A stretch of 64,000 bases of DNA, taken from positions 1-64,000 of the forward strand of contig QCFH01000003.1 in assembly GCA_003278345.1 (NCBI GenBank), read 5' to 3'. Origin of the DNA: Prochlorococcus sp. AG-363-C02. GTDB taxonomy: Bacteria; Cyanobacteriota; Cyanobacteriia; PCC-6307; Cyanobiaceae. Below the pieces are notes generated by a model. The model had not been told where the DNA came from. It did no database searches and saw only the letters and a program-made list of their open reading frames with translations. The position numbers were made by a program, and so were the translations under genes. Position 1 is the first letter of the stretch. Every line of letters starts with the position of its first letter. Shown here piece by piece: positions 1 to 64,000 of this stretch.

Positions 1-1342
1 TACGAAAAAAGTCAATTGGTAATGTCAACAAACGATGTAAGCCTGCCATTTGAGAACGAGCCGCACCCTTTTGTTGAGCTATTTGAAGAGTTCGACTTTG
101 GCTCCACTCTAAAGAGATTCTAGTAAGCCCAGAGGCAATCATGATTCCTCCTATTTGAATTAACAGGCCAAGATCCCTATCTGGCAAGGCTTGATTCGTT
201 ATTATTGTATTAAATGTAGGCGTTAGTAAACTAAGTAAAGTGCACCCTAACATTAATCCTACACCTACTCTAAAAGCACCACTAAGTAATCCTAAACATG
301 TTCCTGTAGCTAATCCTGTTAACCCCATACCAAAAATCCATCTTACTGCACCTACTTCCTTACCAATTGCAAGCAAAAATCCAATAATTATTCCAAAAAT
401 TAAACCAGCCACAACAAACTTTGTGATTTGTTGTGGCTCCCCATAAGCAAAGCGTAATAGTCCCAGTGTATTCAGATCATCAGATCTAAATTTGGGGCTA
501 ATTGCAAAAACTCTTGGATTTAACTCATCAAGTAATTCTTGTCTATTAGCAACAGGCATTGGTTCTCTCATTGTCTCTGGATCCCAAATCAAATAACCTT
601 TGGGAGTTGATTGAAGTAGTACAGGCTTTTCAGATGACTTTTCAGAAAAGCCAATTAGATCGCCATAATCTCTATACAGAGGGTTTTCTGTTAAAACAAC
701 TTCACGTCCTATTAAATGAACTGATTCCAAAATACGTAAAAGCCGATCACGAGATTCTAATTTTTTTTGAGGTAGCTCTTCTTTCAGAAGTTCATTATTA
801 CTTAAAGCTTGGACACAGGCCAAAATAGGATCATCAAATGATTTGATGAAAATATTGGCTTTTTCAAGCTGAGCGGAAGGATCATCCAAATGAAAACTTA
901 GAAATAATTCATCCTCTGATTTAGAATTAAGATCGTGATGGTTTTCTTTTCTTAAGATATGTCTATTTAAAGATTCCTGCTGATTAGCAGCGATAAGATT
1001 ATTTATTGAATTTTGCTTAGAAATTGATTCTCTAGATTTACTACAAAGATTATTTAGAAGACTTTTCTGAAAATTTTCAATTCCTTTCTTCTGGTCTGAA
1101 TCAATATTTAATGGAGTTATCTCAACTGATGTGATTGCCTTTAAAAGTAAAAAATCAGAATAAGAGCACTCTTTAGGAGTCAGCATTGGAAACACATTGT
1201 TTTCTGACAAGCTTAAAAGGCTGTGTCTTGCAATTAATGATCCCTCTTTAGATCTTTGCTCAAGAATTACTCTTAACTCTCCTTTTTCAATTTTAAAAGG
1301 ATAAGAGAACCAATGTTTTTCTTCCCCAGGATTTATTCTCAA
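1..1342 (-). CDS. NHLM-type bacteriocin/peptide export ABC transporter (ABC2-like), truncated by window edge
   Basis: Open minus-strand frame not in the ORF track because it runs off the window. Likely TTG start at 1342 with AAGGAGGG upstream, 4 nt after the stop of the CNB gene. Translation includes ...LIWDPETMREPMPVANRQELLDELNPRVFAISPKFRSDDLNTLGLLRFAYG... followed by an ABC-transporter TM segment (ITNQALPDRDLGLLIQIGGIMIASGLTRISLEW...AARSQMAGLHRLLTLPIDFFR). Confidence 0.8.
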   Translation of the reverse strand, partial: MRINPGEEKHWFSYPFKIEKGELRVILEQRSKEGSLIARHSLLSLSENNVFPMLTPKECSYSDFLLLKAITSVEITPLNIDSDQKKGIENFQKSLLNNLCSKSRESISKQNSINNLIAANQQESLNRHILRKENHHDLNSKSEDELFLSFHLDDPSAQLEKANIFIKSFDDPILACVQALSNNELLKEELPQKKLESRDRLLRILESVHLIGREVVLTENPLYRDYGDLIGFSEKSSEKPVLLQSTPKGYLIWDPETMREPMPVANRQELLDELNPRVFAISPKFRSDDLNTLGLLRFAYGEPQQITKFVVAGLIFGIIIGFLLAIGKEVGAVRWIFGMGLTGLATGTCLGLLSGAFRVGVGLMLGCTLLSLLTPTFNTIITNQALPDRDLGLLIQIGGIMIASGLTRISLEWSQSRTLQIAQQKGAARSQMAGLHRLLTLPIDFFR

Positions 1343-1346
1343 AGTT

Positions 1347-2375
1347 TCAACCCTCCTTATTTTGAAATTGTCTACAGAGCCAATCAAAACGTATACCTGC
1401 AGTAGTTATCTCAGATAGCTGTTTATCATTTATTTGTTCATTATCCAATCCCATTTCCGCTAGGCGACTAGCTTCAGATAATCCTTTGCTAAGAAGTTGG
1501 TCACGACAACGTTGAGATAACATTTTTGTAAGACCTTTATAGAAGCGGTAAGCCATATCTTGATTTGATTTGAGAATACCTAGAATTTCTTTTTTATCAA
1601 TTACAAGTAATTCCAGACCATCTAGTGTGTCTACATTCGCTACTGCACCCTTTGCAAATGGACTAAGCATAGTAATTTCTCCTAAGATCTCACCTTTACA
1701 AGAAGTTCCGACATGCTTCAACTCATTCCCTTTAGATATAGTAATTCGAGCCTCACCAGCCAACAAAAGATATAAGTCTTTAACTTCATCACCTTGCTTT
1801 ACAAGATATTCTCCAGATGATAGGCGTTTAAAGCGACCAGCTCTAGCCAACCGTGAAATATCAATTTCATTGAGCTCTGCAAATAAAACCAAAACTTTCC
1901 TAAGTGGTTCTAGATCGTTAGTGAAATCTCTGTGTACCCAAGCATTTTGAGTCTGCAATTGAAGAGCTAATTTCTCAGCAAGCATCCTATAAAACAGATG
2001 ACCTACAGAACAAGTAGAATGCTTAATCTGATCAAGCTCTCTGATTGGTATTTCGAATAAGGAGCTTCCTACGTCGACTTCAACAGATGCCACTGCTGGG
2101 CGGTCCTCAAGCCAACTCATCTCTCCAACTAAATTACCTTTATCAAGATTAGCTAAGAGAGCTTTTGATCCATTAGATTGAAGTGAAAGCACTCTTACAG
2201 GTCCAGACTTGACTATATATATTGATTTTGATAATTGACCCTCTTCAATTATGCGGCAAGGGCTATCAAATGTTTTAATGTTTGCTCTTTCTTGTATCCA
2301 CAGCAATAAGTCAGGAGCGGCGTTCTCAAAAATATTGTATGAGATAAATTCTTTGTAGACATTTTTAAGTTCCAT
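1347..2375 (-). CDS. Protein with two cyclic-nucleotide-binding (CNB) domains, likely part of the peptide export locus
   Basis: ORF 342 aa with two CNB-like segments (GQLSKSIYIVKSGPVRVLS...LVGEMSWLEDRPAVASVEV; GDEVKDLYLLLAGEARITI...LGEITMLSPFAKGAVANV). Immediately upstream of the transporter. Confidence 0.85.
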   Translation of the reverse strand: MELKNVYKEFISYNIFENAAPDLLLWIQERANIKTFDSPCRIIEEGQLSKSIYIVKSGPVRVLSLQSNGSKALLANLDKGNLVGEMSWLEDRPAVASVEVDVGSSLFEIPIRELDQIKHSTCSVGHLFYRMLAEKLALQLQTQNAWVHRDFTNDLEPLRKVLVLFAELNEIDISRLARAGRFKRLSSGEYLVKQGDEVKDLYLLLAGEARITISKGNELKHVGTSCKGEILGEITMLSPFAKGAVANVDTLDGLELLVIDKKEILGILKSNQDMAYRFYKGLTKMLSQRCRDQLLSKGLSEASRLAEMGLDNEQINDKQLSEITTAGIRFDWLCRQFQNKEG

Positions 2376-2687
2376 CCTTTAAAAACAATAAGGATCAAGG
2401 AGATTCATCTCTAAAAAAGATCTAATCTCAGTCTATAGATAGATCTTCTAAATAAATAAAATATTTAATTATATTGTTCATTATAGGACTCAGGACTCAC
2501 AATGACGAGTAGCTATAATTAAATCAAGCTGTAGTTTTTTATTTTAAAGCTAATTAAAAAGTTGATCTATATCTATAAATTTAATAAGCATTAAATTTAT
2601 AGCATCCGATTTTAAATAAGTAATTAGTTCTATATTAATAATTTTTTATGAGATAAATTTACCCTTCCTCCCCACTTGTTCTTGGAT

Positions 2688-3266
2688 CTAATTTTCATAT
2701 AATTGACTTAATTGCAAGGCTATATCTGAGAAATCGTTATTGATTGAAATCAATTTTTGACAAGTTTTTTCTAAAGTCATTTTATCCTTACTCTTAATTG
2801 CATTGATACCATCCAAAGTTAAGCCAAGTAATAAATTGATTTTTTTACATCGGTCACATACTAAACCAAATAACTCGAAGACTAATTCAACGTCATAAAG
2901 CATTGCCTTCATTAAAGAATTTCCACGAATTTCTAATAATTCTGCTGATCCATCTATTACGCGAACATTACATGTATGTTTACCTTTCTCAATGAGTGCA
3001 AGTTCCCCTAAAAACTGTTCAGCTTCAACACAAGCAAGCCTATGCAAGTAAAAGCTATTACTTTCAAGTTCGATAGAAACCTTTCCTTCCAATAGCAAGT
3101 AACAATATTCAGCTGATGTGCCTTGCTTGATAAGAAGATGATCATTTGGAAGATGTATCTTTCTAGGCTGAACTTCCAACTTATTTGTTTCTAATAATTG
3201 TTTGAAACGATAATTGACGAATTCAAGTTGTGGCTCTTTACCCCACATAAGATAAATTAAAACCAA
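2688..3266 (-). CDS. Single CNB-domain protein
   Basis: ORF 192 aa; LIKQGTSAEYCYLLLEGKVSIEL...EQFLGELALIEKGKHTCNVRV. Confidence 0.8.
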   Translation of the reverse strand: MVLIYLMWGKEPQLEFVNYRFKQLLETNKLEVQPRKIHLPNDHLLIKQGTSAEYCYLLLEGKVSIELESNSFYLHRLACVEAEQFLGELALIEKGKHTCNVRVIDGSAELLEIRGNSLMKAMLYDVELVFELFGLVCDRCKKINLLLGLTLDGINAIKSKDKMTLEKTCQKLISINNDFSDIALQLSQLYEN

Positions 3267-3540
3267 TCATCTACCATAAATATGGATTTTTCAAGTAAGC
3301 CTTAATTATAAATAATTATTTCCGAGTTATTCAAGCCTTTGGTCAATATCTAGAAACAGATATTCTTTATTTAAAGATAATTGATAAAAGATCAATTTTA
3401 ATCCTCTTTATGAAGTAGAATCTAGGCCTTTAGGTTATAGCAAGTCAATATCTCAATCCTATTGAATTAAATATGTAAAGGACAACTTAAATCTTTGCAT
3501 TCTTTCCAATCTCAACAACTCTTATCAAGTTTACAAAAGC

Positions 3541-3654
3541 TTATTCATTTTTTATATACTGTTGTCTCTCTTCGTGTTTTTTGTGTTGTTCTTTGTTTTG
3601 ACGATATTCCTTATGTTTAACAAGTTGGTCAGAAGTAAGTTCTTGATTTGATAT
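3541..3654 (-). pseudogene. Decayed double-glycine leader peptide gene (third cassette, ATA in place of ATG, no GG motif)
   Basis: Frame ATA TCA AAT CAA GAA CTT ACT TCT GAC CAA CTT... = (I)SNQELTSDQLVKHKEYRQNKEQHKKHEERQQYIKNE*. Upstream ...CGAAGGGATT...AACTCAAAACA-ATA aligns with ...CGAAGGGATT...ATCTCAAAACA-ATG of the two intact peptide genes. In-frame TAA lies just upstream. Confidence 0.6.
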
Positions 3655-3775
3655 TGTTTTGAGTTAATTGCGAGAGAAATCCCTTCGACACTCTTACCAT
3701 TACTCTGATGAAAACAAAATGTTATGATTAACTTTAATGACTACTATTAGATTGGTGAAAAATATAGGAAAACAA

Positions 3776-3799
3776 AAATCACCCGCCTAGGCGGGTGAT
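3776..3799 (-). terminator. Rho-independent terminator of peptide gene 3867-4079
   Basis: TCACCCGCctagGCGGGTGA hairpin followed on the minus strand by TTTTTGTTTT. Confidence 0.75.
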
Positions 3800-3866
3800 A
3801 GATAAACATTAATGTTTAAAGAGGTTTCAATTAACTATTTGTTCAGAGATTTTACTTGATAAAAAG

Positions 3867-4079
3867 TTATTTTTGAGGCCCAAGATGAACTCGTTTATAA
3901 CCAAATAATGGCTCATTGAGCAAGCCAAATGCTGCAGCTAGGACTCCTTTATTGGATCTTTGTCGCTTAGAGTTTGGGTGAATAATTCCTCTGCTAGGAC
4001 TGCCACCGTTCACTAGCACTCCTCCATAACCGCCACCTATTTTTGCCAATAGATCAATTGTGAGTTCTTCGTTGTTCAT
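3867..4079 (-). CDS. Double-glycine leader peptide (putative secreted bacteriocin-like peptide 1)
   Basis: MNNEELTIDLLAKIGGG^YGGVLVNGGSPSRG...; ELxxxxLxxIxGG leader; adjacent exporter; own terminator. Confidence 0.8.
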   Translation of the reverse strand: MNNEELTIDLLAKIGGGYGGVLVNGGSPSRGIIHPNSKRQRSNKGVLAAAFGLLNEPLFGYKRVHLGPQK

Positions 4080-4189
4080 TGTTTTGAGATAGTTGTGAGG
4101 GTTGAATCCCTTCGATGTATTTACTATCTCTCTAATCCAAGGTTGTTGTATTGATCTAATTCAATGGCAACTGTGAAGTTAATCACAAG
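4071..4189 (-). repeat. Promoter/5'UTR cassette copy A of the peptide genes
   Basis: ~115 nt shared with 4458-4576; about 6 mismatches by eye. Confidence 0.85.
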
Positions 4190-4204
4190 CTGAATATGCC
4201 ATCA

Positions 4205-4229
4205 AAAAGCCCCGCCGAAGCAGGGCTTG
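4205..4229 (-). terminator. Rho-independent terminator of peptide gene 4257-4466
   Basis: Minus strand AAGCCCTGCttcgGCGGGGCTTTTTG. Confidence 0.75.
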
Positions 4230-4256
4230 ATTTACCAGGTCATCGCTGGAGGAATA

Positions 4257-4466
4257 CTAACCAATTGCTTTAATATCAAAACCACGTCTACTAATAGGTC
4301 CAACATCAAGACCACGTTGAGAAACTGATTTAAAATTTAATCCGTCAACTGTCCACCAACCTTTTTCTCTTACTGTTGTTGAAACTTTAAATTGGCTTCC
4401 ACCAAAATCAACAATTCCACCAGAAATTTCAGTGAGTTGATCAAAAGTTAGTTCGTTGTTGTTCAT
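4257..4466 (-). CDS. Double-glycine leader peptide (putative secreted bacteriocin-like peptide 2)
   Basis: MNNNELTFDQLTEISGG^IVDFGGSQFKVSTTV...; canonical LTxxQLxxISGG leader. Confidence 0.85.
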   Translation of the reverse strand: MNNNELTFDQLTEISGGIVDFGGSQFKVSTTVREKGWWTVDGLNFKSVSQRGLDVGPISRRGFDIKAIG

Positions 4467-4576
4467 TGTTTTGAGATAGTTGTGAGGGTTGTTTCCCTTC
4501 GATGTACTTACTATCTCTCTAATCCAAGGTTGTTGTATTGATCTAATTCAATGGCAACTGTGAGGTTGGTCACAAA
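4458..4576 (-). repeat. Promoter/5'UTR cassette copy B of the peptide genes
   Basis: Near-identical to 4071-4189. Confidence 0.85.
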
Positions 4577-4733
4577 CGTAAAATAGATATGTCGCAGTCG
4601 CAGAACTTGTTGGTTCTCACTCGGCATTAAAGCATTTCTACAAACTAATGAACACACTTAAATGTGTGGCAGCATTTTGCATGTCTTTGCGTGAAGGATC
4701 GCTCATTATTGCAAGGGTTTTTGAGGAAGTTGG

Positions 4734-4976
4734 CTAAACCATCCACAATGGTTCACTTCTTTCCCAACCTTCTTTTATTAATTGCTTCCATATCTCAATA
4801 GCTTCTTGTCTAGGAATATTCTGGCCTTCACGAATTACTGCAAACGGTGTTATGCCATGCAAAAAGCGATGCTCGCAGGAAGCTGTGTGAACATAAACAT
4901 GAGGTGAAGGCAGATGCGGATTTTTATAAAACCTCTTTGCCCAAACTCGATCGGGTTTTACTAACCAGCCATCCAT
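4734..4976 (-). CDS. DUF1651 family protein
   Basis: MDGWLVKPDRVWAKRFYKNPHLPSPHVYVHTASCEHRF...EGWERSEPLWMV; related copies elsewhere in the window. Confidence 0.8.
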   Translation of the reverse strand: MDGWLVKPDRVWAKRFYKNPHLPSPHVYVHTASCEHRFLHGITPFAVIREGQNIPRQEAIEIWKQLIKEGWERSEPLWMV

Positions 4977-4995
4977 TAACGTTCAAAAAATCCAA

Positions 4996-5209
4996 TCATT
5001 CATATTCTTCGCAAGTTTCTTTAGGGGGATTGTAGTTATACATCATACAAAAGTCATAATCCATTTTCTTCCCATCTGCATTCTCATCTGCATTCTCATA
5101 TCCACTATCACACTCCTCAAGACATGGTTTCACAACCATGAGGAAGAGGATGCGCTACAGCAATAAGTGGTAATGCAGCAGCGATGAGGGGAAGTAGTAA
5201 GCGTTTCAT
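4996..5209 (-). pseudogene. Small secreted protein, frameshifted
   Basis: MKRLLLPLIAAALPLIAVAHPLPHG then stop (frame 1); the +1 frame continues VVKPCLEECDSGYENADENADGKKMDYDFCMMYNYNPPKETCEEYE*. Paralog of 8165-8368 and 8369-8602. Confidence 0.6.
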
Positions 5210-5438
5210 TTCTCAATACTAGAAGTCTTTTCTTAGGTTATTAATCCATTTAGAAAGAACATCATTTTTCTTTTGACCTTTAAATAAAGGTTTAATGAGC
5301 TGATCTAGCTCAACTAAACATCAATTACATCAGGCGAACGATTTCCTTCCAATCCTTACTATTGCTGTTCTTAGTGCATTTAATTCCTCACGATTTTGTT
5401 TATCAGTAACACCCTGCTTAGGTCAAAGGTTTACCGCT

Positions 5439-5615
5439 ATGTCTGATCAGGAGTACTCAACTTTCTCAATCAAACTTCCAACAGCGTTCATAGATGATAT
5501 TGATGAATTTCGTACTCAGTGGGGACTTGAGACAAGAGAGTCTGTTTTAGAAAAGCTTTTAGAAGTAGTTTTCGAAGACTTTGAGGAAGAAGAGGATGAT
5601 GAAGACTTGAGCTAG
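5439..5615 (+). CDS. Small ribbon-helix-helix-like protein (58 aa)
   Basis: MSDQEYSTFSIKLPTAFIDDIDEFRTQWGLETRESVLEKLLEVVFEDFEEEEDDEDLS*. Confidence 0.65.
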   Translation: MSDQEYSTFSIKLPTAFIDDIDEFRTQWGLETRESVLEKLLEVVFEDFEEEEDDEDLS

Positions 5616-5655
5616 ATCAGCTAGAAAGGAAATAGAGATTTAACTAAATAGTTTT

Positions 5656-5997
5656 ATGGATAAAAAAGGTGCAAAAGGCTATTGGATCTCTACTTCTACA
5701 GTAGTTAATCAAGATCTTTTCTCTGAATATGTAGAAAAAGTAAGACCTTGGCTAAAAGCAGTTGGTGGAGAAGTATTTGCAAAAGATACTGAGCCTCAAG
5801 GAAAAGAAAAAACAGAAGGAGCAAACCTAGCTGTAATTTGTGAGTTTCCTTCAATGCGTGCAGCAGTTGAGGCTTATGAATCAGCGGAATATCAAGAGCT
5901 AAGTAAAATCCGTAAAGCTGCTACAGAGAATGGAACCTTTACGATCATGGAAGGTATGGATGAAGCCACAAAATTAAGAAGAGCAATGGGTAAATAA
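5656..5997 (+). CDS. DUF1330-like protein
   Basis: ORF 113 aa; KGYWISTSTVVNQDLFSEYVEKVRPWLKAVGGEVFAKD...FPSMRAAVEAYESAEYQELSKIR. Confidence 0.85.
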   Translation: MDKKGAKGYWISTSTVVNQDLFSEYVEKVRPWLKAVGGEVFAKDTEPQGKEKTEGANLAVICEFPSMRAAVEAYESAEYQELSKIRKAATENGTFTIMEGMDEATKLRRAMGK

Positions 5998-6120
5998 ATG
6001 AACCCTGCTCAATCATCTATAGCTTTATTAGCTGTTGTAATTGTAGCTATATCTCTTTGGTGGATTAGGACTACCCTCAAAGAAGGTAGAAAAGCAGTCG
6101 ACGAGAGTAAGAAGCAATGA
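5998..6120 (+). CDS. Small membrane protein (40 aa)
   Basis: ATG abuts the preceding TAA; MNPAQSSIALLAVVIVAISLWWIRTTLKEGRKAVDESKKQ*. Confidence 0.65.
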   Translation: MNPAQSSIALLAVVIVAISLWWIRTTLKEGRKAVDESKKQ

Positions 6121-6487
6121 AAGAGAAAAAAACACTCAAGCAAGATCCAAATTATCCAGAAAACTTTTGACCAAGAATAATCTTTTTGTTATCTGCTGGG
6201 GCTTTATTTATTGGATGATGATCTCTCCTAATGCTGATGCAACCCTGCACACTTACTTAATAGATCCGATAAAGAATAAACTTTGATAGATAAGTTTCGT
6301 TTATAGCACCTATGAGAGTTTTGAAACTCACTGGCTATTAGTCATTTGATTCGTTATCTTTTTATCAAATAATTTAACCTGTCGGAACTATGACTAAAGA
6401 AGTCTACGAAGCAGTTATTGAAGCATCAAAGAATGGCGAGCTTTGGGGTATAAGACAAGCTTAAATTCTTCTAGCTCATAGATAAAA

Positions 6488-6736
6488 ATGGTTGATTCAT
6501 TGCAAAAAGCCTTTTTCGGAGTGATTGCGCTTGGGGTTTCGTGCATCGCAATCGAGTTGATACCAGTATCACGTCAGGCTGCCTATTGGAATCGTTGCTT
6601 AGATGCCACTGTTGCTTGGATAGGTGAAAAAGAAGATTTAAGTACTTGGAGCAAAAAAGCTAAAGAGTCCCTAGCTGTCGGTGTATGCAATGGGGCGGTC
6701 TATGAGCCCAAGTTAAAGACAGTTAAAGCTGACTAA
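6488..6736 (+). CDS. Conserved-looking small protein with N-terminal TM segment
   Basis: ORF 82 aa. Confidence 0.7.
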   Translation: MVDSLQKAFFGVIALGVSCIAIELIPVSRQAAYWNRCLDATVAWIGEKEDLSTWSKKAKESLAVGVCNGAVYEPKLKTVKAD

Positions 6737-6841
6737 TATTTTTTGTCCCAGTAAGGATCGTCCCCATTACCGATGAATTAGTAAAAAATGGTTATTTAGT
6801 AACTGATTAGTCAAAATGGTTTGATTAATGCTTATTAATTA

Positions 6842-7054
6842 ATGACTGACAAGAGCAAAGAGATGTGGCAACCAACAGATGAGCAAGTCGATAAAATAAT
6901 TCTTCCCGCCATGCAAGGGATAGCAAAGCAATGTGCTGGTTATATCAACGAACTTCAATGTCCTCCTGAATTTATTGCTGTAATGCTAAGGGATGTTGCA
7001 GATGCATTCGAAAACCCTGCGCCCGAAGGCGATAGCGATTGTTCGTGTTGTTAA
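6842..7054 (+). CDS. Small protein of the PPxxIAxxLRDxADxFE family
   Basis: ORF 70 aa; related to 37009-37224 and the C-terminus of 22786-22971. Confidence 0.75.
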   Translation: MTDKSKEMWQPTDEQVDKIILPAMQGIAKQCAGYINELQCPPEFIAVMLRDVADAFENPAPEGDSDCSCC

Positions 7055-7056
7055 AA

Positions 7057-7278
7057 ATGTCTTTACGTCATCCCCTTTTTCATAGAACTATCTTGGCTCT
7101 TCTTTTAGATGTTCAAGAAGCAGGATATGAACCACCAACGCTTGAAAATAGAGAAGCTTTTAAAGCTGAGCTGCTCCAGGAATTAGAGGAAGGCATAACT
7201 CCCATTATTGAAAGATGTTGTTATCAGAATCCTTCAGTGAAAAGAAATGAAGAGAAGTCAAACCTTCCTAAGTGTTAA
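7057..7278 (+). CDS. Small protein, paralog of 33050-33271
   Basis: MSLRHPLFHRTILALLLDVQEAGYEPPTLENREAF...; start moved in from track position 7039 by comparison with the paralog. Confidence 0.75.
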   Translation: MSLRHPLFHRTILALLLDVQEAGYEPPTLENREAFKAELLQELEEGITPIIERCCYQNPSVKRNEEKSNLPKC

Positions 7279-7500
7279 AAGGGCCTTTCTAGAGCTTCCC
7301 ATGAGGGTCGTCCGAAGGCTCGAAAAAATTCAGACTGGTTCTCCCTAAGCACTAGGTCGCTGGGGGGTAGCTGAGTGATTAGAACCCCTTGCAAATATGT
7401 TCTAATTTTCTGCAATATTGAGTCTCAAGTCGATTTATATGACTTCTCTTAGCCCTTTGATAGCAAGCCTTTTGATGATTCTCATCTTTAACCACCTCGT

Positions 7501-7546
7501 CTTTTGGGAGCACTAGGTCGCAGGTTTGAATCCTGTCGCCCCGACT
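7501..7546 (+). repeat. tRNA-Pro(UGG)-like 3' half (best preserved scar)
   Basis: cTTTTGGGAGCACTAGGTCGCAGGTTTGAATCCTGTCGCCCCGACTAG: anticodon loop, T-arm and acceptor 3' side; no 5' half. Confidence 0.75.
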
Positions 7547-7667
7547 AGTTTTTTGGATTCTCACAATAAGAACGGGCGATCATTGGGCGATCCCTAGCAT
7601 ATGTTTGCATGTCTTTGCGTGAAGGATCGCTCGTTATTGCAAGGGTTTTTGAGGAAGTTGGCTAAAC

Positions 7668-7812
7668 CATCCACAATGGTTCACTTCTCTCCCAACCCTC
7701 CTCAATTAATTGCCGCCATATCTCAATAGCTTCTTGCATAGGAATATTCTGGCCTTCACGAATTACTGCATACGGTGTTATCTCATGCAAAAAGCGATGC
7801 TCGCATGAATTT
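7668..7812 (-). pseudogene. Truncated DUF1651 copy
   Basis: 7608-7812 is near-identical to 4680-4880 and lacks the N-terminal half. Confidence 0.7.
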
Positions 7813-8164
7813 GAAAGAATCATTTTTAATCTACTAATTCATTCTTTGAATTCTTAAAAGCTAAAATTTGAAATTTCTGAATATGATTTGGTTCGGTTTT
7901 TGCAGCTCTATTTTAATTGAGATTAGTTAGCATCAGCGTCTAATTCGGAAACTAAACATGGATGCTCCGGCAGTGCATATTAATTTGTTCAACGCGATAA
8001 TTGCGCTGTACGTGATTGGTTACCAAATAACTATTTGCTCTGATTGGAGTTGGATACCGATGAATAACGAGGATTACACATTGCCTTATAAAAACAAATG
8101 GTCCAAGGCCCTGCCGACTGATTAGAGGGGTTAGAACTAAAAGAATTAATCTTAGTTAGAGAAA

Positions 8165-8368
8165 TCATTCCATGATCATCCCACATAAAACGGGGTTTTT
8201 TATGCACTCATTTTCACTAGGGCCATGCTTTTTTATGACAGATTCTTGTGAAACTACAGAGTGATTAACAGCTTCTAAAGGACCTCCTTCACCATGAGGA
8301 AGAGGATGCGCTACAGCAATATTTGGTAATGCGATTGCAGCGAGGAGTGGAAGTAATAAACGTTTCAT
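8165..8368 (-). CDS. Small secreted protein
   Basis: MKRLLLPLLAAIALPNIAVAHPLPHGEGG...; signal peptide. Confidence 0.65.
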   Translation of the reverse strand: MKRLLLPLLAAIALPNIAVAHPLPHGEGGPLEAVNHSVVSQESVIKKHGPSENECIKNPVLCGMIME

Positions 8369-8602
8369 TTATTTAGAGTTTATACATTCCATTTTTGATC
8401 TTCTTGCTCCTCTTTGCGGGTGAGGCCAAAAGCGATCACTACTCTTTAACTTCTTGATAGCCTTCTCACGAGCCTCTTCGCTTTCCATTGGCACTACAGC
8501 TAGTCTCTCCGCAAATGTATGAATAATTAAATAGTATTCAGCAGCACTAACAGCCGTAGGTAAAGCAAAAGCAGCAAGTAAGGGAAGTAGTAAGTTTTTT
8601 AT
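8369..8602 (-). CDS. Small secreted protein, intact 77-codon frame with ATA at the expected start
   Basis: (ATA)KNLLLPLLAAFALPTAVSAAEYYLIIHTFAERLAVVPMESEEAREKAIKKLKSSDRFWPHPQRGARRSKMECINSK*; TGA just upstream; stop abuts ATG of 8165-8368. The equivalent position in the 5209 paralog is ATG. Confidence 0.5.
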   Translation of the reverse strand: MKNLLLPLLAAFALPTAVSAAEYYLIIHTFAERLAVVPMESEEAREKAIKKLKSSDRFWPHPQRGARRSKMECINSK

Positions 8603-8888
8603 TTCTCAAAACTAGAAGTTTTTCTTAGGTTATTAATCCATTTGGAAAGAACGTCATTCTTCTTTTGACTTTTTAATAAAGGTTTGATGATATTGGTGTT
8701 CTTTTTTCTTGGATATTCCTCTTCTTGGCATCGGTCTTCAGTCAGATTCAATATCTATAACCTCAGGAGGTTTGCCACCTTCAAGACTTTCTGTTGCTGT
8801 TCTGATTTTGTTTTTCATATCAATTCCTCGTCTTATCACTTGCATGAAATCAATATAAAGATAATGAGTTTCTCACTTCCCCCAGACA

Positions 8889-9317
8889 ATGCTCACAGAA
8901 ACGATTCAAGTTAAATCAACTTCCTCTTTTAGTTGCCATCCTATTAGTGAGAGCATACAAAGTTTCTTGGATACATCCCAACAACTAGAAGGTGTAGTTT
9001 GTGCTTTTAGTCAACATTCAACCGTTGGGATGATAGTTAATGAAATGGAAGAAAGGCTGATATTGGATCTAGGGAAATGGTTGGAAGAGATGGCCCCAAC
9101 AGCTCAAGGATATAAACATGATGATTTACATCTTAGAGAGAACATCCCAGAGGATGAACCAAAGAATGCTCACTCACATCTAAGAGCTTTGCTTTTAGGA
9201 AATCATGTAAGTGTTCCTTTTAAAAATGGAAAGCTCCAACTAGGTAAATACCAAGAGATAATTATGGTTGAACTAGATGGTCCTAGGGAAAGAAACATCG
9301 TAATTAGTATTCAGTAG
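8889..9317 (+). CDS. UPF0047/YjbQ family protein
   Basis: ORF 142 aa; FSQHSTVGMIVNE...HDDLHLRENIPEDEPKNAHSHLRALLLG...VELDGPRERNIVI. Confidence 0.9.
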   Translation: MLTETIQVKSTSSFSCHPISESIQSFLDTSQQLEGVVCAFSQHSTVGMIVNEMEERLILDLGKWLEEMAPTAQGYKHDDLHLRENIPEDEPKNAHSHLRALLLGNHVSVPFKNGKLQLGKYQEIIMVELDGPRERNIVISIQ

Positions 9318-9402
9318 GGATAAAAGGCTCCTGATCTAGCTCAAGTCTTCATACTGCCTTGATTTAGAGCAACTGCATGTAAAGCACTCGCCGATTAAAA
9401 AT

Positions 9403-9543
9403 TTAATGAATGATCAATTTTTCTAGTACTAGAGCTATGAATACCCCTTTGAAAAAGACAAGCCAAAGTAATCCATAATCACTAAGGCCTAGCTTCTTTT
9501 GATACCAAGCAATTAGCTGCTTGTGCTTTTCTATAAGTTTCAT
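9403..9543 (-). CDS. Small membrane protein (46 aa)
   Basis: MKLIEKHKQLIAWYQKKLGLSDYGLLWLVFFKGVFIALVLEKLIIH*. Confidence 0.5.
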   Translation of the reverse strand: MKLIEKHKQLIAWYQKKLGLSDYGLLWLVFFKGVFIALVLEKLIIH

Positions 9544-9812
9544 TTTTTCTTTGACTTGTTGTAATTAAATTTAGTAGAAGCTCTGTTGCCTTGCCAAGAA
9601 AGAGTGCCTTGATACTGGTCCTCATTTAGTAAGTAACGGAGTGCGTCATCTGAAGGTGCTTCAGCTATTTCCTCTTGGGGCATTAGCTCAATCTCCTCTG
9701 CTTGAACTGCAATAGGACAGCAAAACAAAAGTAGACCAAGAACAAAAGTAAAGAGTTTTTTCATTGTTTTTCTGAGAGTTTCTATTAAATGAGAAAAATT
9801 ATGTTTTTTCAA
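9540..9812 (-). CDS. Small secreted protein (start may be the internal Met MKKLFTF)
   Basis: MKKLFTFVLGLLLFCCPIAVQAEEIELMPQEE... signal peptide. Confidence 0.65.
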   Translation of the reverse strand: MKKHNFSHLIETLRKTMKKLFTFVLGLLLFCCPIAVQAEEIELMPQEEIAEAPSDDALRYLLNEDQYQGTLSWQGNRASTKFNYNKSKKK

Positions 9813-10146
9813 TTGGTGCCATTGTTAATCCTTTGCTAATCAGTTGCTGATGATATAACTCTGCCTGTTCAAGTGGGCCTCTCCATACTTCCGCCGAACC
9901 TTGCCTATCTACTTCGACGGCAAGTAGCCATGATCTTTCTTCACTCATTCCTGGGATGATTGTCACGAGACAATTTGCTACATGTTCAAACGTATTAAAA
10001 TTATCATCCAGAACTATTATCCTTGCTTCAGGATATTTCTTTTTTGTTGTCTTTGGATCTAAGACTGTAGTAGTTGAATTAGCTGTAAATTTCATAGCTG
10101 TTGTTGCTACAAAATCTTTTACTAAGTTGGTTAAGTCAAGAGTCAT
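9799..10146 (-). CDS. ClpS-like Clp protease adaptor
   Basis: ARIIVLDDNFNTFEHVANCLVTIIPGMSEERSWLLAVEVDRQGSAEVWRGPLEQAELYHQQLISKGLTMAPIE. Confidence 0.8.
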   Translation of the reverse strand: MTLDLTNLVKDFVATTAMKFTANSTTTVLDPKTTKKKYPEARIIVLDDNFNTFEHVANCLVTIIPGMSEERSWLLAVEVDRQGSAEVWRGPLEQAELYHQQLISKGLTMAPIEKT

Positions 10147-10329
10147 ACCTTCATTATGGCTCTCATTCCTATTGGAAAAGTTATCCTAAGAAATCAATAC
10201 CAGAAATCAAAGACGAAATGAACCAATTACGGGAAATGGTTTATGCAGCGCAGGGCGTCAGGGATTGATATAGGAGGGAATAAATGATGAAGACTATAGC
10301 TAGATCAGATCTTTAGTTAGTACAGACGG

Positions 10330-10449
10330 CTATGAATCCTTCTTCTTGAAAAACTTTTGGAACATCCACACTAAATAAATAGTTGAGCCTATAAACAAAA
10401 TCAAGCTAAATGTTCCAACTGCTGAATTTGCTGCTTCTACTGTTGGCAT
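10330..10449 (-). CDS. Small membrane protein (39 aa)
   Basis: MPTVEAANSAVGTFSLILFIGSTIYLVWMFQKFFKKKDS*. Confidence 0.65.
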   Translation of the reverse strand: MPTVEAANSAVGTFSLILFIGSTIYLVWMFQKFFKKKDS

Positions 10450-10513
10450 TTCATCCTTTTTCTAATTACACAAAACATACTTTAAGTGGCTGAGCTAGTT
10501 CAAGTTTTCATAC

Positions 10514-10970
10514 TGCTATGAATCCTTCTTCTTAAAAAAAATTTGGAACATCCAAACCAAGTAAATGGTTGAACCAACTAGGAATAACATCTGGAATAGT
10601 GGTCCCGTAAGTCCGTCAAAGCAAATGGTCTGCAGTGGTCCATCAAAGAAAAAGGTTCGCCAAATACCTTATTTGGGCCCACAAAACCAAGAATTAATTC
10701 CTTACCATCAAAAGTTGCCGCTCGTAATTTAATTAGTCCTTTAACAACAATCCAGATTTTCCCTTTGAGCCAAGGAATAGAATTTCCTTTGGAAATATGA
10801 ACACTATTTTTTCTAGAAGAACTCGTTTCCAAAAATTTTGACAATCCGTCCATAACATTTGTTGAAACCGTGCAATTAGCTACAAGCAAGTTTGACTTAA
10901 TCAAGCTTCGGCTATTTACAAGTGATGTAGATCTGCTAGAACGACTAGATGAAACGATTATTAATTTCAC
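10514..10970 (-). pseudogene. CRP-like CNB fragment joined to a second copy of the small membrane gene
   Basis: ORF 10578-10970 has a CRP-like core (LKGKIWIVVKGLIKLRAATFDGKELILGFVGPNKVFGEPFSL), no HTH, and loses similarity at ~10640. From there another frame reads GLTGPLFQMLFLVGSTIYLVWMFQIFFKKKDS*, a paralog of 10330-10449. Confidence 0.6.
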
Positions 10971-11197
10971 TGATCGCTGTTATTGCATTTCCTGCCGCGG
11001 CTAATGCTGAAACTGTTTGGTTAGTTCTTAGGTATTCAACAGGTCTTAAACAGAGTGGCGTTGGCGCAGCCCTTGAAAAAATACCAATGAATAGCTTGCA
11101 AAACTGCGAAATGATGGGTGCTCAATGGATGGGGAGCAGACCAAGCAGAGGAGAAAAAGGTCCTGTCTTTGGCTTCAACTGCCTTAAAGGTAAATAA
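10949..11197 (+). CDS. Small secreted protein
   Basis: MKRLLISLIAVIAFPAAANAETVWLVLRYSTG...; stop abuts ATG of the next gene. Confidence 0.75.
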   Translation: MKRLLISLIAVIAFPAAANAETVWLVLRYSTGLKQSGVGAALEKIPMNSLQNCEMMGAQWMGSRPSRGEKGPVFGFNCLKGK

Positions 11198-11806
11198 ATG
11201 AAAAAGTCTTTACTAATGGCTCTAATAGCAGCCTCTTCTATTGCACCTATACCTACAAAGGCAGACTTAGGTGATGCTGATTTTCCTATTGGAAAATTTA
11301 ATAATGCACCTCAGAGTTATCACGATGCTTGGTGCCGCAAACTTAAAAACGAATGTCGAGTTCGTATACAAGGACAAAATTTATGGGTTGAAGGTCAAGG
11401 AGGCATTAAGAGATCTCAATTCCTAAACTATAGATATGACTGGGATGGAGAAGAATTCTATAACTACATCACTTATAAAGATAAAAAAGGACAGAAAAGA
11501 GACGCATTATTTCTTTTTGTGCATCCAAGGGCTCAAGCAGAATTCATTCGAGCTTTTTTTAGGTGGAAAGATCAAGTTGAAGAGCCATATCCTAACTTCC
11601 GCTTACCTGCAAGCCAAGGTCCACAAGAAACGCATGGAAGGGATAAGAGCAATCTAGTTCCAATGAACCCTTACGACAATCCACCAATTACTGATTGGTC
11701 AAAAAGAACAACCCATATGACTGATGCTTGCGAAAGAGGTGTTTTGAATGCAAAAGATAAAAGGTGCCAAAAGTTAGCAGATTGGTCCCCATCCATCGAG
11801 CAATAG
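11198..11806 (+). CDS. Secreted hypothetical protein (202 aa)
   Basis: Signal peptide MKKSLLMALIAASSIAPIPTKA; long intact ORF. Confidence 0.8.
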   Translation: MKKSLLMALIAASSIAPIPTKADLGDADFPIGKFNNAPQSYHDAWCRKLKNECRVRIQGQNLWVEGQGGIKRSQFLNYRYDWDGEEFYNYITYKDKKGQKRDALFLFVHPRAQAEFIRAFFRWKDQVEEPYPNFRLPASQGPQETHGRDKSNLVPMNPYDNPPITDWSKRTTHMTDACERGVLNAKDKRCQKLADWSPSIEQ

Positions 11807-11918
11807 ATTTAACTAAAACTCATTTAAGCTTAAGAGGGCAGGACTAATTCCTGAGGGTAATAATCTAGGGATAGAATGCCCTAAATGCTTTAATGCCGCT
11901 GTAGTCGGAATGTAAATG

Positions 11919-11979
11919 CTGGCGAAGACTAAACCAATTGAAGGTTGGTTAGTTAAACCTGATCGAGTAGATGGATAAG
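11919..11979 (+). pseudogene. DUF1651 N-terminal fragment
   Basis: MLAKTKPIEGWLVKPDRVDG* matches GWLVKPDRVW of 4734-4976. Confidence 0.5.
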
Positions 11980-12232
11980 CCTGCAATACATACTTACAAA
12001 GAAAAGAAAGCTGGAAAAGTCTTAAAAAAATGATAAAGAAACTCAGGGAATGAATATTGTTGCTTACAGATTTAGGCATTCTTATTCTCTTAGAGCCTAC
12101 GTTTTAGGGATTGATTCTGGATCGGTTTCATGAGTATGGGGCACACGCTAGAGGCTCACCACAGATCTTATCCCTACGCTTAAAAGCTAGTACCACCAAA
12201 GCTTTTAAACTTGCTAGAGAGAGGGTTGCATC

Positions 12233-12424
12233 ATGACTACTAACAAAAGATATGTTCAATTATTGTTTATGTCTCAAACATGCCAGCCACTTGAAAAGGC
12301 TGCTAGTGCAGAGGACAAAAAGATATATAAGGAAATGAAGCACGCTGATAAGGTTATGAGAAAGTCAGCCAAGAAACTTGGTATTAAAAATCCAATACTA
12401 GAAATTCCTTTAGAGTTAGATTAA
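12233..12424 (+). CDS. Small hypothetical protein
   Basis: ORF 63 aa, Lys-rich, ...AGAGAGGG... upstream. Confidence 0.6.
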   Translation: MTTNKRYVQLLFMSQTCQPLEKAASAEDKKIYKEMKHADKVMRKSAKKLGIKNPILEIPLELD

Positions 12425-12627
12425 TGCAATATTTACTTGATTGACAGCTGATCTATACTGAGGTCCAATTAGCTCCTTTTTTTTTTTGTGAAAAGTTATC
12501 TTATATCGATGAATACAGAATCAAAACTAATCTTTTGGCAATTTCTCCTAATCATGAAATAAAGGTTTTTCAGCAAAAATATCCGAAAGCAGAAGATATT
12601 TATGTTATTCAGAATTTATTAAAAAAA

Positions 12628-14283
12628 ATGAAACGCTTACTAGTTCTATTTTTGTTCTTGGGTTTAGGCTCACCTGTTAAAGCTTTTGGAGGAACTACAG
12701 AACAAGAAAAGAATACTTGTAGATATAGGGCTTCAGGAGAAAGAACTGAATTTAGTGCTAACCAAACATATGAAAATTGCCTAAAAAATTTAAAGGAGCA
12801 AAACAAAAATAAGTTAGCAGAAGAAAAAATTCATATAAAAAAAGCAACTTGGCGCAATCGTACCTTGCGGTTTTCCTTTGAGGAAATTGATATGCCAGAT
12901 GCGGGCGAACATATGGGTTTGTACGGTATAGGGGCTTACGATCGACTCAACCCTTGGCTGTACGGCGGTATCACTGCTTACGGTGCCGCGACCGGACGCC
13001 GTGGCGGGTTCTTTACTGGTGGCTATACCTTGGGCGTGGAACGTCAGTTAATCGAAAACTGGATTCTCGATGCCGGAGGCTATGTGGGTGCCGGGGGTGG
13101 CGGTGTCGCGGCGCAAGGAGGAGGGTTAATGATTCGCCCCCATATCGGTCTCAAGCACGACTTTAGATGGGGCGCACTGGGCCTGAATTATACCTACGTA
13201 GATTTCCCCAACGGAGATATTTCCAGCGATGCAATCGCGCTTTCACTGGATATTCCCTTCAGTTCACCGACACACAATTGGGAAGATGATGAGCTGACTG
13301 CGGCCGATTACTTCGGAGCCGACTTGAGCAATGTGAGCCGCCATCGATCGCACTTAGCCGCCCGCGTTCGCTCCTATTCTCCGGCCAGCGGCAGCAAAAA
13401 CACCTCCGGTGGGTCGCTTGATGATTCATTTGGGCTGGTCGGCGTAGAGTACTCTTACTTTCTTGATGACAACTGGTTTACCACTTTTGAGACTGCCGGT
13501 GCCGTATCAGGTGGTGTAGGCGGATATGCCGAACTTTTAGCCGGGTTAGGTTATCGCCTCCCCTTAACCCAAAACGATCGTCTGGCCCTACTCCCCGCCC
13601 TAACTATCGGCGGTGCCGGTGGCGGGCGGGTCGAAACCGGCGGAGGATTTGTTGTCCGAGCAAATCTAGGATCGGAATACCGACTTTCTCCTCATCTCAG
13701 TCTAATTATGGACGGCGGCTATCTCACCGCCCCAGATGGCAATTTTGACACCCCATATGTCGGCTTCAATTTGGCATACGTAATGGAAACCTTTGCTCAG
13801 GATCAAAAAGGAGCTCCCTTAACGGAAACAGACCTTATACAAACTACTAAATGGCGCTTTCGCCCGGCGCACCAATGGTATTTTGATGCGCAACGCAGGG
13901 AAATCCCTTCACGCGATATGCAACTTATGGGAGGTAAAATCGACTGGATGGGAGGAGATTGGTGGTACCTTACAGGACAAGGATTAAGCGCGTATGCAGG
14001 AGGAGCCGGTGGCTATTCAGAGGGACACTGGGGGGCAGGTGTTTTTAGCCCGAGCTGGAAGAACTGGCAACTCTATGGCGAAATGCTCATAGGTGCCGGA
14101 GGGGGAGGAGGCGTTGATAGTGGTAGCGCATTATTGTACAAGCCGAGTGTCGGGTTAGAGTACAATCTAAATAAGGACTTCAGCCTTCAAACTGGTATAG
14201 GAAAAGTGATTTCTAGAAATGGAAATCTGGATGCCAATACCTTGGACGCTAGTCTGGTTTGGCGTTTTGGAACCTCAAAATAA
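12628..14283 (+). CDS. Outer-membrane beta-barrel-like protein, GC-rich body on AT-rich N-terminus
   Basis: Signal peptide MKRLLVLFLFLGLGSPVKAFGG; three Gly-rich repeats each with alternating aromatic/Gly strands; GC rises sharply after ~12,850. Confidence 0.75.
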   Translation: MKRLLVLFLFLGLGSPVKAFGGTTEQEKNTCRYRASGERTEFSANQTYENCLKNLKEQNKNKLAEEKIHIKKATWRNRTLRFSFEEIDMPDAGEHMGLYGIGAYDRLNPWLYGGITAYGAATGRRGGFFTGGYTLGVERQLIENWILDAGGYVGAGGGGVAAQGGGLMIRPHIGLKHDFRWGALGLNYTYVDFPNGDISSDAIALSLDIPFSSPTHNWEDDELTAADYFGADLSNVSRHRSHLAARVRSYSPASGSKNTSGGSLDDSFGLVGVEYSYFLDDNWFTTFETAGAVSGGVGGYAELLAGLGYRLPLTQNDRLALLPALTIGGAGGGRVETGGGFVVRANLGSEYRLSPHLSLIMDGGYLTAPDGNFDTPYVGFNLAYVMETFAQDQKGAPLTETDLIQTTKWRFRPAHQWYFDAQRREIPSRDMQLMGGKIDWMGGDWWYLTGQGLSAYAGGAGGYSEGHWGAGVFSPSWKNWQLYGEMLIGAGGGGGVDSGSALLYKPSVGLEYNLNKDFSLQTGIGKVISRNGNLDANTLDASLVWRFGTSK

Positions 14284-15040
14284 AGACCCCAACCTTGGAT
14301 ATGGGATATATCAATCAACGTCGTGATAAACAAATATGTCCTGCTATGGCTCGTTATCTACAGTCAATGGGCTGGCAAAAAACGACTAAGCATCAAAGGT
14401 ATACCCTACCTAATGGCTCAAGAACAGATAAGACTAGTGGTTGGATTAGGCCAAGAAAACATGCCCAAGATAATGCCTAGTAGATGCCTATTGAGATTAT
14501 TGAAGGTTTAGGGTATTGAATACTTAGGAAAAGATATAAGGGATATAGCTATAAACAAAGGCCATAACTTGTCTACGAAATGATGCCCCAATGCCCTAAA
14601 TGATAAGTTATTTGCTTTTGGAATCACTTTCAAAGAGTCAGAACGATATATAAATGTCAGCTCAAAAATCAATTGAATCTCTAATGAAAATACTTCATCT
14701 TAAGAACTCTATCTCTGCCATTTCTCTTGTTGCAATAAGTTCTTATGCATTGCTAACACCAAGTGCAAAAGCACATATATTCAACAGATCAATTTTTATG
14801 CAGGAAGTACTACCTCAATGTTGTATTAGTAGGAGGGGTCAGTATTTGAACCTTCACCTAAGTCCTTATTTTGATAGTGCAACATTCCTGGCTCTGAATC
14901 CTCCACTGCTTTAATTAACAACATGTGTTCAACAAATCAAATCAGTTATTGAATATTGCTGGAAAAGATTGAATTGAAATTAAGTAATATGTAGGTTTTT
15001 TTACCTAATTACAAAAGTCTCGAGAAGCATTAGAAAGGAA

Positions 15041-15099
15041 GTACGACACTCCTCACACAATTGTCGTTAGGCGCTACTCGTTGAGGGCGCCTTTTTTGT
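15041..15099 (+). ncRNA. yfr1-like: Yfr1-like sRNA
   Basis: ACTCCTCACAC (15048-15058) sits in the loop of ACGAC...GTCGT, followed by AGGCGCtactcgttgagGGCGCCTTTTTT terminator. Confidence 0.65.
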
Positions 15100-15164
15100 G
15101 CTTAATTTTCTTTAATCCTATAACTGGCATATGTGACAGTTATAGAAGCTTTCTCCTGTCTCTA

Positions 15165-15285
15165 GCACTAATAGAACCTGTATGACATATTGAATTCGTG
15201 AGGAGATGGGATTCTCCAGCAGTGGAAACAAGGAAACACTTGCAGAAGATCCCCAAAGATACCTGCCTACGGGCAGGTTTTTTTG
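15165..15285 (+). ncRNA. yfr2-like: Yfr2-family-like sRNA
   Basis: AGTGGAAACAAGGAAACACTT loop motif; GTGAGGAG complementary to the Yfr1-like motif; ACCTGCCtacGGGCAGGTTTTTTT terminator (15261-15284). Confidence 0.65.
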
Positions 15286-15317
15286 TACCTTTGATTCCTA
15301 TCAAATTTTTATTGCAA

Positions 15318-15671
15318 TCAACCTAATAATTGCCTCAACATTTGTACTAATTCTTTTTTGGTGAAACTTTCTAGTGCTCTTGGTGGTGGTTTAACTCCAT
15401 GTTTCTTGAGAAGAGCAACAAGTCCAGCTTTCTTTAAACTCGAAAAACCTTTGATTCCATTTGATCTACATAAATTGATTAGTGTTTTGTTTGTTTGTTT
15501 CCAACTTCCTTCTCCAAGTAAAGCTTGTATTTTTTGATTTGGTGAAAATTGCGGAACGCTGATGTCTTGGGTCGCTGCTTTTAGTTCAGCATCCATCTCT
15601 CTCAGACTTCTTGCATCTGATTGAGCAATCTCTTTTAAATTTGCACGCAGGGAATCAGCTATTCGTCCCAT
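15318..15671 (-). CDS. Conserved hypothetical protein (117 aa), operon with 15655-16137
   Basis: Helical ORF; overlaps the upstream gene by 17 nt. Confidence 0.7.
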   Translation of the reverse strand: MGRIADSLRANLKEIAQSDARSLREMDAELKAATQDISVPQFSPNQKIQALLGEGSWKQTNKTLINLCRSNGIKGFSSLKKAGLVALLKKHGVKPPPRALESFTKKELVQMLRQLLG

Positions 15672-16137
15672 CGCCTTCTTCTAGTTTCCTATTAATTGAT
15701 TCTTTCTTCTTGATAAGTACTTCAAGTTTCTCTTTAGAACGAGTCCAACGATTGATGAAGTTAATAACAGCCTTAATCAGTCGACCAATAAATGAACCTC
15801 CAGTATAAGTTTTTCTTCCTTTTACATATGCTTGATATTCAAAGACAAGCTCGTCTCCAGCATCTTCAAGCTCACCAATAACACCAGTCACAATATCAAG
15901 CATTTCATAAGCCTCTTGACGAACAGAAGCCTCACGTTGAGCTATAACTCTAAGTTTTTCTTCCAGAGCCTTCATTGCTTCTCGACTCTTTTCTGCTTGA
16001 CCTCGAAAAGCACCACGGCTCCTCATCAGGCTTGAATAATTCTTCCTAATTTCGAGATAGGAATCCTCTAAGGTTTGTCGATCAAGATTGAAAACATCTG
16101 CCGGGAATGCAGTTGTAGCAGGAATTGTTTTTACCAT
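15655..16137 (-). CDS. Coiled-coil hypothetical protein (160 aa)
   Basis: ORF with heptad-like charged composition. Confidence 0.75.
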   Translation of the reverse strand: MVKTIPATTAFPADVFNLDRQTLEDSYLEIRKNYSSLMRSRGAFRGQAEKSREAMKALEEKLRVIAQREASVRQEAYEMLDIVTGVIGELEDAGDELVFEYQAYVKGRKTYTGGSFIGRLIKAVINFINRWTRSKEKLEVLIKKKESINRKLEEGDGTNS

Positions 16138-16238
16138 AAAAAGAATTTAACTGACTCTTTGGATTAATTTGCACCTTAAAAACTTTTTCTCATGATTATT
16201 TAAATGTAGGGTTTAACTAGATGAGCTAGAAAGGGGAT

Positions 16239-16655
16239 ATGAAACGCTTACTATTTGCCTGTCTTACGGCAATAACATTTTTCTTTGCCCCTGTCGCGAC
16301 ATTTGCATCAGCTGCAGATTTATCACCTGCTGTGTCAGATGTAAGTAAGAATTTCTCAGAGAAGTTCTGTACGTCTATTGGGAATGGACTTACTCCCGAA
16401 GAAGCTGGAGAGAGTGCTGCTGCTCAATTATCAAAAGGCTTATTGTTCTCTCCTGTTATGAAAGAAATAATGTCTGCTCCGAAAGCAGATTTAGCTGCAT
16501 CTTTATCCAATAATATTTTTGAAGGATGTGGGAATGACCTTGGAGGTACAAAAGAAGAACTTGATGATTATCTGTTTCAACTATCAAATAAAGTTCCAAG
16601 TAGATCCTCTGGCGGTTTGCAGCTTCCCCCGACTCGACAGAAACTATCTAAATAA
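16239..16655 (+). CDS. Secreted hypothetical protein (138 aa)
   Basis: Signal peptide MKRLLFACLTAITFFFAPVATFASA; AGAAAGGGG upstream. Confidence 0.75.
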   Translation: MKRLLFACLTAITFFFAPVATFASAADLSPAVSDVSKNFSEKFCTSIGNGLTPEEAGESAAAQLSKGLLFSPVMKEIMSAPKADLAASLSNNIFEGCGNDLGGTKEELDDYLFQLSNKVPSRSSGGLQLPPTRQKLSK

Positions 16656-16708
16656 ATCTTATTACTAGCAGATGAAAGGTTATTCTTATTAAGATATTCT
16701 CCAGCATT

Positions 16709-17350
16709 TTATTCTCTTATATTAATAATATCTTCGTTGCTGTTTGCGTAAAATTTAAATCTATTCTCTTTTCCATACCATATTGCTTTTTTGGGATTAA
16801 TAGTAGAGACCTTTCTTAATTTTGGACTGCTACCATTATATTCATAATCTTTAATTCCATTAAATACCATTGTATTACTTTCTAAATCATATGAAGCATT
16901 GTTAGAATAAAATGATGCTCCTTTAATAATTGATTTAACACCCCCAGACATGTATATTGATGAATCTTTTTCTTCCCAAACTACTTTTTTGGATTCGATT
17001 CTAAAATGTTTGCTATTAATAGATTCCATATATACATTATTCTCTAAAATTATTTTATTCCCATCATCTAAAATTGAAGCTACTTTTGATATAATTTTGT
17101 AATAGGGCTTATTATTATAATGTATTATTAATAGAGGCTCTATTGCATTCATTGACTTAGTACTTTCAATAATATAGGCACGTTCTGTTACAAGCTGAAA
17201 TTGTTTATTCCCATTTAAATCAACTTGGTCTAAATTTATATTTATAAACCTAAGAGCAGGATCCTTTTCAACAGTTTTTTTGCACCCTGCTAATAAAAGT
17301 AAAGTTAAGAAAAAGATTAAATTTAATTTTCTATTAATTAAATTCTTCAT
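16709..17350 (-). CDS. LptC-like lipoprotein
   Basis: Lipobox LLLLAGCKK; ...RAYIIESTKSMNAIEPLLIIHYNNKP...IILENNVYMESINSKHFRIESKKVVWEEKDSSIYMSGGVK. Confidence 0.75.
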   Translation of the reverse strand: MKNLINRKLNLIFFLTLLLLAGCKKTVEKDPALRFININLDQVDLNGNKQFQLVTERAYIIESTKSMNAIEPLLIIHYNNKPYYKIISKVASILDDGNKIILENNVYMESINSKHFRIESKKVVWEEKDSSIYMSGGVKSIIKGASFYSNNASYDLESNTMVFNGIKDYEYNGSSPKLRKVSTINPKKAIWYGKENRFKFYANSNEDIINIRE

Positions 17351-17631
17351 TAATTTATTTTATTAAAATTTAAGTTGGCCTTTAGATAGTGATTCAAGCT
17401 TAAGTTTAAACCATATCAAGATTTTCTCAATTAAGTACGATTATTAATATGGAATTGTTCACAATTTGAATAACCAAAATATTTGGTAAGTATTAAAGTT
17501 GACAATTTCGTAAATAATCTGCAACTTTCCAAAACAACTTATAAAAACAAAGATGCTCTGTTAATTAATATTTTAAGTGTGTTGTAGTAAATACAATCAA
17601 AATTATTTTTCTTGAAATTTCTCAGAATTGA

Positions 17632-17678
17632 TTTGGGAGCACTAGGTAGCAGGTTTAAATCCTCTCGCTCCGAATAGG
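17632..17678 (+). repeat. tRNA-Pro-like 3' half
   Basis: ATTTGGGAGCACTAGGTAGCAGGTTTAAATCCTCTCGCTCCGAATAG aligns with 7501-7546. Confidence 0.7.
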
Positions 17679-17755
17679 TGTTGAAGGATTGGGTTTTTGG
17701 TTTGTATCCTAGGAAGGCTTAAAAATATACTATTTCTATTTGATGGATTGTCATC

Positions 17756-17930
17756 ATACTAAAAGAAGGTCGAAAAGCGCTCGACGATAGTAAGAAGCAA
17801 TAAAAAAGAAAACGCTTAAGCAAGATCTCAATTATTCAGAATACTTTTGGCTGATAATAATCTTTTTATTATTTAATGGAGCTTTTATTTACTTGGCAAT
17901 GACTTCTCCTAGTTCAGATGCAAACATGCA
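17756..17930 (+). pseudogene. Decayed duplicate of 6073-6240
   Basis: aaagaaggtcgaaaagcgctcgacgatagtaagaagcaa... vs aaagaaggtagaaaagcagtcgacgagagtaagaagcaa...; continues through acttctcctagttcagatgcaa. Confidence 0.65.
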
Positions 17931-17965
17931 AATATTTTCATAGATTCAACCCATCCACATTAAGT

Positions 17966-18012
17966 GCTTTCGTAGCACCAAGTTGCAGGCTCGAATACGG
18001 TTGAATCGACTT
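17966..18012 (+). repeat. Degenerate tRNA 3' half-like sequence
   Basis: GCTTTCGTAGCACCAAGTTGCAGGCTCGAATACGGTTGAATCGAC; weaker match. Confidence 0.45.
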
Positions 18013-18126
18013 TTAAGGAATAGGCCTTTAGGGTTGAACCCAAAATTTAACTAAGATCAATGCAAATAAATAGTTTTAACGGAATGCTAAAAAAGTCCTT
18101 AGGATGGTTGTACTTCTAAATTCACA

Positions 18127-18270
18127 GTGAAAAAATTTCTTCCTTTGGTATTGGCCCTTTCTATAGGTGCGGCTCCTGTTCTTGCTTGGGGAGAAGGAGA
18201 TTGCCCTTTTTCTAAAGATAAGTCAAACCAAGAGACTAAAACTGAGCAAGTGGAAGAATCAGATAAGTAA
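18127..18270 (+). CDS. Small secreted protein (47 aa, GTG start)
   Basis: VKKFLPLVLALSIGAAPVLAWGEGDCPFSKDKSNQETKTEQVEESDK*. Confidence 0.6.
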   Translation: MKKFLPLVLALSIGAAPVLAWGEGDCPFSKDKSNQETKTEQVEESDK

Positions 18271-18528
18271 GTCTTGGAAACAAAAGAAGGCTGGTTAGTT
18301 AAATCTGATCGAATTTGGGTATTGAGGTTTTTTAATGATCCTCATAACAAATTAAAGTCACATGTCTATATACAAAAAGCATCATGCTATATCTTTTCTC
18401 TCATGGGATTACCCAACAGGTTGTAATACGTGAATGTCAAAACCTACCAAGGCATGAAGCTATAGATTTTTAGAATCAATTAATAAAAGAAGGTTGGGAA
18501 AGAAGTGAACCTTTATGGATGTGTTAAA
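18271..18528 (+). pseudogene. DUF1651 pseudogene (frameshift and internal stop)
   Basis: EGWLVKSDRIWVLRFFNDPHNKLKSHVYIQKASC / SHGITQQVVIRECQNLPRHEAIDF*NQLIKEGWERSEPLWMC*. Confidence 0.75.
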
Positions 18529-18928
18529 TCAGCTAAAAGGTTATATGTAATGCTTCCAACTACTTCAATAAAGTCAAATTATGCCTATCGATAAACCTAT
18601 TCTTGATGCTGTTATTCGCTTCTGGTAAAACCTCTATATAGACGTTAAGGTGAAATTTAATAATCTTAAAATTAAAAAACTTGGCGCGTAAGCGTTAATC
18701 TCCTAGAAAATAGAAGAGTAATGTATATTGTTCTTTAAGGTTCTTGCATTAATAATTTTTTTTATCGACCAACTCGCAAGCGAAAATAATTACCTCTTCC
18801 TTATAGGAATCTTTGCTGAATTTTATTAGGTTAATATAAATACTTTTGTCAGAAGAACCTGAAAAGATGGCTTGCAATACAGAAATTTTAAGAGATATAT
18901 GTAATCTTCATTTGTTATTCAAATTTTC

Positions 18929-19210
18929 TTGATGGCACTTGAAACTACTGTATTTACTTTCAAAATTTCTGTTCCTTTTGCAGAATGGGCTAAAGGTTTT
19001 GATAGCCCAGAAGCAGAGCAAATGCACAAGGCAAAAGGAATAACACCTTTATATAGAGGTGTTAGCAAGGATGATCCTGAATCAGTAGTAGTAATCCATC
19101 AGGGAGAAGAAGGTGCAGCTTTAAAAATGTTTGAAGGAGCAAGACCCATAGCTGAAGCTAGTGGTCATATATGGGAATCAACTGTTATTACAAGTTACCT
19201 TCCAGGTTAA
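18929..19210 (+). CDS. DUF3764-like protein
   Basis: ETTVFTFKISVPFAEWAKGFDSPEAEQMHKAKGITPLYRGVSKDDPESVVVIHQGEEGAALKMFE. Confidence 0.8.
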   Translation: MMALETTVFTFKISVPFAEWAKGFDSPEAEQMHKAKGITPLYRGVSKDDPESVVVIHQGEEGAALKMFEGARPIAEASGHIWESTVITSYLPG

Positions 19211-19342
19211 TAGAAAGATAAAAACTAGTTTTATCTCTTTGCGACTGATACTAAGCTCTCCAGATTTACGTACCCTTTTTTGTAGGGTTTATTACCTTCT
19301 AAGTTCTTCTTTTCTTAGCGTCTAGAAAGAGTTTTATTGCCA

Positions 19343-19435
19343 ATGGAAGAATTAACCAAAAGAGTGGAAGAGCTTGAGAAGAAAGTCCAGCATTTAGAAG
19401 TAGTGCTGAGATGCCAAGCAAGTAAAAGCAAATAA
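19343..19435 (+). CDS. Micro-ORF, coiled coil (30 aa)
   Basis: MEELTKRVEELEKKVQHLEVVLRCQASKSK*. Confidence 0.45.
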   Translation: MEELTKRVEELEKKVQHLEVVLRCQASKSK

Positions 19436-19450
19436 GTTCATTATTCATTT

Positions 19451-19678
19451 CTATACACTGCAATCTTCATCTTTAGGTAATTGGAGCCATCCGCATGTCC
19501 ATTTTGAATGCGTTTTTAGCTCATTCCACGAAACTCGAATAAGAATTTCTTTTTTGATTACGGGGGAAAGCTCAACCCACCTTTGATCTTTTTTGCCTCC
19601 ATATTGCCTGACTTCAAAATGTCGATAGCCATCTCTTTTGAACGCTGATGTCCAAGCTTGATTAGGAGGCCATCTCAT
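19451..19678 (-). CDS. TIGR02450-like small Trp-rich protein
   Basis: MRWPPNQAWTSAFKRDGYRHFEVRQYGGKKDQRWVELSPV...SWNELKTHSKWTCGWLQL. Confidence 0.8.
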   Translation of the reverse strand: MRWPPNQAWTSAFKRDGYRHFEVRQYGGKKDQRWVELSPVIKKEILIRVSWNELKTHSKWTCGWLQLPKDEDCSV

Positions 19679-19896
19679 GGTTTTTGTTCTTTATTCTTAT
19701 GGGATAGAAACATTTGTTTTTTTTTCGAAATAAATATTTTAGTCATTTTGCCACTAAAAGCAAAGTAACCTATCGCTCCTAAAAACAAAGTAAAAGCAAT
19801 CAAGTTTGGCACTATCCCTCCAATGATTTGCGCTTCCCCAAAACCTAGAAAAGTTATCACTACAAATATCCTTGCCCAGTTATCAGCAAAGTACAT
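19675..19896 (-). CDS. Small membrane protein
   Basis: ORF 73 aa with two TM segments; overlaps 19451-19678 by 4 nt. Confidence 0.65.
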   Translation of the reverse strand: MYFADNWARIFVVITFLGFGEAQIIGGIVPNLIAFTLFLGAIGYFAFSGKMTKIFISKKKQMFLSHKNKEQKP

Positions 19897-20109
19897 TTAG
19901 CCAACCCCTGGGATCTGAAAAGGAAGCTTATCTCCTAGTGCCAATAAGGATTTCTGTACAGTTGGTATACGTAATAGGGCTAAAGGGAGAACAATGTTCA
20001 ATACTATCCAAGCTCCACCAATGATTGGCGCCCATTTGCCAAACTTTTTGAGAAAGCCCGTTTGTTCTTTTTCTTTTGCCATTGAGTTCTTTGGTCTTAA
20101 TCTGTTCAA
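19897..20109 (-). CDS. Small membrane protein, paralog of 49788-49961
   Basis: KFGKWAPIIGGAWIVLNIVLPLALLRIPTVQKSLLALGDKLPFQIPGVG*. Confidence 0.75.
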   Translation of the reverse strand: MNRLRPKNSMAKEKEQTGFLKKFGKWAPIIGGAWIVLNIVLPLALLRIPTVQKSLLALGDKLPFQIPGVG

Positions 20110-20130
20110 TTTAGATTTAATCTTTAAATA

Positions 20131-21118
20131 TTATTCCCCAATCATCTGAATAGCGTCACGAGACTTAGTAAGGATATCTCCTTTTAATGGAAGAAAGCCT
20201 AAGGTAGATGCTTTGCTTTGAGCCTTGTCGCTTAGTAGGTAGTTAAGAGTTTCCTTGATAGCTACCGTGTTTTTACCATTGCCTGTTTTGTAAGCAAGGA
20301 TCCAAGTTAGAGTTGCTATTGGATAAGCTCCTTTAGCTGAAGGATTTGGATTGTTGCCAGCTAGGTTTTGATCTAATTGAATGTTATTAAGAGCTTTGCC
20401 ACCAGCTTCTTCTGAAGGCTTAAGGAATTCACCAGAAAGATTTTGTAAGGCAGCTGCTTGAATTACTCCTTGAATATATGACTGGTTTACATAGCCAATT
20501 GTCCCTGGAGTGTTTCGAATTAATCCTGCAACGCCAGCATTCCCTTTGCCACCAATACCAGCAGGCCAATTAACTGACTTCCCTGTGCCTAGGTTCCAAG
20601 TCTCTGAGAAAGCTTGCATTGAGTTTGTAAAAGCTTTCGTTGTACCAGAACCGTCAGAGCGGTGTGCCCAGGTTAGTTTGCCTTCAGGGCATCCAAGCTC
20701 ACTCCAGTTTTTAATTTTCCCCATGGCAACACGAACTGCTTGCTCTTGAGTGAGCTTAAGGTCGCAATCGTAGTTGTAGCCAAAGGCAATAGTACCGCCG
20801 ACTATTGGTATTTGAATAAGACCACGGGTTACTTTCGCAATATCCTTTGCTTTCATTGGATCATCAGAGGCGCCGAAGTTCACTGTTTCGTCGATGAAGG
20901 CTTTGCGCCCAGAACCAGAACCAACTGCTTGATAGTTGACTCTAGCCCCCCCCCTCTTTGGAAAGATCAGAGAACCAACGAGTGTAGATCTTTGCGGGGA
21001 AAGTAGCGCCTGCGCCACTAAGACGTACATTGGAATTGTTGGATGAACCGCAGGCTGAGATGCCAGCACCCATTGCAACTGCAGCGGAGAGAAGAAGCGC
21101 CTTCTTTACGAAGGTCAT
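20131..21118 (-). pseudogene. pstS: PstS phosphate-binding protein, interrupted at a G9 tract
   Basis: MTFVKKALLLSAAVAMGAGISACGSS...SGAGATFPAKIYTRWFSDLSKEGG then frameshift at 20946-20954; the other frame continues RVNYQAVGSGSGRKAFIDETVNFGASDDPM... Eight Gs would restore ...KEGGARVNYQAVG.... Confidence 0.9.
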
Positions 21119-21210
21119 GTTAAATCCAAAGTGATCTAGATTATAGCTTTTCAGATAACCTTGAATTAACAATATTACTTGATGGATGTGTGTTGATTGA
21201 AGGGTTAGTT

Positions 21211-21256
21211 TCTTTGGGAGCAGCAGGTATAAGGTTTAAATCTTCTGTCCAGATTG
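21211..21256 (+). repeat. tRNA-Pro-like 3' half (degenerate)
   Basis: CTTTGGGAGCAGCAGGTATAAGGTTTAAATCTTCTGTCCAGATTGG. Confidence 0.55.
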
Positions 21257-21475
21257 GCTTCTTAAGTTATTTGTCAGTAAAAATTGGTGCTGTTGCGATT
21301 ACCCCTATCTAAACAATGATTTATTTTTTGCCTCAACTCACTCCTTTGAGAAAAAAGAGTTGGCATTAGGAGAAACCTTTTAGACCAATCGGCCAAAACT
21401 TATAAGGAATATTATCTTACTTGCCATGTCTAAGAAGAATAGATATATATATATAGGAAACTGAATTCTTTAATA

Positions 21476-21832
21476 ATGTTCATGTTGATTGCAGTATTTT
21501 TCTCTCTATTCTTTATTGGTATATTTGGATGGACGATTACAACTTACTTAGTTAAAGAAGATTCTCAGAACTCCATTAAAGAAGAAATTACTAACTTGGT
21601 TGATATTTGTAAGATGTTTTTCGTATCGCTAAAGAGCTTGGTAGGAGTTTTAGTAAAGCATTCTTTCTCTTCTAATTCAGTTGAGTCAACTTCTGCTGTA
21701 TCAAAAGGAATAGATGAACAGCTATTAAAAATGGTTCAGCCAGTTGAAGAAGTTGAAGAGGATACAGCTCTTTCTTCTTTCAGTCCAGAATTGATTGAAG
21801 TGATTACTGAAGAAGAAGAAAAAGTTGCTTAA
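21476..21832 (+). CDS. Membrane-anchored acidic protein (118 aa)
   Basis: N-terminal TM; acidic C-terminus. Confidence 0.7.
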   Translation: MFMLIAVFFSLFFIGIFGWTITTYLVKEDSQNSIKEEITNLVDICKMFFVSLKSLVGVLVKHSFSSNSVESTSAVSKGIDEQLLKMVQPVEEVEEDTALSSFSPELIEVITEEEEKVA

Positions 21833-22216
21833 TTTAGTTACAGTGCTCCTATTAGGGTGGCTAATGCTAAATATGGAAGCAGATTCTCTAGAGGTATAAG
21901 GTTTTAGCCTATATTTTAACTGGTGGGAAAAATATGGCGACCTTGTTTCCTTCAACCACAAGGCAGCTAGGGTTGCTATAGAGTGCTAAGTGGCAGAAAT
22001 CCCTTGTATACTTGGCAATTATTGGCAATTTTGAGGTTAAAAGCTATTGGAATTACGTTCAAAGACTCTTTGTTTTAAATTCTTTTCTTAGAGTTTTATT
22101 GCCTCAAATTTCTTTGGGATAGATGTTTTGTTAGTAGAGCCTGAAGAGATAGCTTGTGAAATAGAAAATCTGTGGAAAATATGTAATGCTCTCAGCAGTC
22201 TGAAATTTCTTATTTA

Positions 22217-22633
22217 ATGTCTGACAAAGATACAATTCTTTCAATACTTGAGGCATTTGCATCATCAGAGCGGATGGGCTCATTCTTCATTGACAACTCA
22301 ACTTCTGATTTCTTATTTGTGAGACCAAGCGGGAACCCAATAGATGCAAAAGGTTTTGAAGAGATGTGGTCTTCAGGTGACCTTGTTTTAGAAAGTGCTG
22401 AGATTACCAAGATTCATAGGTTTGATTTGTTTTGTGAGGATGCTGCTATGTGTGTGTTTACGCTTGGTTCAAAATTCACCTATAAAGGAACTCCGAATGA
22501 TGATTTGCCAATAGTAACCGCTATATTCAAAAGAATTCATGGGACATGGAAAATAGCTTGGATGCAAAGATCCTCTGGTCAAGCAGATATGTCTTTATGG
22601 GGGAAATTTAGTTTAGGTACTGCTATAACCTGA
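22217..22633 (+). CDS. SnoaL/NTF2-like protein (138 aa)
   Basis: GFEEMWSSGDLVLESAEITKIHRFDLFCEDAAMCVFTLGSKFTYKGTPNDDLPIVTAIFKRIHGTWKIAWMQRSSG. Confidence 0.75.
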   Translation: MSDKDTILSILEAFASSERMGSFFIDNSTSDFLFVRPSGNPIDAKGFEEMWSSGDLVLESAEITKIHRFDLFCEDAAMCVFTLGSKFTYKGTPNDDLPIVTAIFKRIHGTWKIAWMQRSSGQADMSLWGKFSLGTAIT

Positions 22634-22639
22634 TTAGGT

Positions 22640-22688
22640 GATTTGTTAGCACTAGATAGCAGGTTTGAGTCTTATCGTGCTAATCATT
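22640..22688 (+). repeat. tRNA-Pro-like 3' half (degenerate)
   Basis: ATTTGTTAGCACTAGATAGCAGGTTTGAGTCTTATCGTGCTAATCATTGG. Confidence 0.55.
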
Positions 22689-22785
22689 GGTTGTAGGGAA
22701 TCTATGTTAAGGAAGTCATAGGGAAAATTTCTTTCGAATATGTTCAGCAAATATCTTTCAACTTGTAAAATTTAGCTTAGAATTA

Positions 22786-22971
22786 TTGACCCATGATTTG
22801 ACCATATGGAATTTACTGATCACAGTGGGAATAAAGCACTTTTTAATAGGAATGACTCGAAAAGAATTCATGGATCAGTTTTTTGATTTGTGCAAGCAAG
22901 CTCAAGAAGACATGCCGCCGAAAGTAATTGCAGAAATTCTAAGAGATTATGCAGAAAGATTAGATGGCTGA
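22786..22971 (+). CDS. Small protein (PPxxIAxxLRDxAExLD C-terminus)
   Basis: MTRKEFMDQFFDLCKQAQEDMPPKVIAEILRDYAERLDG; start may be the internal Met. Confidence 0.55.
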   Translation: MTHDLTIWNLLITVGIKHFLIGMTRKEFMDQFFDLCKQAQEDMPPKVIAEILRDYAERLDG

Positions 22972-23137
22972 TCATTTTTTACTTCAATATCTTTTTGAAG
23001 TTAAACTAGCCTGAGAAAATTACTTGAGATATAGTAATAGTTGTTAGATGTATAGTATTTGCTTGTAAATTAACTTGTTTGAATTCTTTATGCAGCCAAT
23101 GTTAGACAAATAATCTATGCTATTTATTAATACTTAA

Positions 23138-24040
23138 TTATCTCTTTTCTAGAGAATTTTTACCAATAAATCTTGAAATTATATTCATAGTTAATAGTAT
23201 TAAAACTAACAAGAAGGAAGCTGCCCAGGCTAATTTATTTTGAGCTTCATATGGCTCTAGAGCGAAGTTATAAATTAATACTGACAAAGAACCCATTTCA
23301 TAAAACAAATCTCCAATCCCAGTTATGTAATATCTGGAGAAAAGAGCAGTAAATATTAATGGAGCTGTCTCACCTGCTGCTCTTGCGATACTTAACATAA
23401 TACCTGTTGTTATTGGTCTAAAGGCAGCAGGTAGAGTAACTCTTGAAATTGTCGTAAACATTGAAGCTCCAATAGCTAATGAACCTCTTCTAAGATCATC
23501 TGGAACTAATTTTAATCCTTCGTCTGTAGTCTTTATAACTGTAGGTAGCATTAAAATAGATAATGCCATCCCTCCAGCAATTCCACTAAACATACTTCCA
23601 AATAAGACTTTGGTTGAAACAATTATTGCGTAAATAAAAACACCTGCAATTATCGATGGAACACCAGCCAGCACATTAGTTCCAAACCTTATAAATTTTG
23701 AAAAAGGTCCTTCTTTTGAATATTCGGCCAGATAAATACCTCCCCCTATACCAACTGGAATTGATATTAAAGAAGATATAGTCGTTATTATAAAAGTACC
23801 TACAATTGCAGGACCTACTCCACCAGCAGATAAAAGATCATCCCCTGGGGGTTCAGGTTCAAGTAATAATGTATCCAAATTAATCTCAGCCCCTCCTTTA
23901 ATTACTACAAAAGTAACAACTAATATAAGAGGTAAAATTGATATTATGGAAAATAAACCTGATAAAATAGTAAATGTAGTTTCCTTTATGTTTCTTCTAG
24001 ACCTTGGATTGTATTCAAGAGATTTTTTTATATTTTTCAT
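23138..24040 (-). CDS. pstA: Phosphate ABC transporter permease PstA
   Basis: IKTTDEGLKLVPDDLRRGSLAIGASMFTTISRVTLPAAFRPITTGIMLSIARAAGETAPLIFTALFS. Confidence 0.95.
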   Translation of the reverse strand: MKNIKKSLEYNPRSRRNIKETTFTILSGLFSIISILPLILVVTFVVIKGGAEINLDTLLLEPEPPGDDLLSAGGVGPAIVGTFIITTISSLISIPVGIGGGIYLAEYSKEGPFSKFIRFGTNVLAGVPSIIAGVFIYAIIVSTKVLFGSMFSGIAGGMALSILMLPTVIKTTDEGLKLVPDDLRRGSLAIGASMFTTISRVTLPAAFRPITTGIMLSIARAAGETAPLIFTALFSRYYITGIGDLFYEMGSLSVLIYNFALEPYEAQNKLAWAASFLLVLILLTMNIISRFIGKNSLEKR

Positions 24041-24042
24041 TT

Positions 24043-24996
24043 TTAAGAATATTTAAGACTTAATTTTTTAACTATCCATTGAGCAAGTAAATTTACTATT
24101 AATGTTAATAGCATTAAGACAAATGCTGCATACATTAATGAAGAAACTTGACTACCATCTGCTTCACCAAATTGATTTGCAAGCATTGCTGAGATTGTAT
24201 AGCCAGGTGAGAATATTGACCAGCTAAAACTATTAGAATTACCAATAATCATTGTTACTGCCATTGTTTCTCCCATTGCTCTACCAAGGCCAAGTAAAAC
24301 GCCTCCTGTTATTCCAGATATTGCAGCTGGAAGAATTACATTAAAGATAGAAGTCCACCTTGAAGCTCCAATTCCATAGGCAGCTTCTCTTAATTTGTTT
24401 GGCACCTGATTAATTGAATCCCGCGCAATTGAAGTGACAATAGGAAGGATCATTACGACTAAAATTAATATTGCGGGTGCTATTCCAGGCCCAATTGGTT
24501 CAGAGCTTAGAAATGGTATCCAGCCAAAAAAATTATATAGAAAAAGTAAAAATGGTCTTATAAATGGCTCCATAACAAAAATTGCCCATAGACCAAGAAC
24601 TACCGAGGGAATTGCCGCTAAAAGCTCTACCATGAAACCGATTAAACCTCTAACTTTGGCAGGGAGAATATCTTCTGTTATGAAAATAGCTGTACCAACT
24701 CCAAGAGGTATTGAGATAATTACAGCAGCTAATGATGTTATTAACGTTCCATAAATAGCTGTAAAAGCTCCATATTCGTCAGTTACAGGATTCCACTCTG
24801 AGGTTGTAAGAAAATCAATTCCATATCTATTCATTGAATCTAATGACTCATAAAAAATGACAAAAAATATTGCAAGGAGCAAAATTGAGAGACTGGAAGC
24901 CATTAAGAGCGCGAAAATCTTAAAGCCTTTATCAACTAATTTTTCAGTTAAGGATCTTTTTTTTAGAAAGAAATTATTTCTCTTTTGAGATATCAC
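24043..24996 (-). CDS. pstC: Phosphate ABC transporter permease PstC
   Basis: FLTTSEWNPVTDEYGAFTAIYGTLITSLAAVIISIPLGVGTAIF...LREAAYGIGASRWTSIFNVILPAAISGITGGVLLGLGRAMGETMAVTMIIGN. Confidence 0.95.
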   Translation of the reverse strand: MISQKRNNFFLKKRSLTEKLVDKGFKIFALLMASSLSILLLAIFFVIFYESLDSMNRYGIDFLTTSEWNPVTDEYGAFTAIYGTLITSLAAVIISIPLGVGTAIFITEDILPAKVRGLIGFMVELLAAIPSVVLGLWAIFVMEPFIRPFLLFLYNFFGWIPFLSSEPIGPGIAPAILILVVMILPIVTSIARDSINQVPNKLREAAYGIGASRWTSIFNVILPAAISGITGGVLLGLGRAMGETMAVTMIIGNSNSFSWSIFSPGYTISAMLANQFGEADGSQVSSLMYAAFVLMLLTLIVNLLAQWIVKKLSLKYS

Positions 24997-25118
24997 GACC
25001 TTTTCTTGTTTTTTACATTATAGCTCCTTGATATGATTTGGGTTGAGAAAAGTTTAAGGAAATAGTCTATAAGGTTAATTTATTTAATCAAATTCTTTAA
25101 AATAACGGCTAAAGCTTT

Positions 25119-25247
25119 TTATGAAGATAACTTAGCGTCAGCCTTGTTAGCTTTTCTTATTATTTCTTTAGCCTCCTTTCTTGAGAGACAATTTTGAGCT
25201 TTTGCTTGTAGTTTCAGTAGTTTTGAATGCTGCTTTTTAGGATTCAT
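25119..25247 (-). CDS. Small basic protein (42 aa)
   Basis: MNPKKQHSKLLKLQAKAQNCLSRKEAKEIIRKANKADAKLSS*. Confidence 0.5.
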   Translation of the reverse strand: MNPKKQHSKLLKLQAKAQNCLSRKEAKEIIRKANKADAKLSS

Positions 25248-25769
25248 TATATTTAATTTGGGAAGCCGTTATGTGAATTTACCATATTAGTTCATTATAG
25301 CAGAATTATTTGAATACACTCTTTATAGGTGACAGTTTTTTTTACAGCATATCCCTTTATGGCGAGATCAGTTTTCTTCCAGTAGCAGTTTAAATCCTTT
25401 TTTATTTATTGTTGGCTTTTATTTGATTTAATTCTTGAAAATCAGTCACATAGAGAGGGAAATATATTGCAATTTCTTGTCAATAAATAACGCAATTCTT
25501 TCAAAGAATTTAAAGTCTTAACTTTTTTAAAGAGAACTATCTTTGGAATTTGCGATCAGTAATTAAGCATCTACTCCTATATGGCACTTTTACGTGAAAA
25601 GAGACTTTTGCTTGCTCGATATCACTTGATTTAATTACTTTGCAAACACAATATTTATTTAAGGTGTTAAGTATGGCGTTGCCTCTTTTATTGTCAGATT
25701 AAATATTTGCTCTCAGGGATGGGGTGGATACAGAATTAGGCATTAAGACCTATTGTGTTTTTGTAGCGG

Positions 25770-26153
25770 TTGATACAAAATTTTCCCCCAACCAAAAAAG
25801 GAGCACGAGCGATGATCTCTCAAAAGCCTTTCCATATAACTCCTAATGGTGGTTCAATTCATTGCTTAGAGGGCTTGACAGGGAGAATCTTCAGAGCCTG
25901 TACTGCGAATCATTGCAAGTATACAGGGGATTTACATAGTGCTAAATCCTATTTAGATTTTCTAGAAAATAAAAAAGTTAAATTTCTTCCCTCAGCAAAA
26001 AATAAAGATAAAATATCAGTTCAGCGAAAAACTACTCTTAAATGGAATAGTGACGGGAGTCTTTCTTCAGTTGACATGGCTAGAATTTTAAGTCGTCTAG
26101 AAAAGACAAGCTTGACTGAGTGTGAATTGTCTTGTGAGTGGGGTTCTTGTTAA
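25770..26153 (+). CDS. Hypothetical protein (127 aa)
   Basis: Long intact ORF, no recognised domain. Confidence 0.65.
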   Translation: MIQNFPPTKKGARAMISQKPFHITPNGGSIHCLEGLTGRIFRACTANHCKYTGDLHSAKSYLDFLENKKVKFLPSAKNKDKISVQRKTTLKWNSDGSLSSVDMARILSRLEKTSLTECELSCEWGSC

Positions 26154-26194
26154 ACCAATAGCAATTTCTTTCTGTTGATATGTGGTTTGGTTTT

Positions 26195-26817
26195 TATTGA
26201 AGAGGTATTTGGTATCAATAGTTGGGTAAGAAGTATTGTTGATCGACTTGCAGCAAAAAGTATTCCTTCTTTGGCAATGCCACTTTTTTACTCACAGGTC
26301 CTAAATTTGATCTAGATATAGCGAGGATGACTTATTAGAAGGACGTCGACACAAAAAACAAACTACAATTCATCAAATTCTCCATGATGCTTCTTCCCCT
26401 TTGCATTGGTTAAAGCAGCAATATAGTTAGTCAAAAATAGCTATTGTAGGATTTTGCTTTGGTGGCCATGCAGCTCTTATTGTCTCAACGCTATCGGAAG
26501 TAGATTTAACTTTTGACTTTTATGGGGCTGGCGTTACAACAGCTAGGCCTTGAGGAGGAGCTCCTAGTTTGGAGTTATTGAGTAGTGTCTTAGGGAAATT
26601 AACTTGTATTTGTTGCGCGACTGATCCTCTAATACCATCTATAGATAGAAAAGTGATTAAAAATACCTTAATTAAAGAAGATCCTACTAAGAACAGATTT
26701 AGATATATGGAAATTGAGGATACTCAGCATGGCTTCATGTGTGAACAGAGAGTAAGCTTTACTCCCCATGCCTCTACTATTTGCTGGCAATTATTGATGA
26801 AAGAATTGTCTTCCTGA
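26195..26817 (+). pseudogene. Dienelactone hydrolase-like pseudogene
   Basis: Fragments VFGINSWVRSIVDRLAAKSIPSLAMPLF / AIVGFCFGGHAALIVST...FDFYGAGVTTARP*GGAPSLELLSSVLGKLTC...EDTQHGFMC; several in-frame stops. Confidence 0.7.
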
Positions 26818-26941
26818 AAAGTTATATTGTGAATTCCAGAAATTATTAATAGTTCATCCTTGAGGAGTGTTTTTATCTCGTAGATCTGGATCAATTCACT
26901 ATCACTTAGATATGAAGTGGATTGTTGATTATCCCTAGCCG

Positions 26942-27097
26942 TTATGAATTTAGAGAGTATTCAGATTCTTCTGTATACAATTTCTTTCTGATAGAACGTG
27001 CTTTCTTATAAAGCTCCATAGTTTCTCTTCTCCCTGGAGCTTCAGCGGCTTGTTGCATGGTTTTGGAGTATTCCTTATTTAATTGTTTTGTGGTCAT
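26942..27097 (-). CDS. Small basic protein, paralog of 38977-39168
   Basis: MTTKQLNKEYSKTMQQAAEAPGRRETMELYKKARSIRKKLYTEESEYSLNS*. Confidence 0.65.
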   Translation of the reverse strand: MTTKQLNKEYSKTMQQAAEAPGRRETMELYKKARSIRKKLYTEESEYSLNS

Positions 27098-27325
27098 CAA
27101 GAATCGGTTGTGTTGGTTGTTTTTTAATGAATTGGGTCGTTGCCAATATCACATCTGCTGGAGTTCTATCTCTAGCTGATCTCTTTTGAGATGTTTATGA
27201 AGATATCACATGCAACGAGAATAAGAAGTCATTGACAATAGCCATAAGCTATAGTTAGTATATATGTACTACTAACTAGCCATGACTCCAGCCTCATCCC
27301 CCTACGCTGTTTTTCAAGCATCTGA

Positions 27326-27646
27326 TTGGAGTCAAGAAGTAGCATCTCCTATTGGTATTGGTCAATGTATTCGCTTGAGTCCCAAAAAGTACTATCAAAA
27401 AAGCGATACGCAGAGGAAGAAGATTGGGAGTATATCGAAGAAGGTACACTCAAAATCTCACGTTCAGCTCGCGTTTGCATGACGTGTACCCACTTCAGAT
27501 ATGCATGTGATAAGCATTGCCATACTCTTCTTGCGTGTAATGCTCATCAAAGCCTTATCCCTCAAGGTTCACATCTAACTTGTAAATGTCCTCATTGGCA
27601 TAAGAACTTTGAGGATCAATACCACTTTTGTCCGGAGGTTGCTTAA
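27326..27646 (+). CDS. Cys-rich small protein
   Basis: C-terminal MTCTHFRYACDKHCHTLLACNAHQSLIPQGSHLTCKCPHWHKNF...CPEVA, metal-binding-like Cys/His spacing. Confidence 0.6.
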   Translation: MESRSSISYWYWSMYSLESQKVLSKKRYAEEEDWEYIEEGTLKISRSARVCMTCTHFRYACDKHCHTLLACNAHQSLIPQGSHLTCKCPHWHKNFEDQYHFCPEVA

Positions 27647-28022
27647 CAAATGACTAAAGATCAATTAGCTCTCAAAATATCCCTAGCGATGCATAAGCCT
27701 CCTCATGCTCGTATGGATACAGTTAATGCTTATCTCAATACCTATAAGTGTTTAAGTAGTTACTTTCAGGAGCTTTCAATGGATGATATTGCTGGAATAG
27801 CTAGTAGATATGGGATTATAGTCTAAACTTATATTAATTATATCTTGCAGCAAGTCACACGTATACTGGCGATTGCATTGATTCTGGGAACAGTTATTTA
27901 TTACGGAATAACTATCAGCAATACTGGCTAGGTCTACCCTCTGACATGACGGAGGTTCGGTAATCGATTTGATTCTTATACCCTATTTATGGTAGAGGTA
28001 GAAATAAGAGATTAACTACCCA

Positions 28023-28544
28023 ATGGCTCAACTAACTATCAAGGTATCTGCCAAGGCAGAAGCCATGATTGCCCAGCTACAGAAGGAGATCTTCAACCGT
28101 AGACGCAAGAAAATCACTGCACAAGGTGTAGTGGAGTCTCTTGTTGAAAGCGGTGCAAAGTCTCAGTCTGACAAGCGTTATGCGTCTTCTTGGAAAAATC
28201 TAATCAAAGATATTGAGAAGGCAGCCAAACAGTCAGAAGTACATGGTAACAAACCTGCAAGTGTGTCTGCAGAAGAATGGGCAATGCTTCTTGCTCATCG
28301 CACACGTAAAGGGACATCAACGCCTAAGAAAGCAGCAGCAAAAAAGGCTGCTAAGAAGCCAGCGGCTAAAAAAGCTGTAAAAAAAGCAGCTACTAAGAAA
28401 GCAGCGCCCAAAAAGGCTGCTGCTAAGAAAGTAGTAGCTAAACCTGTAGCTAAGAAAGCTGCACCATCAACAGCGGCGAAACCAAGAAAAGCTAGACGCG
28501 CAAAAAGAGCACCTGCTAAGCCTGCAGCTGCAAAGCTAGCTTAA
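28023..28544 (+). CDS. DNA-binding-like protein with histone H1-like Lys/Ala-rich tail
   Basis: MAQLTIKVSAKAEAMIAQLQKEIFNRRRKKITAQGVVESLVESGAK... plus KKAAAKKAAKKPAAKKAVKKA... tail; paralog of 39650-40099. Confidence 0.8.
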   Translation: MAQLTIKVSAKAEAMIAQLQKEIFNRRRKKITAQGVVESLVESGAKSQSDKRYASSWKNLIKDIEKAAKQSEVHGNKPASVSAEEWAMLLAHRTRKGTSTPKKAAAKKAAKKPAAKKAVKKAATKKAAPKKAAAKKVVAKPVAKKAAPSTAAKPRKARRAKRAPAKPAAAKLA

Positions 28545-28627
28545 GTGATTTGTTTGTAGTAATTCATGATTTTCTGAGCATTCTCGTTGCTCAAACAGCT
28601 AACTCTTGAGGTAGCTGGTATGTCAAG

Positions 28628-28668
28628 TAAGGTACAGATGGCAATTATGTCATCTGTGCTTTTTTGTA
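28628..28668 (+). terminator. Terminator after 28023-28544
   Basis: aCAGATGgcaattatgtCATCTGtgcTTTTTTG. Confidence 0.6.
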
Positions 28669-29001
28669 TCTTTTCGGACAGTTCTTTAACTCTTAGTAAT
28701 TTAGACATACTTGTTTCAGAGGTTAGATAAAGTAGTCGCAGTTTGAATTGTATTTCATAAGTGTCTTCAGAGTTAATTGGAAAGCCTTAATTGTATTCTC
28801 AATGATATCGATAACTATCGTTAATAGCATTTTCTAAAGTTAATTAGTTTGGCTATTAACCTATTCCTTACATGCTTTAAATAAGGCTGAGAAAACTTCT
28901 TATTAATGATAATTAAAGTGATCCTAAAGATAAAGACCTTAGGCTTATTTATTTTATTCTTTTTATCTTGAGATGGATTGGGATAGCAGGATGTTACCTT
29001 G

Positions 29002-30720
29002 TTAAGATGAACAACTGTAGTGTGATAAGCCACCAGTGTTAAAGAATTTATTGGGCTTTAAGCGGTCGTACTTCTTTTCTATCTCGAACGACTGCTCGTC
29101 GTAGGGATTACTAAACACAGTCTGTATCTCTTTTATTAGGCTGTAATCACCTTCCGCAGCCTTCTTATAAGCGGGTGCTATGAGCCATTCACGCCAGGTG
29201 TACTTGGGGTTGACTCTTTTCATCCCTGCGGATATTGCTCTGATGTCATCATGTCTCTTAATAAGATACAGCCACCGTTGCAACCAGCTACCCCACTGTG
29301 CATCAACTTCCTCTGAACTGGATAAGTAGAAGCTTCCTTTCAAAAATGTTATTTGCTCTGGAATGTAAGACAACTTTCGGAAAAAGATTGTGTAGTCCAA
29401 TTTGGAGAGAACCATTAGCTGCAGGAGTTCTTTTACTAGAGTTGAGTCATAAGTTTTTAGGCCTAGTTTTTTTGTCCACATGGCCTCGATTTCTCGATTC
29501 ATTTCTACAGCAAAGCCGTCTCGGATCTTGTCTAACCTTGCAAGAGCCTTGGAATTGTCTTTAAGCAGAGGTCGTATGGAAGCCCAGAACATCTGGTAAT
29601 TTGCTTCGGCAGCAACCGGTTGGTTAAAAAATGAGAAATGCTCACCTCCTCCTGTCCAGGGTTGAAAGCTTGGCTCGAACAATTCGCAGAAACCGAATGG
29701 TCCATAGTCAAGGGTGAAGCCACCAGCGGCACAATTGTCACTGTTGAAATTGCCTTGGCAGTAGCCAACACGCATCCAATTAGCTACGAGTGATATAAGA
29801 CGTCCACGAAATAAATGGGCTAGCTCAACAACTTGATAGTCGAAGGAAAGACTAGGATCAATCAGATTTTGGTAGTTTCTCTTTATAAGGTGCTTTACTA
29901 TCATTTGCAGCTCGCTCATGGCGTTCTGATGTGTATTGTTGCGTGCGCGTCTAGCAAAGAGTTCAAGCTGCCCAACACGAAGGAAGGAAGGTGCTACGCG
30001 TGTTGTGATGGCTGTTGGGTTTTCCACCAAGATGTCGGGATCTATTGACCTAGAGCCTTCTTCATACCAAGGCCTGCGCACTTTTTCGGATTGAGACACA
30101 TAGAGTGTCAGAGAGCGAGAAGTCGGAATCCCAAGAGCATGCATGTACTCCTGCGCGAGAAATTCGCGTACGCTTGATCGGAGCACGGCACGCCCATCGG
30201 CACCACGGCAGTATGGTGTTGGACCTCCACCTTTCAGTTGCATTTCCAAGCGATTGCCGTTAAATACCCCTTCGAACACAGAAATTGCTCGGCCATCGCC
30301 GTAACCATTGCCAGTTCCAAAGGGACATTGCTGTGTATATTCAGTGCCATAAATTGATAGGGCATAGCCGGTAGCCCAACCAACAGGTCGCATTGGTTTT
30401 TTCGCAACGGTGATGTCACCTGAAAAGAGACGGCGGAATTGTTCGTTGAGGGCGAGGTTATTGTTCAACCCCAGTTCGTTGAATAATATTTTGCTGTGAG
30501 AGATGTATTCAGGATCTGGAATTGCAGTAGGACGGACTGGTACGTAATGACCTGAAAAAACTTCTCGAGGGCTGTGATCGTGACCATCTACAGTTGCCTC
30601 GGGATCAGGTTGGAGTGAGTTCAAAAGTGAATAATCAGCTCGCTGTGAAAATTCAGCGAACGTTTTTGTTATTTGCGATTTGAACGAATTCGAGTTGGCT
30701 GGCATGGGACCGATCGTCAA
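29002..30720 (-). CDS. selO: SelO/YdiU (UPF0061) family protein adenylyltransferase
   Basis: [91 protein letters not shown]. Confidence 0.93.
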
Positions 30721-30986
30721 TTTTATCTAGGTTTTTGGGTCGCTTGGGTATTGCCCTGTAAGGAAGCTTATCCAAAATTGTCCAGAGCTTATCTTGAATT
30801 TTTTTCTTTCCCTTTATAGCTTTTAGTTAGCTTTATCTAGATTATTAGTCTGACTAACCTGCTCTAGAGGAAAAGAAAGTACGAGTAAGGAAAATTTTGA
30901 AAGTCGGTACTTTGGCTAAGGCATCTATTTTTTTCATATATTAAAGTTCGTGTGTATTGATTTTAGTCGAGGACTTTAACCTCTAA

Positions 30987-31328
30987 TCAACTATTAACCA
31001 TTTTAAAACCTGATCCACATACACTTGCTTGAGCACCTTTTGGAGTGCTAATCAAAAATCCACCACCACTCAAATCACCAAAATAATCAAGTCTTAAGCC
31101 TTTCAATAAAATAATTTGCTCTGATTGGGCAAATAAAGTTATTCCATCAGTTCTTGCAATAGGAACTCCATTATGACGACCAGCCCTTAATCGAATATAT
31201 AACCAGCCTTCTTCAAAACTATCTGCTAATAAATCAATATGCATTTCACCAGGAGTACCACCAAATGAAGATTGCCTTGTTAACTCAGCAGTAGCAGATT
31301 TGGAAATAGAAAAGTTGCATTCCATCAT
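30987..31328 (-). CDS. HesB/IscA-like protein
   Basis: IRLRAGRHNGVPIARTDGITLFAQSEQIILLKGLRLDYFGDLSGGGFLISTPKGAQASVCGSGF. Confidence 0.8.
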   Translation of the reverse strand: MMECNFSISKSATAELTRQSSFGGTPGEMHIDLLADSFEEGWLYIRLRAGRHNGVPIARTDGITLFAQSEQIILLKGLRLDYFGDLSGGGFLISTPKGAQASVCGSGFKMVNS

Positions 31329-31559
31329 TCAGTTTTTCTTTTTGGGTTTAAGTTTAGATTAATCAACTTGTTTTGGGAGTAATTAAGTTGCACTTTCGAA
31401 GTTAGTTGCTGAGAGTTGGATCTCAACTATTTAGTAAAAATTTAATGATGATATTTTTCTGTATTAATAACCTAACTCGTTCTAGATAGGCCTAAGGATA
31501 AGAACTGCTTCTTAAGCTTTTTTAACTTTGCGTTTATAAATGAACCTTTATGATTTTCA

Positions 31560-31703
31560 TTAACTGGCAATTGGTTCTTTCATGATCGAAGCATCCAATT
31601 TCCTTTTGCAGTCAATGCATAAAGTCATTCCCTTCCTGGACCAGTAGGAACTCATTGTGTCTTTGCTACACAGTTGGCAGTGAATTTTTTTGACCTTGTG
31701 CAT
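31560..31703 (-). CDS. Small zinc-ribbon-like protein (47 aa)
   Basis: MHKVKKIHCQLCSKDTMSSYWSRKGMTLCIDCKRKLDASIMKEPIAS*. Confidence 0.6.
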   Translation of the reverse strand: MHKVKKIHCQLCSKDTMSSYWSRKGMTLCIDCKRKLDASIMKEPIAS

Positions 31704-31706
31704 TGC

Positions 31707-31871
31707 TCAAAGCCAGTTTTTTTTAGCTTCCTCAGCAAACTTCATACTGATCTTCAAAGCTTCAGCACTGTTATATCTGAGTTCAACGGAAGAATATTTC
31801 TTCTGAGTTTTTTCTTTTGTAGCGTTTGCCACTTCTTGCACCTGTTTTAATAAATAAGCGTTTGTAATCAT
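31707..31871 (-). CDS. Small protein (54 aa), upstream partner of 31560-31703
   Basis: MITNAYLLKQVQEVANATKEKTQKKYSSVELRYNSAEALKISMKFAEEAKKNWL*. Confidence 0.55.
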   Translation of the reverse strand: MITNAYLLKQVQEVANATKEKTQKKYSSVELRYNSAEALKISMKFAEEAKKNWL

Positions 31872-32159
31872 TTCACAACAACTACCCGTTTGAGTGGAAT
31901 TAAGCCTTAAGTAATTATTAAAAAATTTCTGTCTGATGGTTTTGGATAAAAAGATTTTTTATTTTTGGAAGATTGTATAACTGTAAAAACTAAAGAATCT
32001 GGCTGGAGTATGGAAGAAAGATGTTATTGATTCTCTATAAGAAAACTTAGATCAATGGGCTACTTTGAAGTTCCTTTCTTTAACTATTTGGACTTGTATG
32101 AGCTACTCGTTATGAAAAAAATTAGATAACTCCTAAACCTGCCAGCTCGTTGATTTTTT

Positions 32160-32360
32160 TCATGCGGCAAGATCTCCTCTGAGGCCTCTATCTCGACTTC
32201 CTTTAAACCATTTATGGTTTGAGGGTAGAATATTATCTTGATGCAGGTGAACCGTCTCTAAATAAGACTCTTTGCTATTTGCTTCTGCATCAAGAATTGC
32301 TTTGTATACTTTCATCGAAAGAAGATTCTCTGATGATTTAGAAGACATAGTCCTAGACAT
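32160..32360 (-). CDS. Small hypothetical protein
   Basis: ORF 66 aa. Confidence 0.45.
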   Translation of the reverse strand: MSRTMSSKSSENLLSMKVYKAILDAEANSKESYLETVHLHQDNILPSNHKWFKGSRDRGLRGDLAA

Positions 32361-32920
32361 TTTTATAGATGATGACTCAAGAATTTCAAGGTGGTGTTCA
32401 TCTTGAACTTTTCAGGTCGAATGTTAGGAAGATCAGATTTCTTTAGGAAGTATCTTTATTCCAAAGATTTATTCATAGTGCCAGTAAAAAAGAATCAATT
32501 GCTCCAATAAACAATACAAAAGCTATTACGTTTGGCATTATTTCTCCAATAGTAAGAGCTTCTTTAACGTATAGAGAAAATCATCGCAATAAATATCATT
32601 GCCAAACTTTCGGAAATGTTCATTTATCCAGATAGTTTTGAGAAGAAAAAAAACCAAGATAAGACACTAATATTTAAAGCAACTGTTAAAGAGATTGCAA
32701 TAAATTTGAAAGTGCTGCCAACCTCCTCAGTTTCTGGATTTAGTTTGACTCTAGCCATATATTAAAAATGCCATAAAAATAAAATTGATAAAAGTCCAAT
32801 TAATAGTTTTTGTTCTTTCACTCTAATTTATCTGCTCATTAACTCTCAAATTAATTGGCTTTCATCCAAAGATATTTTAAGAGATGCTCCATTTAATTAG
32901 AAATTTATCATAATGGGACA

Positions 32921-33049
32921 ATGCAATCTTTAAAAAACACTCTTATAACAGTTTCAATTTGCCTAGGTATTGGCTGGTTGATTTCTAAAGTATTTTTGTT
33001 TGTCCTAATTCATATAGGGGCTAACAATGCGGTTCAATGGGCACCTTGA
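32921..33049 (+). CDS. Small membrane protein (42 aa), stop abuts 33050 ATG
   Basis: MQSLKNTLITVSICLGIGWLISKVFLFVLIHIGANNAVQWAP*. Confidence 0.55.
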   Translation: MQSLKNTLITVSICLGIGWLISKVFLFVLIHIGANNAVQWAP

Positions 33050-33271
33050 ATGTCATTAAGACATGAACTATTTCATAGAACCATTTTGGCAATTCTTATA
33101 GATATACAAGAGTCAGGCTATGAACCACCAACCCTTGAGAATCTAGAAACTTTTCAGAAAGAATTAATTCAGGAGCTTGAAGCAGGAATATTACCAATCA
33201 TTGATCAAATCTGTTATCAAATTTCTTCAGTCAATAGGAATGAAGAAGAATCTAATTTTCCCAAGTGCTAA
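33050..33271 (+). CDS. Small protein, paralog of 7057-7278
   Basis: MSLRHELFHRTILAILIDIQESGYEPPTLENLETFQKELIQELEAGILPIIDQ.... Confidence 0.75.
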   Translation: MSLRHELFHRTILAILIDIQESGYEPPTLENLETFQKELIQELEAGILPIIDQICYQISSVNRNEEESNFPKC

Positions 33272-33953
33272 ATTTGTCTTTAAATACAATATTAGCGGTG
33301 TGAGAATCGGGATTTAGGCTTTTGATGGAAGTACTCTCCTACTATTAGCTTCTAATAATGGGCTAAATCTATTTTTATAGGCGAGTTTAAAAATTTAGTT
33401 ACTTGGTTATATAAAAGATGATTGGCATAATTAAGAGATGCAGAGATTATTGCTTTTTTTTCTAAATGCTTACCAAAGAGCTATTTCTTTAGGAGATTTC
33501 TATGAAGAGCCTTTAGGCGATGATTTTGTCTATCCAGACTGGTAATTATCTTATTCTTCATAGCTTGCCACCTATCATGCTCTCTCAATATGAAGAGCTT
33601 CTCATTCCATTCAAAAGTCTAAAAGGGTAATGAAATAGGATGGTTATAAAAGTGTGAAAGAATCTTTTCGGCTAGTAGGGTTATTTGCTATGAAGATAGT
33701 TTACATACAAATATCAGAAAAAATTTACTGTGCATGCTCCAACTAATTCATATATATTATTTATCAACTCATAGTGCTTGGAATTTTTTATTCATTAGAG
33801 AATTATGAGTTAGGTGTTGAAAAAAAAACTTTAGCGATGTTTTTAAGCCAATAAAGCATTTTTATTGTCTATGAACTTAGATAAACCAATAAAAAGCTTC
33901 TTATTAAAGATCGATCTATTGATGTCAGAAAACCAATTCTAAAAATTCATCAT

Positions 33954-34592
33954 ATGTGCGGAAGATTTGAGTTGATGAGTGAATTTGAGGAACTGCCACC
34001 TCAATTAAAGGAAAATCTGCCAAAAGGTTTCGCAGAGAAGTACGCACAGCAAGAGTTAATTAGACCGACAGACCCTGTTCTGGTTCTAAAAAACGAAGGG
34101 AAAACAACTACTTCCATAATGCTATGGGGATTTATATCTGAATGGTCTAAGGATCCTTTTAATAAAGAAAGATCAAATCCATTTAATGCAAGGGCTGAAA
34201 CTGTTGCAGAGAAAAAATTATTTCGAGCAAGTTGGAGACATAAAAGATGTCTACTTCCTGCCAGTGGATTTTTTGAAGCTGGTCATCGTATTAGTAGAAA
34301 AGATAGTCAACCATTTTGGTTGGGAGGAATATGGAATAGATGGATGTCAACAGATGGTAGCGAGTTGGAAAGTTGTTGCGTTCTAACTACTGAAGCAAAT
34401 GAACTAATAAAATCAGTACATAATCGAATGCCAGTTGTGATTCCTAAAGGATTAGAAGAAGAGTGGATAGCTTCAGTCAAGAACGCAACAGATTTGAGAG
34501 CACTAGAACCGATGTTGGGTGTCTGGAGTTCAGATGAATGGAAAGTAGAGCTGATTAATAAACCACTAACCTCTCAAATGAGTTTGTTCTAA
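33954..34592 (+). CDS. SRAP domain (HMCES/YedK-like) protein
   Basis: MCGRFEL...RPTDPVLVL...WGFISEW...NARAETVAEKKLFRASWRHKRCLLPASGFFEAG...SVHNRMPVVIP. Confidence 0.93.
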   Translation: MCGRFELMSEFEELPPQLKENLPKGFAEKYAQQELIRPTDPVLVLKNEGKTTTSIMLWGFISEWSKDPFNKERSNPFNARAETVAEKKLFRASWRHKRCLLPASGFFEAGHRISRKDSQPFWLGGIWNRWMSTDGSELESCCVLTTEANELIKSVHNRMPVVIPKGLEEEWIASVKNATDLRALEPMLGVWSSDEWKVELINKPLTSQMSLF

Positions 34593-34739
34593 TAGGGAGA
34601 CATCTTGCATTTGATTAAGTGTGTATGAGTAAAAGAAATTTATATCTTCTTTTAAAGTTTATTCAATATGAGGCCACTAAGGTTTTAATTGTTTTTACTA
34701 TGAAAATGAATTGAAAAAGCTCTTTACTAAGAATTAAGG

Positions 34740-34965
34740 AAGAGAACCTCCCACTCGTGAAGAATGGGAAGGTTTATATAGTAAGGATTTCAAATTTACT
34801 GATCTTACTCAAAAGAAGATTGAAATAGATGCATATTTCACGACTCAGGATTCATTGATAAAGAGGTGTGATGATGTCTATTTAGAGACCCATGCAACTG
34901 CAATAAATAAAGATGTGACCTTCATTGAGTGGACGATGTGGCCAAAGATCAAAGCTTGGAATTAA
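34740..34965 (+). pseudogene. SnoaL-like fragment
   Basis: REPPTREEWEGLYSKDFKFTDLTQKKIEIDAYFTTQDSLIKRCDDVYLETHATAINKDVTFIEWTMWPKIKAWN* with no clear start. Confidence 0.4.
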
Positions 34966-35681
34966 TTTTTCCAGGTAAAACAAGACTATCTTTTAATTAC
35001 AAAGGAATGTTAGTAGTATATTGAGATTATTTTGATTTTTGCTCAGGCACTTTAGCTCTATACCATTGATGTAATTTTTTTAGGTGGTTGTATAAAGAGG
35101 CTTGTTGATTAAATAAGTTGTCTTCACTAAGAATGCATAGTCATTATTTTTTCTTTATAAAAAGACAGAAATATTATTCAAGATGCTAGAGAAGTCCTCT
35201 GTCTAGGTGGAGTGAGATACATTCCCCAAATAAGCGCCTATATAAAGAACGTATTTATGTTCTTATCCATCTTTTCCCCTCAGGCCTTTTCCAAAGCAAT
35301 GAATATATTGATTCAATAGCTTTCTGATTTTTTGGAAGATTACAAGCAGGATAAGATGATTTGTGCTTCATTTGTTATTTCTCTTGGGCTTATTTTATAT
35401 CTAGAAAAAAAACTTTATTTTGACATGAGTGAAAAAGCGAGAGTATTAGCACCTATAAAACGATAATAAGTATGAATGGACAGAAGTATTCGGTTACTCT
35501 CTTAGACAATAAGAGCTTTTTTAACATTACAGAAAGTAAGATTCTTCCTAAGATGAGGGTGTAAAAAAAAAATCAAGGCCCCTCAAAGTGGTTGTCATAC
35601 TTATTGCTATTAAAAGTTGACTTTGGAAAACCTTAAAAAAATTCAAGTTAAGATTTCTATTTATAGAAGTTCTTCATTTAT

Positions 35682-35810
35682 TTAATAGTGAGGAGGTTTT
35701 GAGTCCTCAAGGGGGAAATAGGGTTCACTTTCTTCATCAGGATTGTTTTCCTTCGAGTATTCCTCTGAAGGAAATAATGAGTCTTTATCAAGCTTTTTTT
35801 TCTCAATCAT
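35682..35810 (-). CDS. Small acidic protein (42 aa)
   Basis: MIEKKKLDKDSLFPSEEYSKENNPDEESEPYFPLEDSKPPHY*; ATGA overlap with the upstream micro-ORF. Confidence 0.5.
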   Translation of the reverse strand: MIEKKKLDKDSLFPSEEYSKENNPDEESEPYFPLEDSKPPHY

Positions 35811-35923
35811 AATATTATTGAAGTGATTAAAAATATTACTACCCCAAGTAATGTAAAGAGGACTATGCCTGCAAGCAAAAAGAAAAAATATTTCTGAATA
35901 TTCGCCGCAAAGTCATTTTCCAT
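35807..35923 (-). CDS. Small membrane protein (38 aa)
   Basis: MENDFAANIQKYFFFLLAGIVLFTLLGVVIFLITSIIL*. Confidence 0.55.
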   Translation of the reverse strand: MENDFAANIQKYFFFLLAGIVLFTLLGVVIFLITSIIL

Positions 35924-36113
35924 AAACACATGATGACGCTTTTACGGCAAAATTTGCATTTGCGTAATTTATCTTCTCCTTGTTGTTTGTAATTGTCTAT
36001 TTATTAATCTCCAACAATTCATCATTAATAGCTGCTTGTTATTAAAAAATCAATTTAAAAATTTGTTTAATTACCAAAAATATTGTTTCTTATTGAATTA
36101 CAGGCGTGTCGCT

Positions 36114-36284
36114 TTATTCATTAAGCAGTCTTTCTAGGCGCTTCTTTTGCTCAAGTAATGGGTCTTTATCCATATCGATTGCTTTTTCAGGTTGCCGTTT
36201 TCTGATTACCATTTTCATCCACCAAAATTGAAGAACTAAAAAAATAGCACCAAGAAACACTAAGTCAATCGTACCTTGTTTCAT
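36114..36284 (-). CDS. Small membrane protein (56 aa)
   Basis: MKQGTIDLVFLGAIFLVLQFWWMKMVIRKRQPEKAIDMDKDPLLEQKKRLERLLNE*. Confidence 0.6.
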   Translation of the reverse strand: MKQGTIDLVFLGAIFLVLQFWWMKMVIRKRQPEKAIDMDKDPLLEQKKRLERLLNE

Positions 36285-36667
36285 TTATTAGGGCTCTATT
36301 TTTAGTATTGGTAGCTTAGGTGCATAAAACGCAAAGATTAATGATTGAAATAACCCTCTATATCATCCTTTGAGTTTTTCGAGAGCTTATTGGAAGGATT
36401 CTTGGAGATTTAAAGTCAAGATTGGTGCTTGTAAAAAAAATCCAAGAGCTAATTTCGCAAGATTGTATTGGAGTACGAAGTCTTCGACTGGAATCCTTTT
36501 GCTTAGAGTAAGGTTCTCAGAAATTAGAACTTTTATTTACTTCCAAGCGCGTAAAGAATCTTAGTAAATTATCTCCTTAGGAGGCGATAAGAGACTGAGA
36601 AACATTTGCGCCACTAGATAGGAGATCCCTACTTTGTGACTTTAGTGCTTGGGTGCATAATAGGAAA

Positions 36668-36808
36668 ATGATCCCAGAAATTTTTCAGTCACCTGAACCA
36701 GCAAGACAGTTCTCAGCTTGGGGAATTGTGATTGGGATGCTCGTCCTTTTTTTGGGAATGAACATGAGGGTGGAGGTTAAGATTCAGAAAGAAGAAGATG
36801 AAAAATAA
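36668..36808 (+). CDS. Small membrane protein (46 aa)
   Basis: MIPEIFQSPEPARQFSAWGIVIGMLVLFLGMNMRVEVKIQKEEDEK*. Confidence 0.6.
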   Translation: MIPEIFQSPEPARQFSAWGIVIGMLVLFLGMNMRVEVKIQKEEDEK

Positions 36809-37008
36809 TTATTTATTATTGGGATTATGAGCTCTTTTAATAGCCTTTGGTTTCCAATACTTAAAGAAATTGGTTTTTTTGGCTTGACAATAGACATAGC
36901 TTTTAATAGTTAAAATACAACTTTTTATATTCCAATTTTCAATTGCTTTTTTTATAAGTTGGATTTTTGCGATAATTTCTAATGAAAAAAATAGTACTTT
37001 TATAAAAA

Positions 37009-37224
37009 ATGTCTAAAAACTGGAAGCCTAGTTTTGCGCAAGAGAATGGAATTATTAGTAGAACTGTTGATTTCATTTCTGAGGAGGCTGAAGACTTGAG
37101 ACAAGAGCTGAATTGCCCGCCTGGTTACATTGCTGCACTATTGAGAGCTATTGCAGATAAATTCGAGGATGATTTAAGAAAAAACCAATATTTAAAAGAA
37201 CCTAAGTTGGATTTCTACGCATAA
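37009..37224 (+). CDS. Small protein of the PPxxIAxxLRxxADxFE family
   Basis: ORF 71 aa, related to 6842-7054. Confidence 0.7.
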   Translation: MSKNWKPSFAQENGIISRTVDFISEEAEDLRQELNCPPGYIAALLRAIADKFEDDLRKNQYLKEPKLDFYA

Positions 37225-37735
37225 GGAAAATAATAGAAGTAAATTCTTCAACAAAATTTCAGGTATATAAGCAAGCAAATATTATTTAAATAAAGAGTAG
37301 TGTTAAAAATATATAAATTAATCTAAGCTTTATGAAAGCCACATTCCACCGTTTTTGGTTAGTTCTAGAAAACGCTTATTTTGTTTTGATTGTTTATCAA
37401 TAAGTTCTTCAGATTTATTAAATGCATCAGGCCATAGCATTGAAAGCCATGATCTTGTTATGGCTCTAGCGTATGTAACCATGAAACTAAGCAGAGCTAT
37501 TTTGCTGGTAACTATTTAGTCACCACTCTTTTTATAGCTTTTAATTTGCTTTTTTTTGCATATGTTATGAGATGGACATTAGCTTGTAAGACTGACGAGG
37601 TGTAGGCGATAAACACAAATATTCCCATATATTTTTCTTTGGGTTAAACAAGAATTATTTTTCTTCTTTAAAGATAGATAACGCATTGAGGTTATAGGTT
37701 ACTTGTTTATTCAGAATTTCTTGATTTAATAGAAA

Positions 37736-37930
37736 GTGTTTATTAAAGATCAAATGTCAACCATTAGAGAAAGAATCAATGCACATCTTCCAATCGTATT
37801 GCAATTGTTAAGCACAGCTTCATTGGTGGTTATTGCCTTGTCAGCATTATGCGGTTCTCAGTCATTAAAGGAATTAGCCGGTTCTCATGAAGGAGGTATG
37901 GTCGAAATTCATAAAGCACATAATCATTAA
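37736..37930 (+). CDS. Small membrane protein (start may be MSTIRERI)
   Basis: MSTIRERINAHLPIVLQLLSTASLVVIALSALCGSQSLKELAGSHEGG.... Confidence 0.65.
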   Translation: MFIKDQMSTIRERINAHLPIVLQLLSTASLVVIALSALCGSQSLKELAGSHEGGMVEIHKAHNH

Positions 37931-37982
37931 TTTTTTAATAAAAAGTTTCCAGTTAATTCCCTTAAGGAATTAATTGACAATC

Positions 37983-38042
37983 GTTTTAAAGATTAGAGCC
38001 AAGGTTGAATTTTCTGATAGGAAAGGCTCTAATCTTTAAAAC
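37983..38042. terminator. 18-bp perfect inverted repeat (likely terminator-like hairpin)
   Basis: GTTTTAAAGATTAGAGCC ... GGCTCTAATCTTTAAAAC, 24-nt loop. Confidence 0.6.
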
Positions 38043-38133
38043 CTGAATTGTTGATTATTTTTACTTGAAATGTAGTTGGTCAAATTTTGATTTTATGCCT
38101 TCTGCTTTTTAAAGTTAAAAAAATGTGCAAATT

Positions 38134-38250
38134 TTAAATCATTAGCGAGTGTGGATCTATAAAACCTCCAATTACTCCAATCATCATTGCGAAAGCTACA
38201 AGAACAATTAGAGCAATAGGCCAAATAAATTTTAATTGCAATGGATCCAT
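38134..38250 (-). CDS. Small membrane protein (38 aa)
   Basis: MDPLQLKFIWPIALIVLVAFAMMIGVIGGFIDPHSLMI*. Confidence 0.55.
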   Translation of the reverse strand: MDPLQLKFIWPIALIVLVAFAMMIGVIGGFIDPHSLMI

Positions 38251-38474
38251 AATGAGCTAACTAACAAAATATATTTGTTCATTATGACTTAATTGATGTT
38301 TTTCCACTTCCTTTAAGAAGTTTTGATGAGATAGCTATTTTATAAAGGTTTTTGTTTTCTTCTATCCAAAAAGGTTGCTACTGGGATTGGGAATTTTTAT
38401 GACCGAAAAAATAAGTAAATTTTCTATTTTCATTATTCATTTATTAGGCTATTACTAGAAGTAGTGGAATTCCT

Positions 38475-38591
38475 ATGTCACTAGCCTATTTGATAATCCC
38501 CATATTAGGGGTATTGCTTTGTCCTTTTACTCTTATTTTCTTTTGGGAAACTTGGAATGAGATGAAATTGAAGAGAATCGCGCGTATTTAA
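38475..38591 (+). CDS. Small membrane protein (38 aa)
   Basis: MSLAYLIIPILGVLLCPFTLIFFWETWNEMKLKRIARI*. Confidence 0.5.
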   Translation: MSLAYLIIPILGVLLCPFTLIFFWETWNEMKLKRIARI

Positions 38592-38976
38592 TTTCTATAG
38601 AACTAAGCATGGTCCTTGTTTAGATAACATTAATCAAGAAACATGCCATATACAGAAATCTCCTTCCTAGTTTTAGAAGATGGAAATTGCTCGTAATATA
38701 GGTATAGCCCACCTGTAAAAAGCAAGAGAAAAAATATTCCAACAATTACAGATTTCTTTCTTAGCACAAGATCTTGCTCCAATAGTACTTATTAGACCTA
38801 TTAAGTCTCTAATTTTCGATCATTAACAAGAAAAGTTGAAATAATGATTAGCGCAGCAGGCTGCTTAAAGATTATCAGTTGATAGCCATAAGAAAGAAAT
38901 ATCCTTCAAGGCTGGAGGATATTCGTGATTAGTTGACATTTCATAAAAAATCCACTTATTAATCAACCTGCTGTGA

Positions 38977-39168
38977 TCATGCTGCACGACTTCTGTTGAT
39001 CCTCATGTTGTCATTATTAAGTGGAGGATAAGTAAATTCATCTCTATACAGCTTCTTCTTAATTTGACGTGCTCTTTTAAAGAGCCCCATGGCTTCTTTT
39101 CTCCCAACTGCTTTATTGGCTTCAAGCATGATTCTTTCATACTCTTTATTTAATTGTGCTTTAGTCAT
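38977..39168 (-). CDS. Small basic protein, paralog of 26942-27097
   Basis: MTKAQLNKEYERIMLEANKAVGRKEAMGLFKRARQIKKKLYRDEF.... Confidence 0.7.
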   Translation of the reverse strand: MTKAQLNKEYERIMLEANKAVGRKEAMGLFKRARQIKKKLYRDEFTYPPLNNDNMRINRSRAA

Positions 39169-39649
39169 AGATGATTCTTTTGTGTAAGTGTTGTTGGTTT
39201 ATTAATTTGGTTTGCCAGTAGCACTTCGTTATGGACCTACTGCTTCTAGTTAAATCTCTTTCGAGATAAACAAAAGATATCACCTTCTTCCCTTAAGAGT
39301 AAGTAGTGGCGATGAAAAATATAAGTATCAGTAGCTTGTTGCAATTTTTAGAGGTGTATATATTCTGTTGTCACCAAGACTAACGATGTCTATCAAGATC
39401 ATTCTAAAGCATTGTTTTAAATAGAATGGAATCATTTTTAGGAATTATTCTTATATCAAGCAATAAAGTAAATATAATGTATCCATTGGCTTAATGAAGG
39501 AATTGCTGAATCTATATTTGTTGGAGATATTTTAAGCTTCAGCGCCAATAGGTTGCTTATTTATCTATGAGATGACAAAGCTTAGGTCATCAATTTGATT
39601 CTTATACCCTATTTATGGTAGAGATAGAAATAAGAGATTAACTACTTTA

Positions 39650-40099
39650 ATGGCTCAACTAACTATTAAGGTCTCTGCGAAAGCAGAATCTATGATTGCT
39701 CAACTTCAGAAGGAGATCTTTAATCGTAGACGTAAGAAAATTACTGCACATGGTGTAGTTGAAGCCCTTGTAGAAAGCGGAGCCAAGTCCCAGTCTGACA
39801 AGCGTTACGCATCATCTTGGAAGAATCTTATTAAGGATATTGAAAAGGCTGCCAAACAGTCCGAAATTCATGGCAGCAAACCAGCGAGTGTATCTGCTGA
39901 AGAATGGGCAATGCTTCTTGCACATAGAACACGTAAAGGTTCTACTGCAAAGAAGTCAGCTGCTAAAAAAGCAGTCAAAAAGAAATCAGTTGCAAAGAAA
40001 CCCGAAGCGAGCAAAGCCACACCTTTAACAACAGTCGCCCCAAGAAAGGCCAGACGAACTAAAAGATCACCTGCTAAGGCAGCAGCCAAGCTTGCTTAA
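39650..40099 (+). CDS. DNA-binding-like protein with Lys/Ala-rich tail, paralog of 28023-28544
   Basis: Near-identical N-terminal domain, shorter tail; upstream sequence also shared. Confidence 0.8.
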   Translation: MAQLTIKVSAKAESMIAQLQKEIFNRRRKKITAHGVVEALVESGAKSQSDKRYASSWKNLIKDIEKAAKQSEIHGSKPASVSAEEWAMLLAHRTRKGSTAKKSAAKKAVKKKSVAKKPEASKATPLTTVAPRKARRTKRSPAKAAAKLA

Positions 40100-40115
40100 A
40101 TTGGTCAAGTTAAAC

Positions 40116-40155
40116 TGAAACTAAAAAGAGGCAATAACGCCCCTTTTTAGTTTCA
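40116..40155. terminator. Terminator after 39650-40099
   Basis: TGAAACTAAAAAG-aggcaataacgccc-CTTTTTAGTTTCA. Confidence 0.75.
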
Positions 40156-40211
40156 ACACCTAGTGAGAATTGTATTGGCTATTTCGAATAAACATAAAGT
40201 AAATTAGTTAT

Positions 40212-40322
40212 ATGAATAATGATTTTGTTTGGTCTGTTAATTTGATGATGCTCTTATTGATGGTTGGAGTTTTCTGGTGCCTGTATTACATCTTTACTTA
40301 CGATTCGAAAAATCCTCTTTAG
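40212..40322 (+). CDS. Small membrane protein (36 aa), stop abuts 40323 ATG
   Basis: MNNDFVWSVNLMMLLLMVGVFWCLYYIFTYDSKNPL*. Confidence 0.55.
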   Translation: MNNDFVWSVNLMMLLLMVGVFWCLYYIFTYDSKNPL

Positions 40323-40577
40323 ATGAAAAGTTTTAAGCAGTTTATTCTTATAGCTTGTTTCTTCTTTGTTCTATTTGCCTTCTCAACAGGAGCTAGATCT
40401 TACGAGCAGGAAATGCTAGTTGATTGTATTTCAAGTGCTAAAGGGAATCCATCAATCGAAGGTGCCTCTGAAAGCTCTATAGAGAACTATTGTGATTGTG
40501 CTCTCGATTTAATCGTTGACCAAAGTAAAGACGTTAGAGAATCAGGCTATGAATGTGCAGTAATGAATTTTCAATAA
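40323..40577 (+). CDS. Secreted Cys-containing small protein
   Basis: Signal peptide plus CxC; ORF 84 aa. Confidence 0.7.
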   Translation: MKSFKQFILIACFFFVLFAFSTGARSYEQEMLVDCISSAKGNPSIEGASESSIENYCDCALDLIVDQSKDVRESGYECAVMNFQ

Positions 40578-40833
40578 TGAAATTGGTTTAATTCCTTGGA
40601 GTAATAAATCACTTGCTTTAGGCCCAATTTTTGTTTCTAAAAATATTTATGCCTAAGTTTTTATTGACTTCTGTAAGCTAATTCTTAAAAGAAAGAATGC
40701 AGCTTATGTCAAAAAAATGGAATATATAATTTAGCCGTGTGATTTAATTGCTAATTAGATTAAAAATGCATTATTGTTGGTTCCTAGAAGCATACTTTGC
40801 TCTTAGACAAACTGATTGGATTAGCTTTGAATT

Positions 40834-40998
40834 ATGGATTGGGATTCTGCAAGAAAACATTGCTTAGAACGCAATTGGAAGTGGTCTCTAGATTTAATAG
40901 ATCAAGCTCAAAAGGAAATTAAAGAACTGGAAGAGAAGCTTAAAAAATGCGAAGATCAGCAGAAAGCACAACGTTTATACAATGCGTGTAATTATTGA
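40834..40998 (+). CDS. Small coiled-coil protein (54 aa)
   Basis: MDWDSARKHCLERNWKWSLDLIDQAQKEIKELEEKLKKCEDQQKAQRLYNACNY*. Confidence 0.55.
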   Translation: MDWDSARKHCLERNWKWSLDLIDQAQKEIKELEEKLKKCEDQQKAQRLYNACNY

Positions 40999-41525
40999 TA
41001 AAGATTATTTTTAATATTTTGCTTAAAAGGGTACTTATTTTTTATTTTTGCCATAACTATAAAACCTCTATTGACTTGTAAAAGCTATGATATATTCCTT
41101 TATACTTGTTTTTGAAGTTTAGATTTGGTGAATTTTTCGTGTTGGCTGATCAGATGGTATTAAGATAATTATTAGTGTATTAATTTCATCAGCATTGATA
41201 ATTTTGTTAAATATAAAAGCCGGACGCTTTGTTTTTAGAAGCCCTATAGTAGGAATCATAAGTATCTTGCTAACGACATTTCTCATCTATAGAAGTTCGC
41301 AATCTTTTGTGAATAAAATTGATAGCTGGATAGATATTAAAAAAATGAAATTATTAAATCTAGAGATATAATTGATGTTGAAGTGATCTTTAAGGAGGAT
41401 GCTTAACCTTCATATAATTAGTTAATAATACTATTCTAAGTATTAAATAGTACAACTTAGAATAACTCTTCAGATAAAGTTGATTTATTGATTTATAAAG
41501 AATAGAAAAAATCTTTTTAAGTTGG

Positions 41526-41687
41526 TTAAAAACCTTTTAGAGATTTTGCTCCTAATTGAATTTCTAGTTCCATTTTTCTTGCAATAAGTTTCTCTTCCCT
41601 CTTTATGAACCGCATCCCAAACCAAGCAACACCTAAGCCAATAACTGCTGGTAAAGCAGTAGTCGTAACTCTTGCAAGAGAATTCAT
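41526..41687 (-). CDS. Small membrane protein (53 aa)
   Basis: MNSLARVTTTALPAVIGLGVAWFGMRFIKREEKLIARKMELEIQLGAKSLKGF*. Confidence 0.6.
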   Translation of the reverse strand: MNSLARVTTTALPAVIGLGVAWFGMRFIKREEKLIARKMELEIQLGAKSLKGF

Positions 41688-41693
41688 CTCAAT

Positions 41694-41939
41694 TTATTCG
41701 AAAGGTGCTTGCACTGCTTTTGATTCTTTTTCTTCCCAAGGATCATCTATTAGTAGACTTGACCCTGCTATTTTATTTAGCTTTCTCTTGATAGCAAGAG
41801 CTTTCCACTCACACCACATGTCATTAATCAGCCATTGCTGGTTTTGACTCTGTGCCCCATTCTCAAGCAATTTTAGTTGGAAAGACTTGAGCCCCTGCTT
41901 CCATCGCTTGTACTCTTCTTTCCAGTTTTCGTCGTTCAT
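41694..41939 (-). CDS. Hypothetical protein (81 aa), operon with 41526-41687
   Basis: ORF, Trp-rich. Confidence 0.65.
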   Translation of the reverse strand: MNDENWKEEYKRWKQGLKSFQLKLLENGAQSQNQQWLINDMWCEWKALAIKRKLNKIAGSSLLIDDPWEEKESKAVQAPFE

Positions 41940-42100
41940 ACAGCCTAGCTTTTCTTAAACTAATAATCCTGCAGATAAGCTTTAATGCAAGTCCTCTTTA
42001 TTCAATCTCTTTAAAAATTTTTTGGTTTAGAATAAGACTATATAAATTCTTGATATTCTAAATTCAAAGATTTCCTTTCACCTATAAATTGGTTTGATTT

Positions 42101-42505
42101 ATGACGCCTGTTAAAAAGGATTCTGATCCCTTGGAGAATTTCACACAGGAACAATTTGCCAACCTTGGTGAGTCAATTGAAGCTTTAGATCAAGATGAAA
42201 AAAGGTGGAATCAGCAGAAGATGGAGGACGCAGAAACAAGAAAATTAGAAAAAAGATCCTTTAGGAATTTTAAAAAATCTTCTCTTGAGATAATTAATAG
42301 ACTACTATTCTTTTTATTTTTAGGAAGCTTCTTTTTTTCATTCTTTTCTGTTTACGCAATAAGTCATTGGTGGTTTTTGGGATATGTTTTTAGTGCTTTT
42401 TCATGTATTTTGTATCTTCCAAACAGAAAAGCTCTTAAAGAATTAATTGCAGCTTGGCCTAACATCGAAGATTTATTAAAAAAAAAGAGAATGTGGTATA
42501 AATAA
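42101..42505 (+). CDS. Membrane protein (134 aa)
   Basis: Acidic N-terminus, two TM segments. Confidence 0.7.
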   Translation: MTPVKKDSDPLENFTQEQFANLGESIEALDQDEKRWNQQKMEDAETRKLEKRSFRNFKKSSLEIINRLLFFLFLGSFFFSFFSVYAISHWWFLGYVFSAFSCILYLPNRKALKELIAAWPNIEDLLKKKRMWYK

Positions 42506-43246
42506 TCGGAGTCTTAACTCTAAATTCTTTTGATTTTAAAAATATATTCGAGTTAATGGTTTTTTTATGAGTATAAATACTAAAAATCCTCGAGTGCTAG
42601 CAATGAAAATAGATAGAATTGCAAGTGCCACGCAAGTCTGACAGTGAGGGAATCCCATTTAAAATTTAAAATCCATTCCTTCTTTCTAAACTCTTTTCAC
42701 AAAAAAATCTGAAGATATTAATTAAAAATCATCAAGAATAATTTCTCTCCTTTAATAAAAAGTTTACTGCTTTGCTAAAGCCAGTAAAGCAATTTCTTCA
42801 AATAGACTGTCAAGATTAGATTTATAGGTTTTGATTCAATAGAATTTTATAAATCAGGTGTTTTTACTCTTTTCATAGAAAAGTTCAATTTCTAAAGTCT
42901 CTGTAGGGGTCTAAGCTCGTACATAGATACAGAAAGAGCTGGACTCAAAGGGGGGCATCGAAATACGTCCCCCTTATTAATTCATAGCATTTAAATAGAT
43001 AGGGTTTACCCTCTAATAATCAATATTCAAAAGATCAATTTCAATTAAGCTTTAATTTTGAGGATTGATTTTCTGTAGGAGCCTGTTTCTTGACTTATTG
43101 CTTGGATTCATGAAAACACTGCATTAAATTGAGCAAAGCTTCATTTATTTGATTGGTAATTCAGTTGCATACTTCACATTTGGTAGACGGCACATCAAAC
43201 ACTTGCTAAAAAAAGTATTAACCAATACTTTTTGGAAACTTTTTGT

Positions 43247-43384
43247 ATGATTAATGACAATCTTTCAGAGATTCTTCTTGCTGCAATTCTTGTTTCATCA
43301 ACTTATGACAAGGATCAAGCTGTAATCAAATGGGGTGGTTTGGTAATTGCAGTAGCTGCAGTTGCCTCTGCTTTATTTGGTTAG
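43247..43384 (+). CDS. Small membrane protein (45 aa)
   Basis: MINDNLSEILLAAILVSSTYDKDQAVIKWGGLVIAVAAVASALFG*; strong terminator follows. Confidence 0.6.
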   Translation: MINDNLSEILLAAILVSSTYDKDQAVIKWGGLVIAVAAVASALFG

Positions 43385-43429
43385 AGATTTTTAAATGAGC
43401 TGATTTATTTTGAGATATAAATCATTAAG

Positions 43430-43482
43430 TTAGCCCAATAAAAAAGGACCGCATTATGCGCGGTCCTTTTTTATTGGGCTAA
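43430..43482. terminator. Bidirectional terminator
   Basis: TTAGCCCAATAAAAAAGGACCGC-attatgc-GCGGTCCTTTTTTATTGGGCTAA, near-perfect palindrome. Confidence 0.85.
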
Positions 43483-43545
43483 ATCGAATTTTTTGGTTAA
43501 GTTGAGTTGTTTTGGAAGGGATTACAAATAAAAAAATACATGTAA

Positions 43546-44463
43546 TTATAAGTTTAAAACTAATGACCATATAGGAATTGTTATTAGAGCTAAGAGTGTG
43601 CTGAAAACGACTAATAATGTAGCTTTATCTTCATCTTGGGATTTGGCTTGAGCAATTAAAAGAATTGATATTGCTGTTGGTGCAGCAGCTTGGAGAACTA
43701 ATGCGTTCTTCATAATGCTTGGCAACTGAAGTATTAAGCATAGAATCAACATTAAAGTTGGAAGGACTATTAATTTAAGAATTACATTGTTCTTGATAGA
43801 TATAATCTGAATTTTTATTGATGAGAAAGTATATCTATTTAGCAAACTTAAGCGCATTCCAACTACTACGAGAGCTAGAATAATTACAATTCTGGCAGGA
43901 ATCCAAAGGGAAGAGGTTATTTGCTGATTCCAAGGAGAAGCTTGAACTATAAATGCGCCAATCAATCCTTTGCTTGCTGGACTGCTAACAAGCTCTTTGC
44001 AATAAAAAAAACAATGTTTAATGCCGTGCAATTTATAGGAATTTTTCGCCAATATTAGTGGTCCTATTCCCCATATGAATAAAGTTGCTCCAAGGTCAAA
44101 ACCCATACTGTAGACAAGAGCTTCATTAGGGAGCAATGCTAATGAAACAGGAATTCCAAAATAACCCGTATTTCCAAATCCAGTCCCTAACTGCAAAGCT
44201 GTACCATTTAAATTTTTTTTTAAACTAGGAAACATATTCAATATTGCCATTAAGAGACCTATGACAATCAAGGCAATTAGAGCAGCTTCAATTAGTTTTA
44301 AATTGATACCGGTTTTAAGCAGAAGTCCTGTTAAACTAATTGGGATACCATACTTTATTAATAAGTCGGCAAATAATAAAGAAAAACTCTTTTTAAATCT
44401 CCCAAGCAAATATCCAATCAATAAACATGGGATTAATTCCGAAAGTAAGTAAATTATTTTCAT
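43546..44463 (-). CDS. AEC-family transporter (auxin efflux carrier-like permease)
   Basis: ORF 305 aa, ~10 TM; LQLGTGFGNTGYFGIPVSLALLPNEALVYS. Confidence 0.85.
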   Translation of the reverse strand: MKIIYLLSELIPCLLIGYLLGRFKKSFSLLFADLLIKYGIPISLTGLLLKTGINLKLIEAALIALIVIGLLMAILNMFPSLKKNLNGTALQLGTGFGNTGYFGIPVSLALLPNEALVYSMGFDLGATLFIWGIGPLILAKNSYKLHGIKHCFFYCKELVSSPASKGLIGAFIVQASPWNQQITSSLWIPARIVIILALVVVGMRLSLLNRYTFSSIKIQIISIKNNVILKLIVLPTLMLILCLILQLPSIMKNALVLQAAAPTAISILLIAQAKSQDEDKATLLVVFSTLLALITIPIWSLVLNL

Positions 44464-44876
44464 TATTTATTATAAAAGATAAATTTGATAGGTTAGATAA
44501 TTCTACTTTTATTGCTTTTTAATTCATTTTAAGTAAATATAGCAATTATTTTAAGATCAAAACTATTGTAAAGGCTAAACAATGCTGGTTCAACAATTAT
44601 ATCTTTAACAAAAAATAAATGATATTAATTCTTTATTCCCTAGTTCTTCATATTTTGATAATTTTACTATTTCTTTTTCTTCTTATTTATGGTAAAAGGT
44701 TTATAAATCTTGGTGATATTTTGATAATAAACCTTTCAATAAATAAAAATAAATAGCTTACTATTCTTATTTATCCAATCGCTGGAATTTTAAATGGATT
44801 ACTTTTACTATAAAATATTTTATTTGACTTGCAAATTTAGATTTTTTAGTTAGAAATAAATGATGCTATTAAACAA

Positions 44877-45008
44877 ATGCTTTACTTAATACAACTTGAA
44901 GGGCTAATGGTTTTTGCCCTTGCTATTTATATTCTGTTTCGGAGTACTCAGGTAGAGAAAGGTCTTTGGAGAATTACTGCATCTAGAGTCAAAAAGATTA
45001 GGAACTAA
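44877..45008 (+). CDS. Small membrane protein (43 aa)
   Basis: MLYLIQLEGLMVFALAIYILFRSTQVEKGLWRITASRVKKIRN*. Confidence 0.5.
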   Translation: MLYLIQLEGLMVFALAIYILFRSTQVEKGLWRITASRVKKIRN

Positions 45009-45140
45009 AAAAACTTCAGTTTTTGGAGTAAGGCCTATTTATTAGATTAGGAGAAATATATTTTATTTGCTCAGAGTCCTTACAAGAGCCCTTTTTGAAT
45101 TGGTTTTGTTTTCTACAATGAGAGATGTAAAAAAATAAGG

Positions 45141-46589
45141 TTATATTCCTGTCCCTTCTTGATTTGCTTCTTTTACGTTGCTTTGAATAAGATCTGTTAA
45201 ATTTAATTCATTATTTTGACCAGACATTTCGGCAAATTTTTTCCCTTGAGGAATCAATCTTTTCTCGTAAGAGCCTACGGCTTCGTTAAAAGATTTGTTG
45301 AGTCTTAAGAGACTGCTACCAATGGCATTGAATTTCTCTGTAAAAATTGAGAATCTTTTGTAGAGCTCAATAGCATTCTCTTGTATCTCATCAATATTTT
45401 TCTCTATTTCTGCTTGTTGAATAGTTATTGAAAAACCTTTGAGGATTGCCAAAAGACTTGTAGGAAAAGTAAGTATTATTTTTTTACTGAATGCATATTC
45501 TAAGAGTTCTGGATCTCTTTCAAGTGCCATTGAAAGTGCTCCTTCTATCGGTATGAAAAGGATTACACCATCAATCACTTGACCTAATGATCTTAGTTTT
45601 GTCGCATAATCTTTTTTGCTGAGTTGATCTATGTGAGAACGTACTTTCTTTAAATGTTCAGATAAGGCTTTTTCAACTTCGTCTTCACTGTTGGCTTTAA
45701 TTGCATCTAAATAGCTTTCTACAGGAGCCTTTGAGTCAATAATTAATTTTCGATAATTTGGAATAGTTATGACACAGTCAGGTCTATATCGACCTTCAAT
45801 TGTCTCTATATTTACCTGTTCGTCGAAGTCGCAATATTTGGTGAGGCCTACAAACTCTAGAATTCTTTTAAGATTTACTTCTCCCCAACGGCCTTTAATA
45901 TTTGGGGAACGCAGGGCACTTGTTAATTGTTGAGCAGCTCCTTGAACATCGTCACTTCGTTGCCTTAAATCTCTAGTTGTTTGAGCTAATATTCCAAGTT
46001 TTTCCGTTGAGTCTTTGGACATATTCTCCACTTGTTTCCTTAATATCTCAACTTGCTTAGAAAAAGGTTCTCCAACTGTTTCTTTTGTTGCTTTCAACAA
46101 AGCTTCACGAGAATTGTCGAGCATTTCCCCACTTAATGCTTGGAACTGAGAAATCAGATCAGCCCTTGCTTCCTCAATGAATTTAGCTTGACTTGTTTTA
46201 GATTTAAGTTTTTCATAAGCTTCACTTACTTGTATGCTTAGCTGCTTGTTCTCTTTTCTCATTGTTTCGAGGGTTGCAAAATTAAATCTTTGATTTTCTT
46301 TCAGTGCGTCATTCTCTTTATTAGATTCTTCAAGTTTGGTAGAACTTATAGCTGCTTTCTCTTTTGCGTCTAGTAATTTGTTTTGAATAATTCTTAGCTC
46401 GTTTTTTAGAACTTCTCTTTCAAGATGTAATTGCTCTAGAACTTGATCCGTTTTCATGAGGCGATCTTGGAGCAATTGCTCTTTGCTATCAATTGGACCA
46501 AAATTGACTCTTGTTAAGCGTCGACTTAACAAGAAACCGGCTATAAGTCCTGACAAGACACCAGTAATAAAAAGAAGCAAGCTATTCAT
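45141..46589 (-). CDS. rmuC: RmuC family protein
   Basis: N-terminal TM and coiled coil, then NIKGRWGEVNLKRILEFVGLTKYCDFDEQ...RPDCVITIPNYRKLIIDSKAPVESYLDA. Confidence 0.95.
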   Translation of the reverse strand: MNSLLLFITGVLSGLIAGFLLSRRLTRVNFGPIDSKEQLLQDRLMKTDQVLEQLHLEREVLKNELRIIQNKLLDAKEKAAISSTKLEESNKENDALKENQRFNFATLETMRKENKQLSIQVSEAYEKLKSKTSQAKFIEEARADLISQFQALSGEMLDNSREALLKATKETVGEPFSKQVEILRKQVENMSKDSTEKLGILAQTTRDLRQRSDDVQGAAQQLTSALRSPNIKGRWGEVNLKRILEFVGLTKYCDFDEQVNIETIEGRYRPDCVITIPNYRKLIIDSKAPVESYLDAIKANSEDEVEKALSEHLKKVRSHIDQLSKKDYATKLRSLGQVIDGVILFIPIEGALSMALERDPELLEYAFSKKIILTFPTSLLAILKGFSITIQQAEIEKNIDEIQENAIELYKRFSIFTEKFNAIGSSLLRLNKSFNEAVGSYEKRLIPQGKKFAEMSGQNNELNLTDLIQSNVKEANQEGTGI

Positions 46590-46688
46590 AAACTCTTTTT
46601 AGCCATTTTAGGTTCTCTATACATCAGGTTGCTGTTATTAAAAAACAACTCAAGACATAGATTGACGTTTTTATTTGTATCTATAAAT

Positions 46689-46925
46689 TTACTCTTCCCA
46701 TTTAAATGCGACGGTTTCTTCAGCAAGTCTGTCATCAAAAAATTGTCTACACAAATCTTCCATTCTTAATTTTTTTAGATCATCAATTCTTCTTATATCT
46801 TCATCGTTCAATTCATAAGTTGTTAAAACTTTATTGCTCTCATCTCTTTCGATTTCAATTCCAAGCTCTTTAGCTAGCGCTTCGCAGTCAAATTCCTCAG
46901 AACCAAAAGTAAAGCTGATTTTCAT
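46689..46925 (-). CDS. Hypothetical protein (78 aa)
   Basis: ORF downstream of rmuC orientation. Confidence 0.65.
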   Translation of the reverse strand: MKISFTFGSEEFDCEALAKELGIEIERDESNKVLTTYELNDEDIRRIDDLKKLRMEDLCRQFFDDRLAEETVAFKWEE

Positions 46926-47087
46926 TCCTTTAACAAAGTTTTAGGTCAAAATTCTAGCTGGGATGCACTGGAATTGTTTTCATTAACAAATTCCTTATAA
47001 TTTATTTTGGAAGATTGTTTCAATTCCTACAACAAGAAGTTTTTATTTCGCTAGTTTAAAGGAAGTATCATTATCGGAGGTGATCCA

Positions 47088-47189
47088 TTGTCGTATCTAC
47101 CTAACGGTCAAGAGTCAATGGGAATTAGATCATTTGACTGCTCAGTGACTCCCGCCTTGAAAGGTTACATAATTAATAGGTTTATATAG
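47088..47189 (+). CDS. Candidate 33-aa sORF with TTG start and strong SD
   Basis: cGGAGGTGATcca-TTG; (M)SYLPNGQESMGIRSFDCSVTPALKGYIINRFI*; followed by terminator at 47214-47249. Confidence 0.45.
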   Translation: MSYLPNGQESMGIRSFDCSVTPALKGYIINRFI

Positions 47190-47213
47190 CCCTTCTTTTT
47201 TAACCTATTAGTT

Positions 47214-47249
47214 GAAGAGCTGACTACAGGGTAATCAGCTCTTTTTTTA
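47214..47249 (+). terminator. Terminator
   Basis: AGAGCTGActacagggtaaTCAGCTCTTTTTTT. Confidence 0.8.
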
Positions 47250-47479
47250 TAGTAATATTTTCATGTATAAGCAATTAGAACTTTTCTAGTAGGCTTATGA
47301 AAAATACTTTTTAATTGGATGTAAATTTAAAAAAGATTTATAGCTTCTTTTGTACTTTTAGATTGCTTATCATAATTATTACCATCCGATACGAGCCTTT
47401 TAATTATTTCTTGTCAAATGAATTCCAGTTATTTACTTTGATTTAATTTAAATCTTAAAAGAATAGTAAAAAATAGATT

Positions 47480-47911
47480 TTATTCCAATACGTCTATGAA
47501 ACCCTCAGTAATATAAGCTGCCATTGGCATAATATGCTTTTCAATTTCTCTTTCGGATTTTTTCCACTTTATTGAAAGAGCTTCTAATAAATCATTATCT
47601 TTTACATAGTTAATCATTGTATTGGCAAGATGAACAGGAAGGTCACAGTTATTTTTTGTTGCTAGCTTGTCCCATGCTTCTTTATTAAGCTGCCCTAAAA
47701 AATTTAAGTCCTTAGAGTTTGCATACTTAAACAATTCTTCTAGGCCAATATATATATACGTTTGACCTAACTCTTGTAAAAAACTTTCTACTCCTTTACC
47801 TTCCTTAAAATCTTTTAAGATTGAATTAAGAGATTCTTTTTTGCTTTCGTCTCCTTCTTTAATTTCATTCAGGAGTTTAAAAAGAGAACTAAATTCTAAT
47901 TGGGTTGTCAT
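47480..47911 (-). CDS. Hypothetical protein (143 aa)
   Basis: Intact ORF, no recognised domain. Confidence 0.7.
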   Translation of the reverse strand: MTTQLEFSSLFKLLNEIKEGDESKKESLNSILKDFKEGKGVESFLQELGQTYIYIGLEELFKYANSKDLNFLGQLNKEAWDKLATKNNCDLPVHLANTMINYVKDNDLLEALSIKWKKSEREIEKHIMPMAAYITEGFIDVLE

Positions 47912-48181
47912 ATTTTGATGCTGGGTGAATAAATATAATCTAAGCCTTGCCTTGCCCTATAGCAATAAACGTAAAGTTAACTACTATAAAAACTTAAACC
48001 TGTTAAAAAATATTTTAATTAAATGTTATATAGACTATCTTTGTTATGCAATTCATATAGGATTTAATTATATATAATATTAATCTAAATAAACTCTTAT
48101 AAAACTTATTTGATATCTTTTATATAGCCTAACTTAGCCTTGCAATTAATTGTTAATATTAGTTGTTTCTATAAAGCTTAT

Positions 48182-48418
48182 TTAATTAGCATCTTCCACT
48201 TCAGAAAGCTCCTCTTCAAAGAACCATTGAGAATTACCATCCTTAAATTCAATAACCAATCCAAATTGATTCCCATCAACCATTTTATAGCCAACTAGTT
48301 TTCCAATTGAATCTTTTCTAAGACTTATAAGAAGCTTCCTTGGAAGTCGGTCTGTTACTTTCCTAAGGTCAACTTTAAGCAATTGGCCTTCATTCAATTT
48401 TGATGAATCTTTTATCAA
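48182..48418 (-). CDS. DUF2862-like protein
   Basis: GQLLKVDLRKVTDRLPRKLLISLRKDSIGKLVGYKMVDGNQFGLVIEFKDGNSQWFFEEEL. Confidence 0.8.
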   Translation of the reverse strand: MIKDSSKLNEGQLLKVDLRKVTDRLPRKLLISLRKDSIGKLVGYKMVDGNQFGLVIEFKDGNSQWFFEEELSEVEDAN

Positions 48419-48584
48419 AGCTACGATTTTATTTTAAAACTTTTTTAATCTAGCAAGATTCTTAATAAAAAATTATTGATATTCAATCTAATATTAACTT
48501 ATTGTGATTAACCACCTAATATAATTTTATTTTATAATGTATACTTATATCAATTAGAACTCTTCTCCTTGTAACTATATCTTT

Positions 48585-48944
48585 ATGCTTATTTATATAC
48601 CATGTAAATTTATTATTAACTATAAATCTGCATTTAATGAACAAAATAGAATAATCAAAAGATTATTTTTCTTCCTATTAATTGCCATATTGTCAGGGGG
48701 ATGTAATTTGCCACAAGAAGACAGGAATAAATATAAATGGGAAGTTGAGAAGGCTTTAAGCATGCAAACTTTCTATTTAAACAAGGAGTTAAATAAAAGC
48801 ATGGCTTTAGAATCTTCTAGTAGTTTAAATACGTCTCTGGAGTATATAAACTACATTGCTTGCTTGACTTCTAAAAAGCGCCTTGGAGTCAGATTCCATA
48901 TTGCAAAAAATACTTGTCGTATTGATTCTAAAATTAAAAAATGA
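48585..48944 (+). CDS. Small lipoprotein-like protein
   Basis: LFFFLLIAILSGGCNLPQ lipobox; true start probably internal. Confidence 0.55.
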   Translation: MLIYIPCKFIINYKSAFNEQNRIIKRLFFFLLIAILSGGCNLPQEDRNKYKWEVEKALSMQTFYLNKELNKSMALESSSSLNTSLEYINYIACLTSKKRLGVRFHIAKNTCRIDSKIKK

Positions 48945-49000
48945 AAACTCTTTTTTGATATTAATTCTTTCTCTACATTTCTTATACTCTTAGCATGTCT

Positions 49001-49159
49001 TTATTTAAATATGCTTTTAATTAAAATAATTAATATTTTAACAGACCAGAATATAATACCACCATAGATAAAGCCAGCAATACCAGAGCCCCAGTCTCTA
49101 GACAATTTGCCAGTCATTAAAAGAACCAAAATCCCAATTAAAAGAAAATAAATTGACAT
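49001..49159 (-). CDS. Small membrane protein (52 aa)
   Basis: MSIYFLLIGILVLLMTGKLSRDWGSGIAGFIYGGIIFWSVKILIILIKSIFK*. Confidence 0.55.
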   Translation of the reverse strand: MSIYFLLIGILVLLMTGKLSRDWGSGIAGFIYGGIIFWSVKILIILIKSIFK

Positions 49160-49787
49160 TAATGTAAATAGATTATTTTAAAACATTAGTTTAAAATAAT
49201 ATACCTAATTGATTTCATATGATTTGAAAAATAATTACTTTAACAGAAATTTTACATTAAAATAAAATTACGTTCAAAACAAATATAGCAATTAATATAT
49301 ATATAGAACTTTTACTTAACCCTTAATAATCAATTAATAAGAGTTTTAGCAAGAATGAAAATGCTTATTAAAAACATAGCAGCTCGACCATGGATAATCT
49401 CAGACCTAGACAAGCGGGCAAAGGATGACATAAATACCTTGCAGCTAATCTATTTATAACAAATATTTTGTTTTTCGCCACAACTAATTAAGTTCGATTA
49501 CTAGACCATTTCCTTAAATTGAATAGAATTTTTGACCCTTAGAAGATTTGAAACTCGTTTTAGTAAAGGAGTGGTTTAAAATTTATTTCTCAAAACTTCT
49601 TTAGTAGAAAAATTAACGCTCCAATAAATACAGGACCCGATATAGCGGCCATTCCAATTATTACGATTAGTCTAAATGCCTCAAGGTTATCTATTGCTGG
49701 TTCAGTAGCTAATGGCGACAAAATTGAGTAAATCATTATTGTACTGATGACTATTTTTAATTTGTTTATTAATTCCCTTGAGTCAAT

Positions 49788-49961
49788 TATCCAACCCCAG
49801 GTATATGGAAAGGAAGTATATTATCCAATGAAATCAAATATTTATGGAAAACAGGTATTCTTAATAAAGCTAATGGAACCAAAATATGTGAAGCCAACCA
49901 AATAGCACCAACAATTGGTCCCCATTTGCCAAGTTTTGAGAGAATTTTTCTTTCTTTCATT
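49788..49961 (-). CDS. Small membrane protein, paralog of 19897-20109
   Basis: MKERKILSKLGKWGPIVGAIWLASHILVPLALLRIPVFHKYLISLDNILPFHIPGVG*. Confidence 0.65.
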
Positions 49962-50125
49962 TATGTTAAATGAAATACTACTTTAATTACCTATTGTAAA
50001 TGATTTTCTCGAGAAATTTAGTTAAATAATAGGAAAATTTTCCAGGAAATACTTTAAGTATAGATATTCAAAAAATTAGATTATGTAATTTATTATTTTT
50101 TTAGATGCAAATTTAAATAATAGCC

Positions 50126-50437
50126 TTAGCTTCCTTCATAAGAATCTAATCCAGCTACAAAAGGAAAAACTTGATCGTCACCCAAGTCAGGATATCCTGT
50201 TTCATCATTTGATATAACTGGGGCTTCATTCACTTGAGAAACAGAGGAAGATTCTTTATCTGCCAGTTCTGTAGAGCTTGAAATTTCGTTGTTTTCGAGG
50301 CTGACTTTTGGAAATGATGCTTCGAGCTTAAAGGTTTGATTAGCATTTGCAGGAGTACAATCAGTTATAAAAATTGAACAAATTAAAACTAGTGATGAGA
50401 AGGCCAAACAAAGAAACTTAGATATTTTCTTAAGCAT
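50126..50437 (-). CDS. Secreted hypothetical protein (103 aa)
   Basis: Signal peptide LCLAFSSLVLICSIFITDCTPANA. Confidence 0.7.
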   Translation of the reverse strand: MLKKISKFLCLAFSSLVLICSIFITDCTPANANQTFKLEASFPKVSLENNEISSSTELADKESSSVSQVNEAPVISNDETGYPDLGDDQVFPFVAGLDSYEGS

Positions 50438-50600
50438 GATTTTTATAAAGCTATTTATATTTAAGCAGTTATAGGGCCAGTTTTCATATTTATTTGCATC
50501 TCTTTAGGGAATTAAGAGATTGACTAGAAAATTATATCTAATTTCGAACTATAGCTTTCATATTCTAAAGTCAAGAAAAAGTTTTAGGTGTTTGTATTCA

Positions 50601-50723
50601 TTATTTAATTACGGATAGACTTATTCCTTTAAAGCGTAAAAATAAAACTCCTAGAAGCCCTAAAAGATTTAGTCCAATTACAAATGCCCATATTTTGAAG
50701 CTCTTGCTTTCGCTTTTATTCAT
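50601..50723 (-). CDS. Small membrane protein (40 aa)
   Basis: MNKSESKSFKIWAFVIGLNLLGLLGVLFLRFKGISLSVIK*. Confidence 0.55.
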   Translation of the reverse strand: MNKSESKSFKIWAFVIGLNLLGLLGVLFLRFKGISLSVIK

Positions 50724-50913
50724 AATCAATATTTTGGAATAATCAAACTTTACTATTTATATAAAAGTGGATTATAAATATCTTGAAAATTTAATTAAAA
50801 TAAAGACTTTAATTAATTTAAATAAAAGACATGAATTTGATACATATTAGGAATGTATTAAAAAAACTAAAAAAGCCCCGTATAGGGGGCTTTTTTTTTG
50901 CTTTGAAAGTTAC

Positions 50914-51084
50914 TTATTTCTGATATCTATTTCCGCGATATGCAAGAGAATAATGAATTTCTTCTTTTGCTATATCTCTGCATGTATTGTAGTGCTCACG
51001 TCTGTAAGTAAGTTCTGTGCATTTTTTTGCGGCAGGTTCTTTGTGTTGAATGTAGTCATGACCGCGATAAAGAAGAGTAGTCAT
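50914..51084 (-). CDS. DUF4278-like protein
   Basis: MTTLLYRGHDYIQHKEPAAKKCTELTYRREHYNTCRDIAKEEIHYSLAYRGNRYQK; internal Met of track ORF 50914-51120. Confidence 0.75.
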   Translation of the reverse strand: MTTLLYRGHDYIQHKEPAAKKCTELTYRREHYNTCRDIAKEEIHYSLAYRGNRYQK

Positions 51085-51374
51085 AATGAACTCCTGTATT
51101 AAACTAGGTCCCCGTTCCATGGCCTAGGTCGTAATGCGGCTTGCTTAAAAGCAAGTTGAACGTTTTTTGTAGTAATTGCTACAAAATCATAGTACTTGCT
51201 TCGTGCTGCGCTTGTAGTTCATGTTGATACATCTGCTTTTTAAGCAAAACTTCTTAACTATTCATGCTATTTACATCATTTGGGGCCTTTTTGGATAAAG
51301 TGTCTTTTTGTATAGATCTGATCCTTGTGAAAATCTTTTTATGAGTCTTCAGTTAATAGGATTGATTATTTTCA

Positions 51375-51581
51375 ATGAACTCTTTTTTACCAAAAGTACT
51401 TGATTTGAATGGGATGTCATTGACTACTTCATTGGTTGTGTGGAGTATGATTGCTTTCCTGGCTGCTTTACTTTTGTTATTGGCCTTCTTGCTGTTTAAA
51501 AGTTTTTATCCACGTATATCTAATAAAAAATCTACTTCAAAAAAGGTTGAACCTAAAGGATTTGGTGGCTTTTCTAACTAG
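51375..51581 (+). CDS. Small membrane protein (68 aa)
   Basis: ORF with one TM and basic tail. Confidence 0.65.
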   Translation: MNSFLPKVLDLNGMSLTTSLVVWSMIAFLAALLLLLAFLLFKSFYPRISNKKSTSKKVEPKGFGGFSN

Positions 51582-51585
51582 ATAT

Positions 51586-51774
51586 TTAGAGTCCGCCTTG
51601 ATTTATGATATTAATAGCCAAAGGAGCTATGCAAATACATGCAATTAGTAATGCGATAAGTAGTTGGAAAATAGGTAATATGTTATCTGGCTTCATAGGT
51701 TTTATGGCTTCTTTACTTTGATCTGTTCCTTCTTTACTAAATACTTTTGTGACAAGCTTATCTTTGAGGGCCAT
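51586..51774 (-). CDS. Small membrane protein (62 aa)
   Basis: ORF with C-terminal TM. Confidence 0.65.
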   Translation of the reverse strand: MALKDKLVTKVFSKEGTDQSKEAIKPMKPDNILPIFQLLIALLIACICIAPLAINIINQGGL

Positions 51775-51887
51775 TTAAATTAATTGTATATTAACTAGAC
51801 GATATCCCATGACGTTGTTTTAAATCAAATATATTAAAAAATATATATTTTGTTGCTTGCCCCGTAATGTGTGTTAATCATTTTATT

Positions 51888-54491
51888 TTAATTATCAAGA
51901 ATAAGTTCTATAATTTCCCTGCTATTTGAAGATAGACTTCTCTTTCTTATCATATCAATAGCATTAAACATATTCTGAGAATTTGGTTCAATATACTTTT
52001 TCCAATTGCTAAATGTTTTTATTAACTTTGAGGCGGTAATGGGATTTTTAGTGTCAATATTAATTATTTGCTCAGCAATAAACAAATACCCCTTACCATC
52101 TTTTGAATGGAATGAGCTTGTATTGCTAATAAACCCTCCTAATAAAGAACGAATAGAATTAGGAGATTTAAAATCAAATTTATAATGATTCAATAATGAC
52201 TTTGTTATATCTAAAGAATTTGTTCTTGGAATTGAAGACTCTAGATTAAACCATGTATCTAAGACGACAGGATTATCCTTCCACCGATCGAAGAAAATAA
52301 GCATTGCTTGATCCCTTTCTTTGCAGTTTATGAGCTTAATTGCATTAAGAGCAGAAATCGATAAAGTCATAGAATTTCCCTTTATTACATTAAGTAGATC
52401 ATTTTTAATATCAACACTTTTTGAGAATATAAGTAATCCCCATATCGTATTCATTAATTTACGGCTTTCCTTTCCTTTCGGCCAGCTTTCAAGCAATTTA
52501 CTTTTTGATATATCAACTAAATATTCTAAGGTAGAGGATAATTTATTTGCTATAAAAGATGATAGATAGTAGTAGGAATTATATATTTCAATAGGGTTAA
52601 TTGGATCTTGTGATAATTCAACCTCTTGTATTGAGGGAAATTTAAGTATAGAAGCTAAAAAATCAAGGCGTTCATTTTCTAAGTTATTTATTATCTTGCT
52701 AAGTGAATGAACTAATAGCTTTTCTATATTATGTTTGGGATTTTTAGAAGCTCTAGAAACTATAGCTTCTTTATACATAGATTGAAAAATATTCCAACGG
52801 GAAAACATATCCTTTTCATTTGTAGCCAAGTAAAACTTTTCATCTATTGTCAAGTCAGTTTCCCAGTTAACAGGAGAAGAGAATTCTCTAAAATATGACA
52901 ACACTGGAATTTCTTTGGATTCATGAAGACCTTTAAATGTATATATTTCTTCCTTATTTTGTAATATAATAATTTTTTCCTTAATAGAATTTTTGTATAT
53001 AAATGCCATGTTGATTGGTATTACCCTGGGCTTATAGTTTTTGTTATTTAGTAATTCTTGCTTTATAATTAATTTTAATTCTCCTTTTTTGCAATCCCAC
53101 TCTCTTTTTATTGAAATATTCGGGGTTCCGTACTCATAATACCAATCCATAAATTGATCAATATTAAAATTAATCTTATATCCATTTTCACAAGCTCCCT
53201 CAATTATAGAATTTATAAAATCTTCTGTTGTAGCAGCCTTTCCATCAAAGTCTTTTGCATATTTCTTTATTCCTAATATAAAACTATCTTTACCTATAAT
53301 TGTTTGCAGCATTCTTATTATTTCTGCTCCCTTTTCATATATTGTTGTCGTATAAAAGTTGTCTATTGAGTTATATTCTTTTGGCTTTACTGCGTGTGCA
53401 GTCGGTCCATTATCCTCCTTGAATTGAGTCCTCCTAAGCATTGATACATCTTCTATTCTCTTGATTCCATATGAATGCAAATCAGCTGTAAATGACTGAT
53501 CTCTAAAAACTGTAAGCCCTTCTTTAAGAGATAGTTGAAACCAATCCCTACAAGTAATTCTATTGCCAGTCCAATTATGAAAATATTCATGTGCAATTAC
53601 ACTCTCAATTCTTTCAAGTTCAGTATCAGTGGCTATTTCTGAATTGGCGAGAATAAGCTTAGAGTTAAATATATTTAAACTTTTATTTTCCATGGCACCC
53701 ATATTAAAGTGCCTAATAGCTACTATATTGTAAATATCTAAATCATATTCAAAGCCATATACTTCTTCATCCCATTGCATCGCTTTCTTTAATGAAAGTA
53801 GTGCATGACTTGTATATTTAGCATCATTTTTTTCAACATATATATTTATTTTTACTTCTTTGCCAGAAATTGTATTATATGTGCCATTTGTTTTTATTAA
53901 TTTACCCGCAACTAAAGCAAATAGGTAAGATGGTTTTGGGAAAGGATCGCTCCATATTACTTCATGTCTATTGGATCTATTTAATATCTTATACTCACTA
54001 ATTTGATTTCCATTTGAAAGAAGTATTGGAAATTGATTTAAATCTGATTCTATACGAACGGTATATTTAGATAGTATATCAGGTCTATCAGGATGAAAGC
54101 ATATACGTCTAAAACCCTCAGCCTCGCATTGACTTGTTAGTATTTGATTGCTTTTGTAAAGACCTTCTAAAGATGTATTATTATAAGGATTAATATAACT
54201 AATTATAGTTAGCTTGAATGATCTCTTAGTTATATTTATTATCTCTAAATTGTCATTACTATATTTATATTCATTACTATTAAGAATGTAATTATTTATT
54301 TTTATACTTTCCAACTCTATGCAAACTCCTTTTAATTTAATCTTTTGATCGCTTACATTAATAGTTTTTATGTCATATGTAGAAATAATTTTAACTTTAC
54401 TTTTCATTATAGATATATCAAGAAATATATTAGGAATTAAGTATTCTGGCTCTTTATAATCAATTAGTCTGACTTTATTTAGGGTCCTCAT
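51888..54491 (-). CDS. pepN: Aminopeptidase N (M1 family)
   Basis: GAMENKSLNIFNSKLILA, VIAHEYFHNWTGNRITCRDWFQLSLKEGLTVFRDQSF. Confidence 0.97.
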   Translation of the reverse strand: MRTLNKVRLIDYKEPEYLIPNIFLDISIMKSKVKIISTYDIKTINVSDQKIKLKGVCIELESIKINNYILNSNEYKYSNDNLEIINITKRSFKLTIISYINPYNNTSLEGLYKSNQILTSQCEAEGFRRICFHPDRPDILSKYTVRIESDLNQFPILLSNGNQISEYKILNRSNRHEVIWSDPFPKPSYLFALVAGKLIKTNGTYNTISGKEVKINIYVEKNDAKYTSHALLSLKKAMQWDEEVYGFEYDLDIYNIVAIRHFNMGAMENKSLNIFNSKLILANSEIATDTELERIESVIAHEYFHNWTGNRITCRDWFQLSLKEGLTVFRDQSFTADLHSYGIKRIEDVSMLRRTQFKEDNGPTAHAVKPKEYNSIDNFYTTTIYEKGAEIIRMLQTIIGKDSFILGIKKYAKDFDGKAATTEDFINSIIEGACENGYKINFNIDQFMDWYYEYGTPNISIKREWDCKKGELKLIIKQELLNNKNYKPRVIPINMAFIYKNSIKEKIIILQNKEEIYTFKGLHESKEIPVLSYFREFSSPVNWETDLTIDEKFYLATNEKDMFSRWNIFQSMYKEAIVSRASKNPKHNIEKLLVHSLSKIINNLENERLDFLASILKFPSIQEVELSQDPINPIEIYNSYYYLSSFIANKLSSTLEYLVDISKSKLLESWPKGKESRKLMNTIWGLLIFSKSVDIKNDLLNVIKGNSMTLSISALNAIKLINCKERDQAMLIFFDRWKDNPVVLDTWFNLESSIPRTNSLDITKSLLNHYKFDFKSPNSIRSLLGGFISNTSSFHSKDGKGYLFIAEQIINIDTKNPITASKLIKTFSNWKKYIEPNSQNMFNAIDMIRKRSLSSNSREIIELILDN

Positions 54492-54576
54492 GCCTTCTTA
54501 AGTATATTCTTTAAATCTTATTTAATCTTAAAGACTACGTGCTAGGTTACTTAATAAATTATAACAAGACTATAAA

Positions 54577-55269
54577 TTATAATTGAATTGACTTGTATGG
54601 AATTCTTTTTAACTTACTGTTTTTTATAGAAATAAAATAAGAATTCTTTTTCTTTCCAAAACTTATATTTTTAATTTTATTTTCATCCTTTATATGTAAA
54701 GCGGATTCGCCTTCAATAGCTATGCAGTCAGAAATAATATTATCCTCTATAACCTTTCTTAAGAAAGGCTTTCTTTTCTTCTCTTCGTCGTAGTGAGGAC
54801 AGCATGTGCCTTTTAGAAAGCCTAGACAATTCATTATAGATAAGTCACTTGCTAGTGAATCTGTTATTCCTTTTTCAAACCAGCAAATTGCACCAGCACT
54901 TACTCCACTCATTATAATACCTTTATCGTATGCTTTTTTTAGAATCAGGTCTAGGCCCCATTCTTTCCAAACACCTAACATGCTTCTTGTGTTTCCACCA
55001 CCTACATAAATAATGTCTTGATTGTAGATATGTTCTTTTAAATCTATTGTTCGTTTGAAAAGGTCTATGTGACTAGGCTTGCAGTCAAGTTCTGTAAAAA
55101 CTTTGTAAAAACTAACTTTGTAATCACCATTATCTCCAGTTGCTGTAGGTATAAAACAAACTTTTGGATGTTTAGCATTGGACAAGTTTTTAATGTATCT
55201 TTCGATCTTTAACTTTCCAGTTGACCGGCCAAAGCCTCCTCCTCCAATAGCAATGATATGTTTATGCAT
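54577..55269 (-). CDS. Peptidase E-like (S51) protein
   Basis: IAIGGGGFG...VGGGNTRSMLGVWKEWGLD...MSGVSAGAICWFEKGITDS...PHYDEEKKRKPF. Confidence 0.9.
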   Translation of the reverse strand: MHKHIIAIGGGGFGRSTGKLKIERYIKNLSNAKHPKVCFIPTATGDNGDYKVSFYKVFTELDCKPSHIDLFKRTIDLKEHIYNQDIIYVGGGNTRSMLGVWKEWGLDLILKKAYDKGIIMSGVSAGAICWFEKGITDSLASDLSIMNCLGFLKGTCCPHYDEEKKRKPFLRKVIEDNIISDCIAIEGESALHIKDENKIKNISFGKKKNSYFISIKNSKLKRIPYKSIQL

Positions 55270-55345
55270 TTATGTTTTGTTAGTAGATTAAGTATATACG
55301 ACTTGTATTAACAAAATTATAATAATACAGAATAAATGCCTTTAG

Positions 55346-55564
55346 ATGAACTATTTTCATTTACTACTTGACTTTATAGGAAGTCTAAAAAATTATCAAA
55401 TTATTCTAGAATCTTTTTCTTTGATATTATATTTAACTTCTTTTATAAGCTTATTTCTTAGAAATAGCAGGGCATTATTATGGGGATCTTTCATAAGGAG
55501 GACAAGTTTACTTATAGCATTTTCAACATTAGCAATACCTTGGATGTTATCAGAGATATTATAA
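55346..55564 (+). CDS. Small membrane protein (72 aa)
   Basis: ORF with TM segments. Confidence 0.55.
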   Translation: MNYFHLLLDFIGSLKNYQIILESFSLILYLTSFISLFLRNSRALLWGSFIRRTSLLIAFSTLAIPWMLSEIL

Positions 55565-55649
55565 TAATAGATAGCTAAGCTTTTCTAGAAATTTTTTATA
55601 TCTATAAGCAATTGATTGAATAAGCAGAGATAATTATTAAAATTAACTT

Positions 55650-56057
55650 TTATTCAACTTGATTAGTTATTAAGCGATAGGCTAATTCATTAATCCTTTT
55701 TTTATTTACACCGTTATCTCCAACTCCAACCCTTGACTCAGACCTTACTTGAATAATTCCTTTATTTGGAAAAGCCTTTATTAATAGGTCATCTGTATAT
55801 TTTAGCCACCTTGTCTTTGCTTCTGCATGAATATAGTATGGAGACTTTTCTACAATTGTTGTTCTTGGAGTATTAGAAATAGCTGTTTCTATTTTTTGAA
55901 ATGATTGATCTATATCCTTTACCTCCCAATTCTCTTTAACGCAATGAGTAACTACTATACAAGGAGGCAGATCAAACTCATCTGTTTCGGCGTTTATATT
56001 GTTGGCATTAAAAAAAAGAATAAAAACCACAAATAATAATTTAATTAGCTTATCCAT
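55650..56057 (-). CDS. DUF1499 protein
   Basis: Signal peptide; YYIHAEAKTRWLKYTDDLLIKAFPNKGIIQVRSESRVGVGDNGVNKKRINEL. Confidence 0.85.
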   Translation of the reverse strand: MDKLIKLLFVVFILFFNANNINAETDEFDLPPCIVVTHCVKENWEVKDIDQSFQKIETAISNTPRTTIVEKSPYYIHAEAKTRWLKYTDDLLIKAFPNKGIIQVRSESRVGVGDNGVNKKRINELAYRLITNQVE

Positions 56058-56195
56058 GATTTCCAGATTTCAGTTTGCAATTATACTCTTAATAATAATA
56101 TCTGAAGTGTCACTTTTTATTTTTATAACCTAATTAGCTGATTTAAGCTCCTTAAATGTACTGAATGCTCTGAGAATTTATATTTTCAGTCTTTA

Positions 56196-57191
56196 TTATA
56201 TTGTTTTTTGAAGCCATTCTGATAGAGGTGTAATACTTATATCTAATTTTTGCGCAAGTCGTCTTAACTTGTTAAGGTCCGCTCCATAGCCTGCTTTTTC
56301 TATCCATGTTGCCATTAAAGCAATGTCATGCTCAATTAAGCTCATAATCAAACGTGGAACCATTCTATAACGAATAGAGTATGTGCTGTATTTATTTAAT
56401 TTTTTCCAGATATAAGCCATTTGCTCACCAGTGAGCTCTTCTCCTGCGATATTTATCTCTTCACCTATGAATATTTTTGGATTTGTAAAAATAGCTTTTG
56501 TCCATAAGCCAATATCATCGACTGCGATAGTTTGCCAAACCTTATCCTTTTGCACCAAACCAGGGAAGGTTGTTTGAGAAATATTCACACCAGGCAAATT
56601 ACTGTTGAAATTTTCAAAGTAACTAACAGGACGAATAATTGTTGAAATCTCATTCAAGTTAAATGTCTTAAGAAACTCTTCGATTTTCCATTTGTTAGAG
56701 AAATGACTAGGAGCTGGAATGTTTACAAGAGGATTCTTTGCCTTGCAAATTGAACTAAATACAAAATGCTTAAGAGATCCTGTTTCTTTTGCTTTCTTGA
56801 CAGCTGAAATTAAATTTTTGCCTTGGATAAGTTCATATTCTTCATCTATACTTCCACGTCCTATTTTCCAGCCTTTAGTAGGAGTTGTATTGCCGAATAT
56901 CCCATAAACATTAGCGAAACATTTGTCCAAAGAATTTGGGTCTAGGAGGTTTGCTTCTACCGTTTCTACATTGGGTAAGAGGGATAACTTTAAAGCTTCT
57001 TTACTAAAAAGTGAGCGAGTGAGAGCTCTAACATGAAATCGACCGTTTTTTGATAATTGCTGAACTACTGCTCTACCTTGCCGACTAGTAGCCATAGTTA
57101 CTGCAATTATGGGCTTTACTGAAGTCAATGAAAAAACTTGAGGCCTAATTATTTGTTTAACCAACTCTTTAGAATTGATGCTCATATCCAA
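56196..57191 (-). CDS. NmrA-like NAD(P)-binding protein
   Basis: VTMATSRQGRAVVQQLSKNGRFHVRALTRS...VETVEANLLDPNSLDKCFANVYGIFGNTTP. Confidence 0.85.
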   Translation of the reverse strand: MDMSINSKELVKQIIRPQVFSLTSVKPIIAVTMATSRQGRAVVQQLSKNGRFHVRALTRSLFSKEALKLSLLPNVETVEANLLDPNSLDKCFANVYGIFGNTTPTKGWKIGRGSIDEEYELIQGKNLISAVKKAKETGSLKHFVFSSICKAKNPLVNIPAPSHFSNKWKIEEFLKTFNLNEISTIIRPVSYFENFNSNLPGVNISQTTFPGLVQKDKVWQTIAVDDIGLWTKAIFTNPKIFIGEEINIAGEELTGEQMAYIWKKLNKYSTYSIRYRMVPRLIMSLIEHDIALMATWIEKAGYGADLNKLRRLAQKLDISITPLSEWLQKTI

Positions 57192-57405
57192 TTTTGAAAC
57201 AGGAATCTAAATTATGTTGAGAAATGTAAAGCATTTTTTTGCTTGATGCGAGTTTCTCGGATCATGGTCTCATTATTCCTTCCTAATCACTTCTTCTGCA
57301 GACCCTTTCAATGGTTTATTCAAAAAACAACCCATCTATATTTGGGATGAGAAATTATAATAGATAGAGAAATGAGATTTTTGTAAGGCAAAAAATAAAT
57401 TAATT

Positions 57406-57687
57406 TTGAATACAAGGATTTATTTTTTATTCATTAAATTTCTATTGCTTAGAACAATATGTAGCATTAAATCCATTTTTGAGGTTTATTTAGTAAGCAA
57501 CTTATCTGAACCTTTTATAGGAGGCAGGCTTTATATGTGGAGCAAGAGAATTGCAAGACTTCTGCTCATAGATGAGCTTCTTCTTGGAGGAGCTTCTATG
57601 TATGAAGAAGATTTAATAAGAATTGAATCTTCTGAGATTAAGTGGAATTCTCGAGTAATTAGAAAAAGTTATGAATCAGACCAATAA
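57406..57687 (+). CDS. Hypothetical protein (start uncertain)
   Basis: ORF 93 aa; MWSKRIARLLLIDELLLGGASMYEEDLIRIESSEIKWNSRVIRKSYESDQ. Confidence 0.55.
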   Translation: MNTRIYFLFIKFLLLRTICSIKSIFEVYLVSNLSEPFIGGRLYMWSKRIARLLLIDELLLGGASMYEEDLIRIESSEIKWNSRVIRKSYESDQ

Positions 57688-57746
57688 ATTTATATAGGGA
57701 TTATTTGAAAATTAATAACTTTTGAGAATTCAATAAAACAATTACC

Positions 57747-57782
57747 TAAAAAAAGTCTTCTTGTGACCAAGAAGACTTTTGG
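57747..57782 (+). terminator. Terminator-like hairpin
   Basis: AAAAAGTCTTCTTGtgacCAAGAAGACTTTT. Confidence 0.7.
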
Positions 57783-57962
57783 AAGACTGAGGATCCCCAT
57801 CACCCAGCCAATACAAAAACAATAGCAATTTTTCAACTAATCCGAAACCAGGGCAACGCTATATATAGAATTTTCTTAAAGCCCCACTCGTTCTTGCCCC
57901 CTATCTGTAGTAGGGGTTGTTTAAAGAGCATAATACAGTTATAAAGAGTATCCCCATCACCC

Positions 57963-57997
57963 AGACCCTAAGGACACCATCCCTAGGGTCTTTTTTG
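57963..57997 (+). terminator. Terminator-like hairpin
   Basis: GACCCTAaggacaccatccCTAGGGTCTTTTTT. Confidence 0.7.
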
Positions 57998-58706
57998 CTT
58001 ATTTGACGATTTTGCTAGGCTTTTGTAAATAAAGGATTGATTCTTCTGTGGAAAACTATCTCAAGGATTATGGAGGTTAGCCTAATTGTGAAAATTGAAT
58101 TTGTAACTTTTTCTTAAGCAGAATAGGCATTCTATGGCTTTGTAATTTAAGAAAAAATCCAATTATTGTTGGCATTAGATGTACTTAATCTTTATGAAAG
58201 CACTTGTTTTAATTAGTAAATCAGTTTGAATGCGAAGTATTTGCAAAGAATGATGCTCTTAATAGTTTTTTTTGTTATTGCTCTAAAAAGTTAAAACTGT
58301 TAAAAGGGCTCATATGTCTCTGGGGAGCTTAATTAAAAAATGGAAAGAGCAAGAATGGTTTCAGAACCTCTGCAAAAGGGAGTGAAGGACGTAAAAATTC
58401 TCTATAGACAATGGGGGTTTGAAAGGTGTTATAGATCTGCTTGCGGAGAGAAAGTATGCAATCGAGCACTATTCGAGCGTTTTTATAAAACTCAAAAACT
58501 ATCTTAAGAAAGCAAATTTGGCAGAAATGGAAAAGGTATATGCAAAAAGATTTGGTTATGGATAAAAGCGTTTCGTGGCTTTAATGAATTGAAAGAAATA
58601 ATGCAAGGAAAAGCTCATCAATTAAAACAATCATATGACTTTTTGCTTTTCTCCTATTGCAATTAAAAGTTAAAGCCGTATTTTTTAGTTGGTTCTTTTT
58701 TTTTTA

Positions 58707-59075
58707 ATGCAACAGATCAACTTGAAGGCAGTTAATTTTGCTTTAATGTTTTCGCTTGCCCTCTTAACGGCTTATTTCACATTAGAGAATACTGTTAATA
58801 CAAAAGTAAATCTTCTTCCTGGAGTTTCAACTTCATTACCTACTGCAGCACTAGTTATCATCTCTTCTGGAATAGGAGCTTGTGGAGCTTGGTTTTTTGC
58901 AAGTTGGTCAAATAAGTTAAGAGAACAAGAAATTAAAGAGTTGGAAAACACAAAGAACCGTATTAAGGATCTTGAAACTGATTTATCTAGGATGAAGAAC
59001 AAACAAAATAATATTATCCCTTTTATTAGCTTTTCTGGAGATAAGGAAATTAGTTCTGAAAAGGAGGCTGCTTAG
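58707..59075 (+). CDS. LapA-domain-like membrane protein
   Basis: NFALMFSLALLTAYFTLENTVNTKVNLLPGVSTSLPTAALVIISSGIGACGAWFFASWSNKLREQEIKELE. Confidence 0.75.
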   Translation: MQQINLKAVNFALMFSLALLTAYFTLENTVNTKVNLLPGVSTSLPTAALVIISSGIGACGAWFFASWSNKLREQEIKELENTKNRIKDLETDLSRMKNKQNNIIPFISFSGDKEISSEKEAA

Positions 59076-59518
59076 AAAAACATTTAAAAGCATTGCAGAA
59101 TTATATAGAATTTTTCGGCTCTCTTTATATGTTTTCTATCTTGGGTAGATGATTTTGAAAAGAATCTCTATTAAAATATCACCTTAAAGGGTTTAAATTA
59201 TTTCCATAGGGATTGCCCCAAAAAACTAGTAAAATTTGGGTAGTCTCTATGGAAAAACTTTCTTCTTAGTTTGAATTATTCCAGCTTGTAAATTGAGATT
59301 AGATTTAATACAAGTTCTTAGTTTATCCTATTTATTAACTTTAATCCTTGAACTTATTTTAGTTTATTGGTATAAAATAATTTTAATAATAGAAAATACA
59401 CTATAAATGATTTTTCACATGATATAGCCTTTATAGCCATATTTATTGGCTTGATATTAATTCCTATAGGATCTTTTCCTGAATTATTTGAAAAATTAAT
59501 TAACTTCATTAATTACTT

Positions 59519-60142
59519 ATGACATCTAACCCTATTTTATTTGAAACTTTATTTGCAATTTTGTTGCTGGGGTGCCTTTTTTTTATTGCTTATAGACAAC
59601 ATATAAAAACCTTTCTAGTTAATTATATTTTCAAAGGTACTATAAATTCTATGGATGTAAAAACACCTGATTTAGTAGAACTTATAGAATTAGAAAAGAT
59701 AGCAAGAACTAGAGGGAGTGGAATCAAATTAGATTCTATTTTAGGACTTTGGAAATTTAAAAGTGTGTGGAAGAAGGGTTCTGATCAAGCAGATTCAATT
59801 AGCAGCTTACTCTTGAGAAATTTTTCAGCATCTTTAGAGCTAGATAAAATTGAAAAAGAAAAAGATGGCTTACTTCTTAAGGTTTTAAATTCAATTAGTT
59901 TTGGAATTCTATCTATCAAGTTTGCAGGATATGGCTCGCTAAATGGATTACAGCCCGTTTTACCATTCTTCTTTGAATCAATAGAATTAAGTTTGTCAGA
60001 AAAAGTTTTATTTAAAAGATTTCTTGTTACTCCAGATGAAAAGTTAAGACCTTTTTTTTCTCTAATAGCAATAGGAGATAAGAATGAATGGCTTTGTGCT
60101 AGAGGGAGAGGTGGTGGACTAGCTCTTTGGATAAGATCTTAA
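59519..60142 (+). CDS. Conserved-looking hypothetical protein (207 aa)
   Basis: Long intact ORF with N-terminal TM. Confidence 0.75.
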   Translation: MTSNPILFETLFAILLLGCLFFIAYRQHIKTFLVNYIFKGTINSMDVKTPDLVELIELEKIARTRGSGIKLDSILGLWKFKSVWKKGSDQADSISSLLLRNFSASLELDKIEKEKDGLLLKVLNSISFGILSIKFAGYGSLNGLQPVLPFFFESIELSLSEKVLFKRFLVTPDEKLRPFFSLIAIGDKNEWLCARGRGGGLALWIRS

Positions 60143-60269
60143 ATCATTACATTATGAATGCTTAATAAAGAAGCTTAGCTCATATTATTTTTTAGATTGA
60201 ATCGCTTTAGAAATATTATTTAAATTAAGTTATTTTTAATATATCTATCCCAAAGTGACCTGGTGTGAA

Positions 60270-60989
60270 TTATTTTCTATTTTGTAATAGAGAGTTGTCT
60301 CGACAATGTAGAAAAAGTCCTAAAGCCATTAAGAGTTCAAATATTTCTTGATCATTACGAATTTGCTCTACAGTTGAAGAAAATGAGATATCAAAATATA
60401 GGTAAAATAAAGCAACAAAAAGAAAATATAGACTATACTTTTTGGCAGGCAAAGCATCTAATTTTGGGAGATATTTCCATCCTAACCAACCAAATAAAAT
60501 ACATGATATCTCAAACGAAGGATCTAGAAGTAAATGGTGAAAATAATGTAAATTGTGAATATTACTTTCACCTTGGGAGTTTAGATTACGTATTGCATCG
60601 AAGCCGAAGCCAGTAATTCTTTCTCCCCAGCTTATTTCTTCTCCAGCAACAAATAGACATAAAAAGGCAAGTAGCCCCCATATTATCAAATTTAGATTTA
60701 AGCCATCTTTTACTCTTTTTCGTATACAAGAAATAGCTAAAAAGCCTGCACTTAAATATAGGAAAAATTGAATCCACTCTAAAGGCCCATCCTCATTTCT
60801 AAACCAATCAAACCAACTTATACCTATTAATTGTTCTCCATAGGGCAATATATATACTATTCCATAAATAAATATTAAATATAAAATTGGGAAAATATCA
60901 ACCTTTGGCTTTATATTTCCCCATTGTGTTTTAATTTTTTTTTTGGAAATAGGAGAAAATGGATTTAAATAAGATTCAAGAAAATTCAC
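60270..60989 (-). CDS. Polytopic membrane protein (239 aa)
   Basis: Multiple TM segments; AGEEISWGERITGFG. Confidence 0.8.
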   Translation of the reverse strand: MNFLESYLNPFSPISKKKIKTQWGNIKPKVDIFPILYLIFIYGIVYILPYGEQLIGISWFDWFRNEDGPLEWIQFFLYLSAGFLAISCIRKRVKDGLNLNLIIWGLLAFLCLFVAGEEISWGERITGFGFDAIRNLNSQGESNIHNLHYFHHLLLDPSFEISCILFGWLGWKYLPKLDALPAKKYSLYFLFVALFYLYFDISFSSTVEQIRNDQEIFELLMALGLFLHCRDNSLLQNRK

Positions 60990-61206
60990 TGTAAATAATT
61001 TGACTTTCTATTTAATTATAATACAAGTTCACTATCGTTACATTTAATTGATCGAAATAAATAAAAAATATTTTTAGTATAGTTAACTAATTGATTTTAT
61101 TTAGATTATAAAAAGTTAAATATTAGATTATTAGAAACTTTTATACAATTAATTTAGGTTAAATCTAATGTTTTATAAGCAATAGTATTCTTATCGCAGC
61201 AGCTTC

Positions 61207-61247
61207 TCTAAGAACAAAAAAGAGCCTAGATTATTCTAGGCTCTTTT
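61207..61247 (-). terminator. Terminator
   Basis: AAAAAAGAGCCTAGattattCTAGGCTCTTTTTT. Confidence 0.85.
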
Positions 61248-61279
61248 TTGTTCTTAGATATAAATAGCTCTATAAGGTT

Positions 61280-61423
61280 TTAACCATTGTCTTCTACATC
61301 AAATTTAGAAAGGTTAGGACCTGCAATTGCTCCTACGATTACAAACAGAACTAAGGAGGCAACTCCAGCTGCTGCTGCTGAGGGGTTGAAGCCGCCTAAA
61401 GCGAAAGTAGCCAAGAAATTCAT
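61280..61423 (-). CDS. Small membrane protein (47 aa)
   Basis: MNFLATFALGGFNPSAAAAAGVASLVLFVIVGAIAGPNLSKFDVEDNG*. Confidence 0.65.
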   Translation of the reverse strand: MNFLATFALGGFNPSAAAAGVASLVLFVIVGAIAGPNLSKFDVEDNG

Positions 61424-61575
61424 AAAGGAATAGCCAGTTTAAGGCATGTACATTCAGCAGAGCATACAAACTTAAAGTTCAAAGCGTCTGAATTTAGACG
61501 ATATCTTCTTATTTAGTTGGATTATTGAAATTTTTTTAGTCAGAGATTTCAAGCTGCTCATATGCGTTTCTCAAT

Positions 61576-61692
61576 TTATATCAATCCTAATGAGCCTGCT
61601 GCAAAACCTACAGTTACAAAAAAGGCAAACTCTAAAAGTTCTCTACTTCCATAGGGTATTGAATTTAGGGCAACGCTAATTCGTTGAGCCAT
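61576..61692 (-). CDS. Small membrane protein (38 aa)
   Basis: MAQRISVALNSIPYGSRELLEFAFFVTVGFAAGSLGLI*. Confidence 0.6.
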   Translation of the reverse strand: MAQRISVALNSIPYGSRELLEFAFFVTVGFAAGSLGLI

Positions 61693-62054
61693 TTGAACCT
61701 TGTACTCACAGGAGCGTAGAAGCTAGTAAAAAAAAACGAAATACGTGCGTTTTTCTTGAGAAAGCTAAAAATCATTATCTTTTCTTTGGATTTGATTTTT
61801 TATAGCGCTCTTTTCTTTTTTATAAGCAAATTCCTTTTAACTATCTGATAAAAAATATATTTTTAGTTAGAAGCTTAATAGGGTTTATAATAAGTAACTA
61901 GATAGATAATGATAAAAGCCTTACTATTTTAATTACTTGTCTCAAAACCTTTTCTGTTTTGATAAAACTATTGAATGTATTTACTAGTCATTGATATGTT
62001 CTTCAGGGTAAAATTAAAATTGATAAAATGAGACTACTATTGCAATAACTTTTA

Positions 62055-62438
62055 ATGTCAGAAAAATTAGTTTTTATTTATGATGGAGAATGCCCATTCT
62101 GCAATCACTTTGCAGAATTACTTGAATTGAAAAGTGGCCTAACTAATATTTCCATTTTGAATGGAAGAGAGAATATGACTCTGATGTCCAAGTTGCTAAA
62201 AAAAGGTTTTGATCTCAATGAAGGAGCAATTCTGCTTAATGGAGATGAGGTTTTGCATGGAGCTGCAGGTCTTAATTTTCTATCTTCTCAAATAAATAAT
62301 CCATCTGATGCACTGTTAAAAATATTGATGGCGACCTTTGCATCTAATCAGAGAACTAATATTATTTTCCCTTTATTAGTCATATCAAGAAGAATTGCCC
62401 TTCTCCTTAAGGGAGTCTCTATAAAATTACTTCCTTGA
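62055..62438 (+). CDS. DCC-family (DUF393) thiol-disulfide oxidoreductase-like protein
   Basis: FIYDGECPFCNHFAELLELKSGL...GAILLNGDEVLHGAAGLNFL. Confidence 0.88.
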   Translation: MSEKLVFIYDGECPFCNHFAELLELKSGLTNISILNGRENMTLMSKLLKKGFDLNEGAILLNGDEVLHGAAGLNFLSSQINNPSDALLKILMATFASNQRTNIIFPLLVISRRIALLLKGVSIKLLP

Positions 62439-62591
62439 GTTTTTTATTAATGCGATGAAAAACTAATCAGCCGCAATTAAACCTTGTCTTTTAATAGTTT
62501 AATTAAAATTTCTCAAATAAATTCCAATACACATTTGTATAAACGTGTATTGGAAAGAAGTATTAGGTCTAACCCTTCTAAGTAGGTTGCC

Positions 62592-62786
62592 TTAATTTTT
62601 TACTACGGCCTTTTGAATGTCCTTGGCATAATAACTTGTATAGCCCTCTCTGGCTCTCCAGCGGAAAAGAACTATGTGGACTGGTATTGCAAAAAGCGCG
62701 TGAAAAAAAGTAAGGAGGTAAAAGTCCCAAGGAATGCCTGCCTGGCCATACATTGCGAAAAGAGGTGATAAATGCATTGATTCCAT
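62592..62786 (-). CDS. Small membrane protein (64 aa)
   Basis: ORF with TM segment; KDIQKAVVKN C-terminus. Confidence 0.65.
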   Translation of the reverse strand: MESMHLSPLFAMYGQAGIPWDFYLLTFFHALFAIPVHIVLFRWRAREGYTSYYAKDIQKAVVKN

Positions 62787-63015
62787 TAATCCGTTATTCC
62801 TTAATGATTTTGCCTCTAAACATACTAAATAGTTGTATCGATGCCTAAAAGTTAATACCTATTGAAAATAAGGAGATCGAAAGAGATGCGCTTCTACTGG
62901 TTTGCCAATCTGAAGCGGAACTATAATTTCAAATTAAATTTCAATGATCAATAATAGTAATGGTTTTTAGCTTTGATTTAGATAACGATTTTCTTTCAAT
63001 CAGGAGATTGCTAAA

Positions 63016-63708
63016 TTGGACAGCAAAAATTTCTCTCATCTTGAAGCAAATCTATTAAGAGCTTCGGCTGAGAAATCAGTCTTTCAAAAGAAAAACTATG
63101 TGGAGAAGTTTTTGGGGTTCGATCATGGTAATTATAAGTATTGGCTTGAAGAAAGAATTTTACCTAATACTCGTTTGATTATTGAGCCTAAAATTAAAGG
63201 ATGCGGAATATCTTTAAAATATGAGAAAGGCTATTTGAAGAATGCAATTACCAAAAATGGGTCTTTTAACAAGATTCTAATGACTCAAGTTCAAAATATT
63301 CCTAAAAAAATTCCTATTTTAAAAACCCTCATAATAAGAGGCATAATATATAATAATAAAGCTATGCAAATGAATTCAGGGACATTTTATTTAGAAAATT
63401 TACTAAATAAATCTTCTTTAAAAGCAACATCAATATCTTTTATAAGTTTTCAGATAGTCAACACAGATTTAAATCATTATTCACAACTTAAAGAACTTTC
63501 TAAACTTGGATTTGATATACCACCAAATGAATATACTCGTGTTAGTACAAATGAGGTTGAGGTTTTTATAGCTCTATGGAAAGATAAAAAAATTTTTTAT
63601 GAAGTACCTAATAATGGCATCGTTTTAAAAGTAAATAGTAGAAAATTACAAAAATTACTAGGTGAAAATAATTATTACCCTTATTGGGCTTATGCCGTTA
63701 AAAGATAA
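63016..63708 (+). CDS. Standalone NAD-dependent DNA ligase (LigA)-like adenylation domain, motifs altered
   Basis: LIIEPKIKGCGISLKYEKGYLKNAITKNG (vs EPKxDG), LIIRGIIY (vs RGE), NNGIVLKVNSRKLQKLLGENNYYPYWAYAVKR (vs DGVVIKVN...RWAxAxK). 230 aa. Confidence 0.7.
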   Translation: MDSKNFSHLEANLLRASAEKSVFQKKNYVEKFLGFDHGNYKYWLEERILPNTRLIIEPKIKGCGISLKYEKGYLKNAITKNGSFNKILMTQVQNIPKKIPILKTLIIRGIIYNNKAMQMNSGTFYLENLLNKSSLKATSISFISFQIVNTDLNHYSQLKELSKLGFDIPPNEYTRVSTNEVEVFIALWKDKKIFYEVPNNGIVLKVNSRKLQKLLGENNYYPYWAYAVKR

Positions 63709-63722
63709 ATAAAATAGTTTGA

Positions 63723-63896
63723 CTAGGCTGGGTTTGCAGCATAGGTGTTTTGAGGTAAAACAGGTGATCCTGTCCCTCTTCCATCTTGATCATCGTCATC
63801 ATCCCCAAAACTTGATATGAGAACCAAGAAACCTCCTAGAGACAGCAATGCTGAGAAAATAATTGCTAGGAAATCCGTTTCCAAAACCAAAATCAA
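63723..63896 (-). CDS. Small membrane protein with acidic tail (non-ATG start)
   Basis: LILVLETDFLAIIFSALLSLGGFLVLISSFGDDDDDQDGRGTGSPVLPQNTYAANPA*. Confidence 0.5.
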   Translation of the reverse strand: MILVLETDFLAIIFSALLSLGGFLVLISSFGDDDDDQDGRGTGSPVLPQNTYAANPA

Positions 63897-64000
63897 AAAT
63901 TCATTATAGGTGATTATTCCTATTGCCGTGGATTTTTGCTAGGTTTGCAGGGGAAGAATAGTCCTCCTCATAGAAAATCTTTTCAAATAGTTTTGAAGTA

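Follow-up and report, generated by a model that had tools for sequence, protein, structure and literature searches.

Islands of Prochlorococcus are remodelled by tycheposons, which target tRNA genes, encode a tyrosine recombinase and carry nutrient cargo, as two accounts describe (PMC10872708, PMC10654061). Five pseudo-tRNA-Met copies are found in Prochlorococcus MIT9313 at a putative P-SS2 site (PMC2784084). An integration module is present in 16 of 31 islands located at ssrA in Dehalococcoides (PMC3146451). For a T7-like cyanophage, integration at tRNA-Leu has been shown experimentally, and no stable lysogens were found (PMC8776855). Earlier work thereby covers islands that target tRNA genes, tycheposons, Prochlorococcus pseudo-tRNA copies (PMC2784084), repeat arrays at RNA genes (PMC3146451) and additive tRNA-repeat islands (PMC10872708).

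Here, we analyzed a stretch of 64,000 nt on contig C3 (the window) from the 1.42-Mb draft genome of Prochlorococcus sp. AG-363-C02, which is 77% complete. Like tycheposons, an element on another contig of this genome, C11, has a tRNA target, a tyrosine recombinase and nutrient cargo. Unlike them, the window retains only scars and relics, and many segments in related genomes are integrase-less and just 0.2-4.5 kb long, mostly below the range of 4-200 kb given elsewhere (PMC10872708). Several partial tRNA copies near an intact tRNA, a hypervariable island and a match to a phage attachment site are shared with the MIT9313 locus; that site, however, concerns tRNA-Met in one genome, and the accessible part of its report does not describe repeat pairs or integrase-less segments (PMC2784084). 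As in the Dehalococcoides ssrA islands, elements stand in tandem downstream of one RNA gene, whose 3' end recurs as a direct repeat at their borders, but those islands have a serine recombinase, 20-bp repeats and a left-end module (PMC3146451); the recombinase found here is of the tyrosine type and not the CcrB-like serine recombinase of ssrA-type islands. Repeated insertion at one tRNA and att-flanked segments without integrase are likewise features of tandem accretion and of CIMEs, and of additive islands with tRNA-Lys 3'-end repeats (PMC10872708). CIMEs are generally seen as remnants, whereas many of the small segments described below keep matched terminal repeat pairs. The T7-like cyanophage resembles our system in having a phage integrase and a piece of a tRNA as attP, but uses tRNA-Leu instead of tRNA-Pro (PMC8776855). 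The likeness to integron cassette arrays is limited to the arrangement as an array of small segments: in place of intI and attC hairpins, we found an integrase of another family and an attachment core that consists of half a tRNA-Pro. In the literature covered, which did not extend to the original tycheposon paper, we came across neither matched end pairs that are specific to an element nor integrase-less segments that match phages.

tRNA-Pro halves and relics in the window

Coleman et al. in 2006 reportedly noted a repeated 48-bp piece of tRNA-proline in Prochlorococcus islands. In the window, the first-pass annotation had recognized five co-oriented tRNA-Pro-like 3' halves that show graded decay and lack a 5' half. 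All of this was borne out. The 46-bp 3' half of the genome's own tRNA-Pro(UGG) was used as the query for ungapped, in-register identities:

7501..7548, + strand: scar 1, 3' half of tRNA-Pro(UGG) from anticodon loop to acceptor end; identity 43/46
17629..17678, + strand: scar 2, tRNA-Pro 3' half; identity 39/46
17964..18012, + strand: scar 3, tRNA-Pro 3' half decayed beyond scar 2; identity 34/46
21210..21257, + strand: scar 4, heavily decayed tRNA-Pro 3' half; identity 28/46, marginal on score alone
22638..22686, + strand: scar 5, outermost tRNA-Pro 3' half, ahead of pstA-pstC; identity 31/46

Using blastn, scar 1 is 97.8% identical to C11:28992-29037 over 46 bp. All five halves align with the intact tRNA over their full length and exceed the chance level: 60 first-order Markov shuffles of the window, searched on both strands, gave a best match of 26/46 as opposed to 28-43/46 for the scars. 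None of the genome's other tRNAs matches these places better, and ARAGORN detected no tRNA in the window. Since the best non-scar positions of the window reach 27/46, scar 4 is marginal by score, but it is further backed by register, strand and position, because the related genome G005 has a decayed tRNA-Pro half at the equivalent place, about 70 bp past the 5' end of the orthologous pstS. Because the scars were the input for covariance model R1, its E-values for the window are circular, and we relied on scores obtained with the tRNA alone. The graded decay extends beyond the window: in 16 pooled arrays, preservation of the scars drops with their order from the tRNA (permutation p = 2e-4). No large array shows strictly monotonic decay, so that position is not a strict predictor.

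Between and beside the scars lie the following features:

7302..7500, + strand: right end of the element once left of scar 1; 80-85% identity to scar-adjoining sequence in G016, G028 and G005
7347..7360, + strand: partial copy, a conserved piece of the element end 7302..7500; start of this module in about eight other genomes
7574..7592, + strand: paired repeat GGGCGATC, two copies with a spacing of 11 bp, at 25 bp to the right of scar 1; assigned to the left end of the next older element
10611..10847, - strand: fragment of a PtrA/CRP-like regulator gene; 66% identity over 79 aa to the intact regulator of the C11 element
11949..12224, + strand: decayed C-terminal end of a C11-family tyrosine recombinase, with frameshifts; tblastn 33% over 102 aa, E 2e-6
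18013..18535, + strand: block right of scar 3; about 88% identity over 525 bp to G005, the match beginning at the scar
20131..21118, - strand: older pstS copy just inside scar 4, frameshifted at a homopolymer; 83% nucleotide identity to the pstS of the C11 element
21476..22633, + strand: small-gene block between scars 4 and 5, with a 118-aa ORF and a DUF3804 protein

Weaker copies of the element end at 7302..7500 stand beside scars in further genomes, always in the same orientation. The window copy holds the motif GGGTAGCTG once, and its G016 counterpart holds it twice, 12 bp apart. The partial tRNA copy that had been placed at 7339-7350 exists in the sequence but sits at 7347..7360, and we rejected it as a sixth scar, its Smith-Waterman score of 13.5 being equal to the shuffle maximum. 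We assign it to the element end instead because it recurs at the start of this end of about 200 bp in approximately eight other genomes. This module also has an anticodon-loop spacer that is inverted, which hinted at an invertible segment; the idea was dropped since every scar-adjoining copy of the module has one orientation. The GGGCGATC motif on the other side of scar 1 recurs in relatives: it marks each end of a 3.2-kb segment without integrase (G178:6371-9579) as well as the left end of G125:1057391.

Contrary to the first-pass annotation, an integrase relic is left in the window. In addition to the tblastn match, the recombinase profile matches 11949..12224 in three frames, and this decayed end is the only recombinase sequence found in the window segments; tycheposon hallmark genes were not found in them. 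The pstS copy at 20131..21118 has an orthologue that adjoins a decayed scar in G005, and it differs from the pstS of the C11 element at 39, 18 and 115 sites in first, second and third codon positions, respectively. This third-position excess argues against an old pseudogene, and the homopolymer frameshift may be a sequencing error of the draft assembly. For the block between scars 4 and 5, a counterpart of the 118-aa ORF (79%) sits between two decayed scars in G002, and a homologue of the DUF3804 protein (67%) is encoded by a 1.6-kb integrase-less segment, G170:22915-24480.

The intact tRNA-Pro, its newest element and the order of insertions

The intact tRNA-Pro(UGG) lies outside the window, at C11:28960-29034. 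Its 3' half recurs 18.9 kb downstream as a perfect copy of 52 bp that runs from the anticodon arm past the acceptor end into a few bases of flank. The left side of the element thus delimited encodes a putative primase (weak Prim-Pol match) and an AAA_25 ATPase; a methyltransferase and a protein with weak HNH-endonuclease matches are also present, and the cargo comprises a porin-like protein, pstS, a CRP-type regulator, arsJ with its partner gap gene, and arsR. At the right end, a 415-aa tyrosine recombinase adjoins the attachment copy. Its family has conserved R, H and Y positions, the family profile matches an XerC-like recombinase of solved structure (E 1e-5), and five of ten members match Pfam Phage_integrase, albeit weakly. 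In every element that has a full integrase, the gene is always located at the right end on the minus strand. Four copies of the motif GCCAACAAAT exist in the 53-kb contig, arranged as one pair per element end. The element thus shows two traits of tycheposons, namely insertion at a tRNA whose 3' end was duplicated and a site-specific tyrosine recombinase of its own; the AAA_25 ATPase and the weak Prim-Pol match are candidates for hallmark replication genes. We also considered the element as a prophage, and a PHROG scan of ten element and neighboring proteins gave no structural match. A 7.6-kb part of the cargo (C11:38404-45955) is 99% identical to a stretch of G005, whereas the UPF0061 protein of the island flank is only 78% identical between the two genomes, which indicates recent horizontal movement of this cargo. 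We take the C11 element, which is tycheposon-like and intact, as the newest layer of the island. Contigs C11 and C3 are unjoined in the assembly, and their order is deduced from relatives and from sequence common to the contig ends; the repeat motif right of the C11 attachment copy, GTGTGCAA, which could have linked the two, had no match in C3.

G005 has the arrangement on one contig: the intact tRNA-Pro is followed by four scars and a pstS, and beyond these by the UPF0061 gene known from the right flank of the window. Its match to 18015-18535 begins directly after a well-preserved tRNA-Pro half that is separated from the intact tRNA by about 170 bp, which correspond to an element end. Because the G005 counterpart abuts the tRNA apart from these 170 bp, the block right of scar 3 probably once did so in our genome as well. 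The insertion ahead of this block is probably old here and young or small in G005.

Using unmasked alignments around 55 attachment sites in 13 genomes, we found that 118 alignments touching an attachment site stop there and two span it, compared with 45% one-sided alignments on average at random places. Syntenic blocks therefore break at the scars, the outcome on which the first-pass annotation had staked its model. Relatives have layered arrays in which integrases adjoin scars. Together with the occupied site on C11, the alignment stops and the G005 contig, these arrays support the proposal that elements inserted one after another at a single tRNA-Pro. Two integrase relics, one in the window and one at C11:50237, lie on the strand opposite to that of intact elements, so parts of the island were inverted or rearranged; in G002 and G004, parts of it are inverted.

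Repeat pairs at segment ends and segments without integrase

About 28 genomes served for a comparison of the segments that lie between neighboring attachment sites. The set used for repeat pairs consists of 63 segments of at least 400 bp with both sites well preserved, and a pair was defined as two identical repeats of at least 7 bp, 11 or 12 bp apart, at most 120 bp from the left or 220 bp from the right end. Such direct repeats, 7-14 bp long, were detected at the left end of 52/63 segments and at the right end of 51/63, as compared with 3.6 and 7.2% of random windows, respectively. Left and right motif have a 7-mer in common in 38/63 segments, whereas permuting the right ends gave a mean of 1.9 and a maximum of 7. 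The motif thus matches within a segment while differing between segments. The distances of the pairs from the segment ends form discrete classes, namely 23-29, 47-53 and 65-75 bp on the left and, on the right, mostly 105-124 and 142-152 bp. One motif, CGGGATCTC, is shared by two integrases with 95% identity, and more distant integrases mostly differ in motif. Based on their position, the spacing of about one helical turn, the matching within elements and the layout in phages, the repeat pairs are most likely arm-type sites of the integrase. Beside the older window scars no repeat pairs were detectable, as predicted by decay.

Half-sites of tRNA-Pro also serve tailed phages as attachment sites. 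A 42-bp tRNA-Pro half was found in 20 IMG/VR contigs, 18 of which lack the tRNA 5' half; in 14 of these 18, the lone half-site is flanked left and right by one and the same repeat motif (eight motif types, strict count). An integrase of the C11 family lies beside the half-site in most of these contigs. Among three that were inspected, two have tail genes, one of them together with a terminase large subunit and the other with a sigma factor. An unintegrated attP would be expected to look like this, and the layout lends independent support to the arm-site interpretation. Phage-type motifs are also present in two integrase-less cellular segments, G010:C20:12090-13529 and G014:C18:21722-23623.

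Among 65 inter-att segments of relatives that are well preserved, 16 include a full integrase (median length 11.4 kb). The remaining 49 (median 1.9 kb) have att sites at both ends and no recombinase, as CIMEs do; 36 of them keep matching ends by a relaxed criterion, and many contain one or few unrelated genes. Whole segments recur almost end to end between genomes (G009/G011 97%, G088/G093 99%, G161/G184 90%). Along with the DUF3804 homologue in G170, this recurrence suggests that the segments are units that move, and shared ancestry instead of movement is possible for any single recurring pair. We infer that integrase-less segments may have moved in trans; alternatively, they could be deletion remnants that kept both ends. 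The 7-mers common to integrase-bearing and integrase-less segments were discounted as proof because they are partly chance matches of low complexity.

Origin of the island and its alternatives

We are highly confident that the window is the distal, old part of an island that arose by repeated site-specific insertion of tyrosine-recombinase elements at one tRNA-Pro(UGG). The recombinase would join an element-borne tRNA 3' half to the chromosomal tRNA, with a presumed crossover within the anticodon loop (TTTGGGA). The incoming half would restore the tRNA and displace the old half, and all behind it, outward. A displaced half would be free to decay, and outer scars should for this reason be older on average. 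In this scheme, the window scars would delimit older layers in which both integrases and cargo genes (pstS, ptrA-like) decay. Each element end would carry a repeat pair that the integrase reads to choose the element to move, and segments with repeat pairs but without an integrase would move in trans.

The first-pass annotation had named tRNA-targeting elements, including tycheposons, as the source. The C11 element fits this proposal, but many insertions in relatives were small integrase-less segments and not whole tycheposons. That the scars stem mostly from integrations of tailed phages as prophages and not from tycheposons is unlikely in our judgment, even though the phage contigs share the attachment core, the integrase family and matched repeat pairs with the island, and the two segments in G010 and G014 carry phage repeat motifs. 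The C11 element has metabolic cargo and no recognized phage structural gene among the proteins scanned, and none of ten tested window proteins had a PHROG match. Less probable still is that one scar with its flanks was copied by homologous recombination or duplication without separate insertions. Copying does occur in the window, where blocks 4676-4881 and 7604-7809 are duplicates with 93% identity, and the inversions in G002 and G004 attest to rearrangement; however, the scars lie outside the duplicated blocks, the flanks of different window scars are unrelated, and in relatives preserved scars are abutted by matched repeat-pair ends and integrases. That the halves were retained because they act, for instance, in transcription termination or as a small RNA is hardly credible, since their genus-wide recurrence in mostly one orientation is countered by an ordered decay from the tRNA, the pattern of released constraint, and by scar surroundings that give no hint of a gene.

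Building on repeated insertion at the tRNA, we tentatively put forward a broader reading, toward which we remain slightly on the doubtful side. The tRNA-Pro islands may be arrays of small cassettes, mostly 0.6-3 kb long, all bounded by one tRNA half but each with its own repeat-pair address at both ends. An integrase reading this address, from a tycheposon or a tailed phage, would move the cassette in trans, and the window would then be a fossil stretch of such an array.

The scars provide a relative time order of gene acquisition in a very abundant photosynthetic genus, and the phosphate gene pstS is present in several layers at one tRNA. If the repeat pairs are integrase address sites, they would reveal which segments belong together and which integrase or phage could move them. 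They would also explain how small integrase-less blocks can be mobile without obvious conjugation or stable prophages, and the long-standing question of how island genes are exchanged in Prochlorococcus would become directly testable.

Gene copies in and beside the island

The island of layered insertions at tRNA-Pro contains three copies or fragments of a DUF1651 gene:
4734-4976, minus strand, DUF1651 gene copy or fragment
7662-7823, minus strand, DUF1651 gene copy or fragment
18274-18426, plus strand, DUF1651 gene copy or fragment
Positions 4676-4881 and 7604-7809 of the window are duplicates sharing 93% identity. Directly behind the outermost tRNA-Pro scar lie pstA and pstC (23138-24996, minus strand), which are not followed there by pstB; in the related genome G002, the tRNA has the pstA/pstC pair on its opposite side.

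Island layout in relatives

G002 (C1:562000-602000) contains scars in both orientations, and in G004 (C1:10001-50000) the island with its tRNA-Pro is inverted relative to the left-flank genes. Deviating from the usual layout, G005 (C5:17115-18230) and G013 (C1:7200-8315) carry an integrase gene directly 5' of the intact tRNA-Pro. One segment is common to G161 (C11:8845-11472) and G184 (C2:30850-33476), with 90% identity over 98% of its length; its repeat motifs, paired direct repeats read as putative integrase arm sites, differ between the two genomes, both ends having changed together.

Links to contig C11 and structured RNAs

Several small precursor-like genes with similarity to CCRG-2/double-glycine leaders occur at 3867-4466 (minus strand) and, on contig C11 of the same genome, at 48835-52464. 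Window positions 4059-4317 are 95% identical to C11:52725-52984, hinting that the right end of C11 and the left end of the window are neighbours.

A glutamine-II riboswitch matches at the gathering threshold (51103-51165, minus strand), and a Cyano-1 RNA lies at 15192-15257 (plus strand). Because the region around the latter (15005-15292) has related copies inside the tycheposon-like element of C11 (29550-29831 and 40535-40644), the Cyano-1 RNA or its surrounding sequence may travel with elements of this type.
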